Source: Clostridiaceae bacterium (GTDB taxonomy: Bacteria; Bacillota; Clostridia; Lachnospirales; Lachnospiraceae). Taken from it: DNA of 58,554 nt. The position numbers were made by a program, and so were the translations under genes. Where the stretch lies: positions 1 to 58,554 of the forward strand of contig CAJTGF010000029.1 in NCBI GenBank assembly GCA_910575585.1, read 5' to 3'. This document shows positions 1 through 58,554 of this stretch, one piece after another (position 1 is the stretch's first letter; each line of letters begins with the position of its first letter). The notes beneath the pieces were generated by a model. It saw only the letters and a list, made by a program, of their open reading frames with translations, was not told the origin of the DNA and did not search any database.

Positions 1-1715
1 CCAATGTCATTTAGATAAGCAAGGTCTCTCAGAAGAACTCTGCCATAAATTAGCTATGTGTTGGAATGATATGGGGATTCTGTCTGCTGTCAGAAGTTCT
101 ATATACTGATATTTCATATAATTAGGAGGTTTTGGGCATGGCAAACAGACAGATGGATATCTGTCTCCCAAAATGGTATACGGTTAAAGGCAGTTTCGCT
201 TTATACGAATCGGTAGGCGAAGCTGGCTGGTGGCTGGAACCTCTTCTGGCGCTCATAGGTTCTGCCCGGCCTGATTGGCAGTATATAACGCGAGATCAGC
301 TCGTTTACATTTCCGGGCCCCATATTGGTAGTAGTAAGGAACTGAAAGCATATTTTTATCGCCATTGACAGGTTTACCTGGTATTCCCATTTTTCTGTTT
401 CCTTTGAGATGGGAACCTCCACGGTTATAATGGTACAAAAGTTATACAAGGTCATCCGGCAGAGGATCTCGAACTCAATATATCGCGGAGACTTGGAATG
501 AAAGTTTTTGGTTCCGATTGTATGCTTCAGGTCACGGAAAGACGTTTCCTGGTCCCATCTTAGATGGTAAATGTCCTTTATCTGCTCCAGGGAAAACTCA
601 TGGTCGGGGAGATTGGTAATGATATTCTCATAAACCCCTTCCGCAATCTGGAAACGGGCCACGCGCAGACACATGTGGTATTCGGGATGTCCGTCCGTGA
701 TATAGTCAAAGGGAACCGCTTTGCGTATATAGCGGTACAGGGACTCCAATTCCGGGTGCAGCCTTCTGCTTTTGGCGTTTGACCGGGTAAGTATAACCTC
801 CGTCCACCTGTCCAGACGGTCAGGGAGGCTGTCAGTGGCAAGAAGGCCCCTTATCCTAATATCCTTGGCGCGAATGGCGAAGAAACAGCCATTCTCAAGA
901 GCGTGGGCGAAGACATTGTAGCTGTCAAAGCCCCTGTCCGCCACGAAGATGGGACAGCCGCCATAAATATAGCGGTCTATCATCTGGCAGAGGGCAGCAA
1001 ACTCGTTTTTGAGCCTGCCTGGCTGGATGACTACGTCCAGATATCTCTTGGAAAATAAGTCATATAGAGAAACGGTGTGGATAGAGTTGAACCCCTTTTT
1101 TGAGTTGCTGGTAGGTGGATGGTAGGTGGAAGGGTCCTTAGGATTGCGTGTAATGTTAAACTCACATCCGTCAACGGCAATGAGGGAATAGCCGCCCATA
1201 AATCCCTTTAAAGGGAAGCGGAGATTAAACTGAGTAAGGATGTGTCGGAAAGTATCCGGAAGAAGCTTAGCCCGCTGCTGGATAAAAGCAGAAGCGGAAG
1301 AGATATCCTCAGGCAGGAAATCAAAAAATTTCAGCAGCTCATGGTTGATACAGCCGCTTTCCATGGAAAGGAAGAAACGGATAAGCGGAACAAATCCCAG
1401 CTTGCGTTCACGTGAAAAATCCTTTCCCGGGTTTTTGACGAAGCGTTCAGAGTTGCGGTCCATGGTGTCCACGATTGCCCAGAGAGTGGACTTAACCTTA
1501 TGTGGGAATGACATATAGGTACCTCCTTGAAATTGAAATGATAGTTCTGAGTTCAATATCAAGGGCCGCTCTCGCTGCTTCTTAAAATACAATCAGCAGC
1601 GAGAGCGGCCGCACATTTTGGTCTCTGTGTCAACCCCTTTTCTTAAATTTATTGATAAATTTGAGTTAGACCGTAGGATGAGATTTTTTCAATCAGCTTA
1701 ACTTAATGACATTGG
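1..1715 (-). mobile_element. IS4-family insertion sequence, apparently complete
   Basis: The element is bounded by 20-bp terminal inverted repeats at 1-20 and 1696-1715, which match at 18 of 20 positions; the outer end reads CCAATGTCATT. It carries one transposase gene on the minus strand. The window begins exactly at the left terminus, so the left flank and any target duplication cannot be seen, and this may be a contig edge at a multicopy repeat. The right end abuts a truncated copy of the hairpin repeat described at 1716. Another sequence almost identical to the right terminus lies at 1929-1948. Confidence 0.8.
201..1514 (-). CDS. IS4-family DDE transposase
   Basis: Cut-and-paste transposase of 437 residues, acting on the terminal inverted repeats of this element. 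The DDE triad is readable: D115 in AVDGCEF, D193 in VADRGFD, and E323 in the Y-(2)-R-(3)-E-(6)-K signature YHLRWDQETSFRDLK, which is typical of IS4. An in-frame ATG 78 bases further upstream exists, but the ATG at 1514 has an AAGGAGGT site 7 bases before it and is the likely start. No frameshift or internal stop is seen, so the gene may be active. What is known of the family supports the assignment; the IS4 subgroup cannot be set without a search. Confidence 0.85.
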   Translation of the reverse strand: MSFPHKVKSTLWAIVDTMDRNSERFVKNPGKDFSRERKLGFVPLIRFFLSMESGCINHELLKFFDFLPEDISSASAFIQQRAKLLPDTFRHILTQFNLRFPLKGFMGGYSLIAVDGCEFNITRNPKDPSTYHPPTSNSKKGFNSIHTVSLYDLFSKRYLDVVIQPGRLKNEFAALCQMIDRYIYGGCPIFVADRGFDSYNVFAHALENGCFFAIRAKDIRIRGLLATDSLPDRLDRWTEVILTRSNAKSRRLHPELESLYRYIRKAVPFDYITDGHPEYHMCLRVARFQIAEGVYENIITNLPDHEFSLEQIKDIYHLRWDQETSFRDLKHTIGTKNFHSKSPRYIEFEILCRMTLYNFCTIITVEVPISKETEKWEYQVNLSMAIKICFQFLTTTNMGPGNVNELISRYILPIRPGRTYERQKRFQPPASFAYRFV

Positions 1716-1872
1716 ATGAGACCAGGGAAACAGGAGGGCCTAACCCCTCCTGGTTCCCGTTTTGGGCTCATCGGAATGTCTGGCATATCTGAACCCGAAC
1801 GGCACACAGCCTGCCTTCCCTCCCGGGCTCCGCCACAATCCCCGCCCATTGCTCACTCAACAATACAGCAAT
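1716..1872 (+). repeat. Structured hairpin repeat, copy 1 (5' truncated by the IS)
   Basis: This copy shares its core with the repeats at 31533-31766 and 31920-32156. It starts at ATGAGACC directly after the IS terminus, so the 5' arm is missing. The inner hairpin (GGGAA..AGGAGG pairing with CCTCCT..TTCCC), the CTCATCGGAATGT and GCATATCTGAACCC segments, the 3' arm GGCACACAGCCTGCCTTCC and the closing TTGCTCACTCAACAA are all present. No protein is predicted from it. Confidence 0.7.
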
Positions 1873-1928
1873 ATGACGAATTTAAAGTTCTGCGTTATCC
1901 TGGTTAGAGTGAATGAATGGCAGGATTC

Positions 1929-1948
1929 GCTAAACTAAATGACATTGG
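1929..1948 (+). repeat. Solitary copy of the IS4-type right terminus
   Basis: Twenty bases that match the outer IS terminus at 18 of 20 positions, in the same orientation as the right end at 1696-1715. Together the two right-end copies bracket 213 bp that hold the truncated hairpin repeat. It could be a leftover of an earlier insertion of a related element or an alternative end. No second transposase is present. Confidence 0.6.
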
Positions 1949-2002
1949 TTCAAGGGTTATCTGAATGGTTACGGCATACGGCATCTTTTTCTCAAAAACT
2001 AT

Positions 2003-2031
2003 TTGACAAAAGGGAAAAACTGTAGTATAGT
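2003..2031 (+). promoter_or_regulatory. Promoter of the infC-rpmI-rplT operon
   Basis: Perfect TTGACA -35 (2003-2008), 17-bp spacer and TATAGT -10 (2026-2031), placed about 190 bases before infC. It implies a long leader. Confidence 0.8.
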
Positions 2032-2039
2032 TAGCAAAG

Positions 2040-2204
2040 TTACGAAAGTAACCGACAGGAAAGCAGGTACGTCCACCTCACCTTGGCGCGAGCAAGCGAC
2101 CCGGGTTCATATTTGAGATACATAGCAGGGAACGCTGTGTTTTTGGATAGGTGGGCAGATTTTTTCTGGCTGCTTTTTTAAATTCCCATAAACACATCAC
2201 ACAT
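2040..2204 (+). promoter_or_regulatory. Structured leader of infC (possible L20-type autoregulatory leader)
   Basis: About 165 bases of transcribed, non-coding leader. CCACCT near 2073 can pair with AGGTGG near 2150, followed by two T-runs (2160-2165 and about 2174-2179), as in an attenuator. In Firmicutes the infC-rpmI-rplT operon is controlled through such leaders by L20. The assignment rests on position and pairing only; an Rfam L20_leader scan would decide it. Confidence 0.5.
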
Positions 2205-2218
2205 GGAGGTGTACGACA

Positions 2219-2725
2219 ATTAGCGATTTAATGATTAATGAACAGATCAGGGATAAGGAGGTCCGGCTGATCGGCGAGAACGGAGAACAGCTTGGCATTA
2301 TGTCTTCCAGAGAAGCCATGCAGCTTGCCAGAGAAGCGGAACTGGATCTGGTAAAGATTGCTCCTACGGCAAAGCCGCCGGTTTGTAAGATCATCGATTA
2401 CGGCAAGTTCCGTTATGAGCAGGCGAGAAAGGAAAAAGAAGCTAAGAAGAAGCAGAAAGTCATCGAGATAAAGGAAGTCCGTTTGTCTCCCAATATTGAC
2501 ACAAACGATCTGAACACCAAGACCAGCGCGGCGCGGAAGTTTCTGGAGAAGGGTGACAAGGTAAAGGTGACGCTGCGATTCAGAGGTCGTGAGATGGCGC
2601 ATATGTCAAAGTCCAGGCATATCCTGGATGATTTTGCGGAAGTCTTATCTGACATTGCCGTGGTTGACAAGCCGTCAAAGGTTGAGGGAAGAAGCATGGT
2701 CATGTTTTTAACTGCAAAACGTTAA
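2219..2725 (+). CDS. infC: Translation initiation factor IF-3
   Basis: IF-3 binds the 30S subunit, prevents premature joining of 50S and proofreads the start codon-initiator tRNA pairing. The protein is 168 residues and has the usual two halves: an N-domain starting around MINEQIRDKEVRLIGENG and a C-domain ending in GRSMVMFLTAKR. The likely start is the rare codon ATT at 2219, which reads I-S-D-L before the first ATG at 2231 and sits 9 bases after GGAGG. Rare AUU starts are a known feature of infC, where they let IF-3 repress its own translation. First gene of the infC-rpmI-rplT operon, downstream of a structured leader. Confidence 0.95.
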   Translation: MSDLMINEQIRDKEVRLIGENGEQLGIMSSREAMQLAREAELDLVKIAPTAKPPVCKIIDYGKFRYEQARKEKEAKKKQKVIEIKEVRLSPNIDTNDLNTKTSAARKFLEKGDKVKVTLRFRGREMAHMSKSRHILDDFAEVLSDIAVVDKPSKVEGRSMVMFLTAKR

Positions 2726-2738
2726 AATAGAAAGCTAC

Positions 2739-2771
2739 GCCGCCGCCCGTGTCAGATTACGGGGCGGCGGC
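2739..2771 (+). promoter_or_regulatory. GC-rich hairpin between infC and rpmI
   Basis: GCCGCCGCCCGT pairs with ACGGGGCGGCGGC around an 8-base loop. It has no T-run, so it is not a classical terminator. Its place directly before rpmI-rplT suits an mRNA processing or L20-binding element, but that is inference. Confidence 0.45.
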
Positions 2772-2797
2772 CAACAACGATCAAGGAGGAAACAATA

Positions 2798-2995
2798 ATG
2801 CCTAAAATGAAAACAAGCAGAGCGGCTGCAAAGCGTTTCAAAAAAACCGGAACAGGAAAGCTGGTAAGAAATAAAGCTTACAAGTCTCACATCTTAACTA
2901 AGAAGTCTGCCAAGAGGAAGAGAAATCTTAGAAAAGATATCATCACCGACGCTACCAACGCAAAAGTGATGAAGAAGATTTTACCATATTTATAA
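2798..2995 (+). CDS. rpmI: 50S ribosomal protein L35
   Basis: Small, very basic 65-residue protein of the large ribosomal subunit, with the family start [20 protein letters not shown] and a full family length. AAGGAGG lies 8 bases upstream of the ATG. It is followed after 30 bases by rplT in the conserved infC-rpmI-rplT operon. Confidence 0.97.
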
Positions 2996-3025
2996 GATTT
3001 CGATTATCCATAAGGAGGAAGAAAC

Positions 3026-3382
3026 ATGGCAAGAGTGAAAGGCGGCATGAACGCTAGAAAGAGACATAATAGAGTTTTAAAACTGGCAAAGGGCTACAGA
3101 GGCGCCCGTTCCAAGCAGTACAGAGTGGCCAAGCAGTCCGTGATGAGAGCGCTGACCAGCGCCTACGCGGGAAGAAAGCAGAGAAAGAGACAGTTCAGAC
3201 AGCTTTGGATCGCCCGTATCAACGCGGCGGCCCGTATCAACGGCCTGTCCTACAGCAAGTTTATGTACGGATTGAAGCTGGCCGGCGTTGAGATGAACCG
3301 GAAGGTGCTGTCCGACATGGCGATCAACGACGCGGAAGGATTCGCGAAGCTGGCCAGCCTGGCAAAGGAGAAGATCGCCTAA
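3026..3382 (+). CDS. rplT: 50S ribosomal protein L20
   Basis: Binds 23S rRNA early in assembly of the large subunit; in Firmicutes and enterobacteria it also represses its own operon through the mRNA. It is 118 residues, full length, with the N-terminal basic extension ([15 protein letters not shown]) and the C-terminal globular part ([24 protein letters not shown]). AAGGAGG precedes the ATG. Last gene of the operon. Confidence 0.97.
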
Positions 3383-3471
3383 TCCGGCGGCAGATTAGCA
3401 GATTAGCAGATTCGAAGATTGGCAGATCCGGGGATAACAAGCCCCGCAAAAGCAGCGCAGGAAGGCGGTTC

Positions 3472-3500
3472 CCACAAGGAGCCGCCTTTATCTTCGCGCG
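3472..3500 (+). terminator. Terminator-like hairpin after rplT
   Basis: AAGGCGGTTCC pairs with GGAGCCGCCTT around a CACAA loop, followed by a short T-run. Between rplT and this hairpin there is a small run of AGATTAGC direct repeats (3390-3425) with no other content recognised. Confidence 0.6.
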
Positions 3501-3592
3501 CGATTACGCCGCGGCGGAGCTGTAGTGCCCCGTCATGGGCCGGTATTGTTATGGATAACAAGCATATGCGGGGAAAAACAGACAAAAAGTGC

Positions 3593-3621
3593 TTGCAAAT
3601 GTAATATTGCAGTGCTATACT
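3593..3621 (+). promoter_or_regulatory. Promoter of the rimP-nusA-infB operon
   Basis: TTGCAA (3593-3598), 17-bp spacer, TATACT (3616-3621). It lies about 130 bases before rimP and just ahead of the rimP leader hairpin. Confidence 0.7.
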
Positions 3622-3639
3622 ACATACGATAACATGATA

Positions 3640-3690
3640 CGATGACTGATAAGGAGTGGGCGAGAGTCCACTCTTTCGTTGTGGGGGAAG
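3640..3690 (+). promoter_or_regulatory. rimP leader hairpin
   Basis: GAGTGGGCGAGAGTCCACTC (3654-3673) folds into a short stem followed by TTTCGTTG. A hairpin of this kind ahead of rimP matches the known rimP leader motif of Firmicutes. Identification is by appearance and position. Confidence 0.6.
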
Positions 3691-3748
3691 GAATCTGCAT
3701 CCCTCTGGCGGCAGCCATGAAGGAAAAAGAAAGAGAGGTGATGCGGAT

Positions 3749-4216
3749 ATGACAAAGAGAGAGACATACGAGTCAAGGACCGAGGCATTTTTGCTCCCGC
3801 TTATGGAGGAGCATGGGTTTGAGCTGGTGGATGTGGAGTACGTGAAGGAAGGGAGCAGCTGGTATCTGAGGGCTTACATTGACAAGGAGGGCGGGATCGC
3901 CATCGACGACTGTGAGACCATCAGCCGGATCCTCAGCGACTGGCTGGACAGGGAAGATTTTATCAGCGACAGCTATATTTTGGAAGTCAGTTCTCCGGGG
4001 CTGGGAAGGCCGCTGAAGAAAGAGAAAGATTTTGTCAGAAGCATGGGAAAGCAGGTGGAGGTAAAGCTATACCGGGCAAGGGAGGGCCAGAAGGACTTTA
4101 CCGGCTCACTGACACAGCATGACAAGGACACGGTGACCATTGAACTGGAGGACAAGAGCACAATGACGTTTGGGCGGCAGGAGATCGCGCTGATCCGCCT
4201 GGCGCTGGATTTCTAA
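3749..4216 (+). CDS. rimP: Ribosome maturation factor RimP
   Basis: Needed for maturation of the 30S subunit. 155 residues, near the usual family length. The N-terminal domain holds the family motifs around ELVDVEYVKEGSSWYLR and DDCETISR, then DYI-like SYILEVSSPGLGRPL, and a C-terminal SH3-like domain. The reading frame is open further upstream, but GAGAGGTG 8 bases before the ATG at 3749 and the family N-terminus decide the start. First gene of the rimP-nusA-rnpM-L7Ae-infB-rbfA-nrnA-truB-ribF operon. Confidence 0.95.
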   Translation: MTKRETYESRTEAFLLPLMEEHGFELVDVEYVKEGSSWYLRAYIDKEGGIAIDDCETISRILSDWLDREDFISDSYILEVSSPGLGRPLKKEKDFVRSMGKQVEVKLYRAREGQKDFTGSLTQHDKDTVTIELEDKSTMTFGRQEIALIRLALDF

Positions 4217-4273
4217 GACAGAAAACTTTTTGCGGGGCAAGGCTTCGCGGGATATAGTTGGAGGATAGATGAA

Positions 4274-5512
4274 ATGAATAAAGAACTGTTAGAAGCGCTG
4301 GATATTCTGGAAAAGGAGAAAAATATCAGCAAGGCCGTTATGTTGGAGGCCATCGAGAATTCCCTGATCACTGCCTGTAAGAACCATTTCGGAAAAGCGG
4401 ATAACATTAAGGTCAATATCAATGCCGAGACCTGCGACTTTGCGGTGCTGGCGGAAAAGGAAGTGGTGGAGCAGGTGGAGGACCCGCTGGTGGAGATCAG
4501 CCTTGCGGAAGCCAGGATGATGGCTCCCAGATACGACTTAGGTGATATTGTCCAGATCCCCGTTGAGTCCAAATCCTTTGGAAGGATCGCTACCCAGAAT
4601 GCCAAGAACGTGATCCTCCAGAAGATCAGGGAGGAAGAGCGCAAATCCCTGTACGAGGATTGGTACTCCAAGGAAAAAGACATTGTCCAGGGCGTGGTGC
4701 AGCGGTATCTGAAGCGGAATGTCAGCATTAATCTGGGAAAGACCGACGCGATCTTAAATGAATCGGAGCAGGTGAAGGGGGAGATCTTCCAGCCTACGGA
4801 GCGGATCAAGGTGTATGTGCTGGAAGTGAAAGACACGCCAAAAGGTCCAAGGATCTCCGTGTCCAGGACCCATCCGGACCTGGTAAAGCGGCTGTTTGAG
4901 CTGGAAGTGGCGGAGGTCAGGGAAGGGATCGTGGAGATCAAATCCATCGCCAGGGAGGCGGGATCCAGAACCAAGATCGCGGTCAAGTCCAATGATCCCA
5001 ATGTGGATCCGGTGGGAGCCTGCGTGGGCCTTAACGGCGCCAGGGTCAACGCCGTTGTCAGCGAGCTTAGAGGAGAGAAGATCGATATCATCAACTGGGA
5101 CGACACGCCGGCATACCTGATTGAGAACGCCTTAAGCCCTGCCAAGGTGATCTGCGTGGTGGCAGACGAGGAGGCCAAGGAGGCCCAGGTCATTGTGCCG
5201 GATAACCAGCTTTCCCTGGCTATCGGCAAGGAGGGACAAAACGCCAGGCTGTCCGCCAAGCTGACCGGTTTTAAGATCGATATCAAAAGCGAGAGTCAGG
5301 CAAAAGAGATGGGCCTCCTTGAAGAAATCGGGCTTCAGTATGAGGCGGAGGACGGCCAGTACGACGGTTACGGCTATGAGGAGCCTTACGAAGAAGGCTA
5401 TGAGGAAGAGTATGGAGCGCTTTATGAGGAGGAGGGGCAGCCAGCCCCCAGTGAGACGGCAGATCATAACGACTACCAGAGGGATTACCAGGATGACATA
5501 ATACCGGAATAA
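4274..5512 (+). CDS. nusA: Transcription termination/antitermination factor NusA
   Basis: Binds RNA polymerase and nascent RNA and modulates pausing, termination and antitermination. 412 residues: N-terminal polymerase-binding domain (1-125), S1 domain with VQGVVQRYLKRNVSINLGK, then KH domains, including VGACVGLNGARVNAV and LAIGKEGQNARLSAKLTG. The last ~65 residues form a tyrosine- and glutamate-rich acidic tail, as in many Lachnospiraceae. GGAGGATAG precedes the ATG. Confidence 0.96.
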   Translation: MNKELLEALDILEKEKNISKAVMLEAIENSLITACKNHFGKADNIKVNINAETCDFAVLAEKEVVEQVEDPLVEISLAEARMMAPRYDLGDIVQIPVESKSFGRIATQNAKNVILQKIREEERKSLYEDWYSKEKDIVQGVVQRYLKRNVSINLGKTDAILNESEQVKGEIFQPTERIKVYVLEVKDTPKGPRISVSRTHPDLVKRLFELEVAEVREGIVEIKSIAREAGSRTKIAVKSNDPNVDPVGACVGLNGARVNAVVSELRGEKIDIINWDDTPAYLIENALSPAKVICVVADEEAKEAQVIVPDNQLSLAIGKEGQNARLSAKLTGFKIDIKSESQAKEMGLLEEIGLQYEAEDGQYDGYGYEEPYEEGYEEEYGALYEEEGQPAPSETADHNDYQRDYQDDIIPE

Positions 5513-5572
5513 CTGCCGAAAGCCTTTGGAGGCAGCGGCGGGACATCAGATTAGAATGGAAGTGAGAGATCA

Positions 5573-5848
5573 GTGAGTACAAAGAAAGTACCCCTTCGCC
5601 AATGCATTGGCTGTGGAGAAATGAAAAATAAAAAAGAGATGATCCGTATCCTGAAGACGGAAGAACAGGGCATCACCCTGGACGCCACCGGCAGGAAGAA
5701 CGGAAGAGGGGCTTACCTCTGTCCTTGTGGAGAGTGCCTGAAAAAGGCTGTCAGAAGCCGGGGGCTGGACCGTTCCTTTAAGATGACGGTTCCGAGGGAA
5801 GTGTACGAAACTCTGGAGAAGGAGATGGAACGGCTTGTCGGACAGTAG
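5573..5848 (+). CDS. rnpM: YlxR/RnpM family RNA-binding protein
   Basis: 91 residues. The family signature CIGCGEMKNKKEMIRI, then GRGAYLC and CLKKA, is present. The family (YlxR, DUF448) has been linked to modulation of RNase P; older texts call it a nusA-operon RNA-binding protein. The start is GTG at 5573. The end overlaps the next gene by 14 bases, so the two are probably translationally coupled. Confidence 0.88.
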   Translation: MSTKKVPLRQCIGCGEMKNKKEMIRILKTEEQGITLDATGRKNGRGAYLCPCGECLKKAVRSRGLDRSFKMTVPREVYETLEKEMERLVGQ

Positions 5849-6173
5849 AAAACGGGTTCTGAACCTGATCGGGTTGGCCACAAAGGCGGGGAAGACCGTC
5901 AGCGGAGAGTTCTCCACAGAGAGAGCGGTAAAGAGCGGGAAGGCAAATATGGTGGTTGTGTCGGAGGAAGCTTCCGACAACACCAGAAAGAAGTTTGTCA
6001 ATATGTGTACTTACTATAAGGTTCCAATCTGTATTTTGGGTAAGAAGGACGAATTGGGTCAATGCACAGGCAAGGAGATGCGGGCATCTCTGGCTGTGCT
6101 TGATGAAGGATTCGCAAGGGCAATGGGAAAACAAATGAATATCAACGGAGGTAGTAAGTATGAGAGTCAGTGA
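5835..6173 (+). CDS. L7Ae/L30e-like ribosomal protein (YlxQ type)
   Basis: 112 residues of the L7Ae/L30e/S12e/Gadd45 fold, expected to bind kink-turn RNA. The core [20 protein letters not shown] and [15 protein letters not shown] are typical of YlxQ proteins in nusA-infB operons. The start is TTG at 5835, overlapping rnpM by 14 bases; its 3' end overlaps infB by 14 bases. Confidence 0.85.
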
Positions 6174-9100
6174 ATTCGCAAAGGAGCTGGGCAAGACCAG
6201 CAGGGAAGTATTGGATATTTTAAGGAAACATAACATAGAGTTGACCCATTCGTCAAATATCAGCGAGGAGAACGTCCAGGTGGTGAAAAAAGCCATGGGT
6301 CCGGGACGGCCGGTAAACGCCCAGCCATCTCAGCCAGGGCCTGGGGCTTCTGCTCCGGCCCAGGGACAGGACAGCGGGCAGCCGGCTGGGGCTTCGGCGG
6401 AACAGCCGAAGAAAAAGATCACCGCAGTGTACCGTCCCCAGAATTCTCAGACCATGAGAAACGGGGGAGGCAGGGCCGGTCAGGGAGGCGCCCGTCCTCA
6501 AAACCAGCCTTCTAAAGGTCAGGGGACACCGGGCCAGGGCCAGTCTTTTAGAGGTCAGGGCCAGCCGGTAAAGACGGTGCGTCCCCAGGCAGCGGCGGGC
6601 CAGACCGCCCAGGAAGGGGTAAAACAGGGCCAGGGGATCCCGGCTAAGCGGCTCCAGCAGGGAGCGCCTTACAGCCAGGCAGGCCAGCAAAACCGTCCTC
6701 AGCAGGGAGCCGACCAGGGTGAGAACACTCAGACCCAGCGTACCCAGAACGCTCCGGTCCAGGATCAGCAGTCCCAGACACCGGGCAGCCAGAGCGGCCA
6801 GTCCAGACCGGGTTTTGCAGGCCGTTCCCAGCAGGGCATGTCCCAGAGCCAGGGCCAGGTTTCCGATGGCAGCCGTGAGGGAGGCCGTCCCCAGAACCAG
6901 GGCGCTCAGGCAGGGCGTTTCTCCAACAACCAGGGCCGCGACGGCAATCGTCCCCAGGGCAGGAATCAGAATTACCAGGGCAGCCGTGACGGAGGACGGT
7001 CCCAGGGCAGCCGCGACGGCAATCGTCAGGGCAATTACCAGGGCAGAGACGGCAGCCGGTTCGGGGGAGGCCAAAATTACCAAGGCAGCCGCGACGGCAA
7101 TCGTCAGGGCAATTACCAGGGCAGAGACGGCAGCCGGTTTGCAGGCGGCCAGAATTACCAAGGCAGCCGCGACGGCAGCCGCCAGGGCGGCTACCAGGGA
7201 AGGGACGGAAGCTATCAGGGCGGCGGCAGCCGGCCCCAGGGCCAGTCAGGCCGTCCCGGCGGATTTAACCGTGACGGGAACCGCCCCGGCGGTCAGAATT
7301 ATCAGGGCAGCCGCGACGGCAACCGTTCCGGCGGGTTCCAGGGCAGAGACGGCAATCGCCCCGGAGGATTCAACCGTGACGGCAATCGTCCCGGTCAGGG
7401 AGGCCGTCCCCAGACGGGCCGTCTGGGCCAGAAAGATATTTCCAAGTCCTTTGACACGCCTATGGCCACAAAGCCCCAGAGCAACCGAGGCAATAAAAAT
7501 GCCTATAAGAATGATAAATACGACAAGAGGAATATGACGGAGGACGGACCGAGAACAAAGGGCAAGGTATCCAAGCATCCGTTCATCATGCCCCAGAAGA
7601 ACTCGGTTGAGAAGGTGGAGGAGACCATCAAGGTCATCACCATTCCGGAGGTGCTGACCATTAAGGAGCTGGCGGATAAGATGAAACTGCAGCCGTCGGC
7701 CATTATCAAGAAGCTGTTCTTAAAAGGCACCATCGTTACGGTGAACCAGGAGATCGACTACGAGAAGGCGGAGGAGATCGCCATGGAGTACGATGTGCTC
7801 TGTGAGAAGGAAGCAAAGGTTGACGTGATCGAGGAGCTTCTTAGGGAAGAGGCGGAGAGCGAGGACGATATGGTCACAAGACCGCCGGTAGTCTGCGTTA
7901 TGGGCCATGTTGACCACGGCAAGACCTCCCTTCTGGACGCCATCCGTGAGACCAATGTGACGGCAAGGGAAGCGGGAGGCATCACCCAGCATATCGGTGC
8001 CTATGTGGTGGAGATCAAAGGGGAGAAGATCACCTTCCTTGACACGCCGGGCCACGAGGCATTTACGGCCATGCGAATGAGAGGTGCCCAGTCTACGGAT
8101 ATTGCCGTTTTGGTGGTGGCTGCGGACGACGGCGTTATGCCCCAGACCGTGGAGGCCATCAACCATGCCAAGGCGGCAGGGGTGGAGATCATTGTTGCCA
8201 TCAACAAGATCGATAAGCCCAGCGCCAATATCGAGAAAGTAAAACAGGAATTATCGGAATACGAACTGATCCCCGAGGACTGGGGCGGAAGCACCATCTT
8301 TGTGCCGGTGTCCGCTCACACCAAGGAAGGCATCTCCGACCTTTTGGAGATGATCATCCTGGCATCGGAGGTAAAGGAATTAAAGGCCAACCCCAACAGG
8401 AAGGCAAGAGGGCTTGTGATCGAGGCAGAGCTTGACAAGGGCAAAGGCCCTGTGGCTACGGTGCTGGTACAGAAAGGGACCCTGCGGGTAGGCGACAATA
8501 TTGCCGCGGGAGCCTGCTATGGAAAGGTCCGGGCCATGATGGATGACAAGGGCCGCCGGGTGAAGGAAGCCACGCCGTCTACTCCCGTTGAGATCTTAGG
8601 TCTTAACGGCGTGCCAAACGCAGGCGAGGTATTTGTCATCAGCGCCAGCGAGAAGGAGGCCAGAAGCTTTGCCGAGACCTTTATCTCCGAGGGCAAGAAC
8701 AAGCTCCTTGAGGATACCAAGGCAAAACTGTCCCTGGACGATCTGTTCAGCCAGATCAAGGCAGGCAATGTAAAGGAACTGCCTATCATCGTCAAGGCGG
8801 ATGTTCAGGGTTCCGTGGAGGCCGTAAAGCAGAGTCTTTTGAAGCTGTCCAACGAGGAAGTTATGGTGAAGGTGATCCACGGCGGCGTAGGCGCCATCAA
8901 CGAGTCCGACGTGTCTTTGGCTTCCGCGTCCAATGCCATCATCATCGGCTTCAACGTAAGGCCGGATGCCACTGCCAAGTCGGTGGCAGAGCAGGAGAAG
9001 GTGGATCTGCGCCTGTACAAGGTAATCTACCAGGCCATCGAGGATGTGGAGGCTGCCATGAAGGGCATGCTGGATCCGATTTTCGAAGAGAAGATCATCG

Positions 9101-9378
9101 GCCACGCCGTTGTGCGCCAGACCTTCAAGGCTTCCGGCGTAGGCACCATCGCAGGTTCCTACGTGCTGGACGGCAAATTCCAGAGAGGATGTTCCGTGCG
9201 CATCACCCGCGACGGGGAGAAGATCTTTGAGGGCGGCTTAGCCTCTCTGCGGCGGTTCAAGGACGACGTTAAGGAAGTGGCCACAGGGTATGAGTGCGGC
9301 CTGGTGTTTGAGAAATTCAACGACCTGCAGGAAGATGATATGATCGAGGCATACGCCATGGTGGAGGTGCCCCGGTAG
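6160..9378 (+). CDS. infB: Translation initiation factor IF-2 with a long disordered N-terminus
   Basis: GTPase that brings initiator tRNA to the 30S subunit and promotes joining of 50S. 1072 residues, much longer than the ~700-900 usual in Firmicutes. Residues 1-50 are an IF2 N-domain ([20 protein letters not shown]). Residues ~50-430 are a Q/G/R/N/S-rich disordered stretch with repeats of [13 protein letters not shown] and GRDGSRF units. A second IF2_N domain follows ([20 protein letters not shown]), then the G domain with G1 GHVDHGKT (582-589), DTPGHEAF and NKIDKP, and the C-terminal domains. The start overlaps the preceding gene by 14 bases. Confidence 0.97.
6930..7420 (+). repeat. In-frame repeats in infB encoding RDGNR / NYQGSRDG units
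   Basis: Within infB there are tandem, imperfect repeats of about 60 bases built from CAGGGCAGCCGCGACGGCAA-like segments. Two adjacent copies (about 7005-7065 and 7085-7140) are nearly identical at the DNA level. This suggests recent expansion by slippage or unequal crossing-over. Confidence 0.75.
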
Positions 9379-9393
9379 GTCGGTTGAGACAGA

Positions 9394-9420
9394 CGGCCCT
9401 CCGGATGACCCAGAGGGCCG
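9394..9420 (+). other. Hairpin between infB and rbfA
   Basis: CGGCCCTC pairs with GAGGGCCG around an 11-base loop and is not followed by a T-run. It is likely an mRNA stability or processing element inside the operon, not a terminator. Confidence 0.4.
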
Positions 9421-9435
9421 CGAGAAAGGAATTAT

Positions 9436-9852
9436 ATGCGTAAAAACAGTATTAAGAATACAAGGATCAACATGGAGGTGCAAAGGGAGTTAAGCGAGAT
9501 CATCCGCGCCGAGGTGAAGGATCCGGGGCTGGACGGGGCCATGGTCACCGTGGTGTCCGTGGAAGTTACGCCGGATCTGAAGTACTGCAAGGCTTATGTA
9601 AGCGTCCTTGGCAGCGACGAAGCGGCCCAAAAGGCTTTAGAGGGCCTTCGGCGGGCCGTGGGATTTATCCGAAAGGAGCTGGCAAGGCGGGTGAACCTTC
9701 GCAACACCCCGGAGATCAAGTTTATCCTGGATCAGTCCATTGAGTACGGAGTCCATATGTCGCGGCTGATCGATGATGTTACCGTGGGCATGAAGGAAAA
9801 AGACCAGCAGGAGGGATCCGAAGAATGGTGGGATGAACCTCAGGAGCAGTGA
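9436..9852 (+). CDS. rbfA: Ribosome-binding factor A
   Basis: Acts late in 30S maturation, on the 5' end region of 16S rRNA. 138 residues, KH-like fold; family motifs NMEVQRELSEIIRAEVKDP, VSVEVTPDLKYCKAYVSV and the C-terminal PEIKFILDQSIEYGVHMSRLI are all present. The tail is acidic. AGAAAGGAA precedes the ATG. Part of the nusA-infB operon. Confidence 0.96.
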   Translation: MRKNSIKNTRINMEVQRELSEIIRAEVKDPGLDGAMVTVVSVEVTPDLKYCKAYVSVLGSDEAAQKALEGLRRAVGFIRKELARRVNLRNTPEIKFILDQSIEYGVHMSRLIDDVTVGMKEKDQQEGSEEWWDEPQEQ

Positions 9853-9905
9853 TCCCGGCAGTACAAATGGACGGAACTGAAAGTGGCAGAGGGGAGAGGA
9901 TTTGT

Positions 9906-10871
9906 ATGACAAAACTGGAACAGATGCTGAATGAGGCGGCGTCGGTTGTGATTCTTGGCCATGTTAATCCGGATGGGGACTGTATGGGTTCCTGCCTGGC
10001 CATGTACCGGTATGCGAGGAAAAGGAAGCAGGGGGCTGATATCCGCGTATGCCTGAAAAATTTTCCTGAAAAATTTTCTTACTTAGACGGCTATGATCAG
10101 ATCCAGACCGATGTTAAGGAGGAGACATTTGACCTGTGCATCTGTCTGGACTGCAGCGACAAGGAGCGTCTGGGAGAATTTGGGGTGTATCTGGAGACGG
10201 CGGGCGCAAGCATCTGCGTGGATCATCATGTGACCAACACCGGCTATGCCCTGGAAAATGTGGTTGAGCCGGGAGCCAGTTCCACGGCGGAGGTGCTCTA
10301 CGGACAGCTTTCCCAGGAGCTGCTTGACAAGGAACTGGCGGAATGTCTTTATACCGGGATCGTCCACGATACCGGGGTGTTCCGTTTCAGCAGCACCACG
10401 GCAAAGACCATGGAGATCGCGGGAAAGCTTATGGGGATGGGGATTGATTTTACGAAGATCATTGACGACAGCTTTTACAGAAAAACCTATCTCCAGAGCC
10501 AGATCTTGGGCAGGGCTCTCATGGAGTGTATCCGGTTTATGGACAAACGATGCATCTTTACGGTGGTCAAAAACCAGGATATGGAGTTTTACGGCGTGGG
10601 ACCCAAGGATCTGGACGGGATTGTGGATCATCTGCGGACCATCGACGGGGTGGAGTGCGCCATTTTTATGTATGAGGTTGACAACCACATGTACAAGGTG
10701 AGCATGCGCTCCAATTATGTGGTGGACGTCAGCAGGATCGCCTCTTACTTCGGAGGCGGCGGTCACGTGCGGGCCGCCGGATGCACCATGTCAGGAAGCA
10801 TCCATGATGTGGTCAATAACCTGTCAGGCCATATTGAAAAGCAGCTGCTGGCGGTGAGCGAAGATGGTTGA
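9906..10871 (+). CDS. nrnA: DHH/DHHA1 phosphoesterase, NrnA-type oligoribonuclease/pAp phosphatase
   Basis: 321 residues. Degrades very short RNAs and may dephosphorylate pAp. The DHH part carries GHVNPDGDCMGS, CLDCSDKERLG and VDHHVTNTGY; the DHHA1 part near the C-terminus has the glycine-rich FGGGGHVRAAG. The first ATG in frame is at 9849 inside the end of rbfA, but GAGAGGATT before 9906 and the family N-terminus support 9906. Its end overlaps truB by 8 bases. Confidence 0.92.
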   Translation: MTKLEQMLNEAASVVILGHVNPDGDCMGSCLAMYRYARKRKQGADIRVCLKNFPEKFSYLDGYDQIQTDVKEETFDLCICLDCSDKERLGEFGVYLETAGASICVDHHVTNTGYALENVVEPGASSTAEVLYGQLSQELLDKELAECLYTGIVHDTGVFRFSSTTAKTMEIAGKLMGMGIDFTKIIDDSFYRKTYLQSQILGRALMECIRFMDKRCIFTVVKNQDMEFYGVGPKDLDGIVDHLRTIDGVECAIFMYEVDNHMYKVSMRSNYVVDVSRIASYFGGGGHVRAAGCTMSGSIHDVVNNLSGHIEKQLLAVSEDG

Positions 10872-11820
10872 CGGGATCCTCAACGTATATAAGGAAAAGG
10901 GCTACACCTCCCACGACGTGGTGGCCAAACTGCGGGGAATCCTTAGGCAGAAGAAGATCGGCCACACAGGGACCCTGGACCCGGAGGCGGAGGGGGTTTT
11001 GCCGGTGTGCCTGGGAAAAGCCACCCGTCTGTGCGATATGCTTACGGATAAGACGAAAACATACCGGGCCGGCCTGCTCCTTGGCCGGGAGACAGATACC
11101 CAGGACATATGGGGGCAGATCCTGAAAGAGCAGCAGGTCAATGGCCTTACCATGGACCAGGACCGGGTGAGGGAAATCATCATGGGATTTGTGGGAGAGT
11201 ATGCCCAGATCCCGCCTATGTATTCCGCCTTAAAGGTCAACGGAAAGAAATTGTATGATCTGGCCAGGGAAGGAAAGGTGGTGGAGCGTCAGCCCCGCCA
11301 GGTGTTCCTTTACCAGATTGAGATTCAGTCCATGGAACTTCCCAGGGTCTCTATGACGGTCTGCTGCTCCAAAGGGACCTACATCCGGACGCTGTGCCAT
11401 GACATCGGCGTAAAGCTTGGCTGCGGCGGCTGCATGGAATCCCTGACCCGCACCCAGGTGGACCGGTTTAAGATTGAGGACAGCCTGGATCTGGCCCGGA
11501 TTGAGGAGCTTAGGGACAAGGGGACTTTGGGGGAACATATCATGCCTATTGAGGCCATGTTTTCCCATTACCCTTCGGTGACGGCGACCCGGGAAGGCGA
11601 CCGTTTTCTGCATAACGGCAACCCGTTAAAGGCACATCTGGCAGCGATGGGGCAGAGGGAAAGCCAGGAGGATCAGGCAGAAAGGGGAATCTGGGAACCG
11701 GGCCAGGACGGAGCCTGTTTCCGGGTTTATGACAGCAGCGGCCGGTTTATGGGGATCTATCAGTGGCAGCAGGAGCAGAGGCGGCTGAAACCACAGAAGA
11801 TATTTTTCACCAACAGTTGA
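10864..11820 (+). CDS. truB: tRNA pseudouridine(55) synthase
   Basis: Makes pseudouridine 55 in the T-loop of tRNA. 318 residues. N-terminal family motifs are GILNVYKEKGYTSHDVV and the catalytic-aspartate motif HTGTLDPEAEGVLPV; KTYRAGLLLGRETDTQD and SKGTYIRTLCHDIG follow. It overlaps nrnA by 8 bases and is followed by ribF, the usual order. Confidence 0.96.
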   Translation: MVDGILNVYKEKGYTSHDVVAKLRGILRQKKIGHTGTLDPEAEGVLPVCLGKATRLCDMLTDKTKTYRAGLLLGRETDTQDIWGQILKEQQVNGLTMDQDRVREIIMGFVGEYAQIPPMYSALKVNGKKLYDLAREGKVVERQPRQVFLYQIEIQSMELPRVSMTVCCSKGTYIRTLCHDIGVKLGCGGCMESLTRTQVDRFKIEDSLDLARIEELRDKGTLGEHIMPIEAMFSHYPSVTATREGDRFLHNGNPLKAHLAAMGQRESQEDQAERGIWEPGQDGACFRVYDSSGRFMGIYQWQQEQRRLKPQKIFFTNS

Positions 11821-11840
11821 GGCATTGGAGGACAGAAGGG

Positions 11841-12782
11841 ATGAATTGTTTCATCGGCAGCGCCGATTTTAAGATAGAGGAGCCCACGGTGGTGACTATC
11901 GGCAAATTTGACGGCCGCCACAAGGGACACCAGAAGCTTCTTGGGCGGATGCTGGAATTTAAGGCGCGAAAAGGATATCAGGCGGCAGTATTTACGTTTG
12001 ACGCGGCTCCCGGGGCCAGGATCTTGGGCACGGAGCAGAAAGTGATCACCACCAACCAGGAGCGGAGGAACAACATGGCGAAAATGGGGATCGATTATCT
12101 GGTGGAGTATCCCTTTACCAGCGATGTGGTCCGCCTTTCTGCCGAGGCGTTTGTGAGAGAGATCCTTATAGAGAAAATGAACGCCAAGGCCATGGTGGTG
12201 GGAACGGACTGCGGGTTCGGATATCAGAGATCGGGAAACGCCAAGGTTTTGAAAGAGCTGTCGTCCAAATATGGATATGAGCTGGAAGTTGTGATCAAAG
12301 AACAGGACGAGAAGCGGGACATCAGCAGCACTTACATCAAGGAAGAGCTGGCCAGAGGCCATATGGAGAAGGCCAACATGCTGTTGGGAGAGCCCTATGC
12401 CATCCACGGCACGGTGGTCCACGGAAATCATGTAGGCGGGCCGGTGTTAGGCTTTCCCACGGTAAATATCATCCCGCCCCGGGAGAAATTTCTGCCGCCT
12501 TTCGGGGTTTACGTGTCCAGGGTGGTGACAGAGGACGGGATCTTCGGCGGCATCACCAATATCGGCAGAAAGCCTACGGTGGAAAGGGACAGCGCTGTGG
12601 GAGTGGAAACCTATATTTTTGATCTTGACAAGGATCTGTATGGGAAGGATATTGAGGTGCAGCTTTTAAACTATGAGCGGCCGGAACAGAAATTTGATTC
12701 CCTACAACAGTTGAAGGAACAGCTGGAGCGGGACAAAGAATATGGCCTTTCCTATCTTGACAAGGAAAAAGCATTGTGCTAA
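11841..12782 (+). CDS. ribF: Bifunctional riboflavin kinase/FAD synthetase
   Basis: Converts riboflavin to FMN and FMN to FAD. 313 residues. The N-terminal nucleotidyltransferase domain has [16 protein letters not shown] and the [11 protein letters not shown] region; the C-terminal riboflavin kinase domain has [11 protein letters not shown] and TNIGRKPTV. The frame is open upstream inside truB, but an AGAAGGG site directly before 11841 marks the start. Last gene before rpsO. Confidence 0.95.
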
Positions 12783-12876
12783 GATAGATCGGTATGAAAA
12801 CGCCGGGGCTCAGTTTTTGGATGCTCCAACCAGTTACTTGGTTCTCGGTCAGAATAATATTTTAGGAGGAATCATC

Positions 12877-13143
12877 ATGATCTCAAAGGAAAAGAAGGCA
12901 GAGATTGTCGCTAAGTATGGCAGAAAGCCCGGGGACACAGGTTCACCGGAGGTTCAGATCGCGATCCTGACAGAGCGGATCACCGAGCTGACAGAGCATC
13001 TGAAGAAGAATCAGAAGGATCATCATTCCAGACGCGGTCTTCTTAAGATGGTAGGCCAGAGGCGCGGTCTTCTTGACTACCTGAAGAAGACGGACCTGGA
13101 GGGATACCGTGCTCTGATCGAGAAGCTTGGCATCAGAAAATAG
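12877..13143 (+). CDS. rpsO: 30S ribosomal protein S15
   Basis: Primary 16S rRNA-binding protein of the small subunit. 88 residues, full length, with [32 protein letters not shown] and the usual LGIRK end. The start is the ATG at 12877 after TAGGAGGA; an open frame overlapping ribF is not part of the gene. About 95 bases of non-coding leader precede it and may hold an S15 autoregulatory fold, which was not resolved. Confidence 0.97.
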
Positions 13144-13156
13144 ACAGAGCTTTTAT

Positions 13157-13184
13157 TAGGGTGGAAGGGATTCCACCCTATCTT
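13157..13184 (+). terminator. Terminator-like hairpin after rpsO
   Basis: TAGGGTGGAA pairs perfectly with TTCCACCCTA around a 4-base loop, followed by the weak T-run TCTTT. Some read-through into pnp is likely. Confidence 0.55.
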
Positions 13185-13199
13185 TGGGTATGACGGCAT

Positions 13200-13252
13200 G
13201 TTTTCGGGCCCGGCGGGCTCCGCCAAGGCGGCAGTTGCCGGGCCGCGAAAAC
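13200..13252 (+). promoter_or_regulatory. Long GC-rich hairpin in the pnp leader
   Basis: GTTTTCGGGCCCGGC (13200-13214) pairs with GCCGGGCCGCGAAAAC (13237-13252), with further pairing inside (GGCTCCGCC/GGCGGC). Downstream, CTGAAAAGCATATCGCCG pairs with CGCGGTATGTTTTTCAG (13299-13346). Together they make a strongly folded ~200-base leader ahead of pnp. In E. coli pnp is autoregulated through a cleaved leader hairpin; whether that holds here is inference. Confidence 0.5.
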
Positions 13253-13426
13253 GGTATCAAGTGTTGGATTCATGCAGGAGATCTGTTCCGAGACCGCTGA
13301 AAAGCATATCGCCGGAGCATATAAAGCGCGGTATGTTTTTCAGTAGTTTCGGATTCTTCTGCTGAATCATAGAGAGGGAAACCGATTTCCCTGACAAAGT
13401 ATGTATGATTGAAAAGGAGATTAACC

Positions 13427-15562
13427 ATGTACAAAAGTTTTTCCATGGAACTGGCCGGAAGGACTCTGACCGTAGATATCGGCAGAGTGGCCAAACAGGC
13501 AAACGGAGCCGCTTTTATGCACTATGGCGAGACCACGGTGCTCAGCACGGCTACCGCGTCAAAGGAACCCAGGGAGGGGATCGATTTCTTTCCCTTAAGC
13601 GTAGAGTATGAGGAGAAGCTGTACGCGGTGGGAAAGATACCGGGAGGATTTAACCGGAGAGAGGGCAAGGCCAGCGAGAACGCGGTGCTTACCAGCCGTG
13701 TCATCGACCGTCCTATGCGCCCGCTGTTTCCTAAGGATTACCGAAATGATGTTACGCTGAACAATATGGTTATGAGCGTGGACCCGGAGTGCCGGCCTGA
13801 GCTGGTGGCCATGCTGGGCGCGGCCATTGCCGCCTCCATATCCGATATTCCTTTTGACGGTCCCTGCGCCATGACCCAGGTGGGCATGATCGACGGGCAG
13901 CTGGTGCTTAACCCGTCCCAGGAGCAGTGGAAGGTGGGGGATTTGAACCTGACCGTGGCATCCACTAAGCAGAAGGTGATCATGATCGAGGCCGGGGCCA
14001 ACGAGGTTTTGGAGGATAAGATGATCGAGGCCATCTACAAGGCCCATGAGGTGAACCAGGAGATTATCGCGTTTATAGACAAGATCGTGGCGGAAGTGGG
14101 CAGGGAGAAGCACACCTATACCAGCTGCGCGATTCCGGAAGAGTTGTTTGAGGCCATCAAGGAGATTGTTCCGCCCCAGGAGATGGAGGAAGCCGTATTT
14201 ACGGACGACAAGCAGACCCGGGAGGGCAATATCCGGGCCATTACGGAGAAGCTTACGGAGAAGTTTGCCGATAAGCCGGAGTGGCTGGAGGCGCTGTCCG
14301 AGGCTGTGTACCAGTACCAGAAGAAGACGGTGCGCAAGATGATCTTAAAGGACGGCAAGCGTCCCGACGGCCGTGAGATGACCCAGATCCGCCATCTGTC
14401 CGCGGAGGTGGATCTGATTCCCAGAGTTCACGGTTCTGCCATGTTTACCAGAGGGCAGACCCAGATCTGCAATGTGTGTACCTTAGCGCCCCTGTCCGAG
14501 CAGCAGAAGCTGGACGGGCTTGACGAGAATGAGGTGAGCAAGCGGTATATGCACCATTATAATTTCCCGTCCTACTCCGTGGGAGAGACCAAGCCCTCCA
14601 GAGGACCGGGAAGGCGCGAGATCGGTCACGGCGCTTTGGCGGAGCGGGCGCTGATCCCGGTGCTGCCCAGCGAGGCCGAGTTCCCATATGCCATCCGCAC
14701 GGTGTCCGAGACTTTTGAGTCCAACGGTTCCACATCCATGGCATCTACCTGCGCGTCCTGCATGTCTCTGATGGCTGCCGGCGTGCCTATCAAGAAGATG
14801 GTGGCAGGGATTTCCTGCGGCCTGGTGACCGGGGACAGCGACGATGAATTTGTGCTTTTGACGGACATCCAGGGACTGGAGGATTTCTTTGGGGATATGG
14901 ACTTTAAGGTGACCGGCACCACAGAGGGCATCACGGCCATCCAGATGGATATCAAGATCCATGGGCTTACGAGACCTATTGTGGAGGGCGCTATCGCCAG
15001 ATGCCGGGAAGCCAGAATGTTCATTATGGATACCTGCATGAAGCCCGCCATCGCTGAGCCGAGAAAAGAAGTGAATGAGTACGCGCCGAAGATCGAGCAG
15101 ATCACCATTGACCCGCAGAAGATCGGGGATGTGGTCGGAAAGCAGGGCAAGGTGATCAACAAGATCATCGAGGAGACCGGCGTGAAGATCGACATCGAGG
15201 ACGACGGAAGCGTGTCCGTGTGCGGTACGGATAAGGAGATGATCGCTAAGGCTATTAAGATCATTGAGAGTATTGTGACAGACATCGAAGCTGGACAGAT
15301 CTATACGGGAAAAGTGGTAAGGATCATGAATTTCGGGGCTTTCGTGGAATTGGCGCCCAATAAGGACGGTATGGTCCATATCTCTAAGCTGTCTGATAAG
15401 CGGGTGGCTAAAGTGGAAGATGTGGTGAATATCGGGGATGAAGTGACTGTGAAGGTTATGGAGATCGATAAGATGGGCCGGGTGAACTTAAGCATGAGAC
15501 CTGGGGATCTGGCTGGGAAGGAAGAGAAAGAGAAGAAGGAGAGACGCAGGGAGGAGAAGTAG
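13427..15562 (+). CDS. pnp: Polyribonucleotide nucleotidyltransferase (PNPase)
   Basis: Phosphorolytic 3'-5' exoribonuclease of mRNA turnover. 711 residues: two RNase PH domains (ETTVLSTATASKEPREGIDFFPL; second copy FTRGQTQICNVCTLAPLSE), a helical linker, KH domain (GDVVGKQGKVINKIIEETG) and S1 domain (IYTGKVVRIMNFGAFVELAP). The catalytic region TGDSDDEFVLLTDIQGLEDF is intact. The start at 13427 follows AAAAGGAG; an in-frame ATG 18 bases upstream is less likely. The C-terminus is a short K/E-rich tail. Confidence 0.97.
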   Translation: MYKSFSMELAGRTLTVDIGRVAKQANGAAFMHYGETTVLSTATASKEPREGIDFFPLSVEYEEKLYAVGKIPGGFNRREGKASENAVLTSRVIDRPMRPLFPKDYRNDVTLNNMVMSVDPECRPELVAMLGAAIAASISDIPFDGPCAMTQVGMIDGQLVLNPSQEQWKVGDLNLTVASTKQKVIMIEAGANEVLEDKMIEAIYKAHEVNQEIIAFIDKIVAEVGREKHTYTSCAIPEELFEAIKEIVPPQEMEEAVFTDDKQTREGNIRAITEKLTEKFADKPEWLEALSEAVYQYQKKTVRKMILKDGKRPDGREMTQIRHLSAEVDLIPRVHGSAMFTRGQTQICNVCTLAPLSEQQKLDGLDENEVSKRYMHHYNFPSYSVGETKPSRGPGRREIGHGALAERALIPVLPSEAEFPYAIRTVSETFESNGSTSMASTCASCMSLMAAGVPIKKMVAGISCGLVTGDSDDEFVLLTDIQGLEDFFGDMDFKVTGTTEGITAIQMDIKIHGLTRPIVEGAIARCREARMFIMDTCMKPAIAEPRKEVNEYAPKIEQITIDPQKIGDVVGKQGKVINKIIEETGVKIDIEDDGSVSVCGTDKEMIAKAIKIIESIVTDIEAGQIYTGKVVRIMNFGAFVELAPNKDGMVHISKLSDKRVAKVEDVVNIGDEVTVKVMEIDKMGRVNLSMRPGDLAGKEEKEKKERRREEK

Positions 15563-15600
15563 AGGAACGGATGCTCCGAAACGTTTTGATTCACATAATG

Positions 15601-15645
15601 AAAACCGGAACGATCAGCGAGATGGCTGGTTGTTCCGGTTTTTTT
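15601..15645 (+). terminator. Rho-independent terminator of pnp
   Basis: AAAACCGGAAC pairs with GTTCCGGTTTT, followed by a T-run. Confidence 0.9.
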
Positions 15646-15694
15646 GAATATTATAATATCCATTTTTTGACATTGTTAAATAAAAACTCCGATG

Positions 15695-15723
15695 TTGACG
15701 CAGCGTGTTGCCCGCATTATACT
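15695..15723 (+). promoter_or_regulatory. Promoter of the two-gene AT-rich island
   Basis: TTGACG (15695-15700), 17-bp spacer, TATACT (15718-15723), about 70 bases before the first gene. A second TTGACA at 15667 has no good partner. Confidence 0.65.
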
Positions 15724-15795
15724 TAATAAGACTTATGAAAATAATTTGGAAAAGCGACAGAGAAAACTTAGAAATCTCTTAGGGAGTTGATTGAA

Positions 15796-16428
15796 GTGAA
15801 TCACACATATCATTTAACGGGAACACTTTCAGAGTTGCAGGAGATTCTTCAAGATCAATTTGGTATGGATGAAAAGGTATCGAGATTTTCAGTATGCCTG
15901 CTTATTATGGATCAGCAGCAATTTGCAGATGAGCTAAGTGAGGAGCATACTTCATTATGGTATTTAAATAAAAAGGACTTTTTTAGCACACCTCTCTTTA
16001 AGTCCAGATTTTCGATTTCCTTTACAGATGCAAAGAAGAATATATTAGATCAGCTTGCTATTCAGTTTGCTGGAATGATTATTGATGGTGATTCTTTTGC
16101 GTATTCAACTGTATTCGGTTGTTTATTAGCTCTTTATCGCAGTGGGACTTATATTAAAGATGAAGAATGTTGTGTCTATTATCAGGCGTTAAATTGGAAA
16201 TTGACACATGGCAGGCAGGAGTATTTCCGTGTTTCGGATATTATGCCTGACTGTAAGGAAGATATATGTTGTTATTTGGAATTTATAAAGGATCATAAGT
16301 GGAGATGTAATAAATGTTGTGCGGAGAACTGTGAAGCGACAGAAAGCTGGTTTACAGAGATATTAGATAGGTTATGTGAGCGAAATGTGCTGAAAGAGTA
16401 TAATAAAATGTATCGGTTCGAAAAATAA
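15796..16428 (+). CDS. Unrecognised protein, first gene of an AT-rich pair
   Basis: 210 residues, not recognised. It is predicted soluble, with no signal peptide or membrane segment. The C-terminal part is rich in cysteine (CKEDICCYLEF, then CNKCCAENC), which could bind a metal, though the spacing is not that of a known finger. The GTG at 15796 lies 9 bases after AGGGAG; a TTG 9 bases earlier is possible. Only 12 bases separate it from the next gene, so the two form one operon. The base composition is clearly lower in GC than pnp upstream, which suggests an acquired pair. A modification, toxin or defence role can be imagined from context, but no motif proves one. Confidence 0.75.
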   Translation: MNHTYHLTGTLSELQEILQDQFGMDEKVSRFSVCLLIMDQQQFADELSEEHTSLWYLNKKDFFSTPLFKSRFSISFTDAKKNILDQLAIQFAGMIIDGDSFAYSTVFGCLLALYRSGTYIKDEECCVYYQALNWKLTHGRQEYFRVSDIMPDCKEDICCYLEFIKDHKWRCNKCCAENCEATESWFTEILDRLCERNVLKEYNKMYRFEK

Positions 16429-16440
16429 GGAAGATATCTC

Positions 16441-18132
16441 ATGGAAATTTTACATACACAGAAGGATAAACACAAAACAGAAGATTTTTCAGAACGTGGA
16501 TTATATATGGCAGATACCGTATTTGAAATATGCAAAAAAGAGCAGCAGTTGGATTTTCTGGCATGGATTTTAAATGTATCTGAGCAAGAACTGAGTTATG
16601 GAAAAGATTTTTTAATGGAACATAATACATCGTTCAGAGTTTTGTGGAAATTGCTTTCGCATTTGGACACCTATACGGTGGTTGTGGAAGATCACTATGT
16701 AGACAGAGTATATAGAGACAGCTACTATTTTTATTATTCGGGGAAACATTTTAGCTATGATCGTTTTTGTAAGCGCCTATGCCTTTTTCATGGAAAGCTA
16801 AGTAGCGATTTCTATGATTGCTCATGCAGCGAATTAGAAAAATGCTTTATGGGTTCGATTGTAATACGACCGATTCCAGATCGTTCTATTGGACGAACAT
16901 TGTTGAATCCTTCTTATTTTTTACCTGATGGTGTTACATGCCGGGTTCGTGTAGCGAAATATAATGTGACAGTGTATGGAAAACGGTTATATATTTGGGC
17001 GTTTCCATATAGCATGCAGGATGGAGAGACAACTTCATGCGCAGAGATTACGATCCTAAATGTGTTGGATTACTATAGTCAGTCTTATCCGGAATATCAC
17101 TATGTATTACCCAGTGAAATCAGTGATTTGGCAGAGAGAAACAGTTATGAGCGAAGGATGCCGACGACTGGTCTCAGCTACGAATTGATTTCAAAGATAT
17201 TTTGTGATGTTGGATTTTATCCTCGACTATATTCGGCCAAAAAGATGGCAAATACAAAATTTCGGCATATATTGCATTATTATATTGAATCTGGGATTCC
17301 GGTTGCTCTGGGACTGAAATTAGGTGAGGAGAATAAGCATTCCATTATCAGCATAGGGTATAGAGTCTCGGAAACTAACAGACTTGGAGAAGAACTTACC
17401 TGCGCATATGATTCCAAAAGTAAAAATGTGCTCTGGACCTGTGATACTGCGGATATAGTAGATAGCTATTGTATTATGGATGATAACAGAGTTCCTTATA
17501 AAGTCAGCAAATGTGTGGAGACAGTTGAGAAAGCTGCACGGGGGACGTCATCTTTACGATTAAATGAATGTGAAATCGAATATATGATGGTTCCGCTTTA
17601 TAAGCGAATGATATTAGAAGCAGCAGATGCATACGATATTTGTTTAAGCATATTAGCAAGCGAAAAGTTTGGCATAAAAAGTTTCTTACAAGAAAGAGAG
17701 GCGTCGTCCCAGCTTACAACAAAAGATGATGATTTCCATCATTCCGGCACAAAGGAAAAACCGTTGGTGATCCGATTATTTATGGCATCATCAAGAACTT
17801 TTCGGAGAAAACGAGACGAGGAATTTATGCAGGGCAATTGTGAAGTGCGGGATTTGTATAATATAACGGTATTTCCTAAATTTGTGTGGGTTTGTGAGCT
17901 TTCAACCTGGTCACTCTATCAAAAGAATCAGGTAATGGGAGAGATTATAATAGATGCTACTTCTTCCGCCGATGCCAAAATGGATAGTTTCATCATTATA
18001 CATTATCCTAATGTGATTTGCCGTCGTATGCCGGAGGACTTCACGGAAGTAAAAGATTCATTTTTTGAAAGTATCGATAATTGGCGTCCTTTTGCGGCTT
18101 TTCACGGAAATTTGTCAGAATATGGAAAATAA
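16441..18132 (+). CDS. Unrecognised protein with a possible papain/C39-like triad
   Basis: 563 residues, not recognised by name. The middle region looks like a papain-fold or C39-like peptidase: C200 in GETTSCAEITILNVLDYY at the start of a helix, H300 in EENKHSIISIGY at the start of a strand, and an Asp around 347-348 (CIMDDN). This order and spacing fit such peptidases, and GLSYELISKIFCDVGF and YYIESGIPVALGL between them also fit. The flanking regions (1-170 and 380-563) are unassigned; no membrane segment is seen. AAGGAAG precedes the ATG. It is cotranscribed with the gene upstream. The triad call is inference from motif order; structure prediction would settle it. Confidence 0.75.
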   Translation: MEILHTQKDKHKTEDFSERGLYMADTVFEICKKEQQLDFLAWILNVSEQELSYGKDFLMEHNTSFRVLWKLLSHLDTYTVVVEDHYVDRVYRDSYYFYYSGKHFSYDRFCKRLCLFHGKLSSDFYDCSCSELEKCFMGSIVIRPIPDRSIGRTLLNPSYFLPDGVTCRVRVAKYNVTVYGKRLYIWAFPYSMQDGETTSCAEITILNVLDYYSQSYPEYHYVLPSEISDLAERNSYERRMPTTGLSYELISKIFCDVGFYPRLYSAKKMANTKFRHILHYYIESGIPVALGLKLGEENKHSIISIGYRVSETNRLGEELTCAYDSKSKNVLWTCDTADIVDSYCIMDDNRVPYKVSKCVETVEKAARGTSSLRLNECEIEYMMVPLYKRMILEAADAYDICLSILASEKFGIKSFLQEREASSQLTTKDDDFHHSGTKEKPLVIRLFMASSRTFRRKRDEEFMQGNCEVRDLYNITVFPKFVWVCELSTWSLYQKNQVMGEIIIDATSSADAKMDSFIIIHYPNVICRRMPEDFTEVKDSFFESIDNWRPFAAFHGNLSEYGK

Positions 18133-18275
18133 CTTAATTATTGAAGCAAAATGTAGGATAGAATCCATAAACTGGAGATTGTAGGGTTTATGTTTCTATG
18201 TTATAATAGAAAGCGCATGGAATAGGTTCAAAGGTGACGATGCCTAATTTCAGCGTTTTTTGAAAGGGGTATGTT

Positions 18276-18476
18276 ATGTCATCAATAGAATCGAGAGTTC
18301 GCTCTTTTTCGAAAAAAGCTTCGTCGGTAAAGCATAGTGGAAAGGTAATTCGAACGGTTACGCGCAAAGATGTTGTTGCGTTAAATAAAACAATTGAACC
18401 TAAAATACGGCAAAATGAAAGAGAGAGGTCTGCAAGCATGCATGCGGCGGCTCGATGTATTGTAGGTGGTAAATAA
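18276..18476 (+). CDS. Small basic protein, unrecognised
   Basis: 66 residues with many Lys and Arg (MSSIESRVRSFSKKASS...). GAAAGGGG lies 7 bases before the ATG and a terminator follows the stop, which together support translation. No domain recognised. It sits 143 bases after the peptidase-like gene and shares its AT-rich composition, so it may belong to the same island. Its small size leaves real doubt. Confidence 0.5.
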   Translation: MSSIESRVRSFSKKASSVKHSGKVIRTVTRKDVVALNKTIEPKIRQNERERSASMHAAARCIVGGK

Positions 18477-18490
18477 ATGCTTGCTATTGA

Positions 18491-18530
18491 AAAACGCCGG
18501 AAGATCGTTGGATCTTCCGGCGTTTCTGTC
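18491..18530. terminator. Convergent terminator hairpin
   Basis: AAACGCCGGAAGATC pairs perfectly with GATCTTCCGGCGTTT around GTTG. It lies between the plus-strand small ORF and the minus-strand hemerythrin gene and can serve both. Confidence 0.85.
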
Positions 18531-18580
18531 TGCGTTGGCGACAGGAGCCGATAATTTCTTATGTAAAATCGGAATACAGA

Positions 18581-18985
18581 TCAAGACGCCTGGCCTACAT
18601 GCTTGGCAACTTTGGTATCTTCCCTTTTGATATGATTGATGAACCAGGATGCAATGCTGGTGTTGACCTTAGCTACCAGGGCCACCGTGGGGCCTGTGGT
18701 CTTAAGTTCCGCAATAATGTCTTTCACCGTCTTTTTGAACGTCTCATGATACTTTTTATGGTTTGGAAAGTCCGGATATCCGGTGCGCTTTTGTAAGGCT
18801 TCCTCGTCGGCAAAGTGCTTAATGGTGTAGTTCTGTACAAATTCCATAGTCTCCAGGATCTTGTCCCTCCCCTTGCCCTGAGAGCAGGCATCCAGCAGGT
18901 CATTGATACAGGCAATAAGCTGCTTGTGCTGCTGGTCGATCATTGCGTTGCCGGTTTCTAAGTCCTTGTTCCATGTGTACGTCAT
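18581..18985 (-). CDS. Bacteriohemerythrin
   Basis: 134-residue four-helix protein with a di-iron O2-binding site. The ligand motifs are readable: W-x(6)-I-DQQHKQL near residue 20, HFADEE around 57, HKKYHETF around 76-80, and WFINHIKREDTK near the C-terminus. In anaerobes such proteins handle O2 or act in sensing and iron storage. Full family length. The gene is transcribed on its own from the minus strand. An inverted repeat in its leader is listed separately. Confidence 0.95.
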   Translation of the reverse strand: MTYTWNKDLETGNAMIDQQHKQLIACINDLLDACSQGKGRDKILETMEFVQNYTIKHFADEEALQKRTGYPDFPNHKKYHETFKKTVKDIIAELKTTGPTVALVAKVNTSIASWFINHIKREDTKVAKHVGQAS

Positions 18986-19021
18986 TTGAAATCTCCCTCT
19001 TTCTCAAATATAATGGTCGGA

Positions 19022-19093
19022 CAATGCCGTTTTCGAACATGCTTTCGTACTGCGTGTTGGCCGTCAGGCAGCAGTTCTTGCAAAACGGCATTG
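19022..19093 (-). promoter_or_regulatory. Inverted repeat in the hemerythrin leader
   Basis: CAATGCCGTTTT (19022-19033) and AAAACGGCATTG (19082-19093) are perfect 12-bp complements 48 bases apart, inside the region between the promoter and the start codon. They could form an mRNA stem or be paired operator half-sites. No known riboswitch pattern was recognised. Confidence 0.45.
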
Positions 19094-19106
19094 GCATGTA
19101 AAGATA

Positions 19107-19112
19107 ATTATA
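19107..19112 (-). promoter_or_regulatory. -10 element of the hemerythrin promoter
   Basis: On the minus strand a perfect TATAAT lies about 120 bases upstream of the hemerythrin start. Only a weak -35 (TGACCA) is seen, at an 18-bp spacing. Confidence 0.5.
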
Positions 19113-19340
19113 CTACAGATTTCCATATTTGGTCACAGGATTTTCATAAATCTTTTCTAAAATTTTTTGAAATTCTGTTTAAGATCCCGGTAAAATACGC
19201 AAAACATGATCTATATGGCGTTTCCGGAAGGCGGCAGCGACGAAAATATTGAAATGTGGAAAATCCTGTGATACACTTTTGGAAGATTGGGAGAATTTTC
19301 AAAGCAGCACAGAAAGCAGGCAGGATCAGGAGGAAGCGGC

Positions 19341-19921
19341 TTGAAGATCGCGGTAGTAGAAGATGAGCAAAAAGAGCGGCGGCAGCTGTGTTTGATCGTG
19401 GAGGCGTATTTTCGGGAAAAGGACATTTCCCTGCAGATCCATCCGTTTGAAAGCGGGGAGGAGATCGCAAAAAGGGCTGGGGAGTTTTTTGATGTTATTT
19501 TCATGGATATCGATATGGGCGGGCTGGACGGCATGGAAGCGGCCAGACGAATCCGCGCGGTGGATTCCAATGCAGTGATTGTGTTTATTACCAATATGGC
19601 AGGCTATGCTGTTGAGGGATACTCGGTCCAGGCGCTGGACTTCCTCATAAAACCGGTGTCGGCGCTGCGGATCCGGCAGGAGCTGGATAAGATTCTGGAG
19701 ATCAGGCGAAGAGGGAAGCCTCCTAAGATTATGTTAAAGGGAAACGGTACTATTTTTCAGGTGGATGTCAATGACATCACGGTTTTTTGGTAAATATGGC
19801 CTATGTGTCGTCCATCGGAAAGTGCGATGTGGAGGTGGAGGGCCGCTGTCTGCCTGTGGGTAGGCAAAGGAAAAAAGAGTTTCTTCAGGCATTTGCCAGG
19901 TATCTGGGGGACAGCCTGTGA
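19341..19921 (+). pseudogene. LytTR-family response regulator, internally deleted
   Basis: The receiver domain is intact: KIAVVEDEQ at the start, phospho-acceptor D56 in FMDIDMGG, and a Lys-Pro near FLIKPVSALR. The start is TTG at 19341 after AGGAGG. The DNA-binding LytTR domain begins (IMLKGNGTIFQVDVNDIT) but hits a stop at 19793. The last ~44 residues of a normal LytTR domain (VNMAYVSSIG...RKKEFLQAFARYLG) continue in another frame from 19787 to 19921. An internal segment of roughly 40 codons is missing at the junction, so a deletion with frame change has broken the regulator. No sensor kinase gene lies nearby. Confidence 0.8.
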
Positions 19922-19963
19922 AGGGACAGATCCGTTAAAAAAATAATAGAAAGGCGGTGCGTT

Positions 19964-20926
19964 ATGGCAAAAAAAGAGACGTTTCGATTTCTGTCCGGCG
20001 ACGGAAGGACTATGATCCACGGAGTCCGATGGAGACCGGATAAGGGGCAGCATCAGGCCGTGTTTCAGATTGTCCATGGAATGGTGGAGTTTATTGACAG
20101 GTATGAGGCATTTGCGGAGTATTTGACAGAAAAAGGATTTTTGGTAGTGGGGCATGACCATCTGGGTCACGGGGATTCTGTGGTGACAAAGGAGGACTGG
20201 GGGTATATGGCGGACAAGAGCGGCGGCGTATGCATGATCCGGGATATCCACAGGGTACGGGCCGCGACCCAAAGGCAGAATGAGGGCATGCCTTATTTTA
20301 TCCTTGGACACAGTATGGGGTCTTATCTGCTTAGAAGGTATCTGACCCGGTATGGCAGCGGGCTGTCAGGGGCCGTTATCATGGGGACAGGGTATGCGCC
20401 TGCAGAAAAGGCCGGGCTGGCTTTGGGGATGATCCGGGTGGCCGCGGCGCTGAAAGGCTGGCGTTTTCGGTGTCCTCTGATGGAGAAAGCGGTTTTTTCC
20501 GGTCCGTTTCGAGAGTTTAGCCTGGATGGGACGGTTGCGGAAAACAGTTGGCTTACAAGGGACGTGTCCCAAGTCAGGACCTATTACGCAGATCCCAGGT
20601 GTACCTTTCATTTTACCTTAAGCGGGTTTTATGCTTTGATGGAGACCGTATTTTATGATGCGAAAGATCAGTACGCGGCAAGGATTCCCGCTGATCTGCC
20701 GATCCTGCTGGCGTCCGGGGACAGGGACCCGGTGGGAGATTTTGGGAAGGGCGTGAGATTGACAGGGCAGCAGCTGAAACGGGCCGGGGTAAAGGATGTG
20801 TCTGTGAAGCTTTACAGGGATTACAGACATGAGATCCTCAACGAGACAGACAAGGAGATCGTATATCAAGATATTGCGGCATGGGTGGCCAAGGTCATGA
20901 GGCGCGGGAAAAGGGACATGGAGTGA
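19964..20926 (+). CDS. Alpha/beta hydrolase, monoacylglycerol lipase/lysophospholipase-like
   Basis: 320 residues of the serine aminopeptidase S33/hydrolase 4 type. Motifs: HGMVEFIDRYEAFAEYL, GHDHLGHGDS, nucleophile elbow GHSMG (Ser), ASGDRDPVGDFG (Asp) and YRDYRHEILNE (His). This set fits lysophospholipase or monoglyceride lipase activity in the cytoplasm; the substrate is not known. AGAAAGGCGG precedes the ATG. Followed after 13 bases by a DUF2164 gene. Confidence 0.9.
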   Translation: MAKKETFRFLSGDGRTMIHGVRWRPDKGQHQAVFQIVHGMVEFIDRYEAFAEYLTEKGFLVVGHDHLGHGDSVVTKEDWGYMADKSGGVCMIRDIHRVRAATQRQNEGMPYFILGHSMGSYLLRRYLTRYGSGLSGAVIMGTGYAPAEKAGLALGMIRVAAALKGWRFRCPLMEKAVFSGPFREFSLDGTVAENSWLTRDVSQVRTYYADPRCTFHFTLSGFYALMETVFYDAKDQYAARIPADLPILLASGDRDPVGDFGKGVRLTGQQLKRAGVKDVSVKLYRDYRHEILNETDKEIVYQDIAAWVAKVMRRGKRDME

Positions 20927-20939
20927 AGGAGAGAGAGGG

Positions 20940-21200
20940 ATGAAAAAGAGGGAGAGCTTAAATCGGGTAAGATTGTCAGATGAGGAAAAAGAAAAGCTGG
21001 CAGGAGAGATAAGGGCGTTTTATCTGGATCAGCAGGGGGAAGAGGTTGGGATCATCCAACAGATGCAGCTGTTGGAGCTGATCGAAGAAAAGATAGGTCC
21101 TATGATTTACAACAAAGCCCTTAATGATGCCAGAAGATGGTTTGCGCAGATAATGGATAATGTGGATTCGGATTACTACACCTTGTACAAAGGGGAATAA
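20940..21200 (+). CDS. DUF2164 family protein
   Basis: 86 residues. The family pattern is seen: RLSDEEKEKLAGEIRAFY, then EEVG..QQMQLLELIEEKIGPMIYNKALNDARRWF. The function is unknown; the protein is small, soluble and helical. Closely follows the hydrolase gene and probably shares its transcript. Confidence 0.85.
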   Translation: MKKRESLNRVRLSDEEKEKLAGEIRAFYLDQQGEEVGIIQQMQLLELIEEKIGPMIYNKALNDARRWFAQIMDNVDSDYYTLYKGE

Positions 21201-21207
21201 AAGGAAA

Positions 21208-21519
21208 ATGGCCGAGCAGGGGGAGAATCTGGATTTCGGAAAGACGCCAAGCCGTATGTGGGCTTTGAAAAAAGGACCCTTTTACGCGGACCAGTTTGAG
21301 TGCGCCCTGCTTTTGGTCATTATCGGAGGGCTGGAGTCAGACGAGGAGTGCCGCACTTTTGACGGGGACAGAAACCGGATACCGGGGCTGTATGTGGCAG
21401 GCAATATCCAGGGCAGCCGGTTTGCGGCTGAATATCCCATCACATTAAAGGGCGTGTCCCACTCCATGGCCATGTACTACGGCTATGTGGCGGGAAAGAA
21501 CGCGGTACAGGGGATATAA
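21208..21519 (+). pseudogene. C-terminal fragment of a fumarate reductase-like FAD protein
   Basis: About 103 residues that match only the end of FAD-binding_2 / flavocytochrome c-type oxidoreductases: DFGKTPSRMWALKKGPFYA, GGL.SDEECRTFD, RIPGLYVAGNIQG and SHSMAMYYGYVAGKNA. The Rossmann N-terminus and catalytic core are absent. An ATG with AAAGGA upstream exists, so the piece may be translated, but it cannot be a working enzyme. It is most likely the remnant of a large deletion. Confidence 0.8.
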
Positions 21520-21543
21520 GGCTGTTTTGCGGCCGGTTTGGAG

Positions 21544-21572
21544 TTGTGTTTTTCGCAGGTTGGGGGTATAAT
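21544..21572 (+). promoter_or_regulatory. gltX promoter
   Basis: TTGTGT (21544-21549), 17-bp spacer, perfect TATAAT (21567-21572), 55 bases before gltX. No T-box structure was recognised. Confidence 0.7.
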
Positions 21573-21627
21573 GTCCAGGGAAGACTTATGTTTTAGAAAG
21601 ATCATAGAATAACAGGAGACAAAGATT

Positions 21628-23097
21628 ATGGATAAACCAACAAACCAGCCTGCGAAAGTCAGGACCAGGTACGCGCCCAGCCCTACGGGCCGCATGCATG
21701 TGGGAAACCTTCGGACAGCCCTTTACGCGTATCTCATTGCCAAGCATGAGGGAGGCGATTTCCTCCTGCGGATCGAGGACACGGATCAGGAGCGGTATGT
21801 GGAGGGGGCAACCCAGATCATTTACCGGACCCTTGAGAAGACAGGGCTTATCCACGATGAGGGGCCGGATAAAGACGGCGGAGTGGGGCCCTATATCCAG
21901 AGTGAGCGCCAAAAGGCGGGGATCTATCTGGAGTACGCCAGGCAGCTGATCGAAAAGGGGGAGGCGTACTACTGCTTCTGCACCCAGGACAGGCTTAATT
22001 CGCTGCGGAGGACGGTAAACGGCGAGGAGATCATGACCTACGACAAGCACTGTCTCCATCTGTCCAAAGAGGAGGTGGAGGCCAACCTGGCAGCAGGCAT
22101 CCCCTATGTGATCCGCCAGAACAATCCAACAGAGGGCGCCACGGTGTTCCACGACGAGATCTACGGGGATATTGCCGTGGATAATTCGGAACTGGACGAT
22201 ATGGTGCTGATCAAGTCCGACGGATACCCCACCTACAACTTTGCCAACGTGGTGGACGATCATCTTATGGGCATCACCCATGTGGTCAGGGGCAATGAGT
22301 ATCTATCCTCTTCGCCCAAGTATAACCGCCTTTACGACGCCTTTGGCTGGCAGGTGCCGGTGTATGTCCACTGTCCCCTGATCACCAACGAGGAGCACAA
22401 GAAGCTGAGCAAGCGCAGCGGCCACTCTTCCTATGAGGATCTGATCGAGCAGGGCTTTGTGTCCGAGGCAGTGGTCAACTATGTGGCTCTTTTAGGCTGG
22501 TCTCCGGAGGATAACCGGGAGATCTTTTCTCTGGAGGAGCTGATAAAGGCTTTTGACTACAGGCATATGAGCAAGTCCCCGGCGGTGTTTGACGTGACCA
22601 AATTAAAATGGATGAACGGCGAGTATTTAAAGGCCATGGATCAGGAGCGGTTTTATGACATGGCAGAGCCTTATATAAAAGCGGTGATAAAGAAGGATCT
22701 GGATCTTAAAAAGATTGCGGCCATGGTAAAGACCAGAATCGAGGTATTTCCCGATATTGAGGGGCATATTGACTTTTTCCAGGAATTGCCCCAGTATGAT
22801 CCTTGGATGTACATCCATAAGAAGATGAAATCCACGAAAGAAAGCTCTTTGGAGGTTCTGACGGATACCCTTGCGCTTTTGGAGGTCCAGGAGGATTACA
22901 GCAATGACGGGCTGTATGAGACGCTGTCTAAGTATGTGTCGGAAAAAGGTTATAAGACCGGCTATGTGATGTGGCCTTTGCGCACCGCCGTGTCAGGCAG
23001 GCAGATGACGCCCGCCGGAGCCACGGAGATCATGGAGGTTCTGGGGAAAGAGGAGACCCTTGATCGGATCAGGAAAGGCATCGCGCTGTTAAGCTGA
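21628..23097 (+). CDS. gltX: Glutamyl-tRNA synthetase
   Basis: Class I aminoacyl-tRNA synthetase that charges tRNA-Glu (often also tRNA-Gln in Clostridia, for later amidation). 489 residues. The HIGH-type motif is [15 protein letters not shown], the KMSKS-type motif is [22 protein letters not shown] and [21 protein letters not shown] are family hallmarks. The C-terminal anticodon-binding domain is present. It has its own promoter and terminator. Confidence 0.96.
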
Positions 23098-23111
23098 AAC
23101 ACTGGAAAGGC

Positions 23112-23156
23112 AAAAGGGCTGCCTGCGGGAACGGATGAGTTCGCGGCAGCCTTTTC
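23112..23156 (+). terminator. Terminator of gltX
   Basis: AAAAGGGCTGCC pairs with GGCAGCCTTTTC around a 21-base loop, ending in a short T-run. Confidence 0.7.
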
Positions 23157-23211
23157 GTTGCCGCAAGGAGCGGGAAAACAAGAGAAAACCCATAGGGAGG
23201 ATTTGCAGATT

Positions 23212-25047
23212 ATGGCCTTTCACCCATCGCAGGAGGAAGCCATCCGCCATGGGGACGGACCCATGATGGTACTGGCAGGGCCGGGTTCCGGCAAAACGAC
23301 GGTCATCACCCACAGGACAAGATATCTTATCCAGGAAAAGGGCGTGGATCCGTCCAATATTCTGGTCATCACCTTTACCAGGGCGGCGGCCAGGGAGATG
23401 AAAGAGCGGTTTGAGGCGCTGACGGAGGGCAATAGTCCCCGGGTCAGCTTCGGAACGTTCCATTCCGTATTTTTTACTATTTTAAAATATGCTTACCGCT
23501 ATCAGGCATCCGATATCGTCAGGGAGGAGCAGAAGATCCGCTATATCCGGGAGATGATGGAGCAGTACCAGCTGGAGATCGAGGATGAGCATGAGTTTGT
23601 GCCGGCTATCTTAAGCGAGATCAGTTTGGTGAAGAGCGAGATGATGAGCCTGGATCATTATTACTCCAAAAACTGTTCGGAGGCAGTGTTTAAAAAGCTG
23701 TATGAGGGGTATGAGGAGCGGATGCGCAGGGCGGGGCTTCTGGATTTTGACGATATGCTGGTTATGTGCTGCCAGCTTTTGGATCAGAGGCCGGATATTT
23801 TAAAGGCTTGGCAGAACAAGTTCCGCTACATCCTTATCGACGAGTTCCAGGATATCAACAAGGTCCAGTATGAGATCGTGCGCAAGCTGGCTCTTCCCGG
23901 CAACAACCTGTTTATCGTGGGAGATGACGACCAGTCGGTATACCGGTTTCGGGGAGCCAGGCCGGAGATTATGCTGGGATTTTTAAAGGACTACCCAGAG
24001 GCCGGGACCGTGCTGCTGGGAACCAATTACCGGTCCACCAGGGAGATCGTGGATACCGCCGGCACGCTGATCGCCCACAACAAAAAGCGATACGAGAAAA
24101 AGCTGACCGCCGCAAAGGGAGCCGGAAAGCCGGTACAGACCTGCATGAGCCGGGATCCCAGGGAGGAGACGCTGCGGATCGTGGGGGAGATCCAGGACTA
24201 CGGGGCGGCAGGATACCAGCTGGAAGATATAGCCGTTTTGTACCGGACCAACTTAAATCCCAGACTTCTGGTGGAGCGGCTGATGGAGTACAATATCCCC
24301 TTTACCATGAAAGACTCCCTGCCCAATCTCTATGAACACTGGGTAAGCAAGAATATTTTGGCTTACATACGGGCCGCCAGGGGAGATCGAAAGCGGAGCA
24401 ATATTCTTGGGATCATCAACCGGCCCAACCGCTATATCAGCCGGGACGCCCTGGAAGACGGGGAGGTGTCCTGGGACAAGGTCAAGTCCTTTTACCAGGA
24501 CAAGGGCTGGATGGTGGAGCGGGTGGAACAGCTGGAATACGACCTTTTGATGTTAAAGGACATGGCCCCTGTGGCGGCGGTGAATTATATCCGCAAGGCC
24601 GTGGGGTATGACGATTATCTGAAAGAGTATGCTCAGTTTCGGCGCATGAAGGCGGAGGAGCTTTTGGATATGGCGGACCAGCTAAAGGAGAGCGCAGGGG
24701 GATTTAAGACCATGGAAGCCTGGTTTGACCACATGGAGGAGTACAAAAGCAAGCTGATGGAACAGGCCAGGAGTCAGAAGGAAGTCCGGGAGGGTGTTTC
24801 GCTGATGACCATGCACAGCTCCAAAGGGCTGGAGTTTCGGGTGGTCTATATCCTGGATGCCAACGAGGGGATCACGCCTCACCGAAAGGCAGTGCTGGAG
24901 GAGGATCTGGAGGAGGAGCGGCGGATGTTCTATGTGGCCATGACCAGGGCCAAGGAGCGGCTCCATGTCCATTACGCGGCGGAGCGGTATGGAAAGAAAC
25001 AGGAGCGGTCCCGGTTCATCGGAGAGTATTTGAAACAGGGAAAATGA
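23212..25047 (+). CDS. UvrD/PcrA-like superfamily 1 DNA helicase
   Basis: 611-residue ATP-dependent 3'-5' helicase. Motifs in order: Q-motif FHPSQEEAI, Walker A GPGSGKTT, Ia TFTRAAAREMKER, Walker B LIDEFQDINKVQ, III VGDDDQSVYRFRGA, IV NYRST, V TMHSSKGLEF and VI YVAMTRAKERLHV. It is shorter than PcrA (about 720 residues) and lacks the long C-terminal tail, so it is a UvrD-like paralog; the exact role in repair or recombination is open. The ATG at 23212 follows GGGAGGAT; the frame is open upstream through the gltX terminator but that part is not coding. Confidence 0.92.
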   Translation: MAFHPSQEEAIRHGDGPMMVLAGPGSGKTTVITHRTRYLIQEKGVDPSNILVITFTRAAAREMKERFEALTEGNSPRVSFGTFHSVFFTILKYAYRYQASDIVREEQKIRYIREMMEQYQLEIEDEHEFVPAILSEISLVKSEMMSLDHYYSKNCSEAVFKKLYEGYEERMRRAGLLDFDDMLVMCCQLLDQRPDILKAWQNKFRYILIDEFQDINKVQYEIVRKLALPGNNLFIVGDDDQSVYRFRGARPEIMLGFLKDYPEAGTVLLGTNYRSTREIVDTAGTLIAHNKKRYEKKLTAAKGAGKPVQTCMSRDPREETLRIVGEIQDYGAAGYQLEDIAVLYRTNLNPRLLVERLMEYNIPFTMKDSLPNLYEHWVSKNILAYIRAARGDRKRSNILGIINRPNRYISRDALEDGEVSWDKVKSFYQDKGWMVERVEQLEYDLLMLKDMAPVAAVNYIRKAVGYDDYLKEYAQFRRMKAEELLDMADQLKESAGGFKTMEAWFDHMEEYKSKLMEQARSQKEVREGVSLMTMHSSKGLEFRVVYILDANEGITPHRKAVLEEDLEEERRMFYVAMTRAKERLHVHYAAERYGKKQERSRFIGEYLKQGK

Positions 25048-25065
25048 GAAAAGGAGCAAGGATCT

Positions 25066-25605
25066 ATGGAAGGAAAGCCTTTTAAGGGCTGCGTCCACAT
25101 TTACTGCGGGGACGGAAAAGGCAAGACCAGCGCCGCCATAGGGCTGGCGGTCCGGGCGGCGGGGAGGAAAAAGACGGTCCTTATGGCCCGTTTTTTGAAA
25201 CATGACGATTCCGGCGAGTTAAAAGGTTTAAGCCAGATCCAGGGGATCATTGTGATGCCCTGCGAGAAAAATTTCGGGTTTTTTTATCAGATGACCCAGG
25301 ACCAGAAAAAGGAGGCCAAAGAGTATTATGGCAGCCTGTTTCGCGGCGCGTGGACCCGGGCCGTGGAGGAAGGCTTTGACGTTCTGATCCTGGATGAGAT
25401 CGTGGCGGCGTGCCGATATGGTCTGGTCAGCGAGCAGGAGGTCATACAGGAGCTGGGCAGGCGGCCCCGGAAGCTGGAGGTGGCGCTGACAGGCAGAGAT
25501 CCGTCCCAGAAGCTGGTGGAGCTGGCGGACTATGTGTCCCGGATCCGCAAGGAGAAACATCCGTTTGACAGGGGAGAAGGGGCCAGAGAGGGGATCGAGT
25601 TTTAA
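25066..25605 (+). CDS. cobO: Cob(I)yrinic acid a,c-diamide adenosyltransferase
   Basis: BtuR/CobO/CobA-type enzyme that transfers the adenosyl group of ATP to cob(I)alamin or cobyrinate. 179 residues. The P-loop is GDGKGKTSAAIG; VLMARFLKHD, FDVLILDEIVAA and the LTGR.P..LVELADYVSRI end are typical. It follows the helicase gene by 18 bases. No other cobalamin gene is nearby, so a salvage role is as likely as synthesis. Confidence 0.9.
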   Translation: MEGKPFKGCVHIYCGDGKGKTSAAIGLAVRAAGRKKTVLMARFLKHDDSGELKGLSQIQGIIVMPCEKNFGFFYQMTQDQKKEAKEYYGSLFRGAWTRAVEEGFDVLILDEIVAACRYGLVSEQEVIQELGRRPRKLEVALTGRDPSQKLVELADYVSRIRKEKHPFDRGEGAREGIEF

Positions 25606-25686
25606 AAAGTCCTTGCGCGAAGACGCATATTCTGGTACAGTGGAGTCAGGAAAATTGCCCACAACGGAGAAAAGAAAGGAATCACT

Positions 25687-26007
25687 ATGATGGAGAACAA
25701 GAATATGGAACCAGAGGAGGAAATGACCGTCACATTGACCATGGATGATGGCAGCGAGGTGGAGTGCGTGGTCCTTACTATATTTGAGGCCGGGGAGAGA
25801 GACTATATCGCCCTGCTTCCCATGGACAGCGCCGACGCCGAGGAGGGAGAAGTATACCTGTACCGTTACAGCGAGCCCCAGGAGGGGGAGCCGGTGCTGG
25901 ACAATATTGTGGATGACGAGGAGTATGAGATCGTGGCAGACGCCTTTGACGAGTTTTTGGATGCTCAGGAGTACGACGAGCTCATCGGAGAAGAGGATCT
26001 GGAATAA
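25687..26007 (+). CDS. DUF1292 family protein
   Basis: 106 residues, very acidic. Family pattern: VTLTMDDGSEVECVVLTIFEAGERDYIALLP, then E..VYLYRYSE and DEEYEIVADAFDEFLD. The function of DUF1292 is unknown; it is widespread in Firmicutes. AGAAAGGAA precedes the ATG. A strong terminator follows. Confidence 0.9.
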   Translation: MMENKNMEPEEEMTVTLTMDDGSEVECVVLTIFEAGERDYIALLPMDSADAEEGEVYLYRYSEPQEGEPVLDNIVDDEEYEIVADAFDEFLDAQEYDELIGEEDLE

Positions 26008-26027
26008 ACGTTCAAGCACGCACGAAA

Positions 26028-26070
26028 GCGGGCAGCGCCGCCTTAACAAAGACGGCGCTGTCCGCTTTTA
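26028..26070. terminator. Convergent terminator after the DUF1292 gene
   Basis: GCGGGCAGCGCCG (26028-26040) pairs with CGGCGCTGTCCGC (26053-26065), with a T-run after it on the plus strand. It lies between convergent genes. Confidence 0.85.
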
Positions 26071-26523
26071 AAGTTGCGGCCTTAAGGCCAGTCTGCTGTT
26101 CTGGTATTCTCCGGAGAACGTCACGTCCGTTCCCAGCCAGGAAGGCGGCTGGAACCGTTGGGCTTCTTCTTTTGTCTCAAACTCCACCTCAGCCAGCAAC
26201 AGTCCCTCATAGGCCCCGGAAAATACGTCCAGTTCAACCGTAAGGGCGGTCCCTTCCAGAGGGATCCGGTAACGGCGCTTAGTCAGCACCATGCCGTCGG
26301 CTTTGGGAAGAAGGTGATCGTAAGCTTCCTGGGTCAGGGGGAGATTGTACTCTTCCCGGGCCAGCAGTCCTTTTGATTTGTAGGTGAGATAACAGGAATC
26401 GTCCTCCCGCCGGATCCGCACCACAGGTTCGGTACACAGGTAAGCCTGCTCAATCTCATGATAAGGGTGGGAATCGTAGCCCGGAGGCGGGGAGGACAAA
26501 AGGTATTTGCGTTCGATTTCCAT
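26068..26523 (-). CDS. CYTH domain protein (triphosphate tunnel metalloenzyme)
   Basis: 151 residues. The N-terminal ExExK signature is MEIERKYL, and alternating charged strands follow (VVRIRREDDSCYLTYKSKG, TVELDVFSGAYEGLLLAEVEF). CYTH proteins hydrolyse or use organic or inorganic triphosphates; the substrate cannot be predicted. The start at 26523 follows AAAGGAG, and an upstream in-frame ATG is not supported. Confidence 0.88.
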   Translation of the reverse strand: MEIERKYLLSSPPPGYDSHPYHEIEQAYLCTEPVVRIRREDDSCYLTYKSKGLLAREEYNLPLTQEAYDHLLPKADGMVLTKRRYRIPLEGTALTVELDVFSGAYEGLLLAEVEFETKEEAQRFQPPSWLGTDVTFSGEYQNSRLALRPQL

Positions 26524-26595
26524 GATCTGCTCCTTTCTGTCCTCTATGATACCATGAAAGGGAGGACAGCACAAGGCCGCAGGGCAGGATCACGG

Positions 26596-27636
26596 TTAAT
26601 CTTCAATGGTCATGACGCGGAAGCCGATGTCTGACCAGTTGTTTCCTATTAAATAGGAAGTGTACCGGTTTCCGGCGGCAATGTCTGTCTGGAAGGAAAC
26701 CAGCGGATCATTGTTAAAGCCTGCGTTGGTCACGGCGCCGATGACGATCATGGGCAGCTCCCGGATCACGGAGAAGGTGCTGGAGTTGGTCACATAGAAC
26801 TGGTAGGTTCCGGCTACGGCCTGCTTGTAGGAGGTCACTTCCCGAAAGCTTACATTGCGGAACACGGCGTCATGGGTGTGGAGCATGACGTCATAGCTGG
26901 AGCCGCTGTAGGAGAAGTTGGCCACCCGGTAGCAGCCGGTGTTGAAGTTCATGTTGCTGCAGCCGTCGTTGGATACCTGGGTCATGGTCAGACCGCCGGT
27001 GGGCGCGTCTGCCAGCACCATGGTATACCTCTGCCCGCCGGTAAAGGGGAAGGTCTGCTGGAGGAGGACGCTGCGAAGGCCGGAGGCTCTGCGCACGGTG
27101 ACCGTGTGGAAGCCGTCAGAGATCCGGTCATAGTTTGACACCGTGCCGAAACGGGAGTTGTTCACATAGTTGGTGTTGTCAATGGATATGGCCACCGGGA
27201 AGGCGTTGGTTGAAGCATTTAAAAACCTTACCTGGGCATTGTTCTGGGAAACATTGCAGCCGGGACAGGAGGGGAAGACGGGAAGGGTGGTAATGGGCGG
27301 CCAGATGGCGCAGTTATTGCAGCTGCCGCAATTGCTGCAGTTGTTGTTTCCGCCGCTTCCCCCCATATTGCCTGGATAAACCGGCATGCCGCCTTCGGGA
27401 GCGATGGGGAGGCTGATGCCGTAGTCGTTGTTGTTTCCGCCGTTTCCGCCCATGTTGCCCGGGTAAACCGGCATGCTGCCCTCGGGAGCGATGGGAAGAG
27501 AGATGCCGTAGTCGTTGTTGGCGTTTGGGGCTGCCGAATAGGAAGGAGCGTTTGTGTCGGTGGCAGCGGGAGTGGTGATGCCGTAATCTTCCGGGGTCAA
27601 GTGAGCGCCGGAAGCGTTTGGATTGTTTTCAGCCAT
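26596..27636 (-). CDS. DUF4397 domain protein with N-terminal repeats
   Basis: 346 residues. Residues ~38-95 hold two near-identical units built on NNDYGISLPIAPEG and MPVYPGNMGG, then an Asn/Cys-rich linker with CSNCGSCNNC and CPGC. The rest carries DUF4397-like segments (AQVRFLNAST, YTMVLADAP, VRVAN-like YRVANFSY). No signal peptide is seen. Proteins of this make-up are common in spore-forming Clostridia and may sit on the cell or spore surface, which is inference. It is transcribed away from the MscS gene. Confidence 0.8.
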   Translation of the reverse strand: MAENNPNASGAHLTPEDYGITTPAATDTNAPSYSAAPNANNDYGISLPIAPEGSMPVYPGNMGGNGGNNNDYGISLPIAPEGGMPVYPGNMGGSGGNNNCSNCGSCNNCAIWPPITTLPVFPSCPGCNVSQNNAQVRFLNASTNAFPVAISIDNTNYVNNSRFGTVSNYDRISDGFHTVTVRRASGLRSVLLQQTFPFTGGQRYTMVLADAPTGGLTMTQVSNDGCSNMNFNTGCYRVANFSYSGSSYDVMLHTHDAVFRNVSFREVTSYKQAVAGTYQFYVTNSSTFSVIRELPMIVIGAVTNAGFNNDPLVSFQTDIAAGNRYTSYLIGNNWSDIGFRVMTIED

Positions 27637-27782
27637 AGAAGAAAGCCTCGATATGTTTTTACTTTACAGTATGAGGGAAACGGATTTTGGTTCCGGAAAA
27701 TCGAACAAAAAAGTAACCCTTCAGATTATCCTCGAACGGTTACCAAAAAGAGCTAAAATACAGAATAAAATCAGCAGGATAC

Positions 27783-27811
27783 TTGACCGTGAGGGGCTGG
27801 AGGATTATAAT
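27783..27811 (+). promoter_or_regulatory. Promoter of the MscS gene
   Basis: TTGACC (27783-27788), 17-bp spacer, perfect TATAAT (27806-27811), about 60 bases before the start. A short inverted repeat (GTAACC..GGTTAC, about 27712-27742) lies between the divergent genes. Confidence 0.75.
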
Positions 27812-27872
27812 AAATCGGGAAGCATCACGTGGAGAGCCGGAACTATGGGGGAGAATATAGACGGGGGAAGCC

Positions 27873-28673
27873 ATGAATAATCTGTTGGAGATCGGGATCT
27901 TTATCCTTATCGAGATAATCTTAAACCGAATGGTCAATCTGGCTTTTCGGATCATGTCCAAAAAGCACAAGTCCGTTCATCTGCGGTTTTTAAAGAGCGC
28001 CGCCAATTTTCTGGTAGCGCTGGTGGTAACGTACTGTCTTGCCCAGCAGTTTGAGGTGACGAAAGATATCAGCCGGGTGCTTTTGCAGAGCAGTTCCCTG
28101 ATTGTGGCCATTGCCACGTTTGCGGCCCAGCAGGCCCTTGCGAACGTTATAAGCGGTTTTTCGCTTTCCGTGTCCAAACCCTACAATGTGGATGACAAGA
28201 TAAAAGTAGTCCAGGGCAGCAGCATTGTGGCAGAGGGGATGGTAAAGGACATTACCATACGCCATACGGTGATACGCCAGTTTAACGGGGAGTGCTGCAT
28301 TGTGCCTAACTCGGTCATGGACATGGCCATTATCACCAACACGAATTTTAACGGGGATATCGGCAACTTTCTGGAGGTGGAGGTATCCTACGACTCTAAT
28401 ATTGAGGAGGCTATGGCGGTGCTGCAGAAGGTGTGCATCGAACATCCCCTGACCCTGAATACCAGTGAGAACGGCGTATTCGCCAAAGGGTATACGCAGA
28501 ACGGGGTGGTGCTTAAGACCACCATATGGACCAAAAATCTGGACCACAGTTTTCAGGCGTGCAGCGATATCCGGGTGAAAATTCTTCGGGAATTTAAAAA
28601 GCGCAATATCTGCGTTCCGTATCAGACCGTGACCATAACGAATAGCCCCATGGCCGGTGAGGAAAACGGGTAA
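27873..28673 (+). CDS. Small-conductance mechanosensitive channel (MscS family)
   Basis: 266-residue membrane protein that opens under membrane tension to release solutes. Two to three N-terminal membrane segments (NNLLEIGIFILIEIIL, then ANFLVALVVTYCLA), a pore-lining third helix (SSLIVAIATFAAQQALANVISGF split over the typical Ala/Gly pattern), and a beta-domain (VDDKIKVVQ, IRHTVIRQFNGECCIVPNS). Full length. Single gene. Confidence 0.93.
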   Translation: MNNLLEIGIFILIEIILNRMVNLAFRIMSKKHKSVHLRFLKSAANFLVALVVTYCLAQQFEVTKDISRVLLQSSSLIVAIATFAAQQALANVISGFSLSVSKPYNVDDKIKVVQGSSIVAEGMVKDITIRHTVIRQFNGECCIVPNSVMDMAIITNTNFNGDIGNFLEVEVSYDSNIEEAMAVLQKVCIEHPLTLNTSENGVFAKGYTQNGVVLKTTIWTKNLDHSFQACSDIRVKILREFKKRNICVPYQTVTITNSPMAGEENG

Positions 28674-28678
28674 TCTTA

Positions 28679-28707
28679 TTGACTATATTGTATAAAATAA
28701 GTATAAT
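28679..28707 (+). promoter_or_regulatory. Promoter of the 28.8-30.4 kb operon
   Basis: TTGACT (28679-28684), 17-bp spacer, perfect TATAAT (28702-28707). Confidence 0.75.
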
Positions 28708-28801
28708 ATAATGGAAATTGTATGCGAGGCTGATGCGGGCAGGGCATCAGGAGGCGTTTCTTTACATAAATAGGAGATAGAAAACGAATCGGGAGGAAAT
28801 C

Positions 28802-29173
28802 ATGAGCGAGGCATATGGCAAAAAAGAAGAAGAACTGCATCGGCTTCTGACCATTTACAAGGAGAACTGGAGGGATGATCACAAGTTTTTTTCCGCCAGG
28901 GATCTGGAGCTGGCTGTAAATGGTCTGTGTGAGAGAGCGTATGAAATGGCGGAACTGGAGGTGGGGGAGGATATCCTACAGGCAGTTCTTAGCGAGGAAA
29001 AGGCGCCGGATGTCACCTTGAGGCTGGTTATCCGGAGGGAAAGCGGTTCCCGGGTCATGGAAAAGACGGTGGCCTCGTCCCAGGCGCTGACGTATCTGGG
29101 ACAGATGCGGGATGAGGGCGCGCTGAAGGAACTGGCCGGATGGAATGATATTACGGATACCATAGAAGCATAG
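28802..29173 (+). CDS. Unrecognised 123-residue protein
   Basis: Soluble, acidic, mostly helical protein with no recognised domain. GGGAGGAAAT precedes the ATG. It is followed after 15 bases by the Sel1-repeat gene, so the two are an operon and perhaps act together. A clear promoter is upstream. Confidence 0.75.
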   Translation: MSEAYGKKEEELHRLLTIYKENWRDDHKFFSARDLELAVNGLCERAYEMAELEVGEDILQAVLSEEKAPDVTLRLVIRRESGSRVMEKTVASSQALTYLGQMRDEGALKELAGWNDITDTIEA

Positions 29174-29188
29174 GGAGAGGAAAAAGGG

Positions 29189-30436
29189 ATGGGACGTTAT
29201 TTCAGCGATGTGGTGGAAAAAGCCATAGAGGATTTGTTTTACTGTTATGACAATGACAGGGCGAAAAAAGCTGCGGACCGCTTGGCGGTGGCGGTGGAGG
29301 AGCAGGACGACGGCGACGCCTGTTTTTTTCTGTCCTGCTGCTATTTGGGAACGCGCTATAATTGGACGTATCATTCCTTTCAGGAAGACGAGGAGGCAGC
29401 CTACAGACTTCTGGGCAAAGGCATTTCCCTGGGCAGCGCGGCGGCGGTCCTGGGGGCTTTGCGGATCAATATGCTGACGCCGGAGTACCGGGAGATTATG
29501 ACGTTTTCCAGCATCAGGGAGGCATGGGAGGTTATCCTTGAGAAGGCGGAGGCAGGATGTCAGTTCTGTCAGTACATGATCGGAAATACTTACTATTTTC
29601 TGGATACCATCGAGATCGACGATGTAAGGGAAAGCCAGTTTGACAGCGAGGAAGCCTGGGACGGCTGGCGGCAGGCGCAGATGGAGCAGAGTATCCCCTG
29701 GTATGAGAAAGCATTTATGGGCGGTATGGGCCTGGCAGGCCGCAATCTCTACGATTATTACCGGAAGGGAAGAGGGGTTCTGATTCCGTCTGACCCGGAG
29801 AAGGCCATGGACGTGATCCAGCAGGGCGCTGACCGGGGATATCCGGACTGGATGTACTCCCTTGCGAACCGGCTGTTTTTTGACCAGGAGAGGAAAGACG
29901 AAGGGTTTTCCTGGGCGCTGCGGGCGGCGCAGCAGGGATACCTTCTGGCGCTGGATATCGTGGGGGACGGTTACCGCAAAGGCGATGTGGCGGAGCGGAA
30001 TTTTACATATGCGCTGGAGTGCTATGAGAAGAATGTGGCCTATGGAGGCGATCCCTACGCTTACGACAGGGCCGGGGAGATGTATTTTCTGGGACAGGGG
30101 ATCCCTCAGGACTATGAGAAGGCCGTGGAGTATATGGAGCAGGCCTACGCCATGCGCGGCGAGGAGAGCGACGAGCTGGACAAACTGGGGCTTTGTTATC
30201 TGATGGGATACGGCTGTACCCAGGATGTGGAGCGGGGAAAGCGGTTTTTGGAACAGGGAGAGGAAAGCTGGTATAAGAATTACGGCCTGGGGATGATGTA
30301 TACCCAGGGCATGGGAGTGGCTAAGGATATTGACAAAGGCATCGGATACCTGAGGGCGGCGGGGGACTTTGAGCCTGCCAAGAAGGAACTTTCCAGGTAT
30401 AAGAAGGGCTTTTTTGGGGGATGGAAGAGGATCTGA
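29189..30436 (+). CDS. Sel1-like (TPR) repeat protein
   Basis: 415 residues built mostly of Sel1-like helical repeats: examples are AAYRLLGKGISLGSAAA, YRKGRGVLIPSDPEKAMD, AGEMYFLGQGIPQDYEKAVEY and LCYLMGYGCTQDVERGKRF. Such repeats mediate protein-protein contacts. No signal peptide. The partner is likely the small upstream protein, by operon context only. Confidence 0.88.
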   Translation: MGRYFSDVVEKAIEDLFYCYDNDRAKKAADRLAVAVEEQDDGDACFFLSCCYLGTRYNWTYHSFQEDEEAAYRLLGKGISLGSAAAVLGALRINMLTPEYREIMTFSSIREAWEVILEKAEAGCQFCQYMIGNTYYFLDTIEIDDVRESQFDSEEAWDGWRQAQMEQSIPWYEKAFMGGMGLAGRNLYDYYRKGRGVLIPSDPEKAMDVIQQGADRGYPDWMYSLANRLFFDQERKDEGFSWALRAAQQGYLLALDIVGDGYRKGDVAERNFTYALECYEKNVAYGGDPYAYDRAGEMYFLGQGIPQDYEKAVEYMEQAYAMRGEESDELDKLGLCYLMGYGCTQDVERGKRFLEQGEESWYKNYGLGMMYTQGMGVAKDIDKGIGYLRAAGDFEPAKKELSRYKKGFFGGWKRI

Positions 30437-30483
30437 ACAAAATAGGGAAGGCTGCGTCCATGGCGGGAGCAGCGGGATTTTTG

Positions 30484-30524
30484 GCCGTGCCGGAGAGAGT
30501 GATCTGTCTGGCGCGGCTTTTTTT
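30484..30524 (+). terminator. Terminator of the Sel1 operon
   Basis: GCCGTGCC pairs with GGCGCGGC (one G-T pair), followed by seven T. Confidence 0.8.
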
Positions 30525-30725
30525 GTATTGTTTTGTAAAAAAGTAAACATAATCATTAAATTTGTAATATTTTGTAAAATAACGTCAGAAAAAATTCAGT
30601 TATTATAAGGGATTGGTAAAGTCTTATGGAATATAATTTGGTAAAATATTTATAATGGAAACAAATAGAAACAGTGATCGCACATTGGGATGAATTGCGC
30701 GACTATTGGTGAAAGGAGCCGGAAG

Positions 30726-31457
30726 ATGAAGAAATATTTTAAAGTATGGAGAAGTTTGATGTTGTTGGTTATGACCGTGTTTGTTTGTTCCGGCTTCACC
30801 ATAGCGGGCAAAGGCTATGAGGCTTACCGGAAGGCCGTGGGTGAGGTGAGCCTTGAGGATAAGGTGGCTTCCATCCGGCAGAAGGATTCGTTTACGGAGT
30901 TTGAGGAACTTCCCCAGATCTATGTTCAGGCGGTTATGGCTGTGGAGGATAAGAGATTCCAGCGGCATCTGGGAGTTGACCCGATCGCCATCTGCCGCGC
31001 GGTGAGGAATGATATCCTGGCGGGCCGCTTTGTGGAGGGCGGAAGCACCATCACCCAGCAGCTGGCTAAGAACATGTATTTCGGACAGGACAAGGATCTG
31101 ACGCGAAAGGTGGCGGAGGTGTTTGTGGCCATGGAACTGGAGCGGGATTACTCCAAGGAGGAGATCTTTGAGCTGTATGTCAACGCCATTTATTTTGGGG
31201 ACGGGTACTACGACGTGGCATCGGCCAGCCGGGGGTACTTCGGCAAGGAGCCGGAGGAGATGAGCGATTATGAGTGTACGCTTTTGGCAGGCATCCCCAA
31301 TGCGCCTTCCGTGTACGCGCCTACGAAAAACCCGGAGCTGGCGGCTAAAAGGCAGCTTAAGGTATTGGAGCGCATGGAGGTGTGCGGGTATTTTTCCACG
31401 GAGGAGGCTGAGACCGTGGCGGAGACGGTGAGTCTCATGGCTGGATTGGTGCAGTAG
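30726..31457 (+). CDS. Monofunctional biosynthetic peptidoglycan glycosyltransferase (GT51)
   Basis: 243 residues. One N-terminal membrane segment (residues ~8-28), then a GT51 domain that polymerises lipid II: MAVEDKRFQRHLGVD with the catalytic Glu, GGSTITQQLAKNMYFG, RKVAEVFVAMELERDYSKEEI and LLAGIPNAPSVYAP. No transpeptidase domain, so it is an MtgA-like enzyme. The start at 30726 follows AAAGGAG; an open stretch upstream is not coding. The 290 bases before it are AT-rich and hold no other recognised feature apart from the Sel1 terminator. Confidence 0.92.
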   Translation: MKKYFKVWRSLMLLVMTVFVCSGFTIAGKGYEAYRKAVGEVSLEDKVASIRQKDSFTEFEELPQIYVQAVMAVEDKRFQRHLGVDPIAICRAVRNDILAGRFVEGGSTITQQLAKNMYFGQDKDLTRKVAEVFVAMELERDYSKEEIFELYVNAIYFGDGYYDVASASRGYFGKEPEEMSDYECTLLAGIPNAPSVYAPTKNPELAAKRQLKVLERMEVCGYFSTEEAETVAETVSLMAGLVQ

Positions 31458-31532
31458 GGTGTGCATCGGACTGCGGATGTTAGGAACTTAGGGGCAATTT
31501 GGCGTAAATAGAGAAAATAAATTGCTGTATTG

Positions 31533-31766
31533 TTGAGTGAGCAAAGGCGGGGATAGTCGCGGAGCCAGGGAGGGAAGGCAGGCTGTGTGCCGTCCGGGTT
31601 CAGATATGCCAGACATTCCGATGAGCCCAAAACGGGAACCAGGAGGGGTTAGGCCCTCCTGGTTCCCTGGTCTCATCTCCATGGCATAGATTCACCCGCC
31701 CGGCACACAGCCTGCCTTCCCTCCCTGGCAAAAGCAGAATTCGCTGGCCGGGATTTGCTCACTTAA
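31533..31766 (-). repeat. Structured hairpin repeat, copy 2
   Basis: Bounded by TGAGCAAA and its complement. Long closing arms at 31565-31591 and 31702-31728 are perfect 27-bp complements. Inside are the conserved GGGT..TATGCC/GGCATA..ACCC block with opposed GA dinucleotides, the GATGAG/CTCATC stem and a 13-bp apical stem (GGGAACCAGGAGG with its complement). The same core as copies 1 and 3. No coding capacity recognised. Confidence 0.8.
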
Positions 31767-31923
31767 GGTGGTTTTGATAGGGAACGCTGTTTCGACTCTG
31801 TAGTGAAAAGATAACTGCTTTGTCTGCGGTGATAGGTTGTGCATAATATCTATGGGAACGAATCCTGCTTCTATATTTTTCACTGCAAAGTTGAGGCAGC
31901 GTCCCCTACCGAAACCACCTTAA
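31763..31923. repeat. Palindromic spacer between hairpin copies 2 and 3
   Basis: TTAAGGTGGTTT..TAGGGAACGCTG on the left and CAGCGTCCCCTACCGAAACCACCTTAA on the right are inverted copies. With the flanking repeats they make a palindrome of about 630 bp (about 31533-32156). The unpaired centre is about 31811-31875. Confidence 0.75.
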
Positions 31924-32156
31924 GTGAGCAAACCTTAGCCAGCGAATTCTGGTTTTGCCAGGCAGAGGAGAGCTGTCCCGGCAGGGTGAATCTATGCCAT
32001 GGAGATGAGACCAGGAAAACAGGAGGGCCTCACCCCGAGTGTTTTCCGCTTTGGGCTCATCGGAATGTTCGGCATATCTGAACCCGGACGGGACAGCTCT
32101 CCTCTGACTGGCCTCACGACTATCCCCGCCCTTTGCTCACTCAACTAAACAGCAAT
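31920..32156 (+). repeat. Structured hairpin repeat, copy 3
   Basis: Plus-strand copy. The closing arms (31958-31979 and 32090-32111) pair at 21 of 22 positions but have a different sequence from the arms of copy 2, so pairing is kept while sequence changes. The apical stem is also altered on both sides (GGAAAACA with TGTTTTCC). The core segments GGTGAATCTATGCCATGGAG and GGCATATCTGAACCC are conserved. Confidence 0.8.
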
Positions 32157-32249
32157 AAGGTAAAATTGAAGTTCCAGTTTATTTGGGGTAGATTGACAGG
32201 GGGTATAGCAGAATACGGGAAATGAGAGGATTGAGGAAGGAGACAGCAT

Positions 32250-32684
32250 ATGGAGAAGATTTTGGTCAGCGCCTGCCTGTTGGGGCTTGGATGCCGTTAC
32301 AGCGGGGAGCAAAAATCTGATGGCAGGATCCTGGGGCTGCTTGACAGGAAGGATCTGGTGCTGATCCCGGTGTGTCCCGAGCAGCTGGGGGGACTTCCCA
32401 CTCCCAGGGAGCCGGCGGAGAGAAGAGACGGCGGCGTGTGGGACCGAGGCGGGCAGGATGTGACAGAGCAGTTTGTGAAAGGAGCCGGGGAGGCGCTTAA
32501 GCTGGCCCGGCTGTATGGCTGCAGCCAGGCGATCTTAAAGGAGAGGAGCCCGTCCTGCGGCAGTGGAAAGATCTATGACGGAAGCTTTCAGGGGAAGGTG
32601 ACAGACGGGGATGGGATTACTGCGGAGCTTTTGAAGAAAAACGGGATCATGGTTATAGGGGAGAGCGGGGCGGACCGGTTTTGA
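32250..32684 (+). CDS. DUF523 family protein (TudS-like)
   Basis: 144 residues. Family motifs: ILVSACLLGLGCRYSG, PVCPEQLGGLPTPREPAE and LKERSPSCGSGKIYDG, with conserved cysteines that in characterised members hold an iron-sulfur cluster. DUF523/TudS proteins can remove sulfur from thiouracil; the physiological substrate here is unknown. AAGGAGA precedes the ATG. Confidence 0.88.
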   Translation: MEKILVSACLLGLGCRYSGEQKSDGRILGLLDRKDLVLIPVCPEQLGGLPTPREPAERRDGGVWDRGGQDVTEQFVKGAGEALKLARLYGCSQAILKERSPSCGSGKIYDGSFQGKVTDGDGITAELLKKNGIMVIGESGADRF

Positions 32685-32754
32685 CGGTGTGTCCCTTAAG
32701 TTTTCCCCGCCCCGTGAACAGGTAAGGTAATAGATGGAAGCCGGTGGTTGTGTA

Positions 32755-32783
32755 TTGACATTACGGAAGGGAGATGTTATCCT
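32755..32783 (+). promoter_or_regulatory. Promoter of the sdpR-sdpI-like operon
   Basis: Perfect TTGACA (32755-32760), 17-bp spacer, TATCCT (32778-32783), directly ahead of the palindromic operator. Confidence 0.7.
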
Positions 32784-32784
32784 A

Positions 32785-32806
32785 TATTTAGATAATTATC
32801 TAAATA
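32785..32806. promoter_or_regulatory. Palindromic operator, probable ArsR/SdpR binding site
   Basis: A perfect 22-bp palindrome, TATTTAGATAA and its complement, overlapping the expected transcription start. ArsR-type autorepressors bind such sites, and the first gene downstream is of that family. Confidence 0.75.
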
Positions 32807-32838
32807 AGAAGAAAATGGAAGAGGGGTGACGGTGGAAT

Positions 32839-33108
32839 ATGGGGATCCAAAAAACATTTAAGGCGTTATCCGATAAAAATCGGCGGGAGATCCTGGACCT
32901 TTTGAAGGAGGGGCCTATGACAGCGGGGGAGATTGGTCAGCATTTTCCGGTTTCCGGGGCCACCATGTCCCATCACCTGTCGATGCTGAAGGATGCAGGG
33001 CTGATCTTAGATGACCGCCAGGGCAAGTATATCTACTATGAGCTGAATACGTCTGTGGTGGAGGAGCTTATAAGCTGGGTCAGCGGATTGAAAGGAGGAG
33101 CTTCCTAA
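32839..33108 (+). CDS. ArsR-family autorepressor, SdpR-like
   Basis: 89-residue winged-helix repressor: FKALSDKNRREILDLLKEGPMTAGEIGQHF, then the recognition helix SGATMSHHLSMLKDAGLI and the wing DDRQGKYIYYELN. No metal-binding cysteine motif is seen, which fits the SdpR subgroup more than metal sensors. The stop overlaps the start of the SdpI-like gene (TAATG), so the two are coupled. Confidence 0.9.
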   Translation: MGIQKTFKALSDKNRREILDLLKEGPMTAGEIGQHFPVSGATMSHHLSMLKDAGLILDDRQGKYIYYELNTSVVEELISWVSGLKGGAS

Positions 33109-33782
33109 TGAGTGAGAAAAAACAGGGGGGATTTCACAATAAGATGCAGATGGTCATCTTTTTACTGTCTTTGCTGCCGGTGCTTCTGGCAGCCGGGGTA
33201 TACGGGAATTTGCCGGACCGGATCCCTACCAACTGGGGCTTTGACGGCCATGTTTCTTATGGTGGGAAGAGCCAGATCTGGGTTATGGGAGGCATGGGGC
33301 CCTTTTTTGCGGTGTTGTTCTATGTATTGCCAAGCATTGACCCGAAGAGACAAAATTACCGGAAATTTCCCAAGGTGTACCAAAGCTTTCAGCTTTTTTT
33401 GCAGGTATTTATCCTTATTATGGAAGGTATTATCATTACGGAAAGCTTCCGGCCGGGAACCATCCGGGTCAGTATGGTGGTCACGGCTATGTGTTCTATT
33501 CTCTTTATGATGCTGGGAAATATGATGCCCAAGTTCCGTCAGAACTTTTTCTGCGGTTTCCGGACGCCTTGGGCGCTGTGCGACGAGACGGTTTGGAATA
33601 AGACCCACAGGCTGGGAGGGAGAATGATGTTCGCAGCCGGAATCTTGGGGCTTCTGGGAGCGTTTTTTCCCAGTGATAAGGTTAAGATGGCGATGCTTAT
33701 AGGACCGGTGATGGTAGCGACCTTGGTGCCTTATGTAATGAGTTATGTTTGGTTTAGGAAGAGGGAGGAGAAGAGAGAATAG
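33108..33782 (+). CDS. SdpI/DUF1648 family membrane protein
   Basis: 224 residues with about six membrane segments. The N-terminal DUF1648 pattern is YGNLPDRIPTNWGFDGHVSYGGKS; the SdpI part has NMMPKFRQNFFCGFRTPWALCDETVWNKTHRLGGR. In B. subtilis SdpI gives immunity to the SdpC toxin and holds SdpR at the membrane; here no SdpC-like gene is near, so the signal is unknown. Coupled to the repressor by a 1-base overlap. Confidence 0.9.
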   Translation: MSEKKQGGFHNKMQMVIFLLSLLPVLLAAGVYGNLPDRIPTNWGFDGHVSYGGKSQIWVMGGMGPFFAVLFYVLPSIDPKRQNYRKFPKVYQSFQLFLQVFILIMEGIIITESFRPGTIRVSMVVTAMCSILFMMLGNMMPKFRQNFFCGFRTPWALCDETVWNKTHRLGGRMMFAAGILGLLGAFFPSDKVKMAMLIGPVMVATLVPYVMSYVWFRKREEKRE

Positions 33783-33800
33783 AGGTATTTTTAGTAAAAA

Positions 33801-33842
33801 AAGGTTTGCCAAAACTCATAGGTTTTGGCAAACCTTTTTTAT
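33801..33842 (+). terminator. Terminator of the sdpI-like gene
   Basis: AAAGGTTTGCCAAAAC pairs with GTTTTGGCAAACCTTT and is followed by six T. Confidence 0.95.
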
Positions 33843-33941
33843 TCTAATATCAGTCTTACATTATCATAATATCGTCAAATATTCAATAATCTTAACTTAT
33901 TTTATTATGGATTTTTACCCAATATTTTCAAGTAGTTGAAA

Positions 33942-33977
33942 GTGACCAAAACCTATACATTTTGGTCACCTATTTTT
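33942..33977 (+). terminator. Hairpin with T-run ahead of the TnpB-like gene
   Basis: GTGACCAAAA pairs with TTTTGGTCAC around 8 bases, followed by CTATTTTTG. It lies about 45 bases before the TnpB-like start codon and shares the CCAAAA/TTTTGG motif with the terminator at 33801. It may be a terminator, a relic of a transposon left end, or a control element. Confidence 0.55.
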
Positions 33978-34016
33978 GCCCCCTAAAATCAGGTTTTTGG
34001 CAGCAAGGAGGCGGGC

Positions 34017-35348
34017 ATGCCAAAAGATACCATATGCAAGACGGTCCACCAATACAATAAAACCAGGATCTCTCCGGAGGACATGGCTAAGCTTGGGGAG
34101 ATCGCAGAGGACTGCCGCAAGGTGAAAGATCACGTATACCGGCATTACGGAGGCATAAAAGGGCTTGGGAAGCTTTATCCGGGCTATACGATCCAGAATG
34201 AGATGACTGCCAGCGGACTCCGCCAGGAACTGGGGCTGCCGTCTGTGTATTTTTATCTGGCGGTGTTTGACGCGCTGGGTGATATAAAAAGCCAGTGGAC
34301 CCGGACAAAAGCAGCGGTTCTTAAGCGAGTGAACCATAATGAGCATTTGACCCAGGAGGAGAAACATTTCCTCAGATATCTTTTGCGGGTTCACAACGCA
34401 TTTGAGGCGGTTTTAAATCACAGGAGCGTAGTCCTGCCACAGGATCTGCAGAGACAGTACCAGTTCCTGGCCGGCGAAGTGGATGGAAAGAAGATGGAAA
34501 ATTACATTCGCAGGCAGGTTAGGAGCCTTCACGGGAAGCTGTCCGCAGAGAAGGCCCAGGGATTTTCCCTGACCGAGCGGGCTTACCGATATGAAGATCA
34601 CGGGATCTATGTGGCCACCAAAGAGAAGCGCAAACGGATCTTTATCCCTCTTACAGACAATAACCGATACACGAGACAGATCTATATGAAACTGTTTTTG
34701 GAAGAAGGAAACATTGAGATCAAGGTTCCCATTGATGTGGCTGTGAAAAAATACAGGGAATACAAAGGTGATGTGGGCCTGGCTATGGGGATGATGACCA
34801 TGTTTGTCACGGATGAAGGACATCGGTACGGGGACAAACTGGGAGAGTACCAGAGTGAACTGACCCAGTGGGTCCGGGATCAGACGGCGAAACACCGGGC
34901 GGACAGATTGGCCAATCCAGGCAGGAAGAAGTATGACGCAAAGAAGCGGCGATTGAATGAGCGGATTCACAGCTATATTAATATGGAGCTGAACCGTTTT
35001 CTGAAAACAGAGGAGCCAGCGGTGATCTATATTCCCAAACTGCCGGGTTCTGCAAAGCATGGGGGGAATAAAGCCATCAATCACTCCGCTACGATGTGGC
35101 AGAGGGGATATATCAGGAAACGTTTGGAACAAAAGTGTACGCAGCGATCTGTCAGGATCGTGGAAGTGTTTGGAAAGGGTATCAGCAGTCAGTGCAGCCA
35201 ATGCGGCGCAGTGGGAAAGAGAGCCCAGGAGATGTTTTCCTGTTCTGCCTGCGGATTTGAGACAGAGGAAAAGATCAATACCGCAAGGAATGTGAAGAAG
35301 CGGGGCATGGAAGCGGAGGCTGGAAGAGCCAAACAGAGAGTCGTTTGA
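34017..35348 (+). CDS. Nuclease-dead TnpB-like RNA-guided protein (TldR-like)
   Basis: 443 residues, related to TnpB of IS200/IS605/IS607 elements, which are RNA-guided DNA nucleases with a RuvC site of two Asp and one Glu. Here the fold marks remain, but every catalytic position is changed: RuvC-I reads VGLAMG (A256 where Asp is expected), RuvC-II reads VIYIPKL (P340 where Glu is expected), RuvC-III reads EEKINTARN (K419 where Asp is expected). The zinc finger C393-C396...C409-C412 is intact (SSQCSQCG, SCSACG). No TnpA gene is beside it. AAGGAGG lies 6 bases before the ATG. An intact frame without a working site fits an RNA-guided binder or repressor, as in TldR proteins. Role and target are inference. 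Confidence 0.8.
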   Translation: MPKDTICKTVHQYNKTRISPEDMAKLGEIAEDCRKVKDHVYRHYGGIKGLGKLYPGYTIQNEMTASGLRQELGLPSVYFYLAVFDALGDIKSQWTRTKAAVLKRVNHNEHLTQEEKHFLRYLLRVHNAFEAVLNHRSVVLPQDLQRQYQFLAGEVDGKKMENYIRRQVRSLHGKLSAEKAQGFSLTERAYRYEDHGIYVATKEKRKRIFIPLTDNNRYTRQIYMKLFLEEGNIEIKVPIDVAVKKYREYKGDVGLAMGMMTMFVTDEGHRYGDKLGEYQSELTQWVRDQTAKHRADRLANPGRKKYDAKKRRLNERIHSYINMELNRFLKTEEPAVIYIPKLPGSAKHGGNKAINHSATMWQRGYIRKRLEQKCTQRSVRIVEVFGKGISSQCSQCGAVGKRAQEMFSCSACGFETEEKINTARNVKKRGMEAEAGRAKQRVV

Positions 35349-35711
35349 GCGCATGGCAGGACAATGGCCAGGGTGTGTCTGGTCTAATGAGAAGAGATCA
35401 TAGGAGCCGCTGCCTTGATAAGCCAGGATGATGAGTCCTGACTTCATCCGGACGAAGGATTTCCAAGCCGGGACCGGGCGTTGGCTCATGATATAAAAAT
35501 AATACGGCATTAGAAGGCAGATGGATTTTAAAGGTCTGCGCATTGGGTATGCCAGGACTCTGGGAACACAGGTGTCAGCGGTGTTTTCTGCAAGTAGCAG
35601 GAGATGAGATTTTAAGCGGTCTGTGATGTAGCAGGGAGCGAAGCGGGAAGCCGCATCATCGAAAGATGACCAATATACCTTATTTTAAAATGGTTTGGAG
35701 ATGGCAGGAAA
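35349..35711 (+). ncRNA. Putative guide RNA region of the TnpB-like protein
   Basis: 363 bases without a gene, directly 3' of the TnpB-like gene, where TnpB guide RNAs lie. Short stems are visible: CAGGA/TCCTG (35424-35440), CCAAGCC/GGCGTTGG (35463-35484), TGATG/CATCA (about 35622-35658) and the GAAA tetraloop hairpin CATCGAAAGATG (35657-35668). The guide itself and the 3' scaffold end could not be fixed from one genome. Confidence 0.4.
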
Positions 35712-37079
35712 ATGAGAGAGAGACAAAAAAGGCAGGCGCTGGAAGTAGTGAGCTTGTTGGGAAAGATACAGGAAGAAATAGGAAAAGCCATCGAGACGAG
35801 AGGATATGAGGAAGCCAGGACGTTGTTGGCGCAGTGCCAGGAGCAGGCCATTGGACTGGGGGAAAGTATTGAGGAGACGGAAGGGGAAGGATCTCCTGCC
35901 ATCGGTTTTTTAGAAAGTTACTGTGAAAGGGTCTATGAGATCTACGAGGCTCTGGGCCAGGGCAATGAAGTGGATGGCAGGAAGGCGGTTAACGGGCTGA
36001 AAGAGGTTTTGACCCAGGCGGAGGATTTTGTAAAAAACCATATTCCCGTGAAAAGAGAGGTCGTATTTCTTCCCTATAAAGCATCTATGTGGGATTCACT
36101 GGAAAGCGTGTGGAAGGCAGCCCGAGAGGACCCGGACTGTGATGCTTATGTGATCCCGATCCCCTATTATACGAAGGATCCAAACGGAAATTTTGGTCAG
36201 GAGCATTATGAAGGGGATCAATATCCGGAATATGTTCCGGTGACAAGATATGAGGATTATAATTTTGCAGGAAGGCATCCAGACATGATTTTTATCCATA
36301 ACGCTTATGATGAGTGTAATTATGTCACCAGTGTCCATCCTTTTTTTTATTCAAAAAATCTGAAAAAGTTTACAGATAAATTGGTATATATACCTTACTT
36401 TATTCTGGAAGAGATTGAGCCGGATAACAAAGCGGCCATCAATGGAATGTCGCATTTGATCACAATACCAGGCATGATCTACGCAGATAAGGTGATCGTC
36501 CAATCAGAAAAGATGAGGCAGATCTATGTGGATGTGATGACAGAGTGTACAAAAGGCACAGCAGCGGGGAGAAAGTACTGGGAGGAGAAGATCTTAGGGC
36601 TGGGATCGCCGAAGATGGACCGGGTGATGGATACCAAGAAGGATCAGGTGGAGATACCGAAAGAGTGGAGAAAGGTTATTGAGAAAGAAGACGGCAGTTG
36701 GAAAAAGGTTATCTTTTATAATACCAGTGTATCGGCTCTGATAAGATATGGGGAAACGATGCTTGCGAAGATGCGGGATGTGTTTGAAGTGTTTCGTGAG
36801 AACCAGGAAGAGATTGCGCTGCTGTGGAGACCCCATCCGCTGATCAGGGCGACGATTGAGAGCATGCTGCCGCAGCTGTGGGAGGAGTATGAGGGGATCG
36901 TCAGGGAGTATCGGGCGGTTGGTTGGGGAATCTATGATGATACGGCGGATATTGACCGGGCGATCGCGCTGTGTGACGGGTATTATGGGGATCGGAGTTC
37001 GGTGGTCAGGCTTTGCCAGGAAGTTGGGAAGCCGGTGATGATACAGAATGTGGAGATTTTATCAGAGAAAGAGGCTTAG
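35712..37079 (+). CDS. CDP-glycerol glycerophosphotransferase-like protein
   Basis: 455 residues. An N-terminal helical region (1-105, RERQKRQALEVVSLLGKIQEEIGKAI) precedes a GT-B-like part: REVVFLPYKASMWDSLES, NPY-type VIPIPYYTKDPNG, VYIPYFILEE, LGSPKMDRV, KKVIFYNTSVS, LLWRPHPLIRATIES and YYGDRSSVVRLCQEVGKPV. This resembles the CDP-glycerol:glycerophosphate transferase group found in Lachnospiraceae surface-glycan loci, so transfer of a phospho-sugar or glycerol phosphate is likely; donor and acceptor are unknown. First gene of the long glycan locus. Confidence 0.75.
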   Translation: MRERQKRQALEVVSLLGKIQEEIGKAIETRGYEEARTLLAQCQEQAIGLGESIEETEGEGSPAIGFLESYCERVYEIYEALGQGNEVDGRKAVNGLKEVLTQAEDFVKNHIPVKREVVFLPYKASMWDSLESVWKAAREDPDCDAYVIPIPYYTKDPNGNFGQEHYEGDQYPEYVPVTRYEDYNFAGRHPDMIFIHNAYDECNYVTSVHPFFYSKNLKKFTDKLVYIPYFILEEIEPDNKAAINGMSHLITIPGMIYADKVIVQSEKMRQIYVDVMTECTKGTAAGRKYWEEKILGLGSPKMDRVMDTKKDQVEIPKEWRKVIEKEDGSWKKVIFYNTSVSALIRYGETMLAKMRDVFEVFRENQEEIALLWRPHPLIRATIESMLPQLWEEYEGIVREYRAVGWGIYDDTADIDRAIALCDGYYGDRSSVVRLCQEVGKPVMIQNVEILSEKEA

Positions 37080-37093
37080 ATAGGGAAGGATAG

Positions 37094-37672
37094 ATGGATA
37101 ATCAATATATAAAAGAACTGATACAGCGGTTGGATGATACAGAGATTTGGAAAGGCGCTGGGCAGATGTGCAAGGATTATGACGAGGGGATCCGGTTTTT
37201 GACAGATACGTTTTTAGCGTATAAAAAAGATACAGCCCGGGTTTTCTTTATAGGAAACGGCGGCAGCGCGGCCATTGCCAGCCATATGACAGCGGATTTT
37301 ATGAAAAACGGCGGCATGAATACATACAGTTTATATGACAGTTCCGTTCTTACTTGCATGGGGAACGACTATGGATATGCATCTGTCTTTTCCAGACCAA
37401 TGGAGTTTTTGGTAAATGAAAGGGATCTGGTGGTGGCAGTCAGCAGTTCGGGAAATTCGCCGAATATTGTCAGCGCGATAGAAACAGCAAAGAAAAAGAA
37501 GACTATGGTGATGACGTTTACAGGATTTAAGCGGGATAACAGGGCCAAACAGATGGGAGATATCAATGTTTATGTTCCCTGTGAGAAGTATGGGATCGTA
37601 GAGTCTATCCATAATCTGATACTGCAGCAGATCGTAGATATGATCATGGAACAGGATGGGGTGGCGCTTTGA
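37094..37672 (+). CDS. gmhA: Sedoheptulose 7-phosphate isomerase, GmhA-like
   Basis: 192 residues with one SIS domain. Converts sedoheptulose 7-phosphate to D-glycero-D-manno-heptose 7-phosphate, the first step of heptose activation. Motifs: FIGNGGSAAIASHMTADFM, VAVSSSGNSPNIVSAI and a C-terminal helix (SIHNLILQQIVDMI). The next gene starts inside its stop codon (TTGA), and it encodes the GmhB-like phosphatase, which supports the assignment over other SIS enzymes. Confidence 0.88.
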   Translation: MDNQYIKELIQRLDDTEIWKGAGQMCKDYDEGIRFLTDTFLAYKKDTARVFFIGNGGSAAIASHMTADFMKNGGMNTYSLYDSSVLTCMGNDYGYASVFSRPMEFLVNERDLVVAVSSSGNSPNIVSAIETAKKKKTMVMTFTGFKRDNRAKQMGDINVYVPCEKYGIVESIHNLILQQIVDMIMEQDGVAL

Positions 37673-38217
37673 CCGTGGGTGTTAGAAAGCCGGCGGTATT
37701 TCTGGACCGAGACGGAGTTTTGACAGAGGAGAGAAGTTATGTGACGTGTTTGGAGGAATTAAAGATCTTTCCTTTTGCGCAGATGTGTGTAGAGCAGATC
37801 CATAAAAAAGGATATTATGCCATTGTTGTAACGAATCAGAGCGGGATCGCAAGGGGATTGTTTACGGAAAGTCAATTAGAAGAGATGAACCGGTTTCTGA
37901 TAGAAACGACAGGGGTGGATGCGGTTTACTACTGTCCCCACCATCCCCAGGGAAAGATAGAGCGATATGGAATAGAGTGTCAATGCCGGAAACCAAAGAC
38001 CGGCATGTTTGAAAAGGCATGCAGGGATTTTGCCATTGATATGGGAATGTCTTTTATGGTGGGGGATCGGGCGGGAGATGTGATAGCGGGGGAGAATGCC
38101 GGACTTCAGACGGTTTTAGCGGAGTCAGGGTATGGTTTAGCCAGGCTGGAAGCTGAGGTTGCGCCGGATCATATCATACAGGATTTGAGAGAGCTGACAG
38201 AAATACTTGTAGGTTAA
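37669..38217 (+). CDS. gmhB: D-glycero-D-manno-heptose 1,7-bisphosphate phosphatase, GmhB-like
   Basis: 182 residues, HAD superfamily. Motif I is FLDRDGVLTEE; motif II VTNQSGIARGLF; zinc-binding CPHHP and CQCRKPKTGMF; motif IV MVGDRAGDVIAGENAG. This is the full GmhB pattern; the enzyme removes the 7-phosphate of heptose bisphosphate. The start is TTG at 37669, overlapping gmhA by 4 bases. Confidence 0.9.
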   Translation: MTVGVRKPAVFLDRDGVLTEERSYVTCLEELKIFPFAQMCVEQIHKKGYYAIVVTNQSGIARGLFTESQLEEMNRFLIETTGVDAVYYCPHHPQGKIERYGIECQCRKPKTGMFEKACRDFAIDMGMSFMVGDRAGDVIAGENAGLQTVLAESGYGLARLEAEVAPDHIIQDLRELTEILVG

Positions 38218-38247
38218 AGAAAATTGAAGGGATTTAAGAATGATCAC

Positions 38248-39441
38248 ATGGAAATTTGCATTTACAATCACATAATTATAAAGATAAATGAAGTGTTACA
38301 TAAATATAGAAAAACTGATTCGAAATGTATTGTTTTAGTGGCTTTTTTGATTAAGCCTCGTATAGTTAAAATAGGATATGCATTAAGAAAAAAGGGATAT
38401 AAAGTTATTTTGTTTTTAGAGGAGAATAATAAAAAGGGACTATACAATTCCAAGGTAAGATTTTTTGATAGAGTTTCTCTTTTTAAATCAAAGGAAGAAG
38501 TGTATTGTAAATGTTTAATGTTAAATCCTCTGGTCTATCATCTGTTTACAGAAGCGTCGGTTAATGAATGGGCAGAATATATTGTAGACCGAAAACAAAA
38601 AATAGGGAAGATAGTATATGATCAATATGATGTGTATAAAGGAATATGCAGAATCCATAACAGGAATTGGGAAAAACGAGAAAAAAAATGTTTTGAAAAT
38701 GCTGATGGGATTTGTTGCAGATCCTTTCAGACACAATATCTGAAGCATTATATGGGATATAGATTTAAAGGAAAACGAATCCTATTTTTAGATTATTGTT
38801 GGGATAAATATCATTTTGTAAATGATAAAAAAGATAATGAAAATTTGCAAATTGTATATGGAGGACGTATTCTTTCGCCAAATTCGAAGGATACCTTATC
38901 GTTAGTAGAGTGGGAAACCGTTTGTTATATTGCGAAAAAGTTTAAGAAACATAAGGCGTATTTTATGATAATTCCTACGAAGTCAGCAACGGAGTACCCT
39001 GAATTTTTAAAACTGAAAAGAGATAACCAATATCTAAAAATAGAGGAGCCAATGAATTTTGATGAACTTATAAGATATGAGAGTAAAATGGATTATGGAA
39101 TAGATTGTTTCGAATTCCAATGTAAAATGGATGAATACGAAATAATGTTTAAAGGAATTGCGGATTACCGCGCAGATGCAAAATATTATGCGACAAATAA
39201 ATTTTTCGATTATTTGGATGCAGGAATTCCTATTATTTATGGAAGAAAGGGAGAACTGTTTGGAAGATATCTTTCTCATTTTGGCGTGGCAGCGGCATGT
39301 GCAGTGGAAGACATGCCTTATATGTTGGATGAGTTAAAGAGAAAAAGAGGAGAATATACGGAAAATGTAAAAAGAGCAAGAAAAGCTTTGGCTATAGAAA
39401 ATCAAATTGGAAGACTAATTGATTTTTATAAGAGTTTGTAG
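38248..39441 (+). CDS. Glycosyltransferase-like protein (GT-B)
   Basis: About 397 residues, not assignable to a numbered family by eye. It looks like a GT-B glycosyltransferase: DQYDVYKG and FENADGICCRS in the first half, then LQIVYGGRILSP, KHKAYFMIIP and NKFFDYLDAGIPIIYGRKGEL in the nucleotide-sugar domain. The start is uncertain: ATG 38248 has a weak, distant AAGGGA; TTG 38224 in frame is an alternative. It marks the beginning of a strongly AT-rich stretch. Confidence 0.7.
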   Translation: MEICIYNHIIIKINEVLHKYRKTDSKCIVLVAFLIKPRIVKIGYALRKKGYKVILFLEENNKKGLYNSKVRFFDRVSLFKSKEEVYCKCLMLNPLVYHLFTEASVNEWAEYIVDRKQKIGKIVYDQYDVYKGICRIHNRNWEKREKKCFENADGICCRSFQTQYLKHYMGYRFKGKRILFLDYCWDKYHFVNDKKDNENLQIVYGGRILSPNSKDTLSLVEWETVCYIAKKFKKHKAYFMIIPTKSATEYPEFLKLKRDNQYLKIEEPMNFDELIRYESKMDYGIDCFEFQCKMDEYEIMFKGIADYRADAKYYATNKFFDYLDAGIPIIYGRKGELFGRYLSHFGVAAACAVEDMPYMLDELKRKRGEYTENVKRARKALAIENQIGRLIDFYKSL

Positions 39442-39455
39442 GAGGGACCTATTGA

Positions 39456-40523
39456 ATGCAGCAAATAAATAACCCATATAGTGATCTGAAAATATTGTGT
39501 CATCCTGATAAAATAAAAGCTATTTTGCAGGAAGAGAGAACTTCGCCTCTTTACGTAAGAATAAAGCCAACAAATGTGTGTAATCAAAAATGTTGGTATT
39601 GTGTATATGCCAATGACTCTGTAATAGATAATAGAAATGTTGATAGACGTGAATCAATCCCATGGGCTAAGATGAAAGAAATTATAAATGACCTGTCTGA
39701 AATGGGTACAAAAGCAATTACTTTTAGTGGTGGAGGAGAGCCTCTTTGCTATCCGTATATCTATGATGCTTTGGATATGGTACAGAAGCATGGCATGGAT
39801 TATGCAATGATATCAAATGGACAGGGGTTAGAGGATAGAGTAATTTCTGTTTTGAAAAGCGCCAAGTGGGTTAGAATATCATTTGATTCTACGGATCGTG
39901 AACTGTATAAGAAGACAAGAGGAGTAGATACTTTTTCAAAAGTTGTAGATAATATAAAGCAATTTGCTATAGAAAAAGATAAATCTTGTGTATTGGGAGT
40001 AAATTTTGTTGTTACTAAGAATAATTATAAGGAAATTTATGATATGTGTGATTTGTTAGCTTCTATCGGTGTTAATAATATTAAATTTTCACCCTTAATG
40101 GTAAAAGGAACAAACTCTGATTATCATATGGAAATAAAAGCAGAGGTTGAGGAACAGTTAGCTAAGGCTGTGGAAAAATTTCAGAGTGACACATTCTGTA
40201 TTATTGATAAATATACAAATGATGAAAGTTTAGAAAAGAACTTTGTAAAAAGTAAAAGATGCCATATTAAGGAAGTCTTTACTGTAATTGGAGCGGATTG
40301 TAAAGTTTATTATTGTCATCAGAGAGCTTATACCAGGACAGGTGAGATTGGGGATTTAACAAATCAATCATTCAAAGAATTATGGTTTTCAGAACAAACT
40401 ACAAAAAAGTTTAGAGAAATGAAACCCCAAAGAGAATGCAATTTTCGATGCGCCTTTGAAGAAAGGAATCAGCTATTGGAATCGTTAGTAAATATGGATA
40501 GAAAGCACATTAATTTTATTTGA
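39456..40523 (+). CDS. Radical SAM/SPASM enzyme
   Basis: 355 residues. The radical SAM cluster motif CNQKCWYC is at about residues 42-49, followed by TFSGGGEPLCYP and WVRISFDSTDRELY. The C-terminal SPASM-like part has RCHIKEVFTVIGADCKVYYC, GEIGDLTNQSFKELW and ECNFRC, with cysteines for auxiliary clusters. In sugar loci such enzymes can epimerise, dehydrate or otherwise modify a sugar or a peptide; the substrate here is unknown. AGGAGGG precedes the ATG. Confidence 0.88.
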   Translation: MQQINNPYSDLKILCHPDKIKAILQEERTSPLYVRIKPTNVCNQKCWYCVYANDSVIDNRNVDRRESIPWAKMKEIINDLSEMGTKAITFSGGGEPLCYPYIYDALDMVQKHGMDYAMISNGQGLEDRVISVLKSAKWVRISFDSTDRELYKKTRGVDTFSKVVDNIKQFAIEKDKSCVLGVNFVVTKNNYKEIYDMCDLLASIGVNNIKFSPLMVKGTNSDYHMEIKAEVEEQLAKAVEKFQSDTFCIIDKYTNDESLEKNFVKSKRCHIKEVFTVIGADCKVYYCHQRAYTRTGEIGDLTNQSFKELWFSEQTTKKFREMKPQRECNFRCAFEERNQLLESLVNMDRKHINFI

Positions 40524-40566
40524 TATAAAGGAACACAAGAATAATGTAGACGGAGAATATATAGCA

Positions 40567-41574
40567 ATGTTATATGATCAGTTTTTTGCAATATTGGATT
40601 CTCTTCTGAGACCAGTGATGGATAAAAATATAATTATTTATGGATGTCAAGGTGGGGATTTCATTAGATGGTTTTGCGAAAGATATTATCAAAAAAAGGT
40701 GAAAGCTATTGTAGATAGGTGGGAATTGTCTCCGGGAATTACGATTTTACATCTATGGTCTTTTTATTATATATATGACCAAAATGATATTATTATAAAT
40801 ACAACTTCAAAACAAATTGAGGAAGAATTTAACGATACAGGAGAAGATTGGAGCAAAACAGGGTATCAAAGTGATCAAATCATCAATTTATGGAGCCTGA
40901 TATACAAAAAAAATCAATTGAATGAGAGTGATGGAAGAAAGTGGGAAATTTCTTATTACGATTGGCTTGAATATAAATATGGGGTTGATATCCTCATTAC
41001 AATCAAAAGAAAATTTGTAAAAGGTATGCATGCGCATGGATATTTTCCGACAGAATTTCGTGTTTTTTTAGAAGGTATATCTGATCATGAGTTTTCAAAA
41101 GAAGATTCTATTTTAGATATAGGATGTGGAAAGGGAAGTGGCATAATGGCACTTTTGGCATGCGGATTCCAGACAGTAGGAGCAGTTGAGTATACAGAAA
41201 ATATTTATCAAACGTTAATTAGTAATTTGAGAAAAATGAATATTGAGTATATTGAACATATGATGGATTCTGATAATCAGATGGTAAGAGAAAAGGTAAA
41301 CTGTTATCTGGGAGATGCATCTTGTTTGAAAAAACAGTTAGATGACTATAACTGGTTTTTTTTATTCAATCCTTTTTCCTGGGAGGTTGTGCAGTCTGTT
41401 TTGGCAAATATATGTAACAGCTTAAAAGAAAAACCAAGGAAAGCGTATATTTTTTATGCAGAACCTATAGGCCATAAGTTGATTATGGATACTAAGATGT
41501 TTCAAATAAAGAAAAAATTATGTTCAGATTTTTCTTGTGTGAGCTATTATTCATATTTATATGAATCAATATGA
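40567..41574 (+). CDS. Methyltransferase with N-terminal Rossmann-like module
   Basis: 335 residues. The N-terminal ~110 residues show the module that recurs in this locus (NIIIYGCQGGDFIRWF, KVKAIVDRW). The C-terminal half is a class I SAM methyltransferase: motif I ILDIGCGKGSGIMALLACGF, acidic residue after AVEY, and NWFFLFNPFSW. Substrate unknown; probably a sugar of the surface glycan. Confidence 0.8.
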   Translation: MLYDQFFAILDSLLRPVMDKNIIIYGCQGGDFIRWFCERYYQKKVKAIVDRWELSPGITILHLWSFYYIYDQNDIIINTTSKQIEEEFNDTGEDWSKTGYQSDQIINLWSLIYKKNQLNESDGRKWEISYYDWLEYKYGVDILITIKRKFVKGMHAHGYFPTEFRVFLEGISDHEFSKEDSILDIGCGKGSGIMALLACGFQTVGAVEYTENIYQTLISNLRKMNIEYIEHMMDSDNQMVREKVNCYLGDASCLKKQLDDYNWFFLFNPFSWEVVQSVLANICNSLKEKPRKAYIFYAEPIGHKLIMDTKMFQIKKKLCSDFSCVSYYSYLYESI

Positions 41575-41599
41575 AGATATTATCCTTTAGGAGGTTTTT

Positions 41600-42592
41600 A
41601 TGACAATTGAAGATAAAATCAGAAAAGCGATAATCGATGCTGTGAATACTAAAAGCAAGAAAGGGATAGTAATATATCCGTTTGGTGTGTATGGCAAAAA
41701 GGTAAAAGATATTTTAAATAAAGAGTTCGATATATATGAAGCTTATATAATCGATAATAACATTTCTGAAGATTCCAGGATACAACAGGTAGAATCTATG
41801 GATAATATGAACGATTATATTTATCTTATTGCATGCAGGGATACGAAAGTGTTTACCGATATAATGAAGACACTTAATCTAAAAGTGGATGATGAAAATA
41901 TTATTGATATATTTGCGGAGTGGCATTATCACTTATATCAGGAACCGGAATTTGTTTTGTATGATGCTACGCGGAAAGGAATGGATCTGGGAGGGTGGTA
42001 TGAAAAAAGGCTTAATCAGGTTGGACGGACAGATACAGTGACAGATGCAATCATGAATACGATAAGCATACCAGAGGGTGGGACTTTTTGTGAAATAGGA
42101 CCAGGGACTGGAAGGTATATGCAAAAGTTCATTGAAAAAGCTAGACCGCAAAAATATGAATTTTACGAAGTCCAAAAAAAATTGGCTGAATATTTAGTAA
42201 AAGCTCTTAATTATAATTTCTGCGAAGTAATTGCCAGAGAAGCAGACGGATACAGTTTGAAGGATACTCATTCTTGTTCACAGGATGTCATATTTGCAAA
42301 CAGTGTTTGGCCAATTATAAAATATTCTAATATCTATCAATATTTTCTTGAGATGATACGAGTATGTAAAGTTGGTGGATATGTAATATTCGACGCTTAT
42401 ACAGAAGATTCTTATACAGAGAGAATTTTGAATGATAAAAATTGTTTACTAAATGAATGGCGTCTTCTGCCTAACCGTATGATTATGGATATATTTATTA
42501 GTCGGAAAATGAAATTAGAGCATAAATTTGAATTCCCTTATATTAATTTTATGGGTTCATGGTATATATTTAAGAAATTAGATAACAAGTAA
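41600..42592 (+). CDS. Methyltransferase with N-terminal Rossmann-like module
   Basis: 330 residues. N-terminal module: GIVIYPFGVYGKKVKDIL, then EAYIIDNN. The C-terminal part is a class I SAM methyltransferase: FCEIGPGTGRYMQKFIEKA, YEFYEVQKKLAEYL and VIFANSVWPIIKY. GAGGTTTTT precedes the ATG. It is next to another methyltransferase of the same architecture, but the sequences are clearly different, so two methylation steps are likely. Confidence 0.8.
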   Translation: MTIEDKIRKAIIDAVNTKSKKGIVIYPFGVYGKKVKDILNKEFDIYEAYIIDNNISEDSRIQQVESMDNMNDYIYLIACRDTKVFTDIMKTLNLKVDDENIIDIFAEWHYHLYQEPEFVLYDATRKGMDLGGWYEKRLNQVGRTDTVTDAIMNTISIPEGGTFCEIGPGTGRYMQKFIEKARPQKYEFYEVQKKLAEYLVKALNYNFCEVIAREADGYSLKDTHSCSQDVIFANSVWPIIKYSNIYQYFLEMIRVCKVGGYVIFDAYTEDSYTERILNDKNCLLNEWRLLPNRMIMDIFISRKMKLEHKFEFPYINFMGSWYIFKKLDNK

Positions 42593-42630
42593 AGATGTTT
42601 TGGTTTTCTTATAAAGGGAGGCATAATAGC

Positions 42631-43701
42631 ATGAAGATTAGCGCTTGGAACATATCATTAGGAGAAGACGAGGCAAGAGCTGCATATGAAAGTGTTATGA
42701 ATAGAAACCTTAGCGAGGGGATTAAAGTAAAAGAATTGGAAGAAAGGTTAGCAAGTTTTCTTGGGAAAAAGTATGCAATTTGCGTACCAAACGGATCTTC
42801 GGCTGTACTACTTGCAATGATGGGAATAGGGATAAAACCAGGTGATGAGGTAATCATTCCTGATTTTACATTTATAGCTACAGGCCATGCGCCTAAATTG
42901 CTTGGAGCAGATGTGATACTGGCAGATGTTAAAGAAGATATACCAGTGTTGGATATTGAAAAAGTTTTAGAATTGATTACTCCGAAGACAAAGGCAATTA
43001 TACCAGTGCATCTAAATGGCAGAAGAGCAGAAACGAAAAGATTGAAAGAGGCATTAAAGGACACTGGAATTTATGTTGTTGATGATGCTTGTCAAGCCTT
43101 TGCTTCTGGAAAAAAAGGTGATTATGCAGGGTGTGATGCAGATATAGCATGTTATTCATTTGCGGTGACAAAAATCATGACAACAGGACAGGGAGGATTT
43201 GTGACAACAGATGAGGATGAGTTATATCTGAGAATGAAAAGATTAAAAATGCAGGGAATGGATAATATTTTTGAAAGCAACGATTATCAGTTGGCAGGAT
43301 TTAACCTAAAATATACCGATATACTGGCTTCAATCGGGTTGGTCCAATTAGGGAAAATTCCGGAAAAAGTAAAGAATAGCAAAAGGCATTACGGCTTATA
43401 TAAGAAAGCATTAGAGGAATCTAAAAATATAAGAATGATTCCGACAAAAGAAGATGAAATTGTTTATACCCCAGATATATTAGTCAAAGATTCTAAGAGG
43501 ATCAGAGAATATTTGGAAGATAAAATGATTCAGGTAAGACCGGCTGGAGCATGCTTGCATAGGGCAAATTATTTTATTCAGCGCAGCAAATATAAAAATG
43601 CGGAGTTTTTTGAAAGACATCTTCTTTATATGCCGGGTGGGCCTGATCAACCAGAAAAGAATATACAGACAGCGATAGGAGAGTTGTTAGCATTGGAGTA
43701 A
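42631..43701 (+). CDS. DegT/DnrJ/EryC1/StrS aminotransferase
   Basis: 356 residues, PLP-dependent. It aminates keto sugars to amino sugars for glycans. Motifs: CVPNGSSAVLLAMMGIGIKPGDEVI, DFTFIATGHAP, VDDACQAFASGKKG and the PLP-lysine region YSFAVTKIMTTGQGGFVTT. The start at 42631 follows AAGGGAGG; an open frame upstream is not needed. With the epimerase at 49.8 kb it points to an amino-sugar in the repeat unit. Confidence 0.9.
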   Translation: MKISAWNISLGEDEARAAYESVMNRNLSEGIKVKELEERLASFLGKKYAICVPNGSSAVLLAMMGIGIKPGDEVIIPDFTFIATGHAPKLLGADVILADVKEDIPVLDIEKVLELITPKTKAIIPVHLNGRRAETKRLKEALKDTGIYVVDDACQAFASGKKGDYAGCDADIACYSFAVTKIMTTGQGGFVTTDEDELYLRMKRLKMQGMDNIFESNDYQLAGFNLKYTDILASIGLVQLGKIPEKVKNSKRHYGLYKKALEESKNIRMIPTKEDEIVYTPDILVKDSKRIREYLEDKMIQVRPAGACLHRANYFIQRSKYKNAEFFERHLLYMPGGPDQPEKNIQTAIGELLALE

Positions 43702-43707
43702 TTTAAA

Positions 43708-44817
43708 ATGAAGACAATTATTATTATAACAGAATGCAGAAGATATCGATTTAATTATGGAGAAACTTTGCAGGCAGTAGCCCTAAATAAGGTGCTTTCA
43801 AATTTGGGATTTAAGTGCATTACTGCATCTTATGAAAATGAAAAAAATGATTTGAAAGGATGGATGCTGCCTAATATAAAAACATATGCATTAAGAGGAA
43901 TTAAATTTGAACTTTTTAGACATAGACATATAGTTTATCCAATATTCAGAAGTAATAAAAAAGAAGATTTTGAAAAGCTGATTGATAAAGCTGACGTCTT
44001 ATTTTGCGGAAGTGATTGTATTTGGTATGAAAAAGATTACAATGATATCTTATTTATGTTTTTTCCTAAGAAAAAAATACCTAAAATTGCCTATGCACCT
44101 TCTCTGCGGGATAGTGTGGTAACTGATAATATGTATGAAAAGAGGGTGTCAAAGTGGATTGGGCAGATTGATCATTTATCAACAAGAGAATTAGATGGAA
44201 GCCGGATAATTGAAGAGATCTCAAAACGAACATGTCAAACTGTTCTTGATCCTACATTGCTATTAGATAAAAGAATATGGGATAATATGTCTGGAAAGCG
44301 TATTATAAAAGAATCGTATATAGTATTGTATATTATAGGAAAAAGCAGGGAACTGGTGCCTATACTCACGCAGGTTAAGAAGTTTTATAAAAATAGGAGA
44401 ATTATATGGATAGGAATGGAAAATAACAATGGCTATCCATTCGGAGATGTTTTGATCGATATAGGGCCTGCGGAGTTTATATCTTTGATCAAATATGCTG
44501 ATGCGGTAATTACTGATTCTTTTCATGGAACCGCCTTTTCTATCATTTATGAAAAGCAGATGTATTCCATAAAGAGAATTGTAAATAAAAGAGATATCTA
44601 TGACAATGATTGTCGTATAAAAAATGTTTTTGATTTTTTGGGTATTCATAATTATTATACAAAGAGTGATAAAATTGATTTTAAGGGGGCGGAGATTGAT
44701 TATCAAGAAGTAAGCAAAAAACTTAAAAAACAGAGAGAAACATCTTTAGATTATATTGTTAACGCATTGAAAGATGAAGGGCTATTAAAATATGGTAAAA
44801 ACGATAGAGTTTGTTGA
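43708..44817 (+). CDS. Polysaccharide pyruvyl transferase family protein
   Basis: 369 residues. Family hallmarks: NYGETLQAVALNKVLSNLG, DVLFCGSDCIWYEKDY, ISTREL-like LSTRELDGSRII, and AVITDSFHGTAFSIIY near the C-terminus. Members add pyruvyl ketals to sugars. It overlaps the next gene by 26 bases; that gene encodes an FrhB-like iron-sulfur protein that is often its neighbour. Confidence 0.88.
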   Translation: MKTIIIITECRRYRFNYGETLQAVALNKVLSNLGFKCITASYENEKNDLKGWMLPNIKTYALRGIKFELFRHRHIVYPIFRSNKKEDFEKLIDKADVLFCGSDCIWYEKDYNDILFMFFPKKKIPKIAYAPSLRDSVVTDNMYEKRVSKWIGQIDHLSTRELDGSRIIEEISKRTCQTVLDPTLLLDKRIWDNMSGKRIIKESYIVLYIIGKSRELVPILTQVKKFYKNRRIIWIGMENNNGYPFGDVLIDIGPAEFISLIKYADAVITDSFHGTAFSIIYEKQMYSIKRIVNKRDIYDNDCRIKNVFDFLGIHNYYTKSDKIDFKGAEIDYQEVSKKLKKQRETSLDYIVNALKDEGLLKYGKNDRVC

Positions 44818-45907
44818 AGAAGAGCAATGTGTTGGATGTACTGCATGTAAAAATATATGTCCTGGAAAATGTATAAGTATGGTTAAAAACCTTGAAGGTT
44901 TTTCTGTCCCTAAAATAAATTCAGCAGATTGTTTTCATTGTGGCAAATGTTATGAAACCTGTCCAGTTATCAATGTGAAAGAGAGAAGAGTGAAGCCTGT
45001 CATATTAGGCATGATAAATAAATGCGCAGAGATTAGAAACGAAAGTTCATCAGGCGGTGTCTTCTATGAACTTGCTAGGGCAATTATTTCTGAAGGCGGC
45101 ATTGTCTGCGCGGCTTCGCTTAGTGAGGAGAATATAACAGTAAAACATGTATTTATAGATAGAGTTGAAGAGATTGGATTATGTACAAAATCAAAGTATG
45201 TAGAGAGTGATTTACAGGATGTTTATATACGGATACAGGCATATTTAAAAAAGGGAAAAAAAGTATTGTTTGTCGGAACACCATGCCAGGTATATGGATT
45301 GTCTGTCTTTTTAGATCGCGATTATGAAAATTTATTTTTAGTAGATTTATTCTGTCATGGGGTTCCATCGCCTGCTGTGTGGGATGAATTTATAGATTAT
45401 ATGCAGCAAAAATATAACAGCAGAATCAGCGCAGTATCTTTTCGGGATATGTCAATATCAGGGTGGAAAAACTTTGGAATGAGGATATTATTTGAAAATG
45501 GAGCGGAATATGTTGATACTCAGGATAAAAATCCTTTTATGTTTGGATTTTTAGAGGGATATATTAACAGACAGTGTTGTTATAAGTGTAGGTTTAAGAA
45601 AAGAAACAGAAAAAGTGATTTAACATTGGGTGATTTTTGGTCGGTAGATAAATATATAGATAAATTTAATGATAACAGAGGAACCTCTTTGGTCTTAGTA
45701 AACAGTAAAAAGGGCGTAAAACTTATAAAATCAGTAAGAACTAGTTTTTATATTAAGAGGGAATCTAGCACAGATATTGGGAAAATAAATAGCGCTTATT
45801 CGATGTCAGTTTCAAATATAAAAAATAGAGAATATTTTTTTAAAAAGTTTCTGAAAGGCATGAAGTCGGTCAATATTTTAATAATAGAGATGAAAAAAGT
45901 GAGGTAA
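44792..45907 (+). CDS. Coenzyme F420 hydrogenase/dehydrogenase beta subunit-like iron-sulfur protein
   Basis: 371 residues. Two [4Fe-4S] motifs near the N-terminus (CVGCTACKNICPGKC and CFHCGKCYETCP), then FrhB-like domains (SSSGGVFYELARAI, VLFVGTPCQVYGL, FCHGVPSPAVWDEFIDY, DLTLGDFW). Proteins of this type accompany pyruvyltransferases in polysaccharide loci; their reaction is not known. Translationally coupled to the pyruvyltransferase. Confidence 0.88.
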   Translation: MVKTIEFVEEEQCVGCTACKNICPGKCISMVKNLEGFSVPKINSADCFHCGKCYETCPVINVKERRVKPVILGMINKCAEIRNESSSGGVFYELARAIISEGGIVCAASLSEENITVKHVFIDRVEEIGLCTKSKYVESDLQDVYIRIQAYLKKGKKVLFVGTPCQVYGLSVFLDRDYENLFLVDLFCHGVPSPAVWDEFIDYMQQKYNSRISAVSFRDMSISGWKNFGMRILFENGAEYVDTQDKNPFMFGFLEGYINRQCCYKCRFKKRNRKSDLTLGDFWSVDKYIDKFNDNRGTSLVLVNSKKGVKLIKSVRTSFYIKRESSTDIGKINSAYSMSVSNIKNREYFFKKFLKGMKSVNILIIEMKKVR

Positions 45908-45912
45908 GGAGA

Positions 45913-47010
45913 ATGAATGATATATATGATCTCTTAGAGAGGCCAGAGAAATATATGTTACAGGCAGGGGGGGAATATGAACTGATATCAGAGATGAGTT
46001 TTTTGCGTTCTCTTGTTAAGTATAGAAACTATAATATTTTTGTATATGGCGCAGGGATACGAGGAGAATATATAATAAGATGGTTAAATATGGAACATGT
46101 CCCGATATCATTTATCATAGACCGTGATAAAAAAAAGGAAGGAACTGAAATTAGTGGGTGTACAATATATAGTTTAGATAAATTGGATGATCAGCCTAAA
46201 GATAGAAAATATTTGGCTATTATTGCTACTGCAAAGTTTGAAACAGAGAAGGAGGAAATTATATCTGTATTATATGCACATGGAATTTTTCAGTACATAT
46301 ATCCATTTACAACAGAATACAATATGCCGGAATACAGGTATGAATGGGCATATTATTTTCTGCATAATAAGAAAAAGATAATACAATCATATGCTCTATT
46401 TGAGGATATAGAATCAAAAAAAATTTTCTTTGAGTATATAAAAACTATTTTAACGAATTGTGTTTATAGAGGAATACAGCAAAAAACAGAAAAAAAATAT
46501 TTTGAATGTTATACTCCATTAAAGAATGAAGTTTTTTTGAATGTTGGAAGTTATGTGGGGGATACAATATTTTATTTTATCGAAAATAGAAAGGAAGAAT
46601 TTGAAAAAATCTATGGAGTAGAAGGAAATAAAAAAATATATTTAAGATTGATAAGAAATCTAAATATCTTACCAGATAGAATAAAAAATAAGATTGAATG
46701 CATGTGCAGTTATTTGGATAATAAGAATGCAGATGCATTCGCAAATCGAAAGATAACATTGATCAATATGGATATAGAGGGAGCAGAAGGGGAGGTTCTT
46801 GTTGGTTTGAAGAATTGCATCATAGAGAACAGACCTGTATTAGCATTATGCGCATACCATAGATCAGATGATTTAATTGAATTACCGAATGTAATTAATA
46901 GTATGGTAGATAAATATAAATTCTTTTTGAGAAAGTATGCCCCTCCATATGGAAATCATCTGGAGAATGGGGAATTGGTTTTATATGCTGTTCCGGAGGA
47001 GCGAAGCTGA
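45913..47010 (+). CDS. FkbM-family methyltransferase with N-terminal Rossmann-like module
   Basis: 365 residues. The N-terminal module is NIFVYGAGIRGEYIIRWL, ISFIIDRDKKKEG. The C-terminal FkbM domain has VFLNVGSYVGDTIFYFIEN, YGVEGNKKIYLRL and LINMDIEGAEGEVLVGL. FkbM enzymes O-methylate sugars or polyketides. AAGGAG precedes the ATG. Third methyltransferase of the locus. Confidence 0.87.
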   Translation: MNDIYDLLERPEKYMLQAGGEYELISEMSFLRSLVKYRNYNIFVYGAGIRGEYIIRWLNMEHVPISFIIDRDKKKEGTEISGCTIYSLDKLDDQPKDRKYLAIIATAKFETEKEEIISVLYAHGIFQYIYPFTTEYNMPEYRYEWAYYFLHNKKKIIQSYALFEDIESKKIFFEYIKTILTNCVYRGIQQKTEKKYFECYTPLKNEVFLNVGSYVGDTIFYFIENRKEEFEKIYGVEGNKKIYLRLIRNLNILPDRIKNKIECMCSYLDNKNADAFANRKITLINMDIEGAEGEVLVGLKNCIIENRPVLALCAYHRSDDLIELPNVINSMVDKYKFFLRKYAPPYGNHLENGELVLYAVPEERS

Positions 47011-47041
47011 AGGTTGACTTAAAAGGAATAAGAGTGAAAAA

Positions 47042-48253
47042 ATGAATAGTTTAATTTGCCAGGGCAGTGTGTTTTATCAAAATAAAGAATGGTTTGTATG
47101 TACGGAAAGTGATAGAGTATATCAAAAAGATTTATCTACTGGAATAGTGGATATATTGTGTGTTATTCCGAGAAGAGGTAAAAATAGTGAGCGTCCTTAT
47201 GGGGGAATTTGTTATTTTGATGATCAAATCATAGTTTATCCTTATTGCTCTAATATACTTTGGATATATAATTTGAAAAATAGTAATTTTACACAGGTTA
47301 AAGTTTCAAATGAAGAGGAATTTCTGTATATAAGTACGGCTTTTATTGAGAGTAATTATTTGTATATGTTATCATATGGAAAAAATAAGATTTTGAAATT
47401 TGATTTGTATAGTAAATTACTAAAGGTTTACAACATACCTAATATTAAAAACGGTGAAGGGGCATACTCAGATGCAAAATTGATTAAGGGAAAAATATAT
47501 ATGCTTGTTAATAACAGGCCATGGATAATAGCATTTGACCTGGAAGAATGCACGTTTGATATATATAATATAAAGTGTGAATTAGATGGATTGTATACTA
47601 TAGAATTTGATGGCAGATATTTTTGGGTTACAGGAAAAGGCGATAAACTAATTAAGTGGGATAGATCAACTAATCAAGTTGTAGAGAGTTTTGAATTCCC
47701 TGATTATATGGAATGCTTTTTGTATAGAAATGAAGAACTTATATGGATTAAAGGGAAGGATTTAAAAAAGAACCACATATTTCCATTTTATAGAAGTCTC
47801 ATAATAAAGTATAAATTAGTATTAATTCCATTTACTGCAAATTATATCTTAGCATTTGATATAAAAGAAAAGAAATATATAATTATAAATATAGACAATC
47901 AAGAAGAGAATTTTAGAGATCTTTCTGGTATTTATCCAGGATGGCTTGGACATAAATATTTGATAGAGGGTGTGGATTTTGAGGAAAAGCTATATCTTTA
48001 TTCGTTGCGTCGAAGATTATCATATATAATTGATTTAGATATGCTTGAAGTTAGGGAAAATATATGGAATCAGGATGGGCGATATAATTATGAAGATCTT
48101 CAGGAGTATTATATAGAAAATGGCTATCAAAATATTCTCTTGGATTATATGAAATTTATTTTACTAGCAAATAGAACTAAAGGCTCTTTAAACGACATGG
48201 AAATAGAAAAAGTGGTAGGAACAAAAATATATAGAGAAGTAAGGAAGATATAA
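47042..48253 (+). CDS. Unrecognised protein, possible beta-propeller
   Basis: 403 residues, no signal peptide or membrane segment. Repeated strand-rich segments of about 45 residues with Trp-Ile/Phe-Asp patterns (NILWIYNLKNSNFTQV, NKILKFDLYSKLLKVY, PWIIAFDLEECTFDIY, DKLIKWDRSTNQVVESF, YILAFDIKEKKYIII) suggest a six- or seven-bladed propeller. This is inference from pattern. Its place between FkbM and HldE-like genes points to glycan work, perhaps binding or chain modification. Confidence 0.72.
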   Translation: MNSLICQGSVFYQNKEWFVCTESDRVYQKDLSTGIVDILCVIPRRGKNSERPYGGICYFDDQIIVYPYCSNILWIYNLKNSNFTQVKVSNEEEFLYISTAFIESNYLYMLSYGKNKILKFDLYSKLLKVYNIPNIKNGEGAYSDAKLIKGKIYMLVNNRPWIIAFDLEECTFDIYNIKCELDGLYTIEFDGRYFWVTGKGDKLIKWDRSTNQVVESFEFPDYMECFLYRNEELIWIKGKDLKKNHIFPFYRSLIIKYKLVLIPFTANYILAFDIKEKKYIIINIDNQEENFRDLSGIYPGWLGHKYLIEGVDFEEKLYLYSLRRRLSYIIDLDMLEVRENIWNQDGRYNYEDLQEYYIENGYQNILLDYMKFILLANRTKGSLNDMEIEKVVGTKIYREVRKI

Positions 48254-48257
48254 CAAA

Positions 48258-49787
48258 ATGGAGAAAATTATAAGTAAAAATGAGTTTAGAGTCATAAGGG
48301 ATTCTTTAAAAAATAGTCACAAAAAGGTAATTCTATGTCATGGAGTTTTTGATCTGCTGCATCCTGGGCATATCCAGCATTTCCAGGAGGCAAAAAGTTT
48401 GGGGGATGTTTTAGTAGTTTCAGTAACATCGGCGCCATATGTTCGAAAAGGGCCTGATCGACCATATTTCAATGATCAGTTAAGGTTGCATTCGCTGGCA
48501 GCTATCGGTTGCATTGATTATGTTATTTTGTCTGAGGGATATACAGTGGATGATATTGTAAAAGCTGTTCAGCCGGATATATACGTAAAAGGACAGGAGT
48601 ATCATAATGCAGAAGCTGATATAACCGGTAAAATTTCAGAAGAAATCGCATTGGTCAGAAAATATGGAGGGGATATTTATTATACAAATGGAGAGGTATT
48701 TAGTTCGACTAAGTTAATTAATCAGGCATTTCCAATATTTAGAGATGAGATCAGATCATATCTTGTTGAATTTAAGAAGAAATATGATTTTTCTAGCATA
48801 GTTTCTTATATACATAAAATGGAAAAACTGAAAATCTTGGTAATTGGCGACGTTATTATAGATAATTATGTCTTTTGTAAAATCCAAGGGTTAATGTCGA
48901 AAAATATAGGATATTCAGCCAAGTACATATGTGAGGAAAACTATTTAGGGGGAAGTTTAGCTATTGCAAGCCATCTCTCTGAATTTTCAAAATCGGTGAC
49001 ATTAATGTCTGTAGTTGGGAATGAAGATAAATTAAATAAAGTTATAGACGCAGGATGTGAGAATAAACTATTTTTGGATTTAGTTAGGTCAGAAAGATTC
49101 AGCACAATAATTAAAAAAAGGTATGTAGAACGAGATGAGAAAAGAAAAGAATTAAATAAAATATTTGTTATAAACAATTTAGCTGATGATATGGAAATAG
49201 ACGATAAATCCATGAATATTTTCAAAACAAAACTGAAAGAGAGAATTTCTGGATATGATGTTGTTTTTTTGTGTGATTTTGGGCATGGATTGATAGATAA
49301 TGAAGTGATGGATATTGTACAGGAGAAAGCGAAGAAACTTATCTTGAATTGTCAGACAAATTCATCAAATTATGGCTTGAATCCGATTACAAAATATGAA
49401 AATGCGGATTTCTTTTCTTTGGATGAAAAAGAGCTTCGTTTGGCGTTTGGCGATTATAAGAAAGGTGATATGGATTTATTAATGAAATTATCTGAGAGAT
49501 TAAATGCAAGTGGATGGCTGACAAAAGGATCAAAAGGCGCTGTTTCTATTTTCGAAGGAAAAATCAGCGAGTGTCCCGCTTTTATACTAGACGTAATGGA
49601 TACGATTGGAGCGGGAGATGCTTTTTTCTCATTAGCAGGGTTAGCTGTAGCAGTGACTGCTCCTATGGAGATTGGAACCTTTTTGGGAAATATTGCAGGC
49701 GCGTTAGCAGCAAATGTGATAGGGAACAAGAGTCATGTAGAGAAAGTGAATCTTATGAAATATGTCAGTACTTTATTAAACTTCTAG
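48258..49787 (+). CDS. HldE-like bifunctional heptose nucleotidyltransferase/kinase, reversed domain order
   Basis: 509 residues. N-terminal cytidylyltransferase-like domain: HGVFDLLHPGHIQHF with the HxGH motif at 35-38, then YVKGQEYHNAEADITGK and SSTKLIN. C-terminal PfkB kinase domain (about 190-505): ILVIGDVIIDNYVF, GGSLAIASHLS and the catalytic DTIGAGD (448-454). Together these would phosphorylate heptose 7-phosphate and, after GmhB, transfer a nucleotide (ADP in known RfaE/HldE enzymes). In E. coli HldE the kinase comes first; here it is second. With GmhA and GmhB this completes an activated heptose route. The nucleotide and anomer are not proved. Confidence 0.85.
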   Translation: MEKIISKNEFRVIRDSLKNSHKKVILCHGVFDLLHPGHIQHFQEAKSLGDVLVVSVTSAPYVRKGPDRPYFNDQLRLHSLAAIGCIDYVILSEGYTVDDIVKAVQPDIYVKGQEYHNAEADITGKISEEIALVRKYGGDIYYTNGEVFSSTKLINQAFPIFRDEIRSYLVEFKKKYDFSSIVSYIHKMEKLKILVIGDVIIDNYVFCKIQGLMSKNIGYSAKYICEENYLGGSLAIASHLSEFSKSVTLMSVVGNEDKLNKVIDAGCENKLFLDLVRSERFSTIIKKRYVERDEKRKELNKIFVINNLADDMEIDDKSMNIFKTKLKERISGYDVVFLCDFGHGLIDNEVMDIVQEKAKKLILNCQTNSSNYGLNPITKYENADFFSLDEKELRLAFGDYKKGDMDLLMKLSERLNASGWLTKGSKGAVSIFEGKISECPAFILDVMDTIGAGDAFFSLAGLAVAVTAPMEIGTFLGNIAGALAANVIGNKSHVEKVNLMKYVSTLLNF

Positions 49788-49798
49788 GGGGTATTTTT

Positions 49799-50812
49799 GT
49801 GAAAGAAAAGCAGAAAGTATCGGTTGTGACAGGAGGATGCGGATTCATAGGTTCGCATATTGTTGATCGTTTGTTAGTGGAAGGCCATATGGTAAGAGTG
49901 ATAGATAATTTTTCTACCGGAAGGTTAATGAATCTGGATCATCAGAAGTCTAACTCAGATTTGAAAATTTTTGAAAAGGATATTCGCAATATAAAGGATA
50001 TTGATCCGGTTTTTCAGGAAGCAGATTATGTATTTCATTTGGCTGCGCTAGCCGATATTGTGCCTTCTATTCAGAGGCCGTGGGACTATTATTCTTCTAA
50101 TGTATTAGGAACATATAATGTTGTGGAATGTGCCAACAGAGCAGGTGTTAAAAAATTGGTATACGCGGCTTCATCTTCTTGTTATGGTATACCTGATGGA
50201 TTCCCTACAAAGGAATCCTCTGAAATACGGCCCCAATATCCATATGCATTGACAAAACGTTTGGGAGAAGAGACAGTTCTGCATTGGGGACAAGTTTATG
50301 GTCTTCCAGTAGTAACTTTGAGATTATTTAATGTTTATGGAACGAGATCCAGAACATCAGGAACCTACGGGGCAGTATTTGGGGTGTTTCTTGCTCAAAA
50401 ATTGGCTGGAAAGCCTTTTACAGTAGTAGGGTCAGGAGAGCAAACAAGAGATTTTACTTATGTAACAGATGTGGCGGAAGCATTTTATATAGCGTCAGTA
50501 TCTAATATAGTTCAGGAGGTATTTAATGTAGGAAGTGGAGGTACATATTCAGTGAATTTATTGTGTGAGCTGCTTGGCGGAGAGTGTGTTCACATTTCTA
50601 AAAGGCCTGGAGAGCCGGATTGTACCTTTGCAGACGTTACAAAAATCCGAACGATTCTGGGTTGGGAAGCTAAAGTGTCATTTGAAGAAGGGGTTAAAAA
50701 AGTATTGGAAAATATAGATTATTGGAAAGCGGCGCCTGTTTGGACACCAGATGCCATTAGAAATGAGACAAAGGATTGGTTTAAATTTTTGGGAAGAGGG
50801 GACAAATTATGA
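49799..50812 (+). CDS. NAD-dependent nucleotide-sugar epimerase/dehydratase
   Basis: 337 residues, extended short-chain dehydrogenase. NAD motif TGGCGFIGSHIVDRL, then FHLAALADIVPSIQRP, the catalytic Ser in AASSSCYG and YxxxK in YPYALTK; RDFTYVTDVAEAF and VFNVGSGGTYS follow. The pattern is closest to UDP-sugar 4-epimerases; a role in heptose epimerisation cannot be excluded. The start is GTG at 49799 after AGGGGGT; the same frame is open upstream inside the HldE-like gene but is not coding. It overlaps the next gene by 4 bases. Confidence 0.88.
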   Translation: MKEKQKVSVVTGGCGFIGSHIVDRLLVEGHMVRVIDNFSTGRLMNLDHQKSNSDLKIFEKDIRNIKDIDPVFQEADYVFHLAALADIVPSIQRPWDYYSSNVLGTYNVVECANRAGVKKLVYAASSSCYGIPDGFPTKESSEIRPQYPYALTKRLGEETVLHWGQVYGLPVVTLRLFNVYGTRSRTSGTYGAVFGVFLAQKLAGKPFTVVGSGEQTRDFTYVTDVAEAFYIASVSNIVQEVFNVGSGGTYSVNLLCELLGGECVHISKRPGEPDCTFADVTKIRTILGWEAKVSFEEGVKKVLENIDYWKAAPVWTPDAIRNETKDWFKFLGRGDKL

Positions 50813-51294
50813 AAAGAGAAAAAGCTGCAATTGCATTTGGAATTACTAGTTTAGGAATGGTTGGGTTAGGAGTACGCCATATATGCAGATTAAAAAGAAA
50901 GTATGATTACGGCAACGAACTAAAAGATAAGATAGTAAAATATTATCATATTTTGAATAAATGGCTGTCTATAAATCAAAATGATAAATCACTGGTGGAC
51001 TTTTTTATCGATAATGAGTATAAGTCCATAGCAATCTATGGTTATAAAGAACTTGGTGAAAGATTATACGACGATCTAAAAGGGTCTGAAGTGGAAGTAA
51101 AATATTTTATTGATAAACAGGCAGATAATAGATATGCTGAAATAGACGGTTATACGCCTGACGAGGTATTTCCAAAAGTAGATGTTGTCGTAGTTACGGC
51201 CTCGTATTATTTTGAGGAGATAGAGGACATGCTTAGTAAAAAGATGGATTGTCCAATCGTGTCTATAGATGATGTGATTTATTGGTGCAGTTAG
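50809..51294 (+). CDS. Membrane-anchored Rossmann-like module protein (paralog 1)
   Basis: 161 residues: a short hydrophobic N-terminus (AAIAFGITSLGMVGLGV), a linker that contains NKWLSINQNDKSLVDFFI, then the module SIAIYGYKELGERLYDDL, VKYFIDKQADN, VDVVVVTASYYFEEI and CPIVSIDDVI. It is a paralog of the protein at 51450 and of the C-terminal domain of the WbsX-like protein at 54922. The GxGxxG turn is degenerate (GYKELG). Function unknown; binding a nucleotide or nucleotide-sugar is a guess from the fold. Confidence 0.75.
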   Translation: MKREKAAIAFGITSLGMVGLGVRHICRLKRKYDYGNELKDKIVKYYHILNKWLSINQNDKSLVDFFIDNEYKSIAIYGYKELGERLYDDLKGSEVEVKYFIDKQADNRYAEIDGYTPDEVFPKVDVVVVTASYYFEEIEDMLSKKMDCPIVSIDDVIYWCS

Positions 51295-51310
51295 CATATA
51301 TTATCATATA

Positions 51311-51367
51311 ATGCGAATTTTATTTATTGCCAATATAGTTAGCTTATATGGAGCAAATCGCTTCTGA
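51311..51367 (+). pseudogene. Remnant of a family 4 glycosyltransferase N-terminus
   Basis: Eighteen codons, MRILFIANIVSLYGANRF then stop, that match the start of the glycosyltransferase at 51978 (MIRILFITHSISLYGATRS) closely at both levels. The rest of the gene is missing. It sits after Rossmann paralog 1 just as the full gene sits after paralog 2, which points to duplication followed by deletion. Confidence 0.75.
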
Positions 51368-51449
51368 AAAGGCTGAAATAGAGTTTTTTCGATATTTATT
51401 AGGAGAGTGTATTAGATGAGAAACACAGGATATTAGGAGTTAATATAGC

Positions 51450-51938
51450 ATGAACATATTTTTTAGCATTGTAAGCTTAATCATTGGTGTTTTAATTGGC
51501 TGCTTATATATGAAAAAGATATTAATTAATAGAATTGTATTTTGGAAACAAATGTCAGATAAACATTTGCTGCTATTTGAATTAAGCAACAAGTGGATTG
51601 AGATACATCAAAAGAATAAAAACATATCAGAATATATACGAAACATGGGGTATTGTCAAATTGGAATATATGGATTGAGTTATTTAGGCCAACGTTTATT
51701 TGAGGAATTAATAGATGGCGGTTTGGAAGTTGTCTGTGGATTTGATAGAAGGGCGGATAGTATTAATATACCAGGACTATCAATTATTTCTCCGGATAAT
51801 ATTCATAAGAATATTGATGTGGACATCATTATTGTGACATCCATTATGCAGTATGAAAAGATTCGTAACATTATATCGGATAGAATGAATAAGAGGGTGA
51901 AAATCATATCCTTGGAATCAATTCTTTATAATATATAA
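51450..51938 (+). CDS. Membrane-anchored Rossmann-like module protein (paralog 2)
   Basis: 162 residues. N-terminal membrane segment (FFSIVSLIIGVLIGCLYM), linker with LSNKWIEIHQKNKNISEYI, and the module QIGIYGLSYLGQRLFEELIDGG, VVCGFDRRAD, VDIIIVTSIMQYEKI and VKIISLESIL. Same architecture as the protein at 50809. The ATG has only a weak ribosome site (TTAGGAGTTAATATAGC). Function unknown. Confidence 0.75.
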   Translation: MNIFFSIVSLIIGVLIGCLYMKKILINRIVFWKQMSDKHLLLFELSNKWIEIHQKNKNISEYIRNMGYCQIGIYGLSYLGQRLFEELIDGGLEVVCGFDRRADSINIPGLSIISPDNIHKNIDVDIIIVTSIMQYEKIRNIISDRMNKRVKIISLESILYNI

Positions 51939-51977
51939 ATAGTTACGAATGTAGAAAAATAGTAGAGGAAGTAGAAA

Positions 51978-53162
51978 GTGATTCGTATTTTATTTATTAC
52001 ACATAGTATAAGTTTGTATGGAGCAACAAGATCTCTAATAGATTTGGCATCTGAATTGCAGAGATTGGGCCATCATCTATTTTTCTTTATTCCGCAAGAA
52101 GGCAATTTAGAGGAAAGGCATAAGTTAACGGATATATTGGATAAAATAGGAGTTACCTATACCTTTTTGACTTATTGTCCAGCTGTTCATAGAAGAGAAG
52201 AACATAGCTTTTGGTTACGGGATTTTCGAAAAACAACAAATAAAAAGTGTTTGAAAGAAATGGAGGAGTATGTAAACAGTTGGAGGATAGATATTATCCA
52301 TACGAATAGTTTGACACATTTAATTGGAATCCAATTAAGCCAAAGAGTTCACAAGCCCCATGTATGGCATATACGGGAAGGGCTTAAAAAAGATTTTAGT
52401 TTATACTATGATAATAAATTGCAATATAAATGTGGCTTGCTAAAAACAAAGCAAATTATATGTATTTCCAATTATATTCAAAAAATACATAGAAAAATGC
52501 TTTTGGGTACCCATGTTACAACAATATATAATGGATTCAATATAGACAATTATATTTTAGAAGAAGCCTATCACGAGAATCCTTCAATATTTACTATAAT
52601 GATATGTGGTTCTATTCAAGAGTCAAAAGGGCAGTTCGATGCTGTAAAGGCTATTGAGATTCTGATAAAGCATCGGGAAATAAAAAATATCCGTTTAAGA
52701 ATCGTTGGAAATTGCTGTAATGAGTATGGCAGAGAAATAAAGAAATATATAGAAGAAAATCATTTAGAGTCATATATTGAAATGATAACATTTCAGCTTG
52801 ATTTAAAAAAACTGCGAAAAGAAGCTGACATTGCATTGATGTGTTCAAAAAGCGAGGGATTGGGGAGAGTTACAGTTGAGAGCATGCTAAGCGAGAATGT
52901 CGTTATCGGCGCAAGTTGTGCAGGAACAGCAGAGATTATAAAAGATGGTGTTAATGGATATCTATATGAGTCTGGTAATGTTTATGATTTAAGCGAAAAA
53001 TTATATAATGTAATAACACATTGGAGTGAGCAACAGAAAATTATAAAAAACGCTAAGGAATATGCCAAATTAAATTTCAATATTGAAAATTATGCAGAGA
53101 AGATATGTGAAATTTATTTTGATATTCTATCTGTTAAAAAGAGGAAAAATAAAGACGTATAA
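51978..53162 (+). CDS. Glycosyltransferase family 4
   Basis: 394 residues, GT-B fold. N-terminal ILFITHSISLYGATRSLIDLA, middle HVWHIREGLKKDF, then VTTIYNGFNIDNY, IMICGSIQESKGQFDAVKAIE and the donor-site ADIALMCSKSEGLGRVTVESMLSENV with the E-x7-E pattern. It transfers a sugar from a nucleotide sugar during repeat-unit assembly; donor unknown. The start is GTG at 51978 after GAGGAAG. Confidence 0.92.
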   Translation: MIRILFITHSISLYGATRSLIDLASELQRLGHHLFFFIPQEGNLEERHKLTDILDKIGVTYTFLTYCPAVHRREEHSFWLRDFRKTTNKKCLKEMEEYVNSWRIDIIHTNSLTHLIGIQLSQRVHKPHVWHIREGLKKDFSLYYDNKLQYKCGLLKTKQIICISNYIQKIHRKMLLGTHVTTIYNGFNIDNYILEEAYHENPSIFTIMICGSIQESKGQFDAVKAIEILIKHREIKNIRLRIVGNCCNEYGREIKKYIEENHLESYIEMITFQLDLKKLRKEADIALMCSKSEGLGRVTVESMLSENVVIGASCAGTAEIIKDGVNGYLYESGNVYDLSEKLYNVITHWSEQQKIIKNAKEYAKLNFNIENYAEKICEIYFDILSVKKRKNKDV

Positions 53163-53414
53163 AATTATTATTTGAGGAATGGGGGAATATCATTGCCAAG
53201 TCCTATGATGTTTCCCATTTTCTATACGGAGGCGGGAAATCAATGCTGAGACTGGAATTTTCTACAGATGATTAATCGTAAAATGGTAGACTATATTGCG
53301 GATATTAACCTGCGTTACACAGAATTTTCCAGAGACTATGACGATGTCAGTGTGTCAGAGAAGCTTGTAAAAATCATCCAAAGTTATACGAATATAGTGA
53401 ATCGGATGGTATAG
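53155..53414 (+). other. Short ORF remnants between two glycosyltransferase genes
   Basis: No full gene. One frame reads ...AKSYDVSHFLYGGGKSMLRLEFSTDD and stops at 53272; a 48-codon ORF starts inside that stop (53268-53414: MINRKMVDYIADINLRYTEF...). The ATGATTAA overlap is like that of coupled genes. The composition is less AT-rich than the neighbours. They may be decayed pieces of a foreign or replaced gene; the family was not recognised. Confidence 0.45.
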
Positions 53415-53448
53415 AGAATATTGTGATAGACATTTTGGGAGGAGAAAA

Positions 53449-54918
53449 ATGTCCCTAAAAAACATGCAGTCAATAATAAAAAAGTATAAAAGGATCATAG
53501 CTTGGGGAGCAGGAAGATATTTTGAACAATATCACTATTTACTCAACGGACAGATTTCTTATGTTGTTGATTGCAATATTAATTTGCATGGGAGGGACAA
53601 GAATGGAATCAGGATCTATCCGCCATCAAAACTGGAACAGGAACGACACAAAGAAGAGTGTTTGCTCGTAGTTTTTAATGCCCATTTCAGTGAAATTGTT
53701 GATGATGCCAAAAAGATAGGAGACTTTGATATTGTTGACATTAAAGCGCTTGAACTTTTATATAAGCGGACAGATCAGGAGGAGGCGGATGCGTTTAAAG
53801 ATTTTGGAAGTAAGTCTCCGGTATTGGTATGCGCGGGAATGCATGCTTTGTGGGATATAAATGGATCATGGAAGTTTATTGACGCTCAAAACAAGATTTT
53901 ACATTCAAACAATTTGGATACATTAGAAGTTGTTCCGCTTCCTTATTATCAGAAGGGGGATTGCGGACATATCTTTATAGCAATAAGCAGAAATGGGAGA
54001 TTCCTTGGCACGTTTTTATTAGAAGAATTTGTTAAGAGTCAGATAAAGGTAAATGGTTTGGTCATACACAGTTTATATTATTCTCATGAAATATTAGATG
54101 TATTGTTAAAAAGTGTGGAGGTCGAGCACAATATTCTATATTATGTTCATGATTATTATTGTATATGCATAAACAGATTTCTGTATGTTAATGAAACAAG
54201 CTGTTTGGATTCCACTGGAGAATTAAGATGTCAAACCTGTATTTACAGACAACAAAAAGAGTTGATTTCTGCTTTTCATAGAAGGTTATTTACAACATAT
54301 GGCATTAAGTTGATTGTACCGTCCTGGGATACAGAAAAAAGGATTAAAAAAGTATTTAATAACAATGAAGTTAGGGTAATTCCCCACATATCCTATCAAG
54401 AAAAGCAACAGCAAAGATTGAAATATACGCAAAAGATTGCTTATATTGGTTCTGCATGTGGAATTAAGGGTTGGAATGATTATAAAACTATTGTTAAAAA
54501 AATGAAAGATAAATACAAGTTTTATTGTTTGGGCAGATGTGGTAAAAACGATTATCTTGAGGGAGTTACCTATGTGGATGTAAACATAAAAGGTGAAAAT
54601 GGCTGTTTAAACATGATAGATTCACTAAAGAAATATGAAATTGATATTGTGTATTTAGGTTCTGTCTGTCCGGAAACATTCTGTTATGCTTATTATGAGG
54701 CATATGAAGCTGGTTGTTTTGTGATGACCAAAGAGACTAGCGGAAATACATGTGATCAGGTAAAAAAACATGGAAATGGATTGGTATTTAAATCCGTAGA
54801 CGATATGGTGAAATGGCTTGATGATGTGGAAGAAGCAGAAGACATGGTTCTTCAAATGAATAAAACTATTACAGATGTACAACCAGATGAAACGTTTTTA
54901 GAGCAGTTGTGGGGATAA
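53449..54918 (+). CDS. Glycosyltransferase with N-terminal Rossmann-like module
   Basis: 489 residues. N-terminal module: KRIIAWGAGRYFEQYHYLL, ISYVVDCNINLHG, GIRIYPPSKL, LLVVFNAHFSEIV. The remainder looks like a GT4-type glycosyltransferase: ILYYVHDYYCICINRFLY, SCLDSTGELRCQTCIY (Cys-rich insert), KLIVPSWDTEKRIKKVF, IAYIGSACGIKGWNDY and SVCPETFCYAYYEAYEAGCFVM. GGGAGGAG precedes the ATG. Acceptor and donor unknown. Confidence 0.82.
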   Translation: MSLKNMQSIIKKYKRIIAWGAGRYFEQYHYLLNGQISYVVDCNINLHGRDKNGIRIYPPSKLEQERHKEECLLVVFNAHFSEIVDDAKKIGDFDIVDIKALELLYKRTDQEEADAFKDFGSKSPVLVCAGMHALWDINGSWKFIDAQNKILHSNNLDTLEVVPLPYYQKGDCGHIFIAISRNGRFLGTFLLEEFVKSQIKVNGLVIHSLYYSHEILDVLLKSVEVEHNILYYVHDYYCICINRFLYVNETSCLDSTGELRCQTCIYRQQKELISAFHRRLFTTYGIKLIVPSWDTEKRIKKVFNNNEVRVIPHISYQEKQQQRLKYTQKIAYIGSACGIKGWNDYKTIVKKMKDKYKFYCLGRCGKNDYLEGVTYVDVNIKGENGCLNMIDSLKKYEIDIVYLGSVCPETFCYAYYEAYEAGCFVMTKETSGNTCDQVKKHGNGLVFKSVDDMVKWLDDVEEAEDMVLQMNKTITDVQPDETFLEQLWG

Positions 54919-54921
54919 AAA

Positions 54922-56427
54922 ATGAGAGTTAAAACGATTGCAATGTATTTGCCGCAGTTTCATGAGATTCCGGAAAATAACCTGTGGTGGGGAGAGGGAT
55001 TTACAGAGTGGACAACAGTTCGGCAGGGAAAGGCACTATACAGTGGTCACCAACAGCCCAAAATTCCATTGGATCATAATTATTATGATTTGATGGACAA
55101 AGGGACGATGGAAAACCAGGCTGTTATTGCGAAGCAGCATGGAATCTATGGATTCTGCTTTTACCATTATTGGTTTGATCAGGGAAGAAAAATTCTAGAA
55201 AAACCCGCGGAAAATTTATTAGCCTGGAGCGATATAGAAATGCCATTTTGTTTTTGCTGGGCAAATCAGACATGGGCCAGAACTTGGAGTAATATCAAGA
55301 ATGCAAATGCTTGGTCAGATTTATATGAAAAGAAGGCTGAAAAGGAAACGGAGAGTGTTTTGCTATGTCAGAAATATGGACGAGAGAATCTTTGGAAAGC
55401 ACATTTTGAGTATTTGCTTCCGTTTTTCAGAGATAAGCGATATATCAGGATAGACGGCAAACCATTAATGGTAATTTATAAATCGGATGATATTTATTCT
55501 CTTTCAGAAATGATAGATTATTGGAACAGTTTGGCAAGGCTTAACGGGTTTGATGGTATTTATATAATAGGAGAGAATTGTACTAGATGCAAAAGGGTTG
55601 ATGGAGTGATGCTGCATCAGCCGATGTCTGCATTTTTGGAACTTGTGCCAGATCATAGGGGGATAGACAAGGTTAAAATCTATGATTATGAATCTGTATG
55701 GAAGAAGATATTAGCAAGTTCAAAGAATCCTCTGAAAAAAACTTACTTTATGGGATTTGTTGGATTTGATGATTCTCCTAGAAGAGGAAGGAAAGGAACT
55801 GTAGTAGAATCTGTTACCGCAACAACTTTTGGGAGATATTTTGGAAAATTGATGGAGAAAAGTGAACAGTGTGGGAGTGAGGTTATCTTTGTCAATGCAT
55901 GGAATGAATGGGGAGAGGGTATGTATTTGGAACCAGATGAGAAAAATGGTTTTGATTTCTTGGAGGTTCACAGACAATTGTGTGAAACTGAGTTTAATGT
56001 AAAAGCGGAAGCTGAGATGTCGGAGATAAAGAATGGATTTGATCGCTGCAACAAAAATGGGAAACAAGTTAAAGCTTTCGAATATTATCGGTTGCTGAAT
56101 CAATGGATGTATTTAAAGGAAAGGGGAAGACATTTAGAGGAATATTTAGTAACTAATGGGATTGTTAAAGTGGTCATATATGGATATGGAGATTTGGGAA
56201 AACATTTGCTTCAAGAACTAGATGGATCTTGTGTGGAAGTGGTTTATATTATAGATAAAAATGAAAATGTTAGTGAAATGACAGGAAAAACGAAAAATAG
56301 ACCGGATTCGGTTGACGCGATCATTGTGACTCCTTTCTTAGAATTTGAAGAAATAGCGGAGTTTCTTCATAAACAATGGCGATGTAAGGTGATTTCTATA
56401 GAAGAATTGATAATGGAAAGCCTTTAG
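54922..56427 (+). CDS. WbsX/GH99-like protein with C-terminal Rossmann-like module
   Basis: 501 residues. The N-terminal ~355 residues are a WbsX-type domain: IAMYLPQFHEIPENNLWWGEGFTEW (split by typical spacing), HGIYGFCFYHYWFDQGRKILEKP, FCFCWANQTWARTW, GKPLMVIYKSDD and FVNAWNEWGEGMYLEPD. Such proteins sit in O-antigen and glycan loci as likely glycosyltransferases or GH99-like hydrolases. The C-terminal module is VKVVIYGYGDLGKHLLQEL, VVYIIDKNENV, VISIEELI, similar to the proteins at 50809 and 51450. Follows the preceding gene by 3 bases. Confidence 0.87.
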   Translation: MRVKTIAMYLPQFHEIPENNLWWGEGFTEWTTVRQGKALYSGHQQPKIPLDHNYYDLMDKGTMENQAVIAKQHGIYGFCFYHYWFDQGRKILEKPAENLLAWSDIEMPFCFCWANQTWARTWSNIKNANAWSDLYEKKAEKETESVLLCQKYGRENLWKAHFEYLLPFFRDKRYIRIDGKPLMVIYKSDDIYSLSEMIDYWNSLARLNGFDGIYIIGENCTRCKRVDGVMLHQPMSAFLELVPDHRGIDKVKIYDYESVWKKILASSKNPLKKTYFMGFVGFDDSPRRGRKGTVVESVTATTFGRYFGKLMEKSEQCGSEVIFVNAWNEWGEGMYLEPDEKNGFDFLEVHRQLCETEFNVKAEAEMSEIKNGFDRCNKNGKQVKAFEYYRLLNQWMYLKERGRHLEEYLVTNGIVKVVIYGYGDLGKHLLQELDGSCVEVVYIIDKNENVSEMTGKTKNRPDSVDAIIVTPFLEFEEIAEFLHKQWRCKVISIEELIMESL

Positions 56428-56433
56428 TTTAGG

Positions 56434-58455
56434 ATGCGAAAGATTGAGGAGAACGATTATTGGAGTGAAGCTGTGAAAAGATTACTCATATATTTAACCT
56501 ACGACAAACAAAATATCATAGACGATTACATCGGCTATTTCCTTCACTGCATGCGTCCTATTGCGCGCACAGTTATCGCCGTATGCAATATGCCCTACAT
56601 AGAAAAAGGTCTTCACAATCTTTCCGATCACGCAGACAGGATCTATTACAGGGAAAACAAGGGGCTTGACTGCGGCGGGTTTAAAGACGCGTTATGCCAA
56701 TTGATTGGGTGGGAACAAATACAGGAATATGACCAGCTGATTTTGGCAAATGATTCGTTTTACGGTCCTTTTGATGATATAAAGGCTATTTTTTCAGAAA
56801 TGGAATCAAGGCATCTGGACTTTTGGGGATTGATGAAGCGGGGAGAAGGGGCCTATGGGCTTACGGGAAAAGATCCGGAACATATACTGTCATTCTTTTA
56901 TGTATTTCAATCTTCGATCCTTCACAGCAAAGAATTTCGGGATTACTGGGAGAGAATGCCATATTACAAGGATTATAGGACTGTGGTAAAGCAGTATGAG
57001 CGGAAGCTGACAAAACATTTTTCCGATTTAGGTTATGCCTATGGCGCATATGCCAAGACAGAAATAAACGAATCCAGCAATCCAAGAAACCAGTTTTTTC
57101 AGTGTGATTATTTGTCTTATGAGATGATCACCAAAAGAAGATTTCCTTTTTTAAAGAGGAAACAGTTATCCTATAATCCTCTGTTTACTCAGACTCAGGA
57201 GAACCTTGCCTTGAGCATCGCCCATGTGGATCAGCATACGGCTTATGATGTAAACCTGATATGGAAAAATCTTATTCGGGTCATGGATCCGGCTCAATTG
57301 CAGAGAAGCCTGGGACTGCAGTATTTGTTAGAAGGCGGAGAAGGAAAAGGTCTGTCGGAGGCAGTTGTCATTGTTTGCGTCAGATGGCTGAACGCAGCGG
57401 ATATAGTATGTGAATATTTGGGGAGGATTCGGCAGATCTGTGATATCCGAGTCTATGGGGAGAACGAAGAACTGGTAGGACAGTATCAGAAACAAGGTTA
57501 TTCAGCGGTATTGTCTAGGAAAACGGACATAGAGATCATACAGGAAGCGGATACCGGAATGTATCGCTATCTGTGTCTGATTCATGACTGTGATGTGTCA
57601 TCGGAACAGATGCCTAGTTGCGCAGGCAAGTCTTATTTTTTTAATATATGGGAAAATCTGTTAAAGGATGCCGGTTATGTAAACAGAGTTGTAAGACTTT
57701 TTGACACAAAGCCATATATGGGCATGCTCATGCATCCGGTCCCTATTTTCAGTAAATGGATAGGAAGACTGGAGTGGGACTGGAGGGACCGGTATGAGCA
57801 GATATGCCGGTCTATAAGGGAACTGCATTTAAACGCGGTGACAGATCCGGAGATCCCTCCTGTTCATGTAACCAATAATTTTTGGGTGAGAACAGAGGTT
57901 ATAAAGTCTTTTGCCGAGAAGTTTGTCCCCTATGGGGAAAGAGAAGCTGTTTTGCCGGAAGTTTGTGAGTATTTGTGGACGTATGGAGTGCAGGACCAGG
58001 GGAAGTTAACAGGGATCGTGGAAAGTGTATTTTATGCTTCTATGAATGAGGTTAACTATCATTATTATCTGCGGACTTTGATGGGGTGGCTTTCTGAAAG
58101 ATATGGACCTCATGAAAAGCTTCACGAATTTAGGGAGATTTTTCAGGCGCAGACAGCGGCGGAGAGATGTAAGAAGAAATATGGCAGCTTTTACGTGTAC
58201 GGTACAGGGGAGATGGCGGAACGATGTTTTCCGTGGCTGAAGGAGGCTTCTGCTTTTATTGTGTCTGACGGACACCGCCAGAACCTGCTTTTTCATGGGA
58301 AACCGATCATCTGTTTGTCAGAACTTAAAAATACCCATGATTATGGAATCATCCTTTGCTTGAGTAAAGAGAATTGTGATAATGTGGTAGAACTTTTGGA
58401 GCAAAGGGGAATAAAAGAGTATTATTTTGTTTACTCACCAGTTTACAACTTTTGA
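56434..58455 (+). CDS. RgpF-like rhamnan synthesis protein with C-terminal Rossmann-like module
   Basis: 673 residues. The first ~290 residues show the rhamnan-synthesis-F pattern: LLIYLTYDKQNIIDDYIGYFL, YYRENKGLDCGGFKDAL, YDQLILANDSFYGPF, FWGLMKRGEG and FYVFQSSILHSKEFRDYW. A second region (about 310-560) is probably a second RgpF-like or transferase part (IREL-like region, VHVTNNFWVRTEV). The C-terminus carries the module FYVYGTGEMAERCFPWL, AFIVSDGHRQN. RgpF proteins act in polysaccharide side-chain or backbone synthesis. GC content rises again along this gene. Confidence 0.85.
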   Translation: MRKIEENDYWSEAVKRLLIYLTYDKQNIIDDYIGYFLHCMRPIARTVIAVCNMPYIEKGLHNLSDHADRIYYRENKGLDCGGFKDALCQLIGWEQIQEYDQLILANDSFYGPFDDIKAIFSEMESRHLDFWGLMKRGEGAYGLTGKDPEHILSFFYVFQSSILHSKEFRDYWERMPYYKDYRTVVKQYERKLTKHFSDLGYAYGAYAKTEINESSNPRNQFFQCDYLSYEMITKRRFPFLKRKQLSYNPLFTQTQENLALSIAHVDQHTAYDVNLIWKNLIRVMDPAQLQRSLGLQYLLEGGEGKGLSEAVVIVCVRWLNAADIVCEYLGRIRQICDIRVYGENEELVGQYQKQGYSAVLSRKTDIEIIQEADTGMYRYLCLIHDCDVSSEQMPSCAGKSYFFNIWENLLKDAGYVNRVVRLFDTKPYMGMLMHPVPIFSKWIGRLEWDWRDRYEQICRSIRELHLNAVTDPEIPPVHVTNNFWVRTEVIKSFAEKFVPYGEREAVLPEVCEYLWTYGVQDQGKLTGIVESVFYASMNEVNYHYYLRTLMGWLSERYGPHEKLHEFREIFQAQTAAERCKKKYGSFYVYGTGEMAERCFPWLKEASAFIVSDGHRQNLLFHGKPIICLSELKNTHDYGIILCLSKENCDNVVELLEQRGIKEYYFVYSPVYNF

Positions 58456-58554
58456 AATTTCCTAAAACCTGATAAAATGTAGTCTTCTACGACCTTTATT
58501 AAGGCAGAACAATTTTTAATAGTTTCGAGAAATCTCCCGAAACTGCATAAAATT
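58456..58554 (+). other. Non-coding end of window
   Basis: AT-rich; a short GTTTCG..CGAAAC inverted repeat (about 58523-58544) is seen. No terminator with a clear T-run and no gene start. Confidence 0.4.

Follow-up and report, generated by a model that had tools for sequence, protein, structure and literature searches.

A nuclease-dead TnpB family with an adjacent structured RNA and an apparently invertible promoter heads bacterial surface-glycan operons

Introduction

An RNA 3' of tnpB is the ancestral transposon arrangement. NusG-like proteins of the UpxY and LoaP types are antiterminators of capsule operons, and UpxY operons lie behind invertible promoters. Hin-like recombination sites are 26 bp long, with 12-bp arms and a 2-bp core. 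The founding paper on TnpB-like nuclease-dead repressors (TldRs) reportedly appeared in 2024.

In its accessible part, PMC13418256 describes TldRs associated with csrA at flagellin-linked loci, together with hin inversions, and states that 6-nt seeds can suffice for TldR. The terms polysaccharide, glycan and capsul are absent from its main text. Literature searches on TnpB or inversion, which covered few subscription or bioRxiv works, returned no paper on an association between dead TnpB and glycans among the matches listed.

Here, a window of 58,554 nt was analysed (contig CAJTGF010000029.1 of assembly GCA_910575585.1, Clostridiaceae bacterium), in which a preliminary description had recognised a TnpB-like protein without RuvC catalytic residues. 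As in TldRs, so far as the accessible text describes them, the protein is a TnpB homologue that has lost RuvC catalysis, with a scaffold-like RNA beside it and non-transposon neighbours; the likeness extends to a link with surface structures and to inversions, apparent here and of ~120 bp near some TldR loci (PMC13418256, accessible part). In contrast to the flagellin linkage given there, glycan operons are concerned here, and the dead TnpB is their first gene. The RNA here also differs in ending in a conserved tail for which target searches were empty.

With TnpB of IS200/IS605 elements, the family shares the C-terminal RuvC/zinc-ribbon homology and an RNA 3' of the gene, but it lacks the catalytic triad and stands in a chromosomal operon position; by eye, no TnpA-like gene was recognised beside the 15 loci compared (the window and 14 others). 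UpxY and LoaP resemble it in being encoded by the first gene of long polysaccharide operons and, for UpxY, behind an invertible promoter, but they belong to an unrelated protein family: Pfam and NCBIfam searches of the 443-aa protein gave TnpB/Cas12f-type models with weak zinc-ribbon and other matches, and no NusG domain. The Hin and Mpi invertible promoters are matched by 26-bp dyads around a promoter, by the occurrence of both orientations and by a serine recombinase at 12 loci, with the difference that inversion is deduced here from sequence comparison between species and loci.

Results

Protein family and lost catalytic triad

Relatives were collected by a profile scan of genome contigs, in which 231 of 274 pattern matches were confirmed. 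The window, 14 loci from related genomes and the best 80 of the 231 relatives (95 proteins) gave 88 distinct proteins after removal of 7 duplicates. The record titles of the relatives mostly name Lachnospiraceae or genera like Hungatella and Dorea, and some name Clostridiaceae, Clostridia, Eubacterium or an uncultured bacterium.

The intact frame of the preliminary description was confirmed: its 443 codons start with ATG after an AGGAGG ribosome site and include zero internal stops. The protein matched PF07282 (Cas12f1-like TNB; zinc-ribbon/RuvC-III region) above the Pfam cut-off (E 1.6e-8) and scored 48.1 bits with guided_TnpB of NCBIfam, which is sub-threshold for this model (cut-off 100). 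A profile built from 15 family members matched 17 PDB sequences at E <= 0.001, mainly Cas12f, TnpB-like and other Cas12-type proteins (best 8.6e-11).

The catalytic positions were located with three anchors that all carry D/E/D, namely a Thermus TnpB, a TnpB fragment from the window's own genome and an Acinetobacter TnpB-related protein. In agreement with the earlier reading, the three residues align to A256, P340 and K419; positions II and III were the same in the PDB-profile alignment, and position I in a further alignment. Across the 88 distinct proteins, position 256 is A (57), S (29) or H (2), position 340 is V (41), P (35), A (8), T (3) or M (1), and position 419 is K (78), R (7), A (2) or G (1). 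The catalytic Asp/Glu/Asp thus occurs at these three positions in 0/88 proteins, and the four cysteines of the finger, noted before as kept in the window, are present in all 88. Because the triad is absent in every protein compared, its loss is a trait of the family and not the chance of one copy. The features of the locus are collected in Table 1.

Table 1. Features of the dead-TnpB locus in the window
Feature	Position	Strand	Evidence or remark
Left recombination-site-like 26-bp dyad (TTGCCAAAACTCATAGGTTTTGGCAA)	33806..33831	.	Motif and site-pair scoring
Promoter segment, taken as invertible, OFF in the assembly	33832..33942	.	Aligns to reverse-complemented L024 and L036
Sigma-70-like promoter (TTGAAT, 17 nt, weak -10), facing away from the gene	33858..33886	-	One mismatch allowed; position read off the sequence
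Right recombination-site-like 26-bp dyad (TGACCAAAACCTATACATTTTGGTCA)	33943..33968	.	Motif and site-pair scoring; terminator-like
Nuclease-dead TnpB-like protein	34017..35348	+	443 aa; ORF, domain and alignment evidence
Codon 256, Ala replacing RuvC-I Asp	34782..34784	+	Family and anchor alignments
Codon 340, Pro replacing RuvC-II Glu	35034..35036	+	Family, PDB-profile and anchor alignments
CxxC...CxxC zinc ribbon (C393, C396, C409, C412)	35193..35252	+	Kept in 88/88 family proteins
Codon 419, Lys replacing RuvC-III Asp	35271..35273	+	Family, PDB-profile and anchor alignments
Structured RNA, candidate partner of dead TnpB	35485..35686	+	Six helices, possible pseudoknot, conserved 3' tail (here CCAATATACCTTATTTT)
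C1, first glycan-operon gene	35712..37079	+	Glycerophosphotransferase-like, via relatives
Surface-glycan genes	37094..58455	+	Domain searches, subset of ORFs

Glycan operons downstream of the gene

The dead TnpB is the first gene of a long polysaccharide operon, which would be read as a single transcript. C1 of the window matched no Pfam or NCBIfam model; its relatives matched PF04464 with 5.8e-7 (L029) and, below the cut-off, 2.6e-4 (L024). Behind C1, the functions recognised were SIS isomerase, GmhB-like phosphatase, cytidylyltransferase/kinase, aminotransferase, pyruvyl transferase, glycosyltransferases, WbsX and RgpF. Many glycan loci are headed by C1, C2 or C3 (window 35712-37079; L026 13091-14775) without a clear family call.

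On the same strand and within 6 kb downstream, C1 was found at 54/88 loci, C2 at 25/88, C3 at 20/88 and any of them at 73/88; C1 lay upstream of the dead TnpB at 1/88. Of the 15 loci without C1, C2 or C3, 4 have less than 2 kb of sequence; in the remaining 11, inspection by eye recognised genes of glycan type. This recurrent place at the head of glycan operons strongly supports the link to surface structures that had been suggested for the window.

The neighbours named earlier (a repeat, an SdpR/SdpI pair and a surface-glycan locus) were found in position, SdpR/SdpI upstream of the dyads and the glycan locus downstream of the gene. Conservation of this neighbourhood holds for the glycan genes (73/88) and fails for SdpR/SdpI, which had no counterpart at the 14 other loci compared and therefore look like flanking sequence outside the system. 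Over 33700-53600, terminators were not in excess (9 on both strands versus 7.6 expected), so that there is no direct sign that antitermination is needed.

Structured RNA 3' of the gene

An RNA element, the candidate partner of the dead TnpB, occupies the gap from the gene to the next gene, its less conserved 5' part starting near 35395. Five helices covary in most pairs and the first is nearly invariant; RNAalifold predicted 33 pairs from 46 sequences, 23 of them with compensatory changes. In the drawn structure, 95.2% of cells are paired versus 86.2% in shuffles, which ignore relatedness (0/500 as high), and both-side changes occur at 21/34 pairs; slid versions score 28-46%, a comparison in which the drawn structure is favoured by having been drawn from one test sequence. 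ATTGG and CCAAT could form a pseudoknot. Helix 1 and the pseudoknot helix are each invariant at 4/5 pairs, and covariation hardly probes either.

The RNA model, with 46 loci in training, matched 86/88 loci, always on the sense strand and downstream of the gene, including 40 loci outside training. The two misses were L055 and L101 (where the contig ends 22 nt past the gene); among the 86, L034 and L035 are weak, L092 is cut by the contig end, and L059 and L068 are split. L055 is the sole family locus with sufficient flank but without the RNA, and is also without a called inverton. No match was given at five extra loci (L037, L038, L039, L233 and L234). The last of these (G003:C7 70000-85000) is a glycan locus with a serine recombinase, a promoter core and C1, without dead TnpB.

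Under stricter filters, 61 genomes gave 12 RNA matches (6 genomes), all adjoining dead-TnpB genes, and no solo RNA; this search missed the divergent loci L034 and L035. In Rfam searches of 33400-36000 with E up to 5, no match overlapped the RNA, and matches of miRNA models on the left-site hairpin were rejected as spurious. Since the ancestral transposon arrangement likewise has the RNA 3' of the gene, this position alone is no proof of cis action.

RNA tail and search for targets

Past its last hairpin, the RNA terminates in CCAATRTDYYTTATTW, in the region where the guide presumably starts in TnpB systems. The 3' end is much alike across loci and species: 11/16 tail positions are identical in 77 or more of the 80 anchor-bearing loci (partly through the choice of anchor), positions 5, 7, 8, 9 and 15 are variable, and past the tail the similarity among loci drops.

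These properties bear on a possible explanation that is a close rival to action on the own operon, namely a TldR-like RNA-guided repressor acting in trans, whose guide, short and formed by the tail or the following nucleotides, would silence a conserved promoter or gene; competing glycan operons could for example be silenced, which would limit the cell to a single coat at any moment. It would account for the loss of catalysis as in TldR with a scaffold-like RNA adjacent, and for the presence of several loci per genome (7 full-length loci in Sporofaciens musculi). Known TldRs regulate surface structure and some adjoin hin with ~120-bp inversions (PMC13418256, accessible part). Against a repressor in trans stand the likeness of the tail in the 80 tail-bearing loci and the outcome of the target searches. 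Allowing 2 mismatches, the tail had 9 matches in its own genome versus 12 for the control. Allowing 1 mismatch, 55 matches were found in 8 genomes, 23 of them at dead-TnpB RNA ends by position and 1 beside a gene fragment, and the 31 matches elsewhere compare with 34 for the control; the 15 exact matches all fall within those 24. The tail matched its own upstream region as well as swapped tails did, a weak test because the tails are so alike. Extended by the following bases, tails did not match promoters of other loci in their own genome better than promoters from foreign genomes (116 same-genome versus 2538 other-genome comparisons, four loci without a recognised tail omitted; raw means <= 0.27 base apart).

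Three further readings of the tail were rejected: a variable guide matching the promoter, after the upstream comparison equalled swapped tails, the cross-locus comparison gave no clear excess and genome pattern searches gave no second exact site; a match to the C1 coding region, taken by judgement as codon coincidence; and, by inspection, a coding start (ATGACCAAT...), since several loci, among them L046, L051 and L082, do not keep the start codon. The motif AT[AGT][CT][CT]TTATT had 207 occurrences versus 88 in shuffles and, besides RNA tails, clusters on the + strand ~2.0-2.5 kb from the gene start, at C1 codons for IPYF/IPYY; zero copies were found in C1 of the window and of L023.

The conserved tail and the empty target searches together argue against a freely programmable guide. 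A hidden DNA target may persist, because 6-nt seeds would escape these searches and five tail positions vary. The earlier proposal of an RNA-guided DNA-binding protein therefore stands in part: a candidate partner RNA is present, and guided DNA binding has so far no support, given the well-conserved tail and the empty searches (which very short guides would escape).

Promoter segment and flanking dyads

The head-to-head repeat described beside the gene is real, and consists of two recombination-site-like dyads, 137 bp apart, that enclose an AT-rich promoter segment. With up to 1 mismatch, the dyad pattern occurs in the own genome solely at the two dead-TnpB loci; with up to 3 mismatches, there were 31 matches versus 53 for the control. 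The right dyad is followed by a T run (33942-33969) and resembles an intrinsic terminator, which an ON transcript would need to cross.

Where 300 nt or more lie upstream (80 loci; 8 are shorter), inverted flanking repeats (at least 19 of 24) were present at 61/80, versus 0/80 block shuffles and 0/77 downstream controls; the 61 include L083, L087 and L093, which hold palindromic both-orientation copies, as well as L082 and L108, alike by spacing. The repeat score of the window (18/24) is below the cut and equals the shuffled maximum. Its site-pair score of 39 exceeds the highest value among 400 shuffles (35), as do the scores of 41/80 loci. The best sigma-70-like promoter in the segment scores 9.66 on average versus 5.62 in shuffled sequence.

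Naive orientation scoring of the 61 loci gave 48 OFF, 9 ON and 4 ambiguous, some labels resting on weak motifs and that of L024 on a wrong motif, its orientation being confirmed by alignment. The stricter set of 41 loci gave 31 OFF, 7 ON and 3 without a call; palindromes from assembly may underlie three ON calls in both sets (L082, L087 and L093). L024 and L036 carry the segment ON, the window and L023 carry it OFF, and the first two align to the others after reverse-complementing, the core motif in L024 and L036 reading opposite to that of the window; L023 and L024 have upstream genes in common. These opposite orientations were seen between species and loci, not inside one strain. The six repeat-flanked loci of S. 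musculi are all OFF (the seventh is without flanking repeats), and three loci of Schaedlerella arabinosiphila have no flanking repeats. Near-identical pairs were dropped as proof of inversion, which is not rested on L083, L087 and L093 because their palindromic copies are possibly assembly artefacts. From the orientations in the other loci, we infer that the segment flips by site-specific recombination.

Recombinases near the promoter segment

Twelve inverton loci have a serine recombinase gene within 1.1 kb upstream (in one case on the opposite strand, in one case partial), and a tyrosine-recombinase reading of the dyads was dropped in favour of Hin-like sites, serine recombinases adjoining inverton loci. 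Among the 19 loci below the repeat cut, which include the window and L035, 8 have a tyrosine integrase upstream. Loci with such an integrase and without a called inverton are L030, L033, L061, L074, L078, L085, L110 and L115, the integrase at L085 and L110 being on the other strand. The own genome has 47 tyrosine-recombinase matches and a homologue of the L032 recombinase (76%) elsewhere; close homologues are also carried by G006 and G019, genomes that lack dead TnpB. In the own genome, a second homologue of the serine recombinase (G000:C1:46863-47447; L233 7843-8478) lies inside an apparent glycan locus (by eye).

That the complex biases or blocks the recombinase at the flanking sites, and so locks the segment ON once the operon is expressed, appears improbable. 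With the promoter segment immediately in front of it, the gene would be expressed in one orientation alone, and the serine recombinase genes at the 12 inverton loci fit such a role; but protein and RNA are also kept where no inversion was called, a tyrosine integrase standing upstream instead at 8 of the 19 below-cut loci, and L209, L210 and L211 have the RNA without clear flanking repeats.

Selection and distribution

The ratio dN/dS was 0.045-0.128 for 16 family pairs, 8 of which are saturated (dS > 1). In the family sample (E 1e-60, own genome counted), dead TnpB was found in 17/397 genomes and 14/334 genera, a patchy distribution with frequently several copies per genome. Searches of phage records (50,697) and plasmid records (72,556) yielded distant TnpB-type matches only (4 and 18 records, < 60% identity; 20-28% among the 12 matches listed). 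A contig from a viral collection (L241, 1-9257) carries in series an endolysin-like gene, a serine recombinase, dead TnpB, the RNA and C1, and reads as a dead-TnpB cassette next to or within a prophage. Holin- and amidase-like genes stand upstream of the dead-TnpB locus at L031 (by eye). At G100:C2:1245863-1245998 (L177), a short dead-TnpB fragment adjoins an exact copy of the RNA tail and is perhaps a deleted locus.

Decayed or partial copies exist (G010:C62 with stops; partial matches and one stop-bearing copy in the family sample), and the possibility raised before, of frame-broken transposon leftovers, is answered by the absence of frequent frame breaks from the 88 proteins. A functionless decaying remnant or passenger, such as an IS607-like leftover pairing a serine recombinase with TnpB, is very improbable: it would explain the decayed copies, the patchy distribution in 17/397 genomes and the serine recombinases beside some loci, and is opposed by purifying selection in place of a neutral dN/dS, the fixed zinc finger, RNA covariation, the recurrent operon position, the lack of frequent frame breaks and the L032 recombinase, whose catalytic domain lies at residues 5-148 of 205, the DNA-binding domain of IS607 TnpA being reportedly N-terminal. 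The loss of the triad in 88/88 proteins, purifying selection and the repeated placement in front of glycan operons bear out the proposed domestication, and a domesticated family is strongly supported by these comparisons.

Discussion

The firm part is the anatomy of the locus, in which glycan operons are headed by a dead TnpB, a structured RNA and a promoter that appears invertible. We tentatively prefer, as the best reading of this anatomy, a TnpB-RNA pair exapted to regulate the phase-variable glycan operon to which it belongs. It is favoured because of the triad loss in 88/88, the low dN/dS, the RNA in 86/88 with its covariation, the polar gene order, the inverted repeats and the two promoter orientations. 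Action on the own operon is favoured in particular because the tail is conserved and the unit of protein, RNA and operon is strict. Counted against it are L234, with invertase and C1 in the absence of dead TnpB and RNA, and L055, with the protein and no RNA.

As a regulator of its own operon, TnpB would have lost its nuclease, and the protein and its 3' scaffold RNA would have been retained as a regulatory unit that leads phase-variable glycan operons. A site-specific recombinase would invert the ~130-bp promoter segment, as suggested by both orientations among relatives, and a promoter facing the gene would give a single transcript of dead TnpB, RNA and glycan genes. By analogy with TnpB biology, the dead TnpB would bind the structured RNA, and the complex, no longer freely programmable, would act chiefly on its own operon, where, on the nascent leader RNA, it may help or tune transcription through the long glycan operon. 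NusG-like proteins have the same positional role, heading capsule operons. A more specific version is somewhat unlikely, in which the complex gave up programmable guiding and became a cis-acting switch, such as a processive antiterminator, by which expression of the glycan operon is tied to promoter inversion.

The system is directly testable, because the named strains S. musculi WCA-9-b2 and S. arabinosiphila DSM 106076 carry dead TnpB. The locus also contributes a structured RNA, for which the searched part of the window gave no Rfam match. If the conserved tail reflects a loss of programmability, it would represent a different way of reusing TnpB. The findings suggest an RNA-protein switch for bacterial surface coats, and would extend the exaptation of transposon RNA-guided nucleases from the control of flagellin to the phase-variable glycan coats of gut bacteria.
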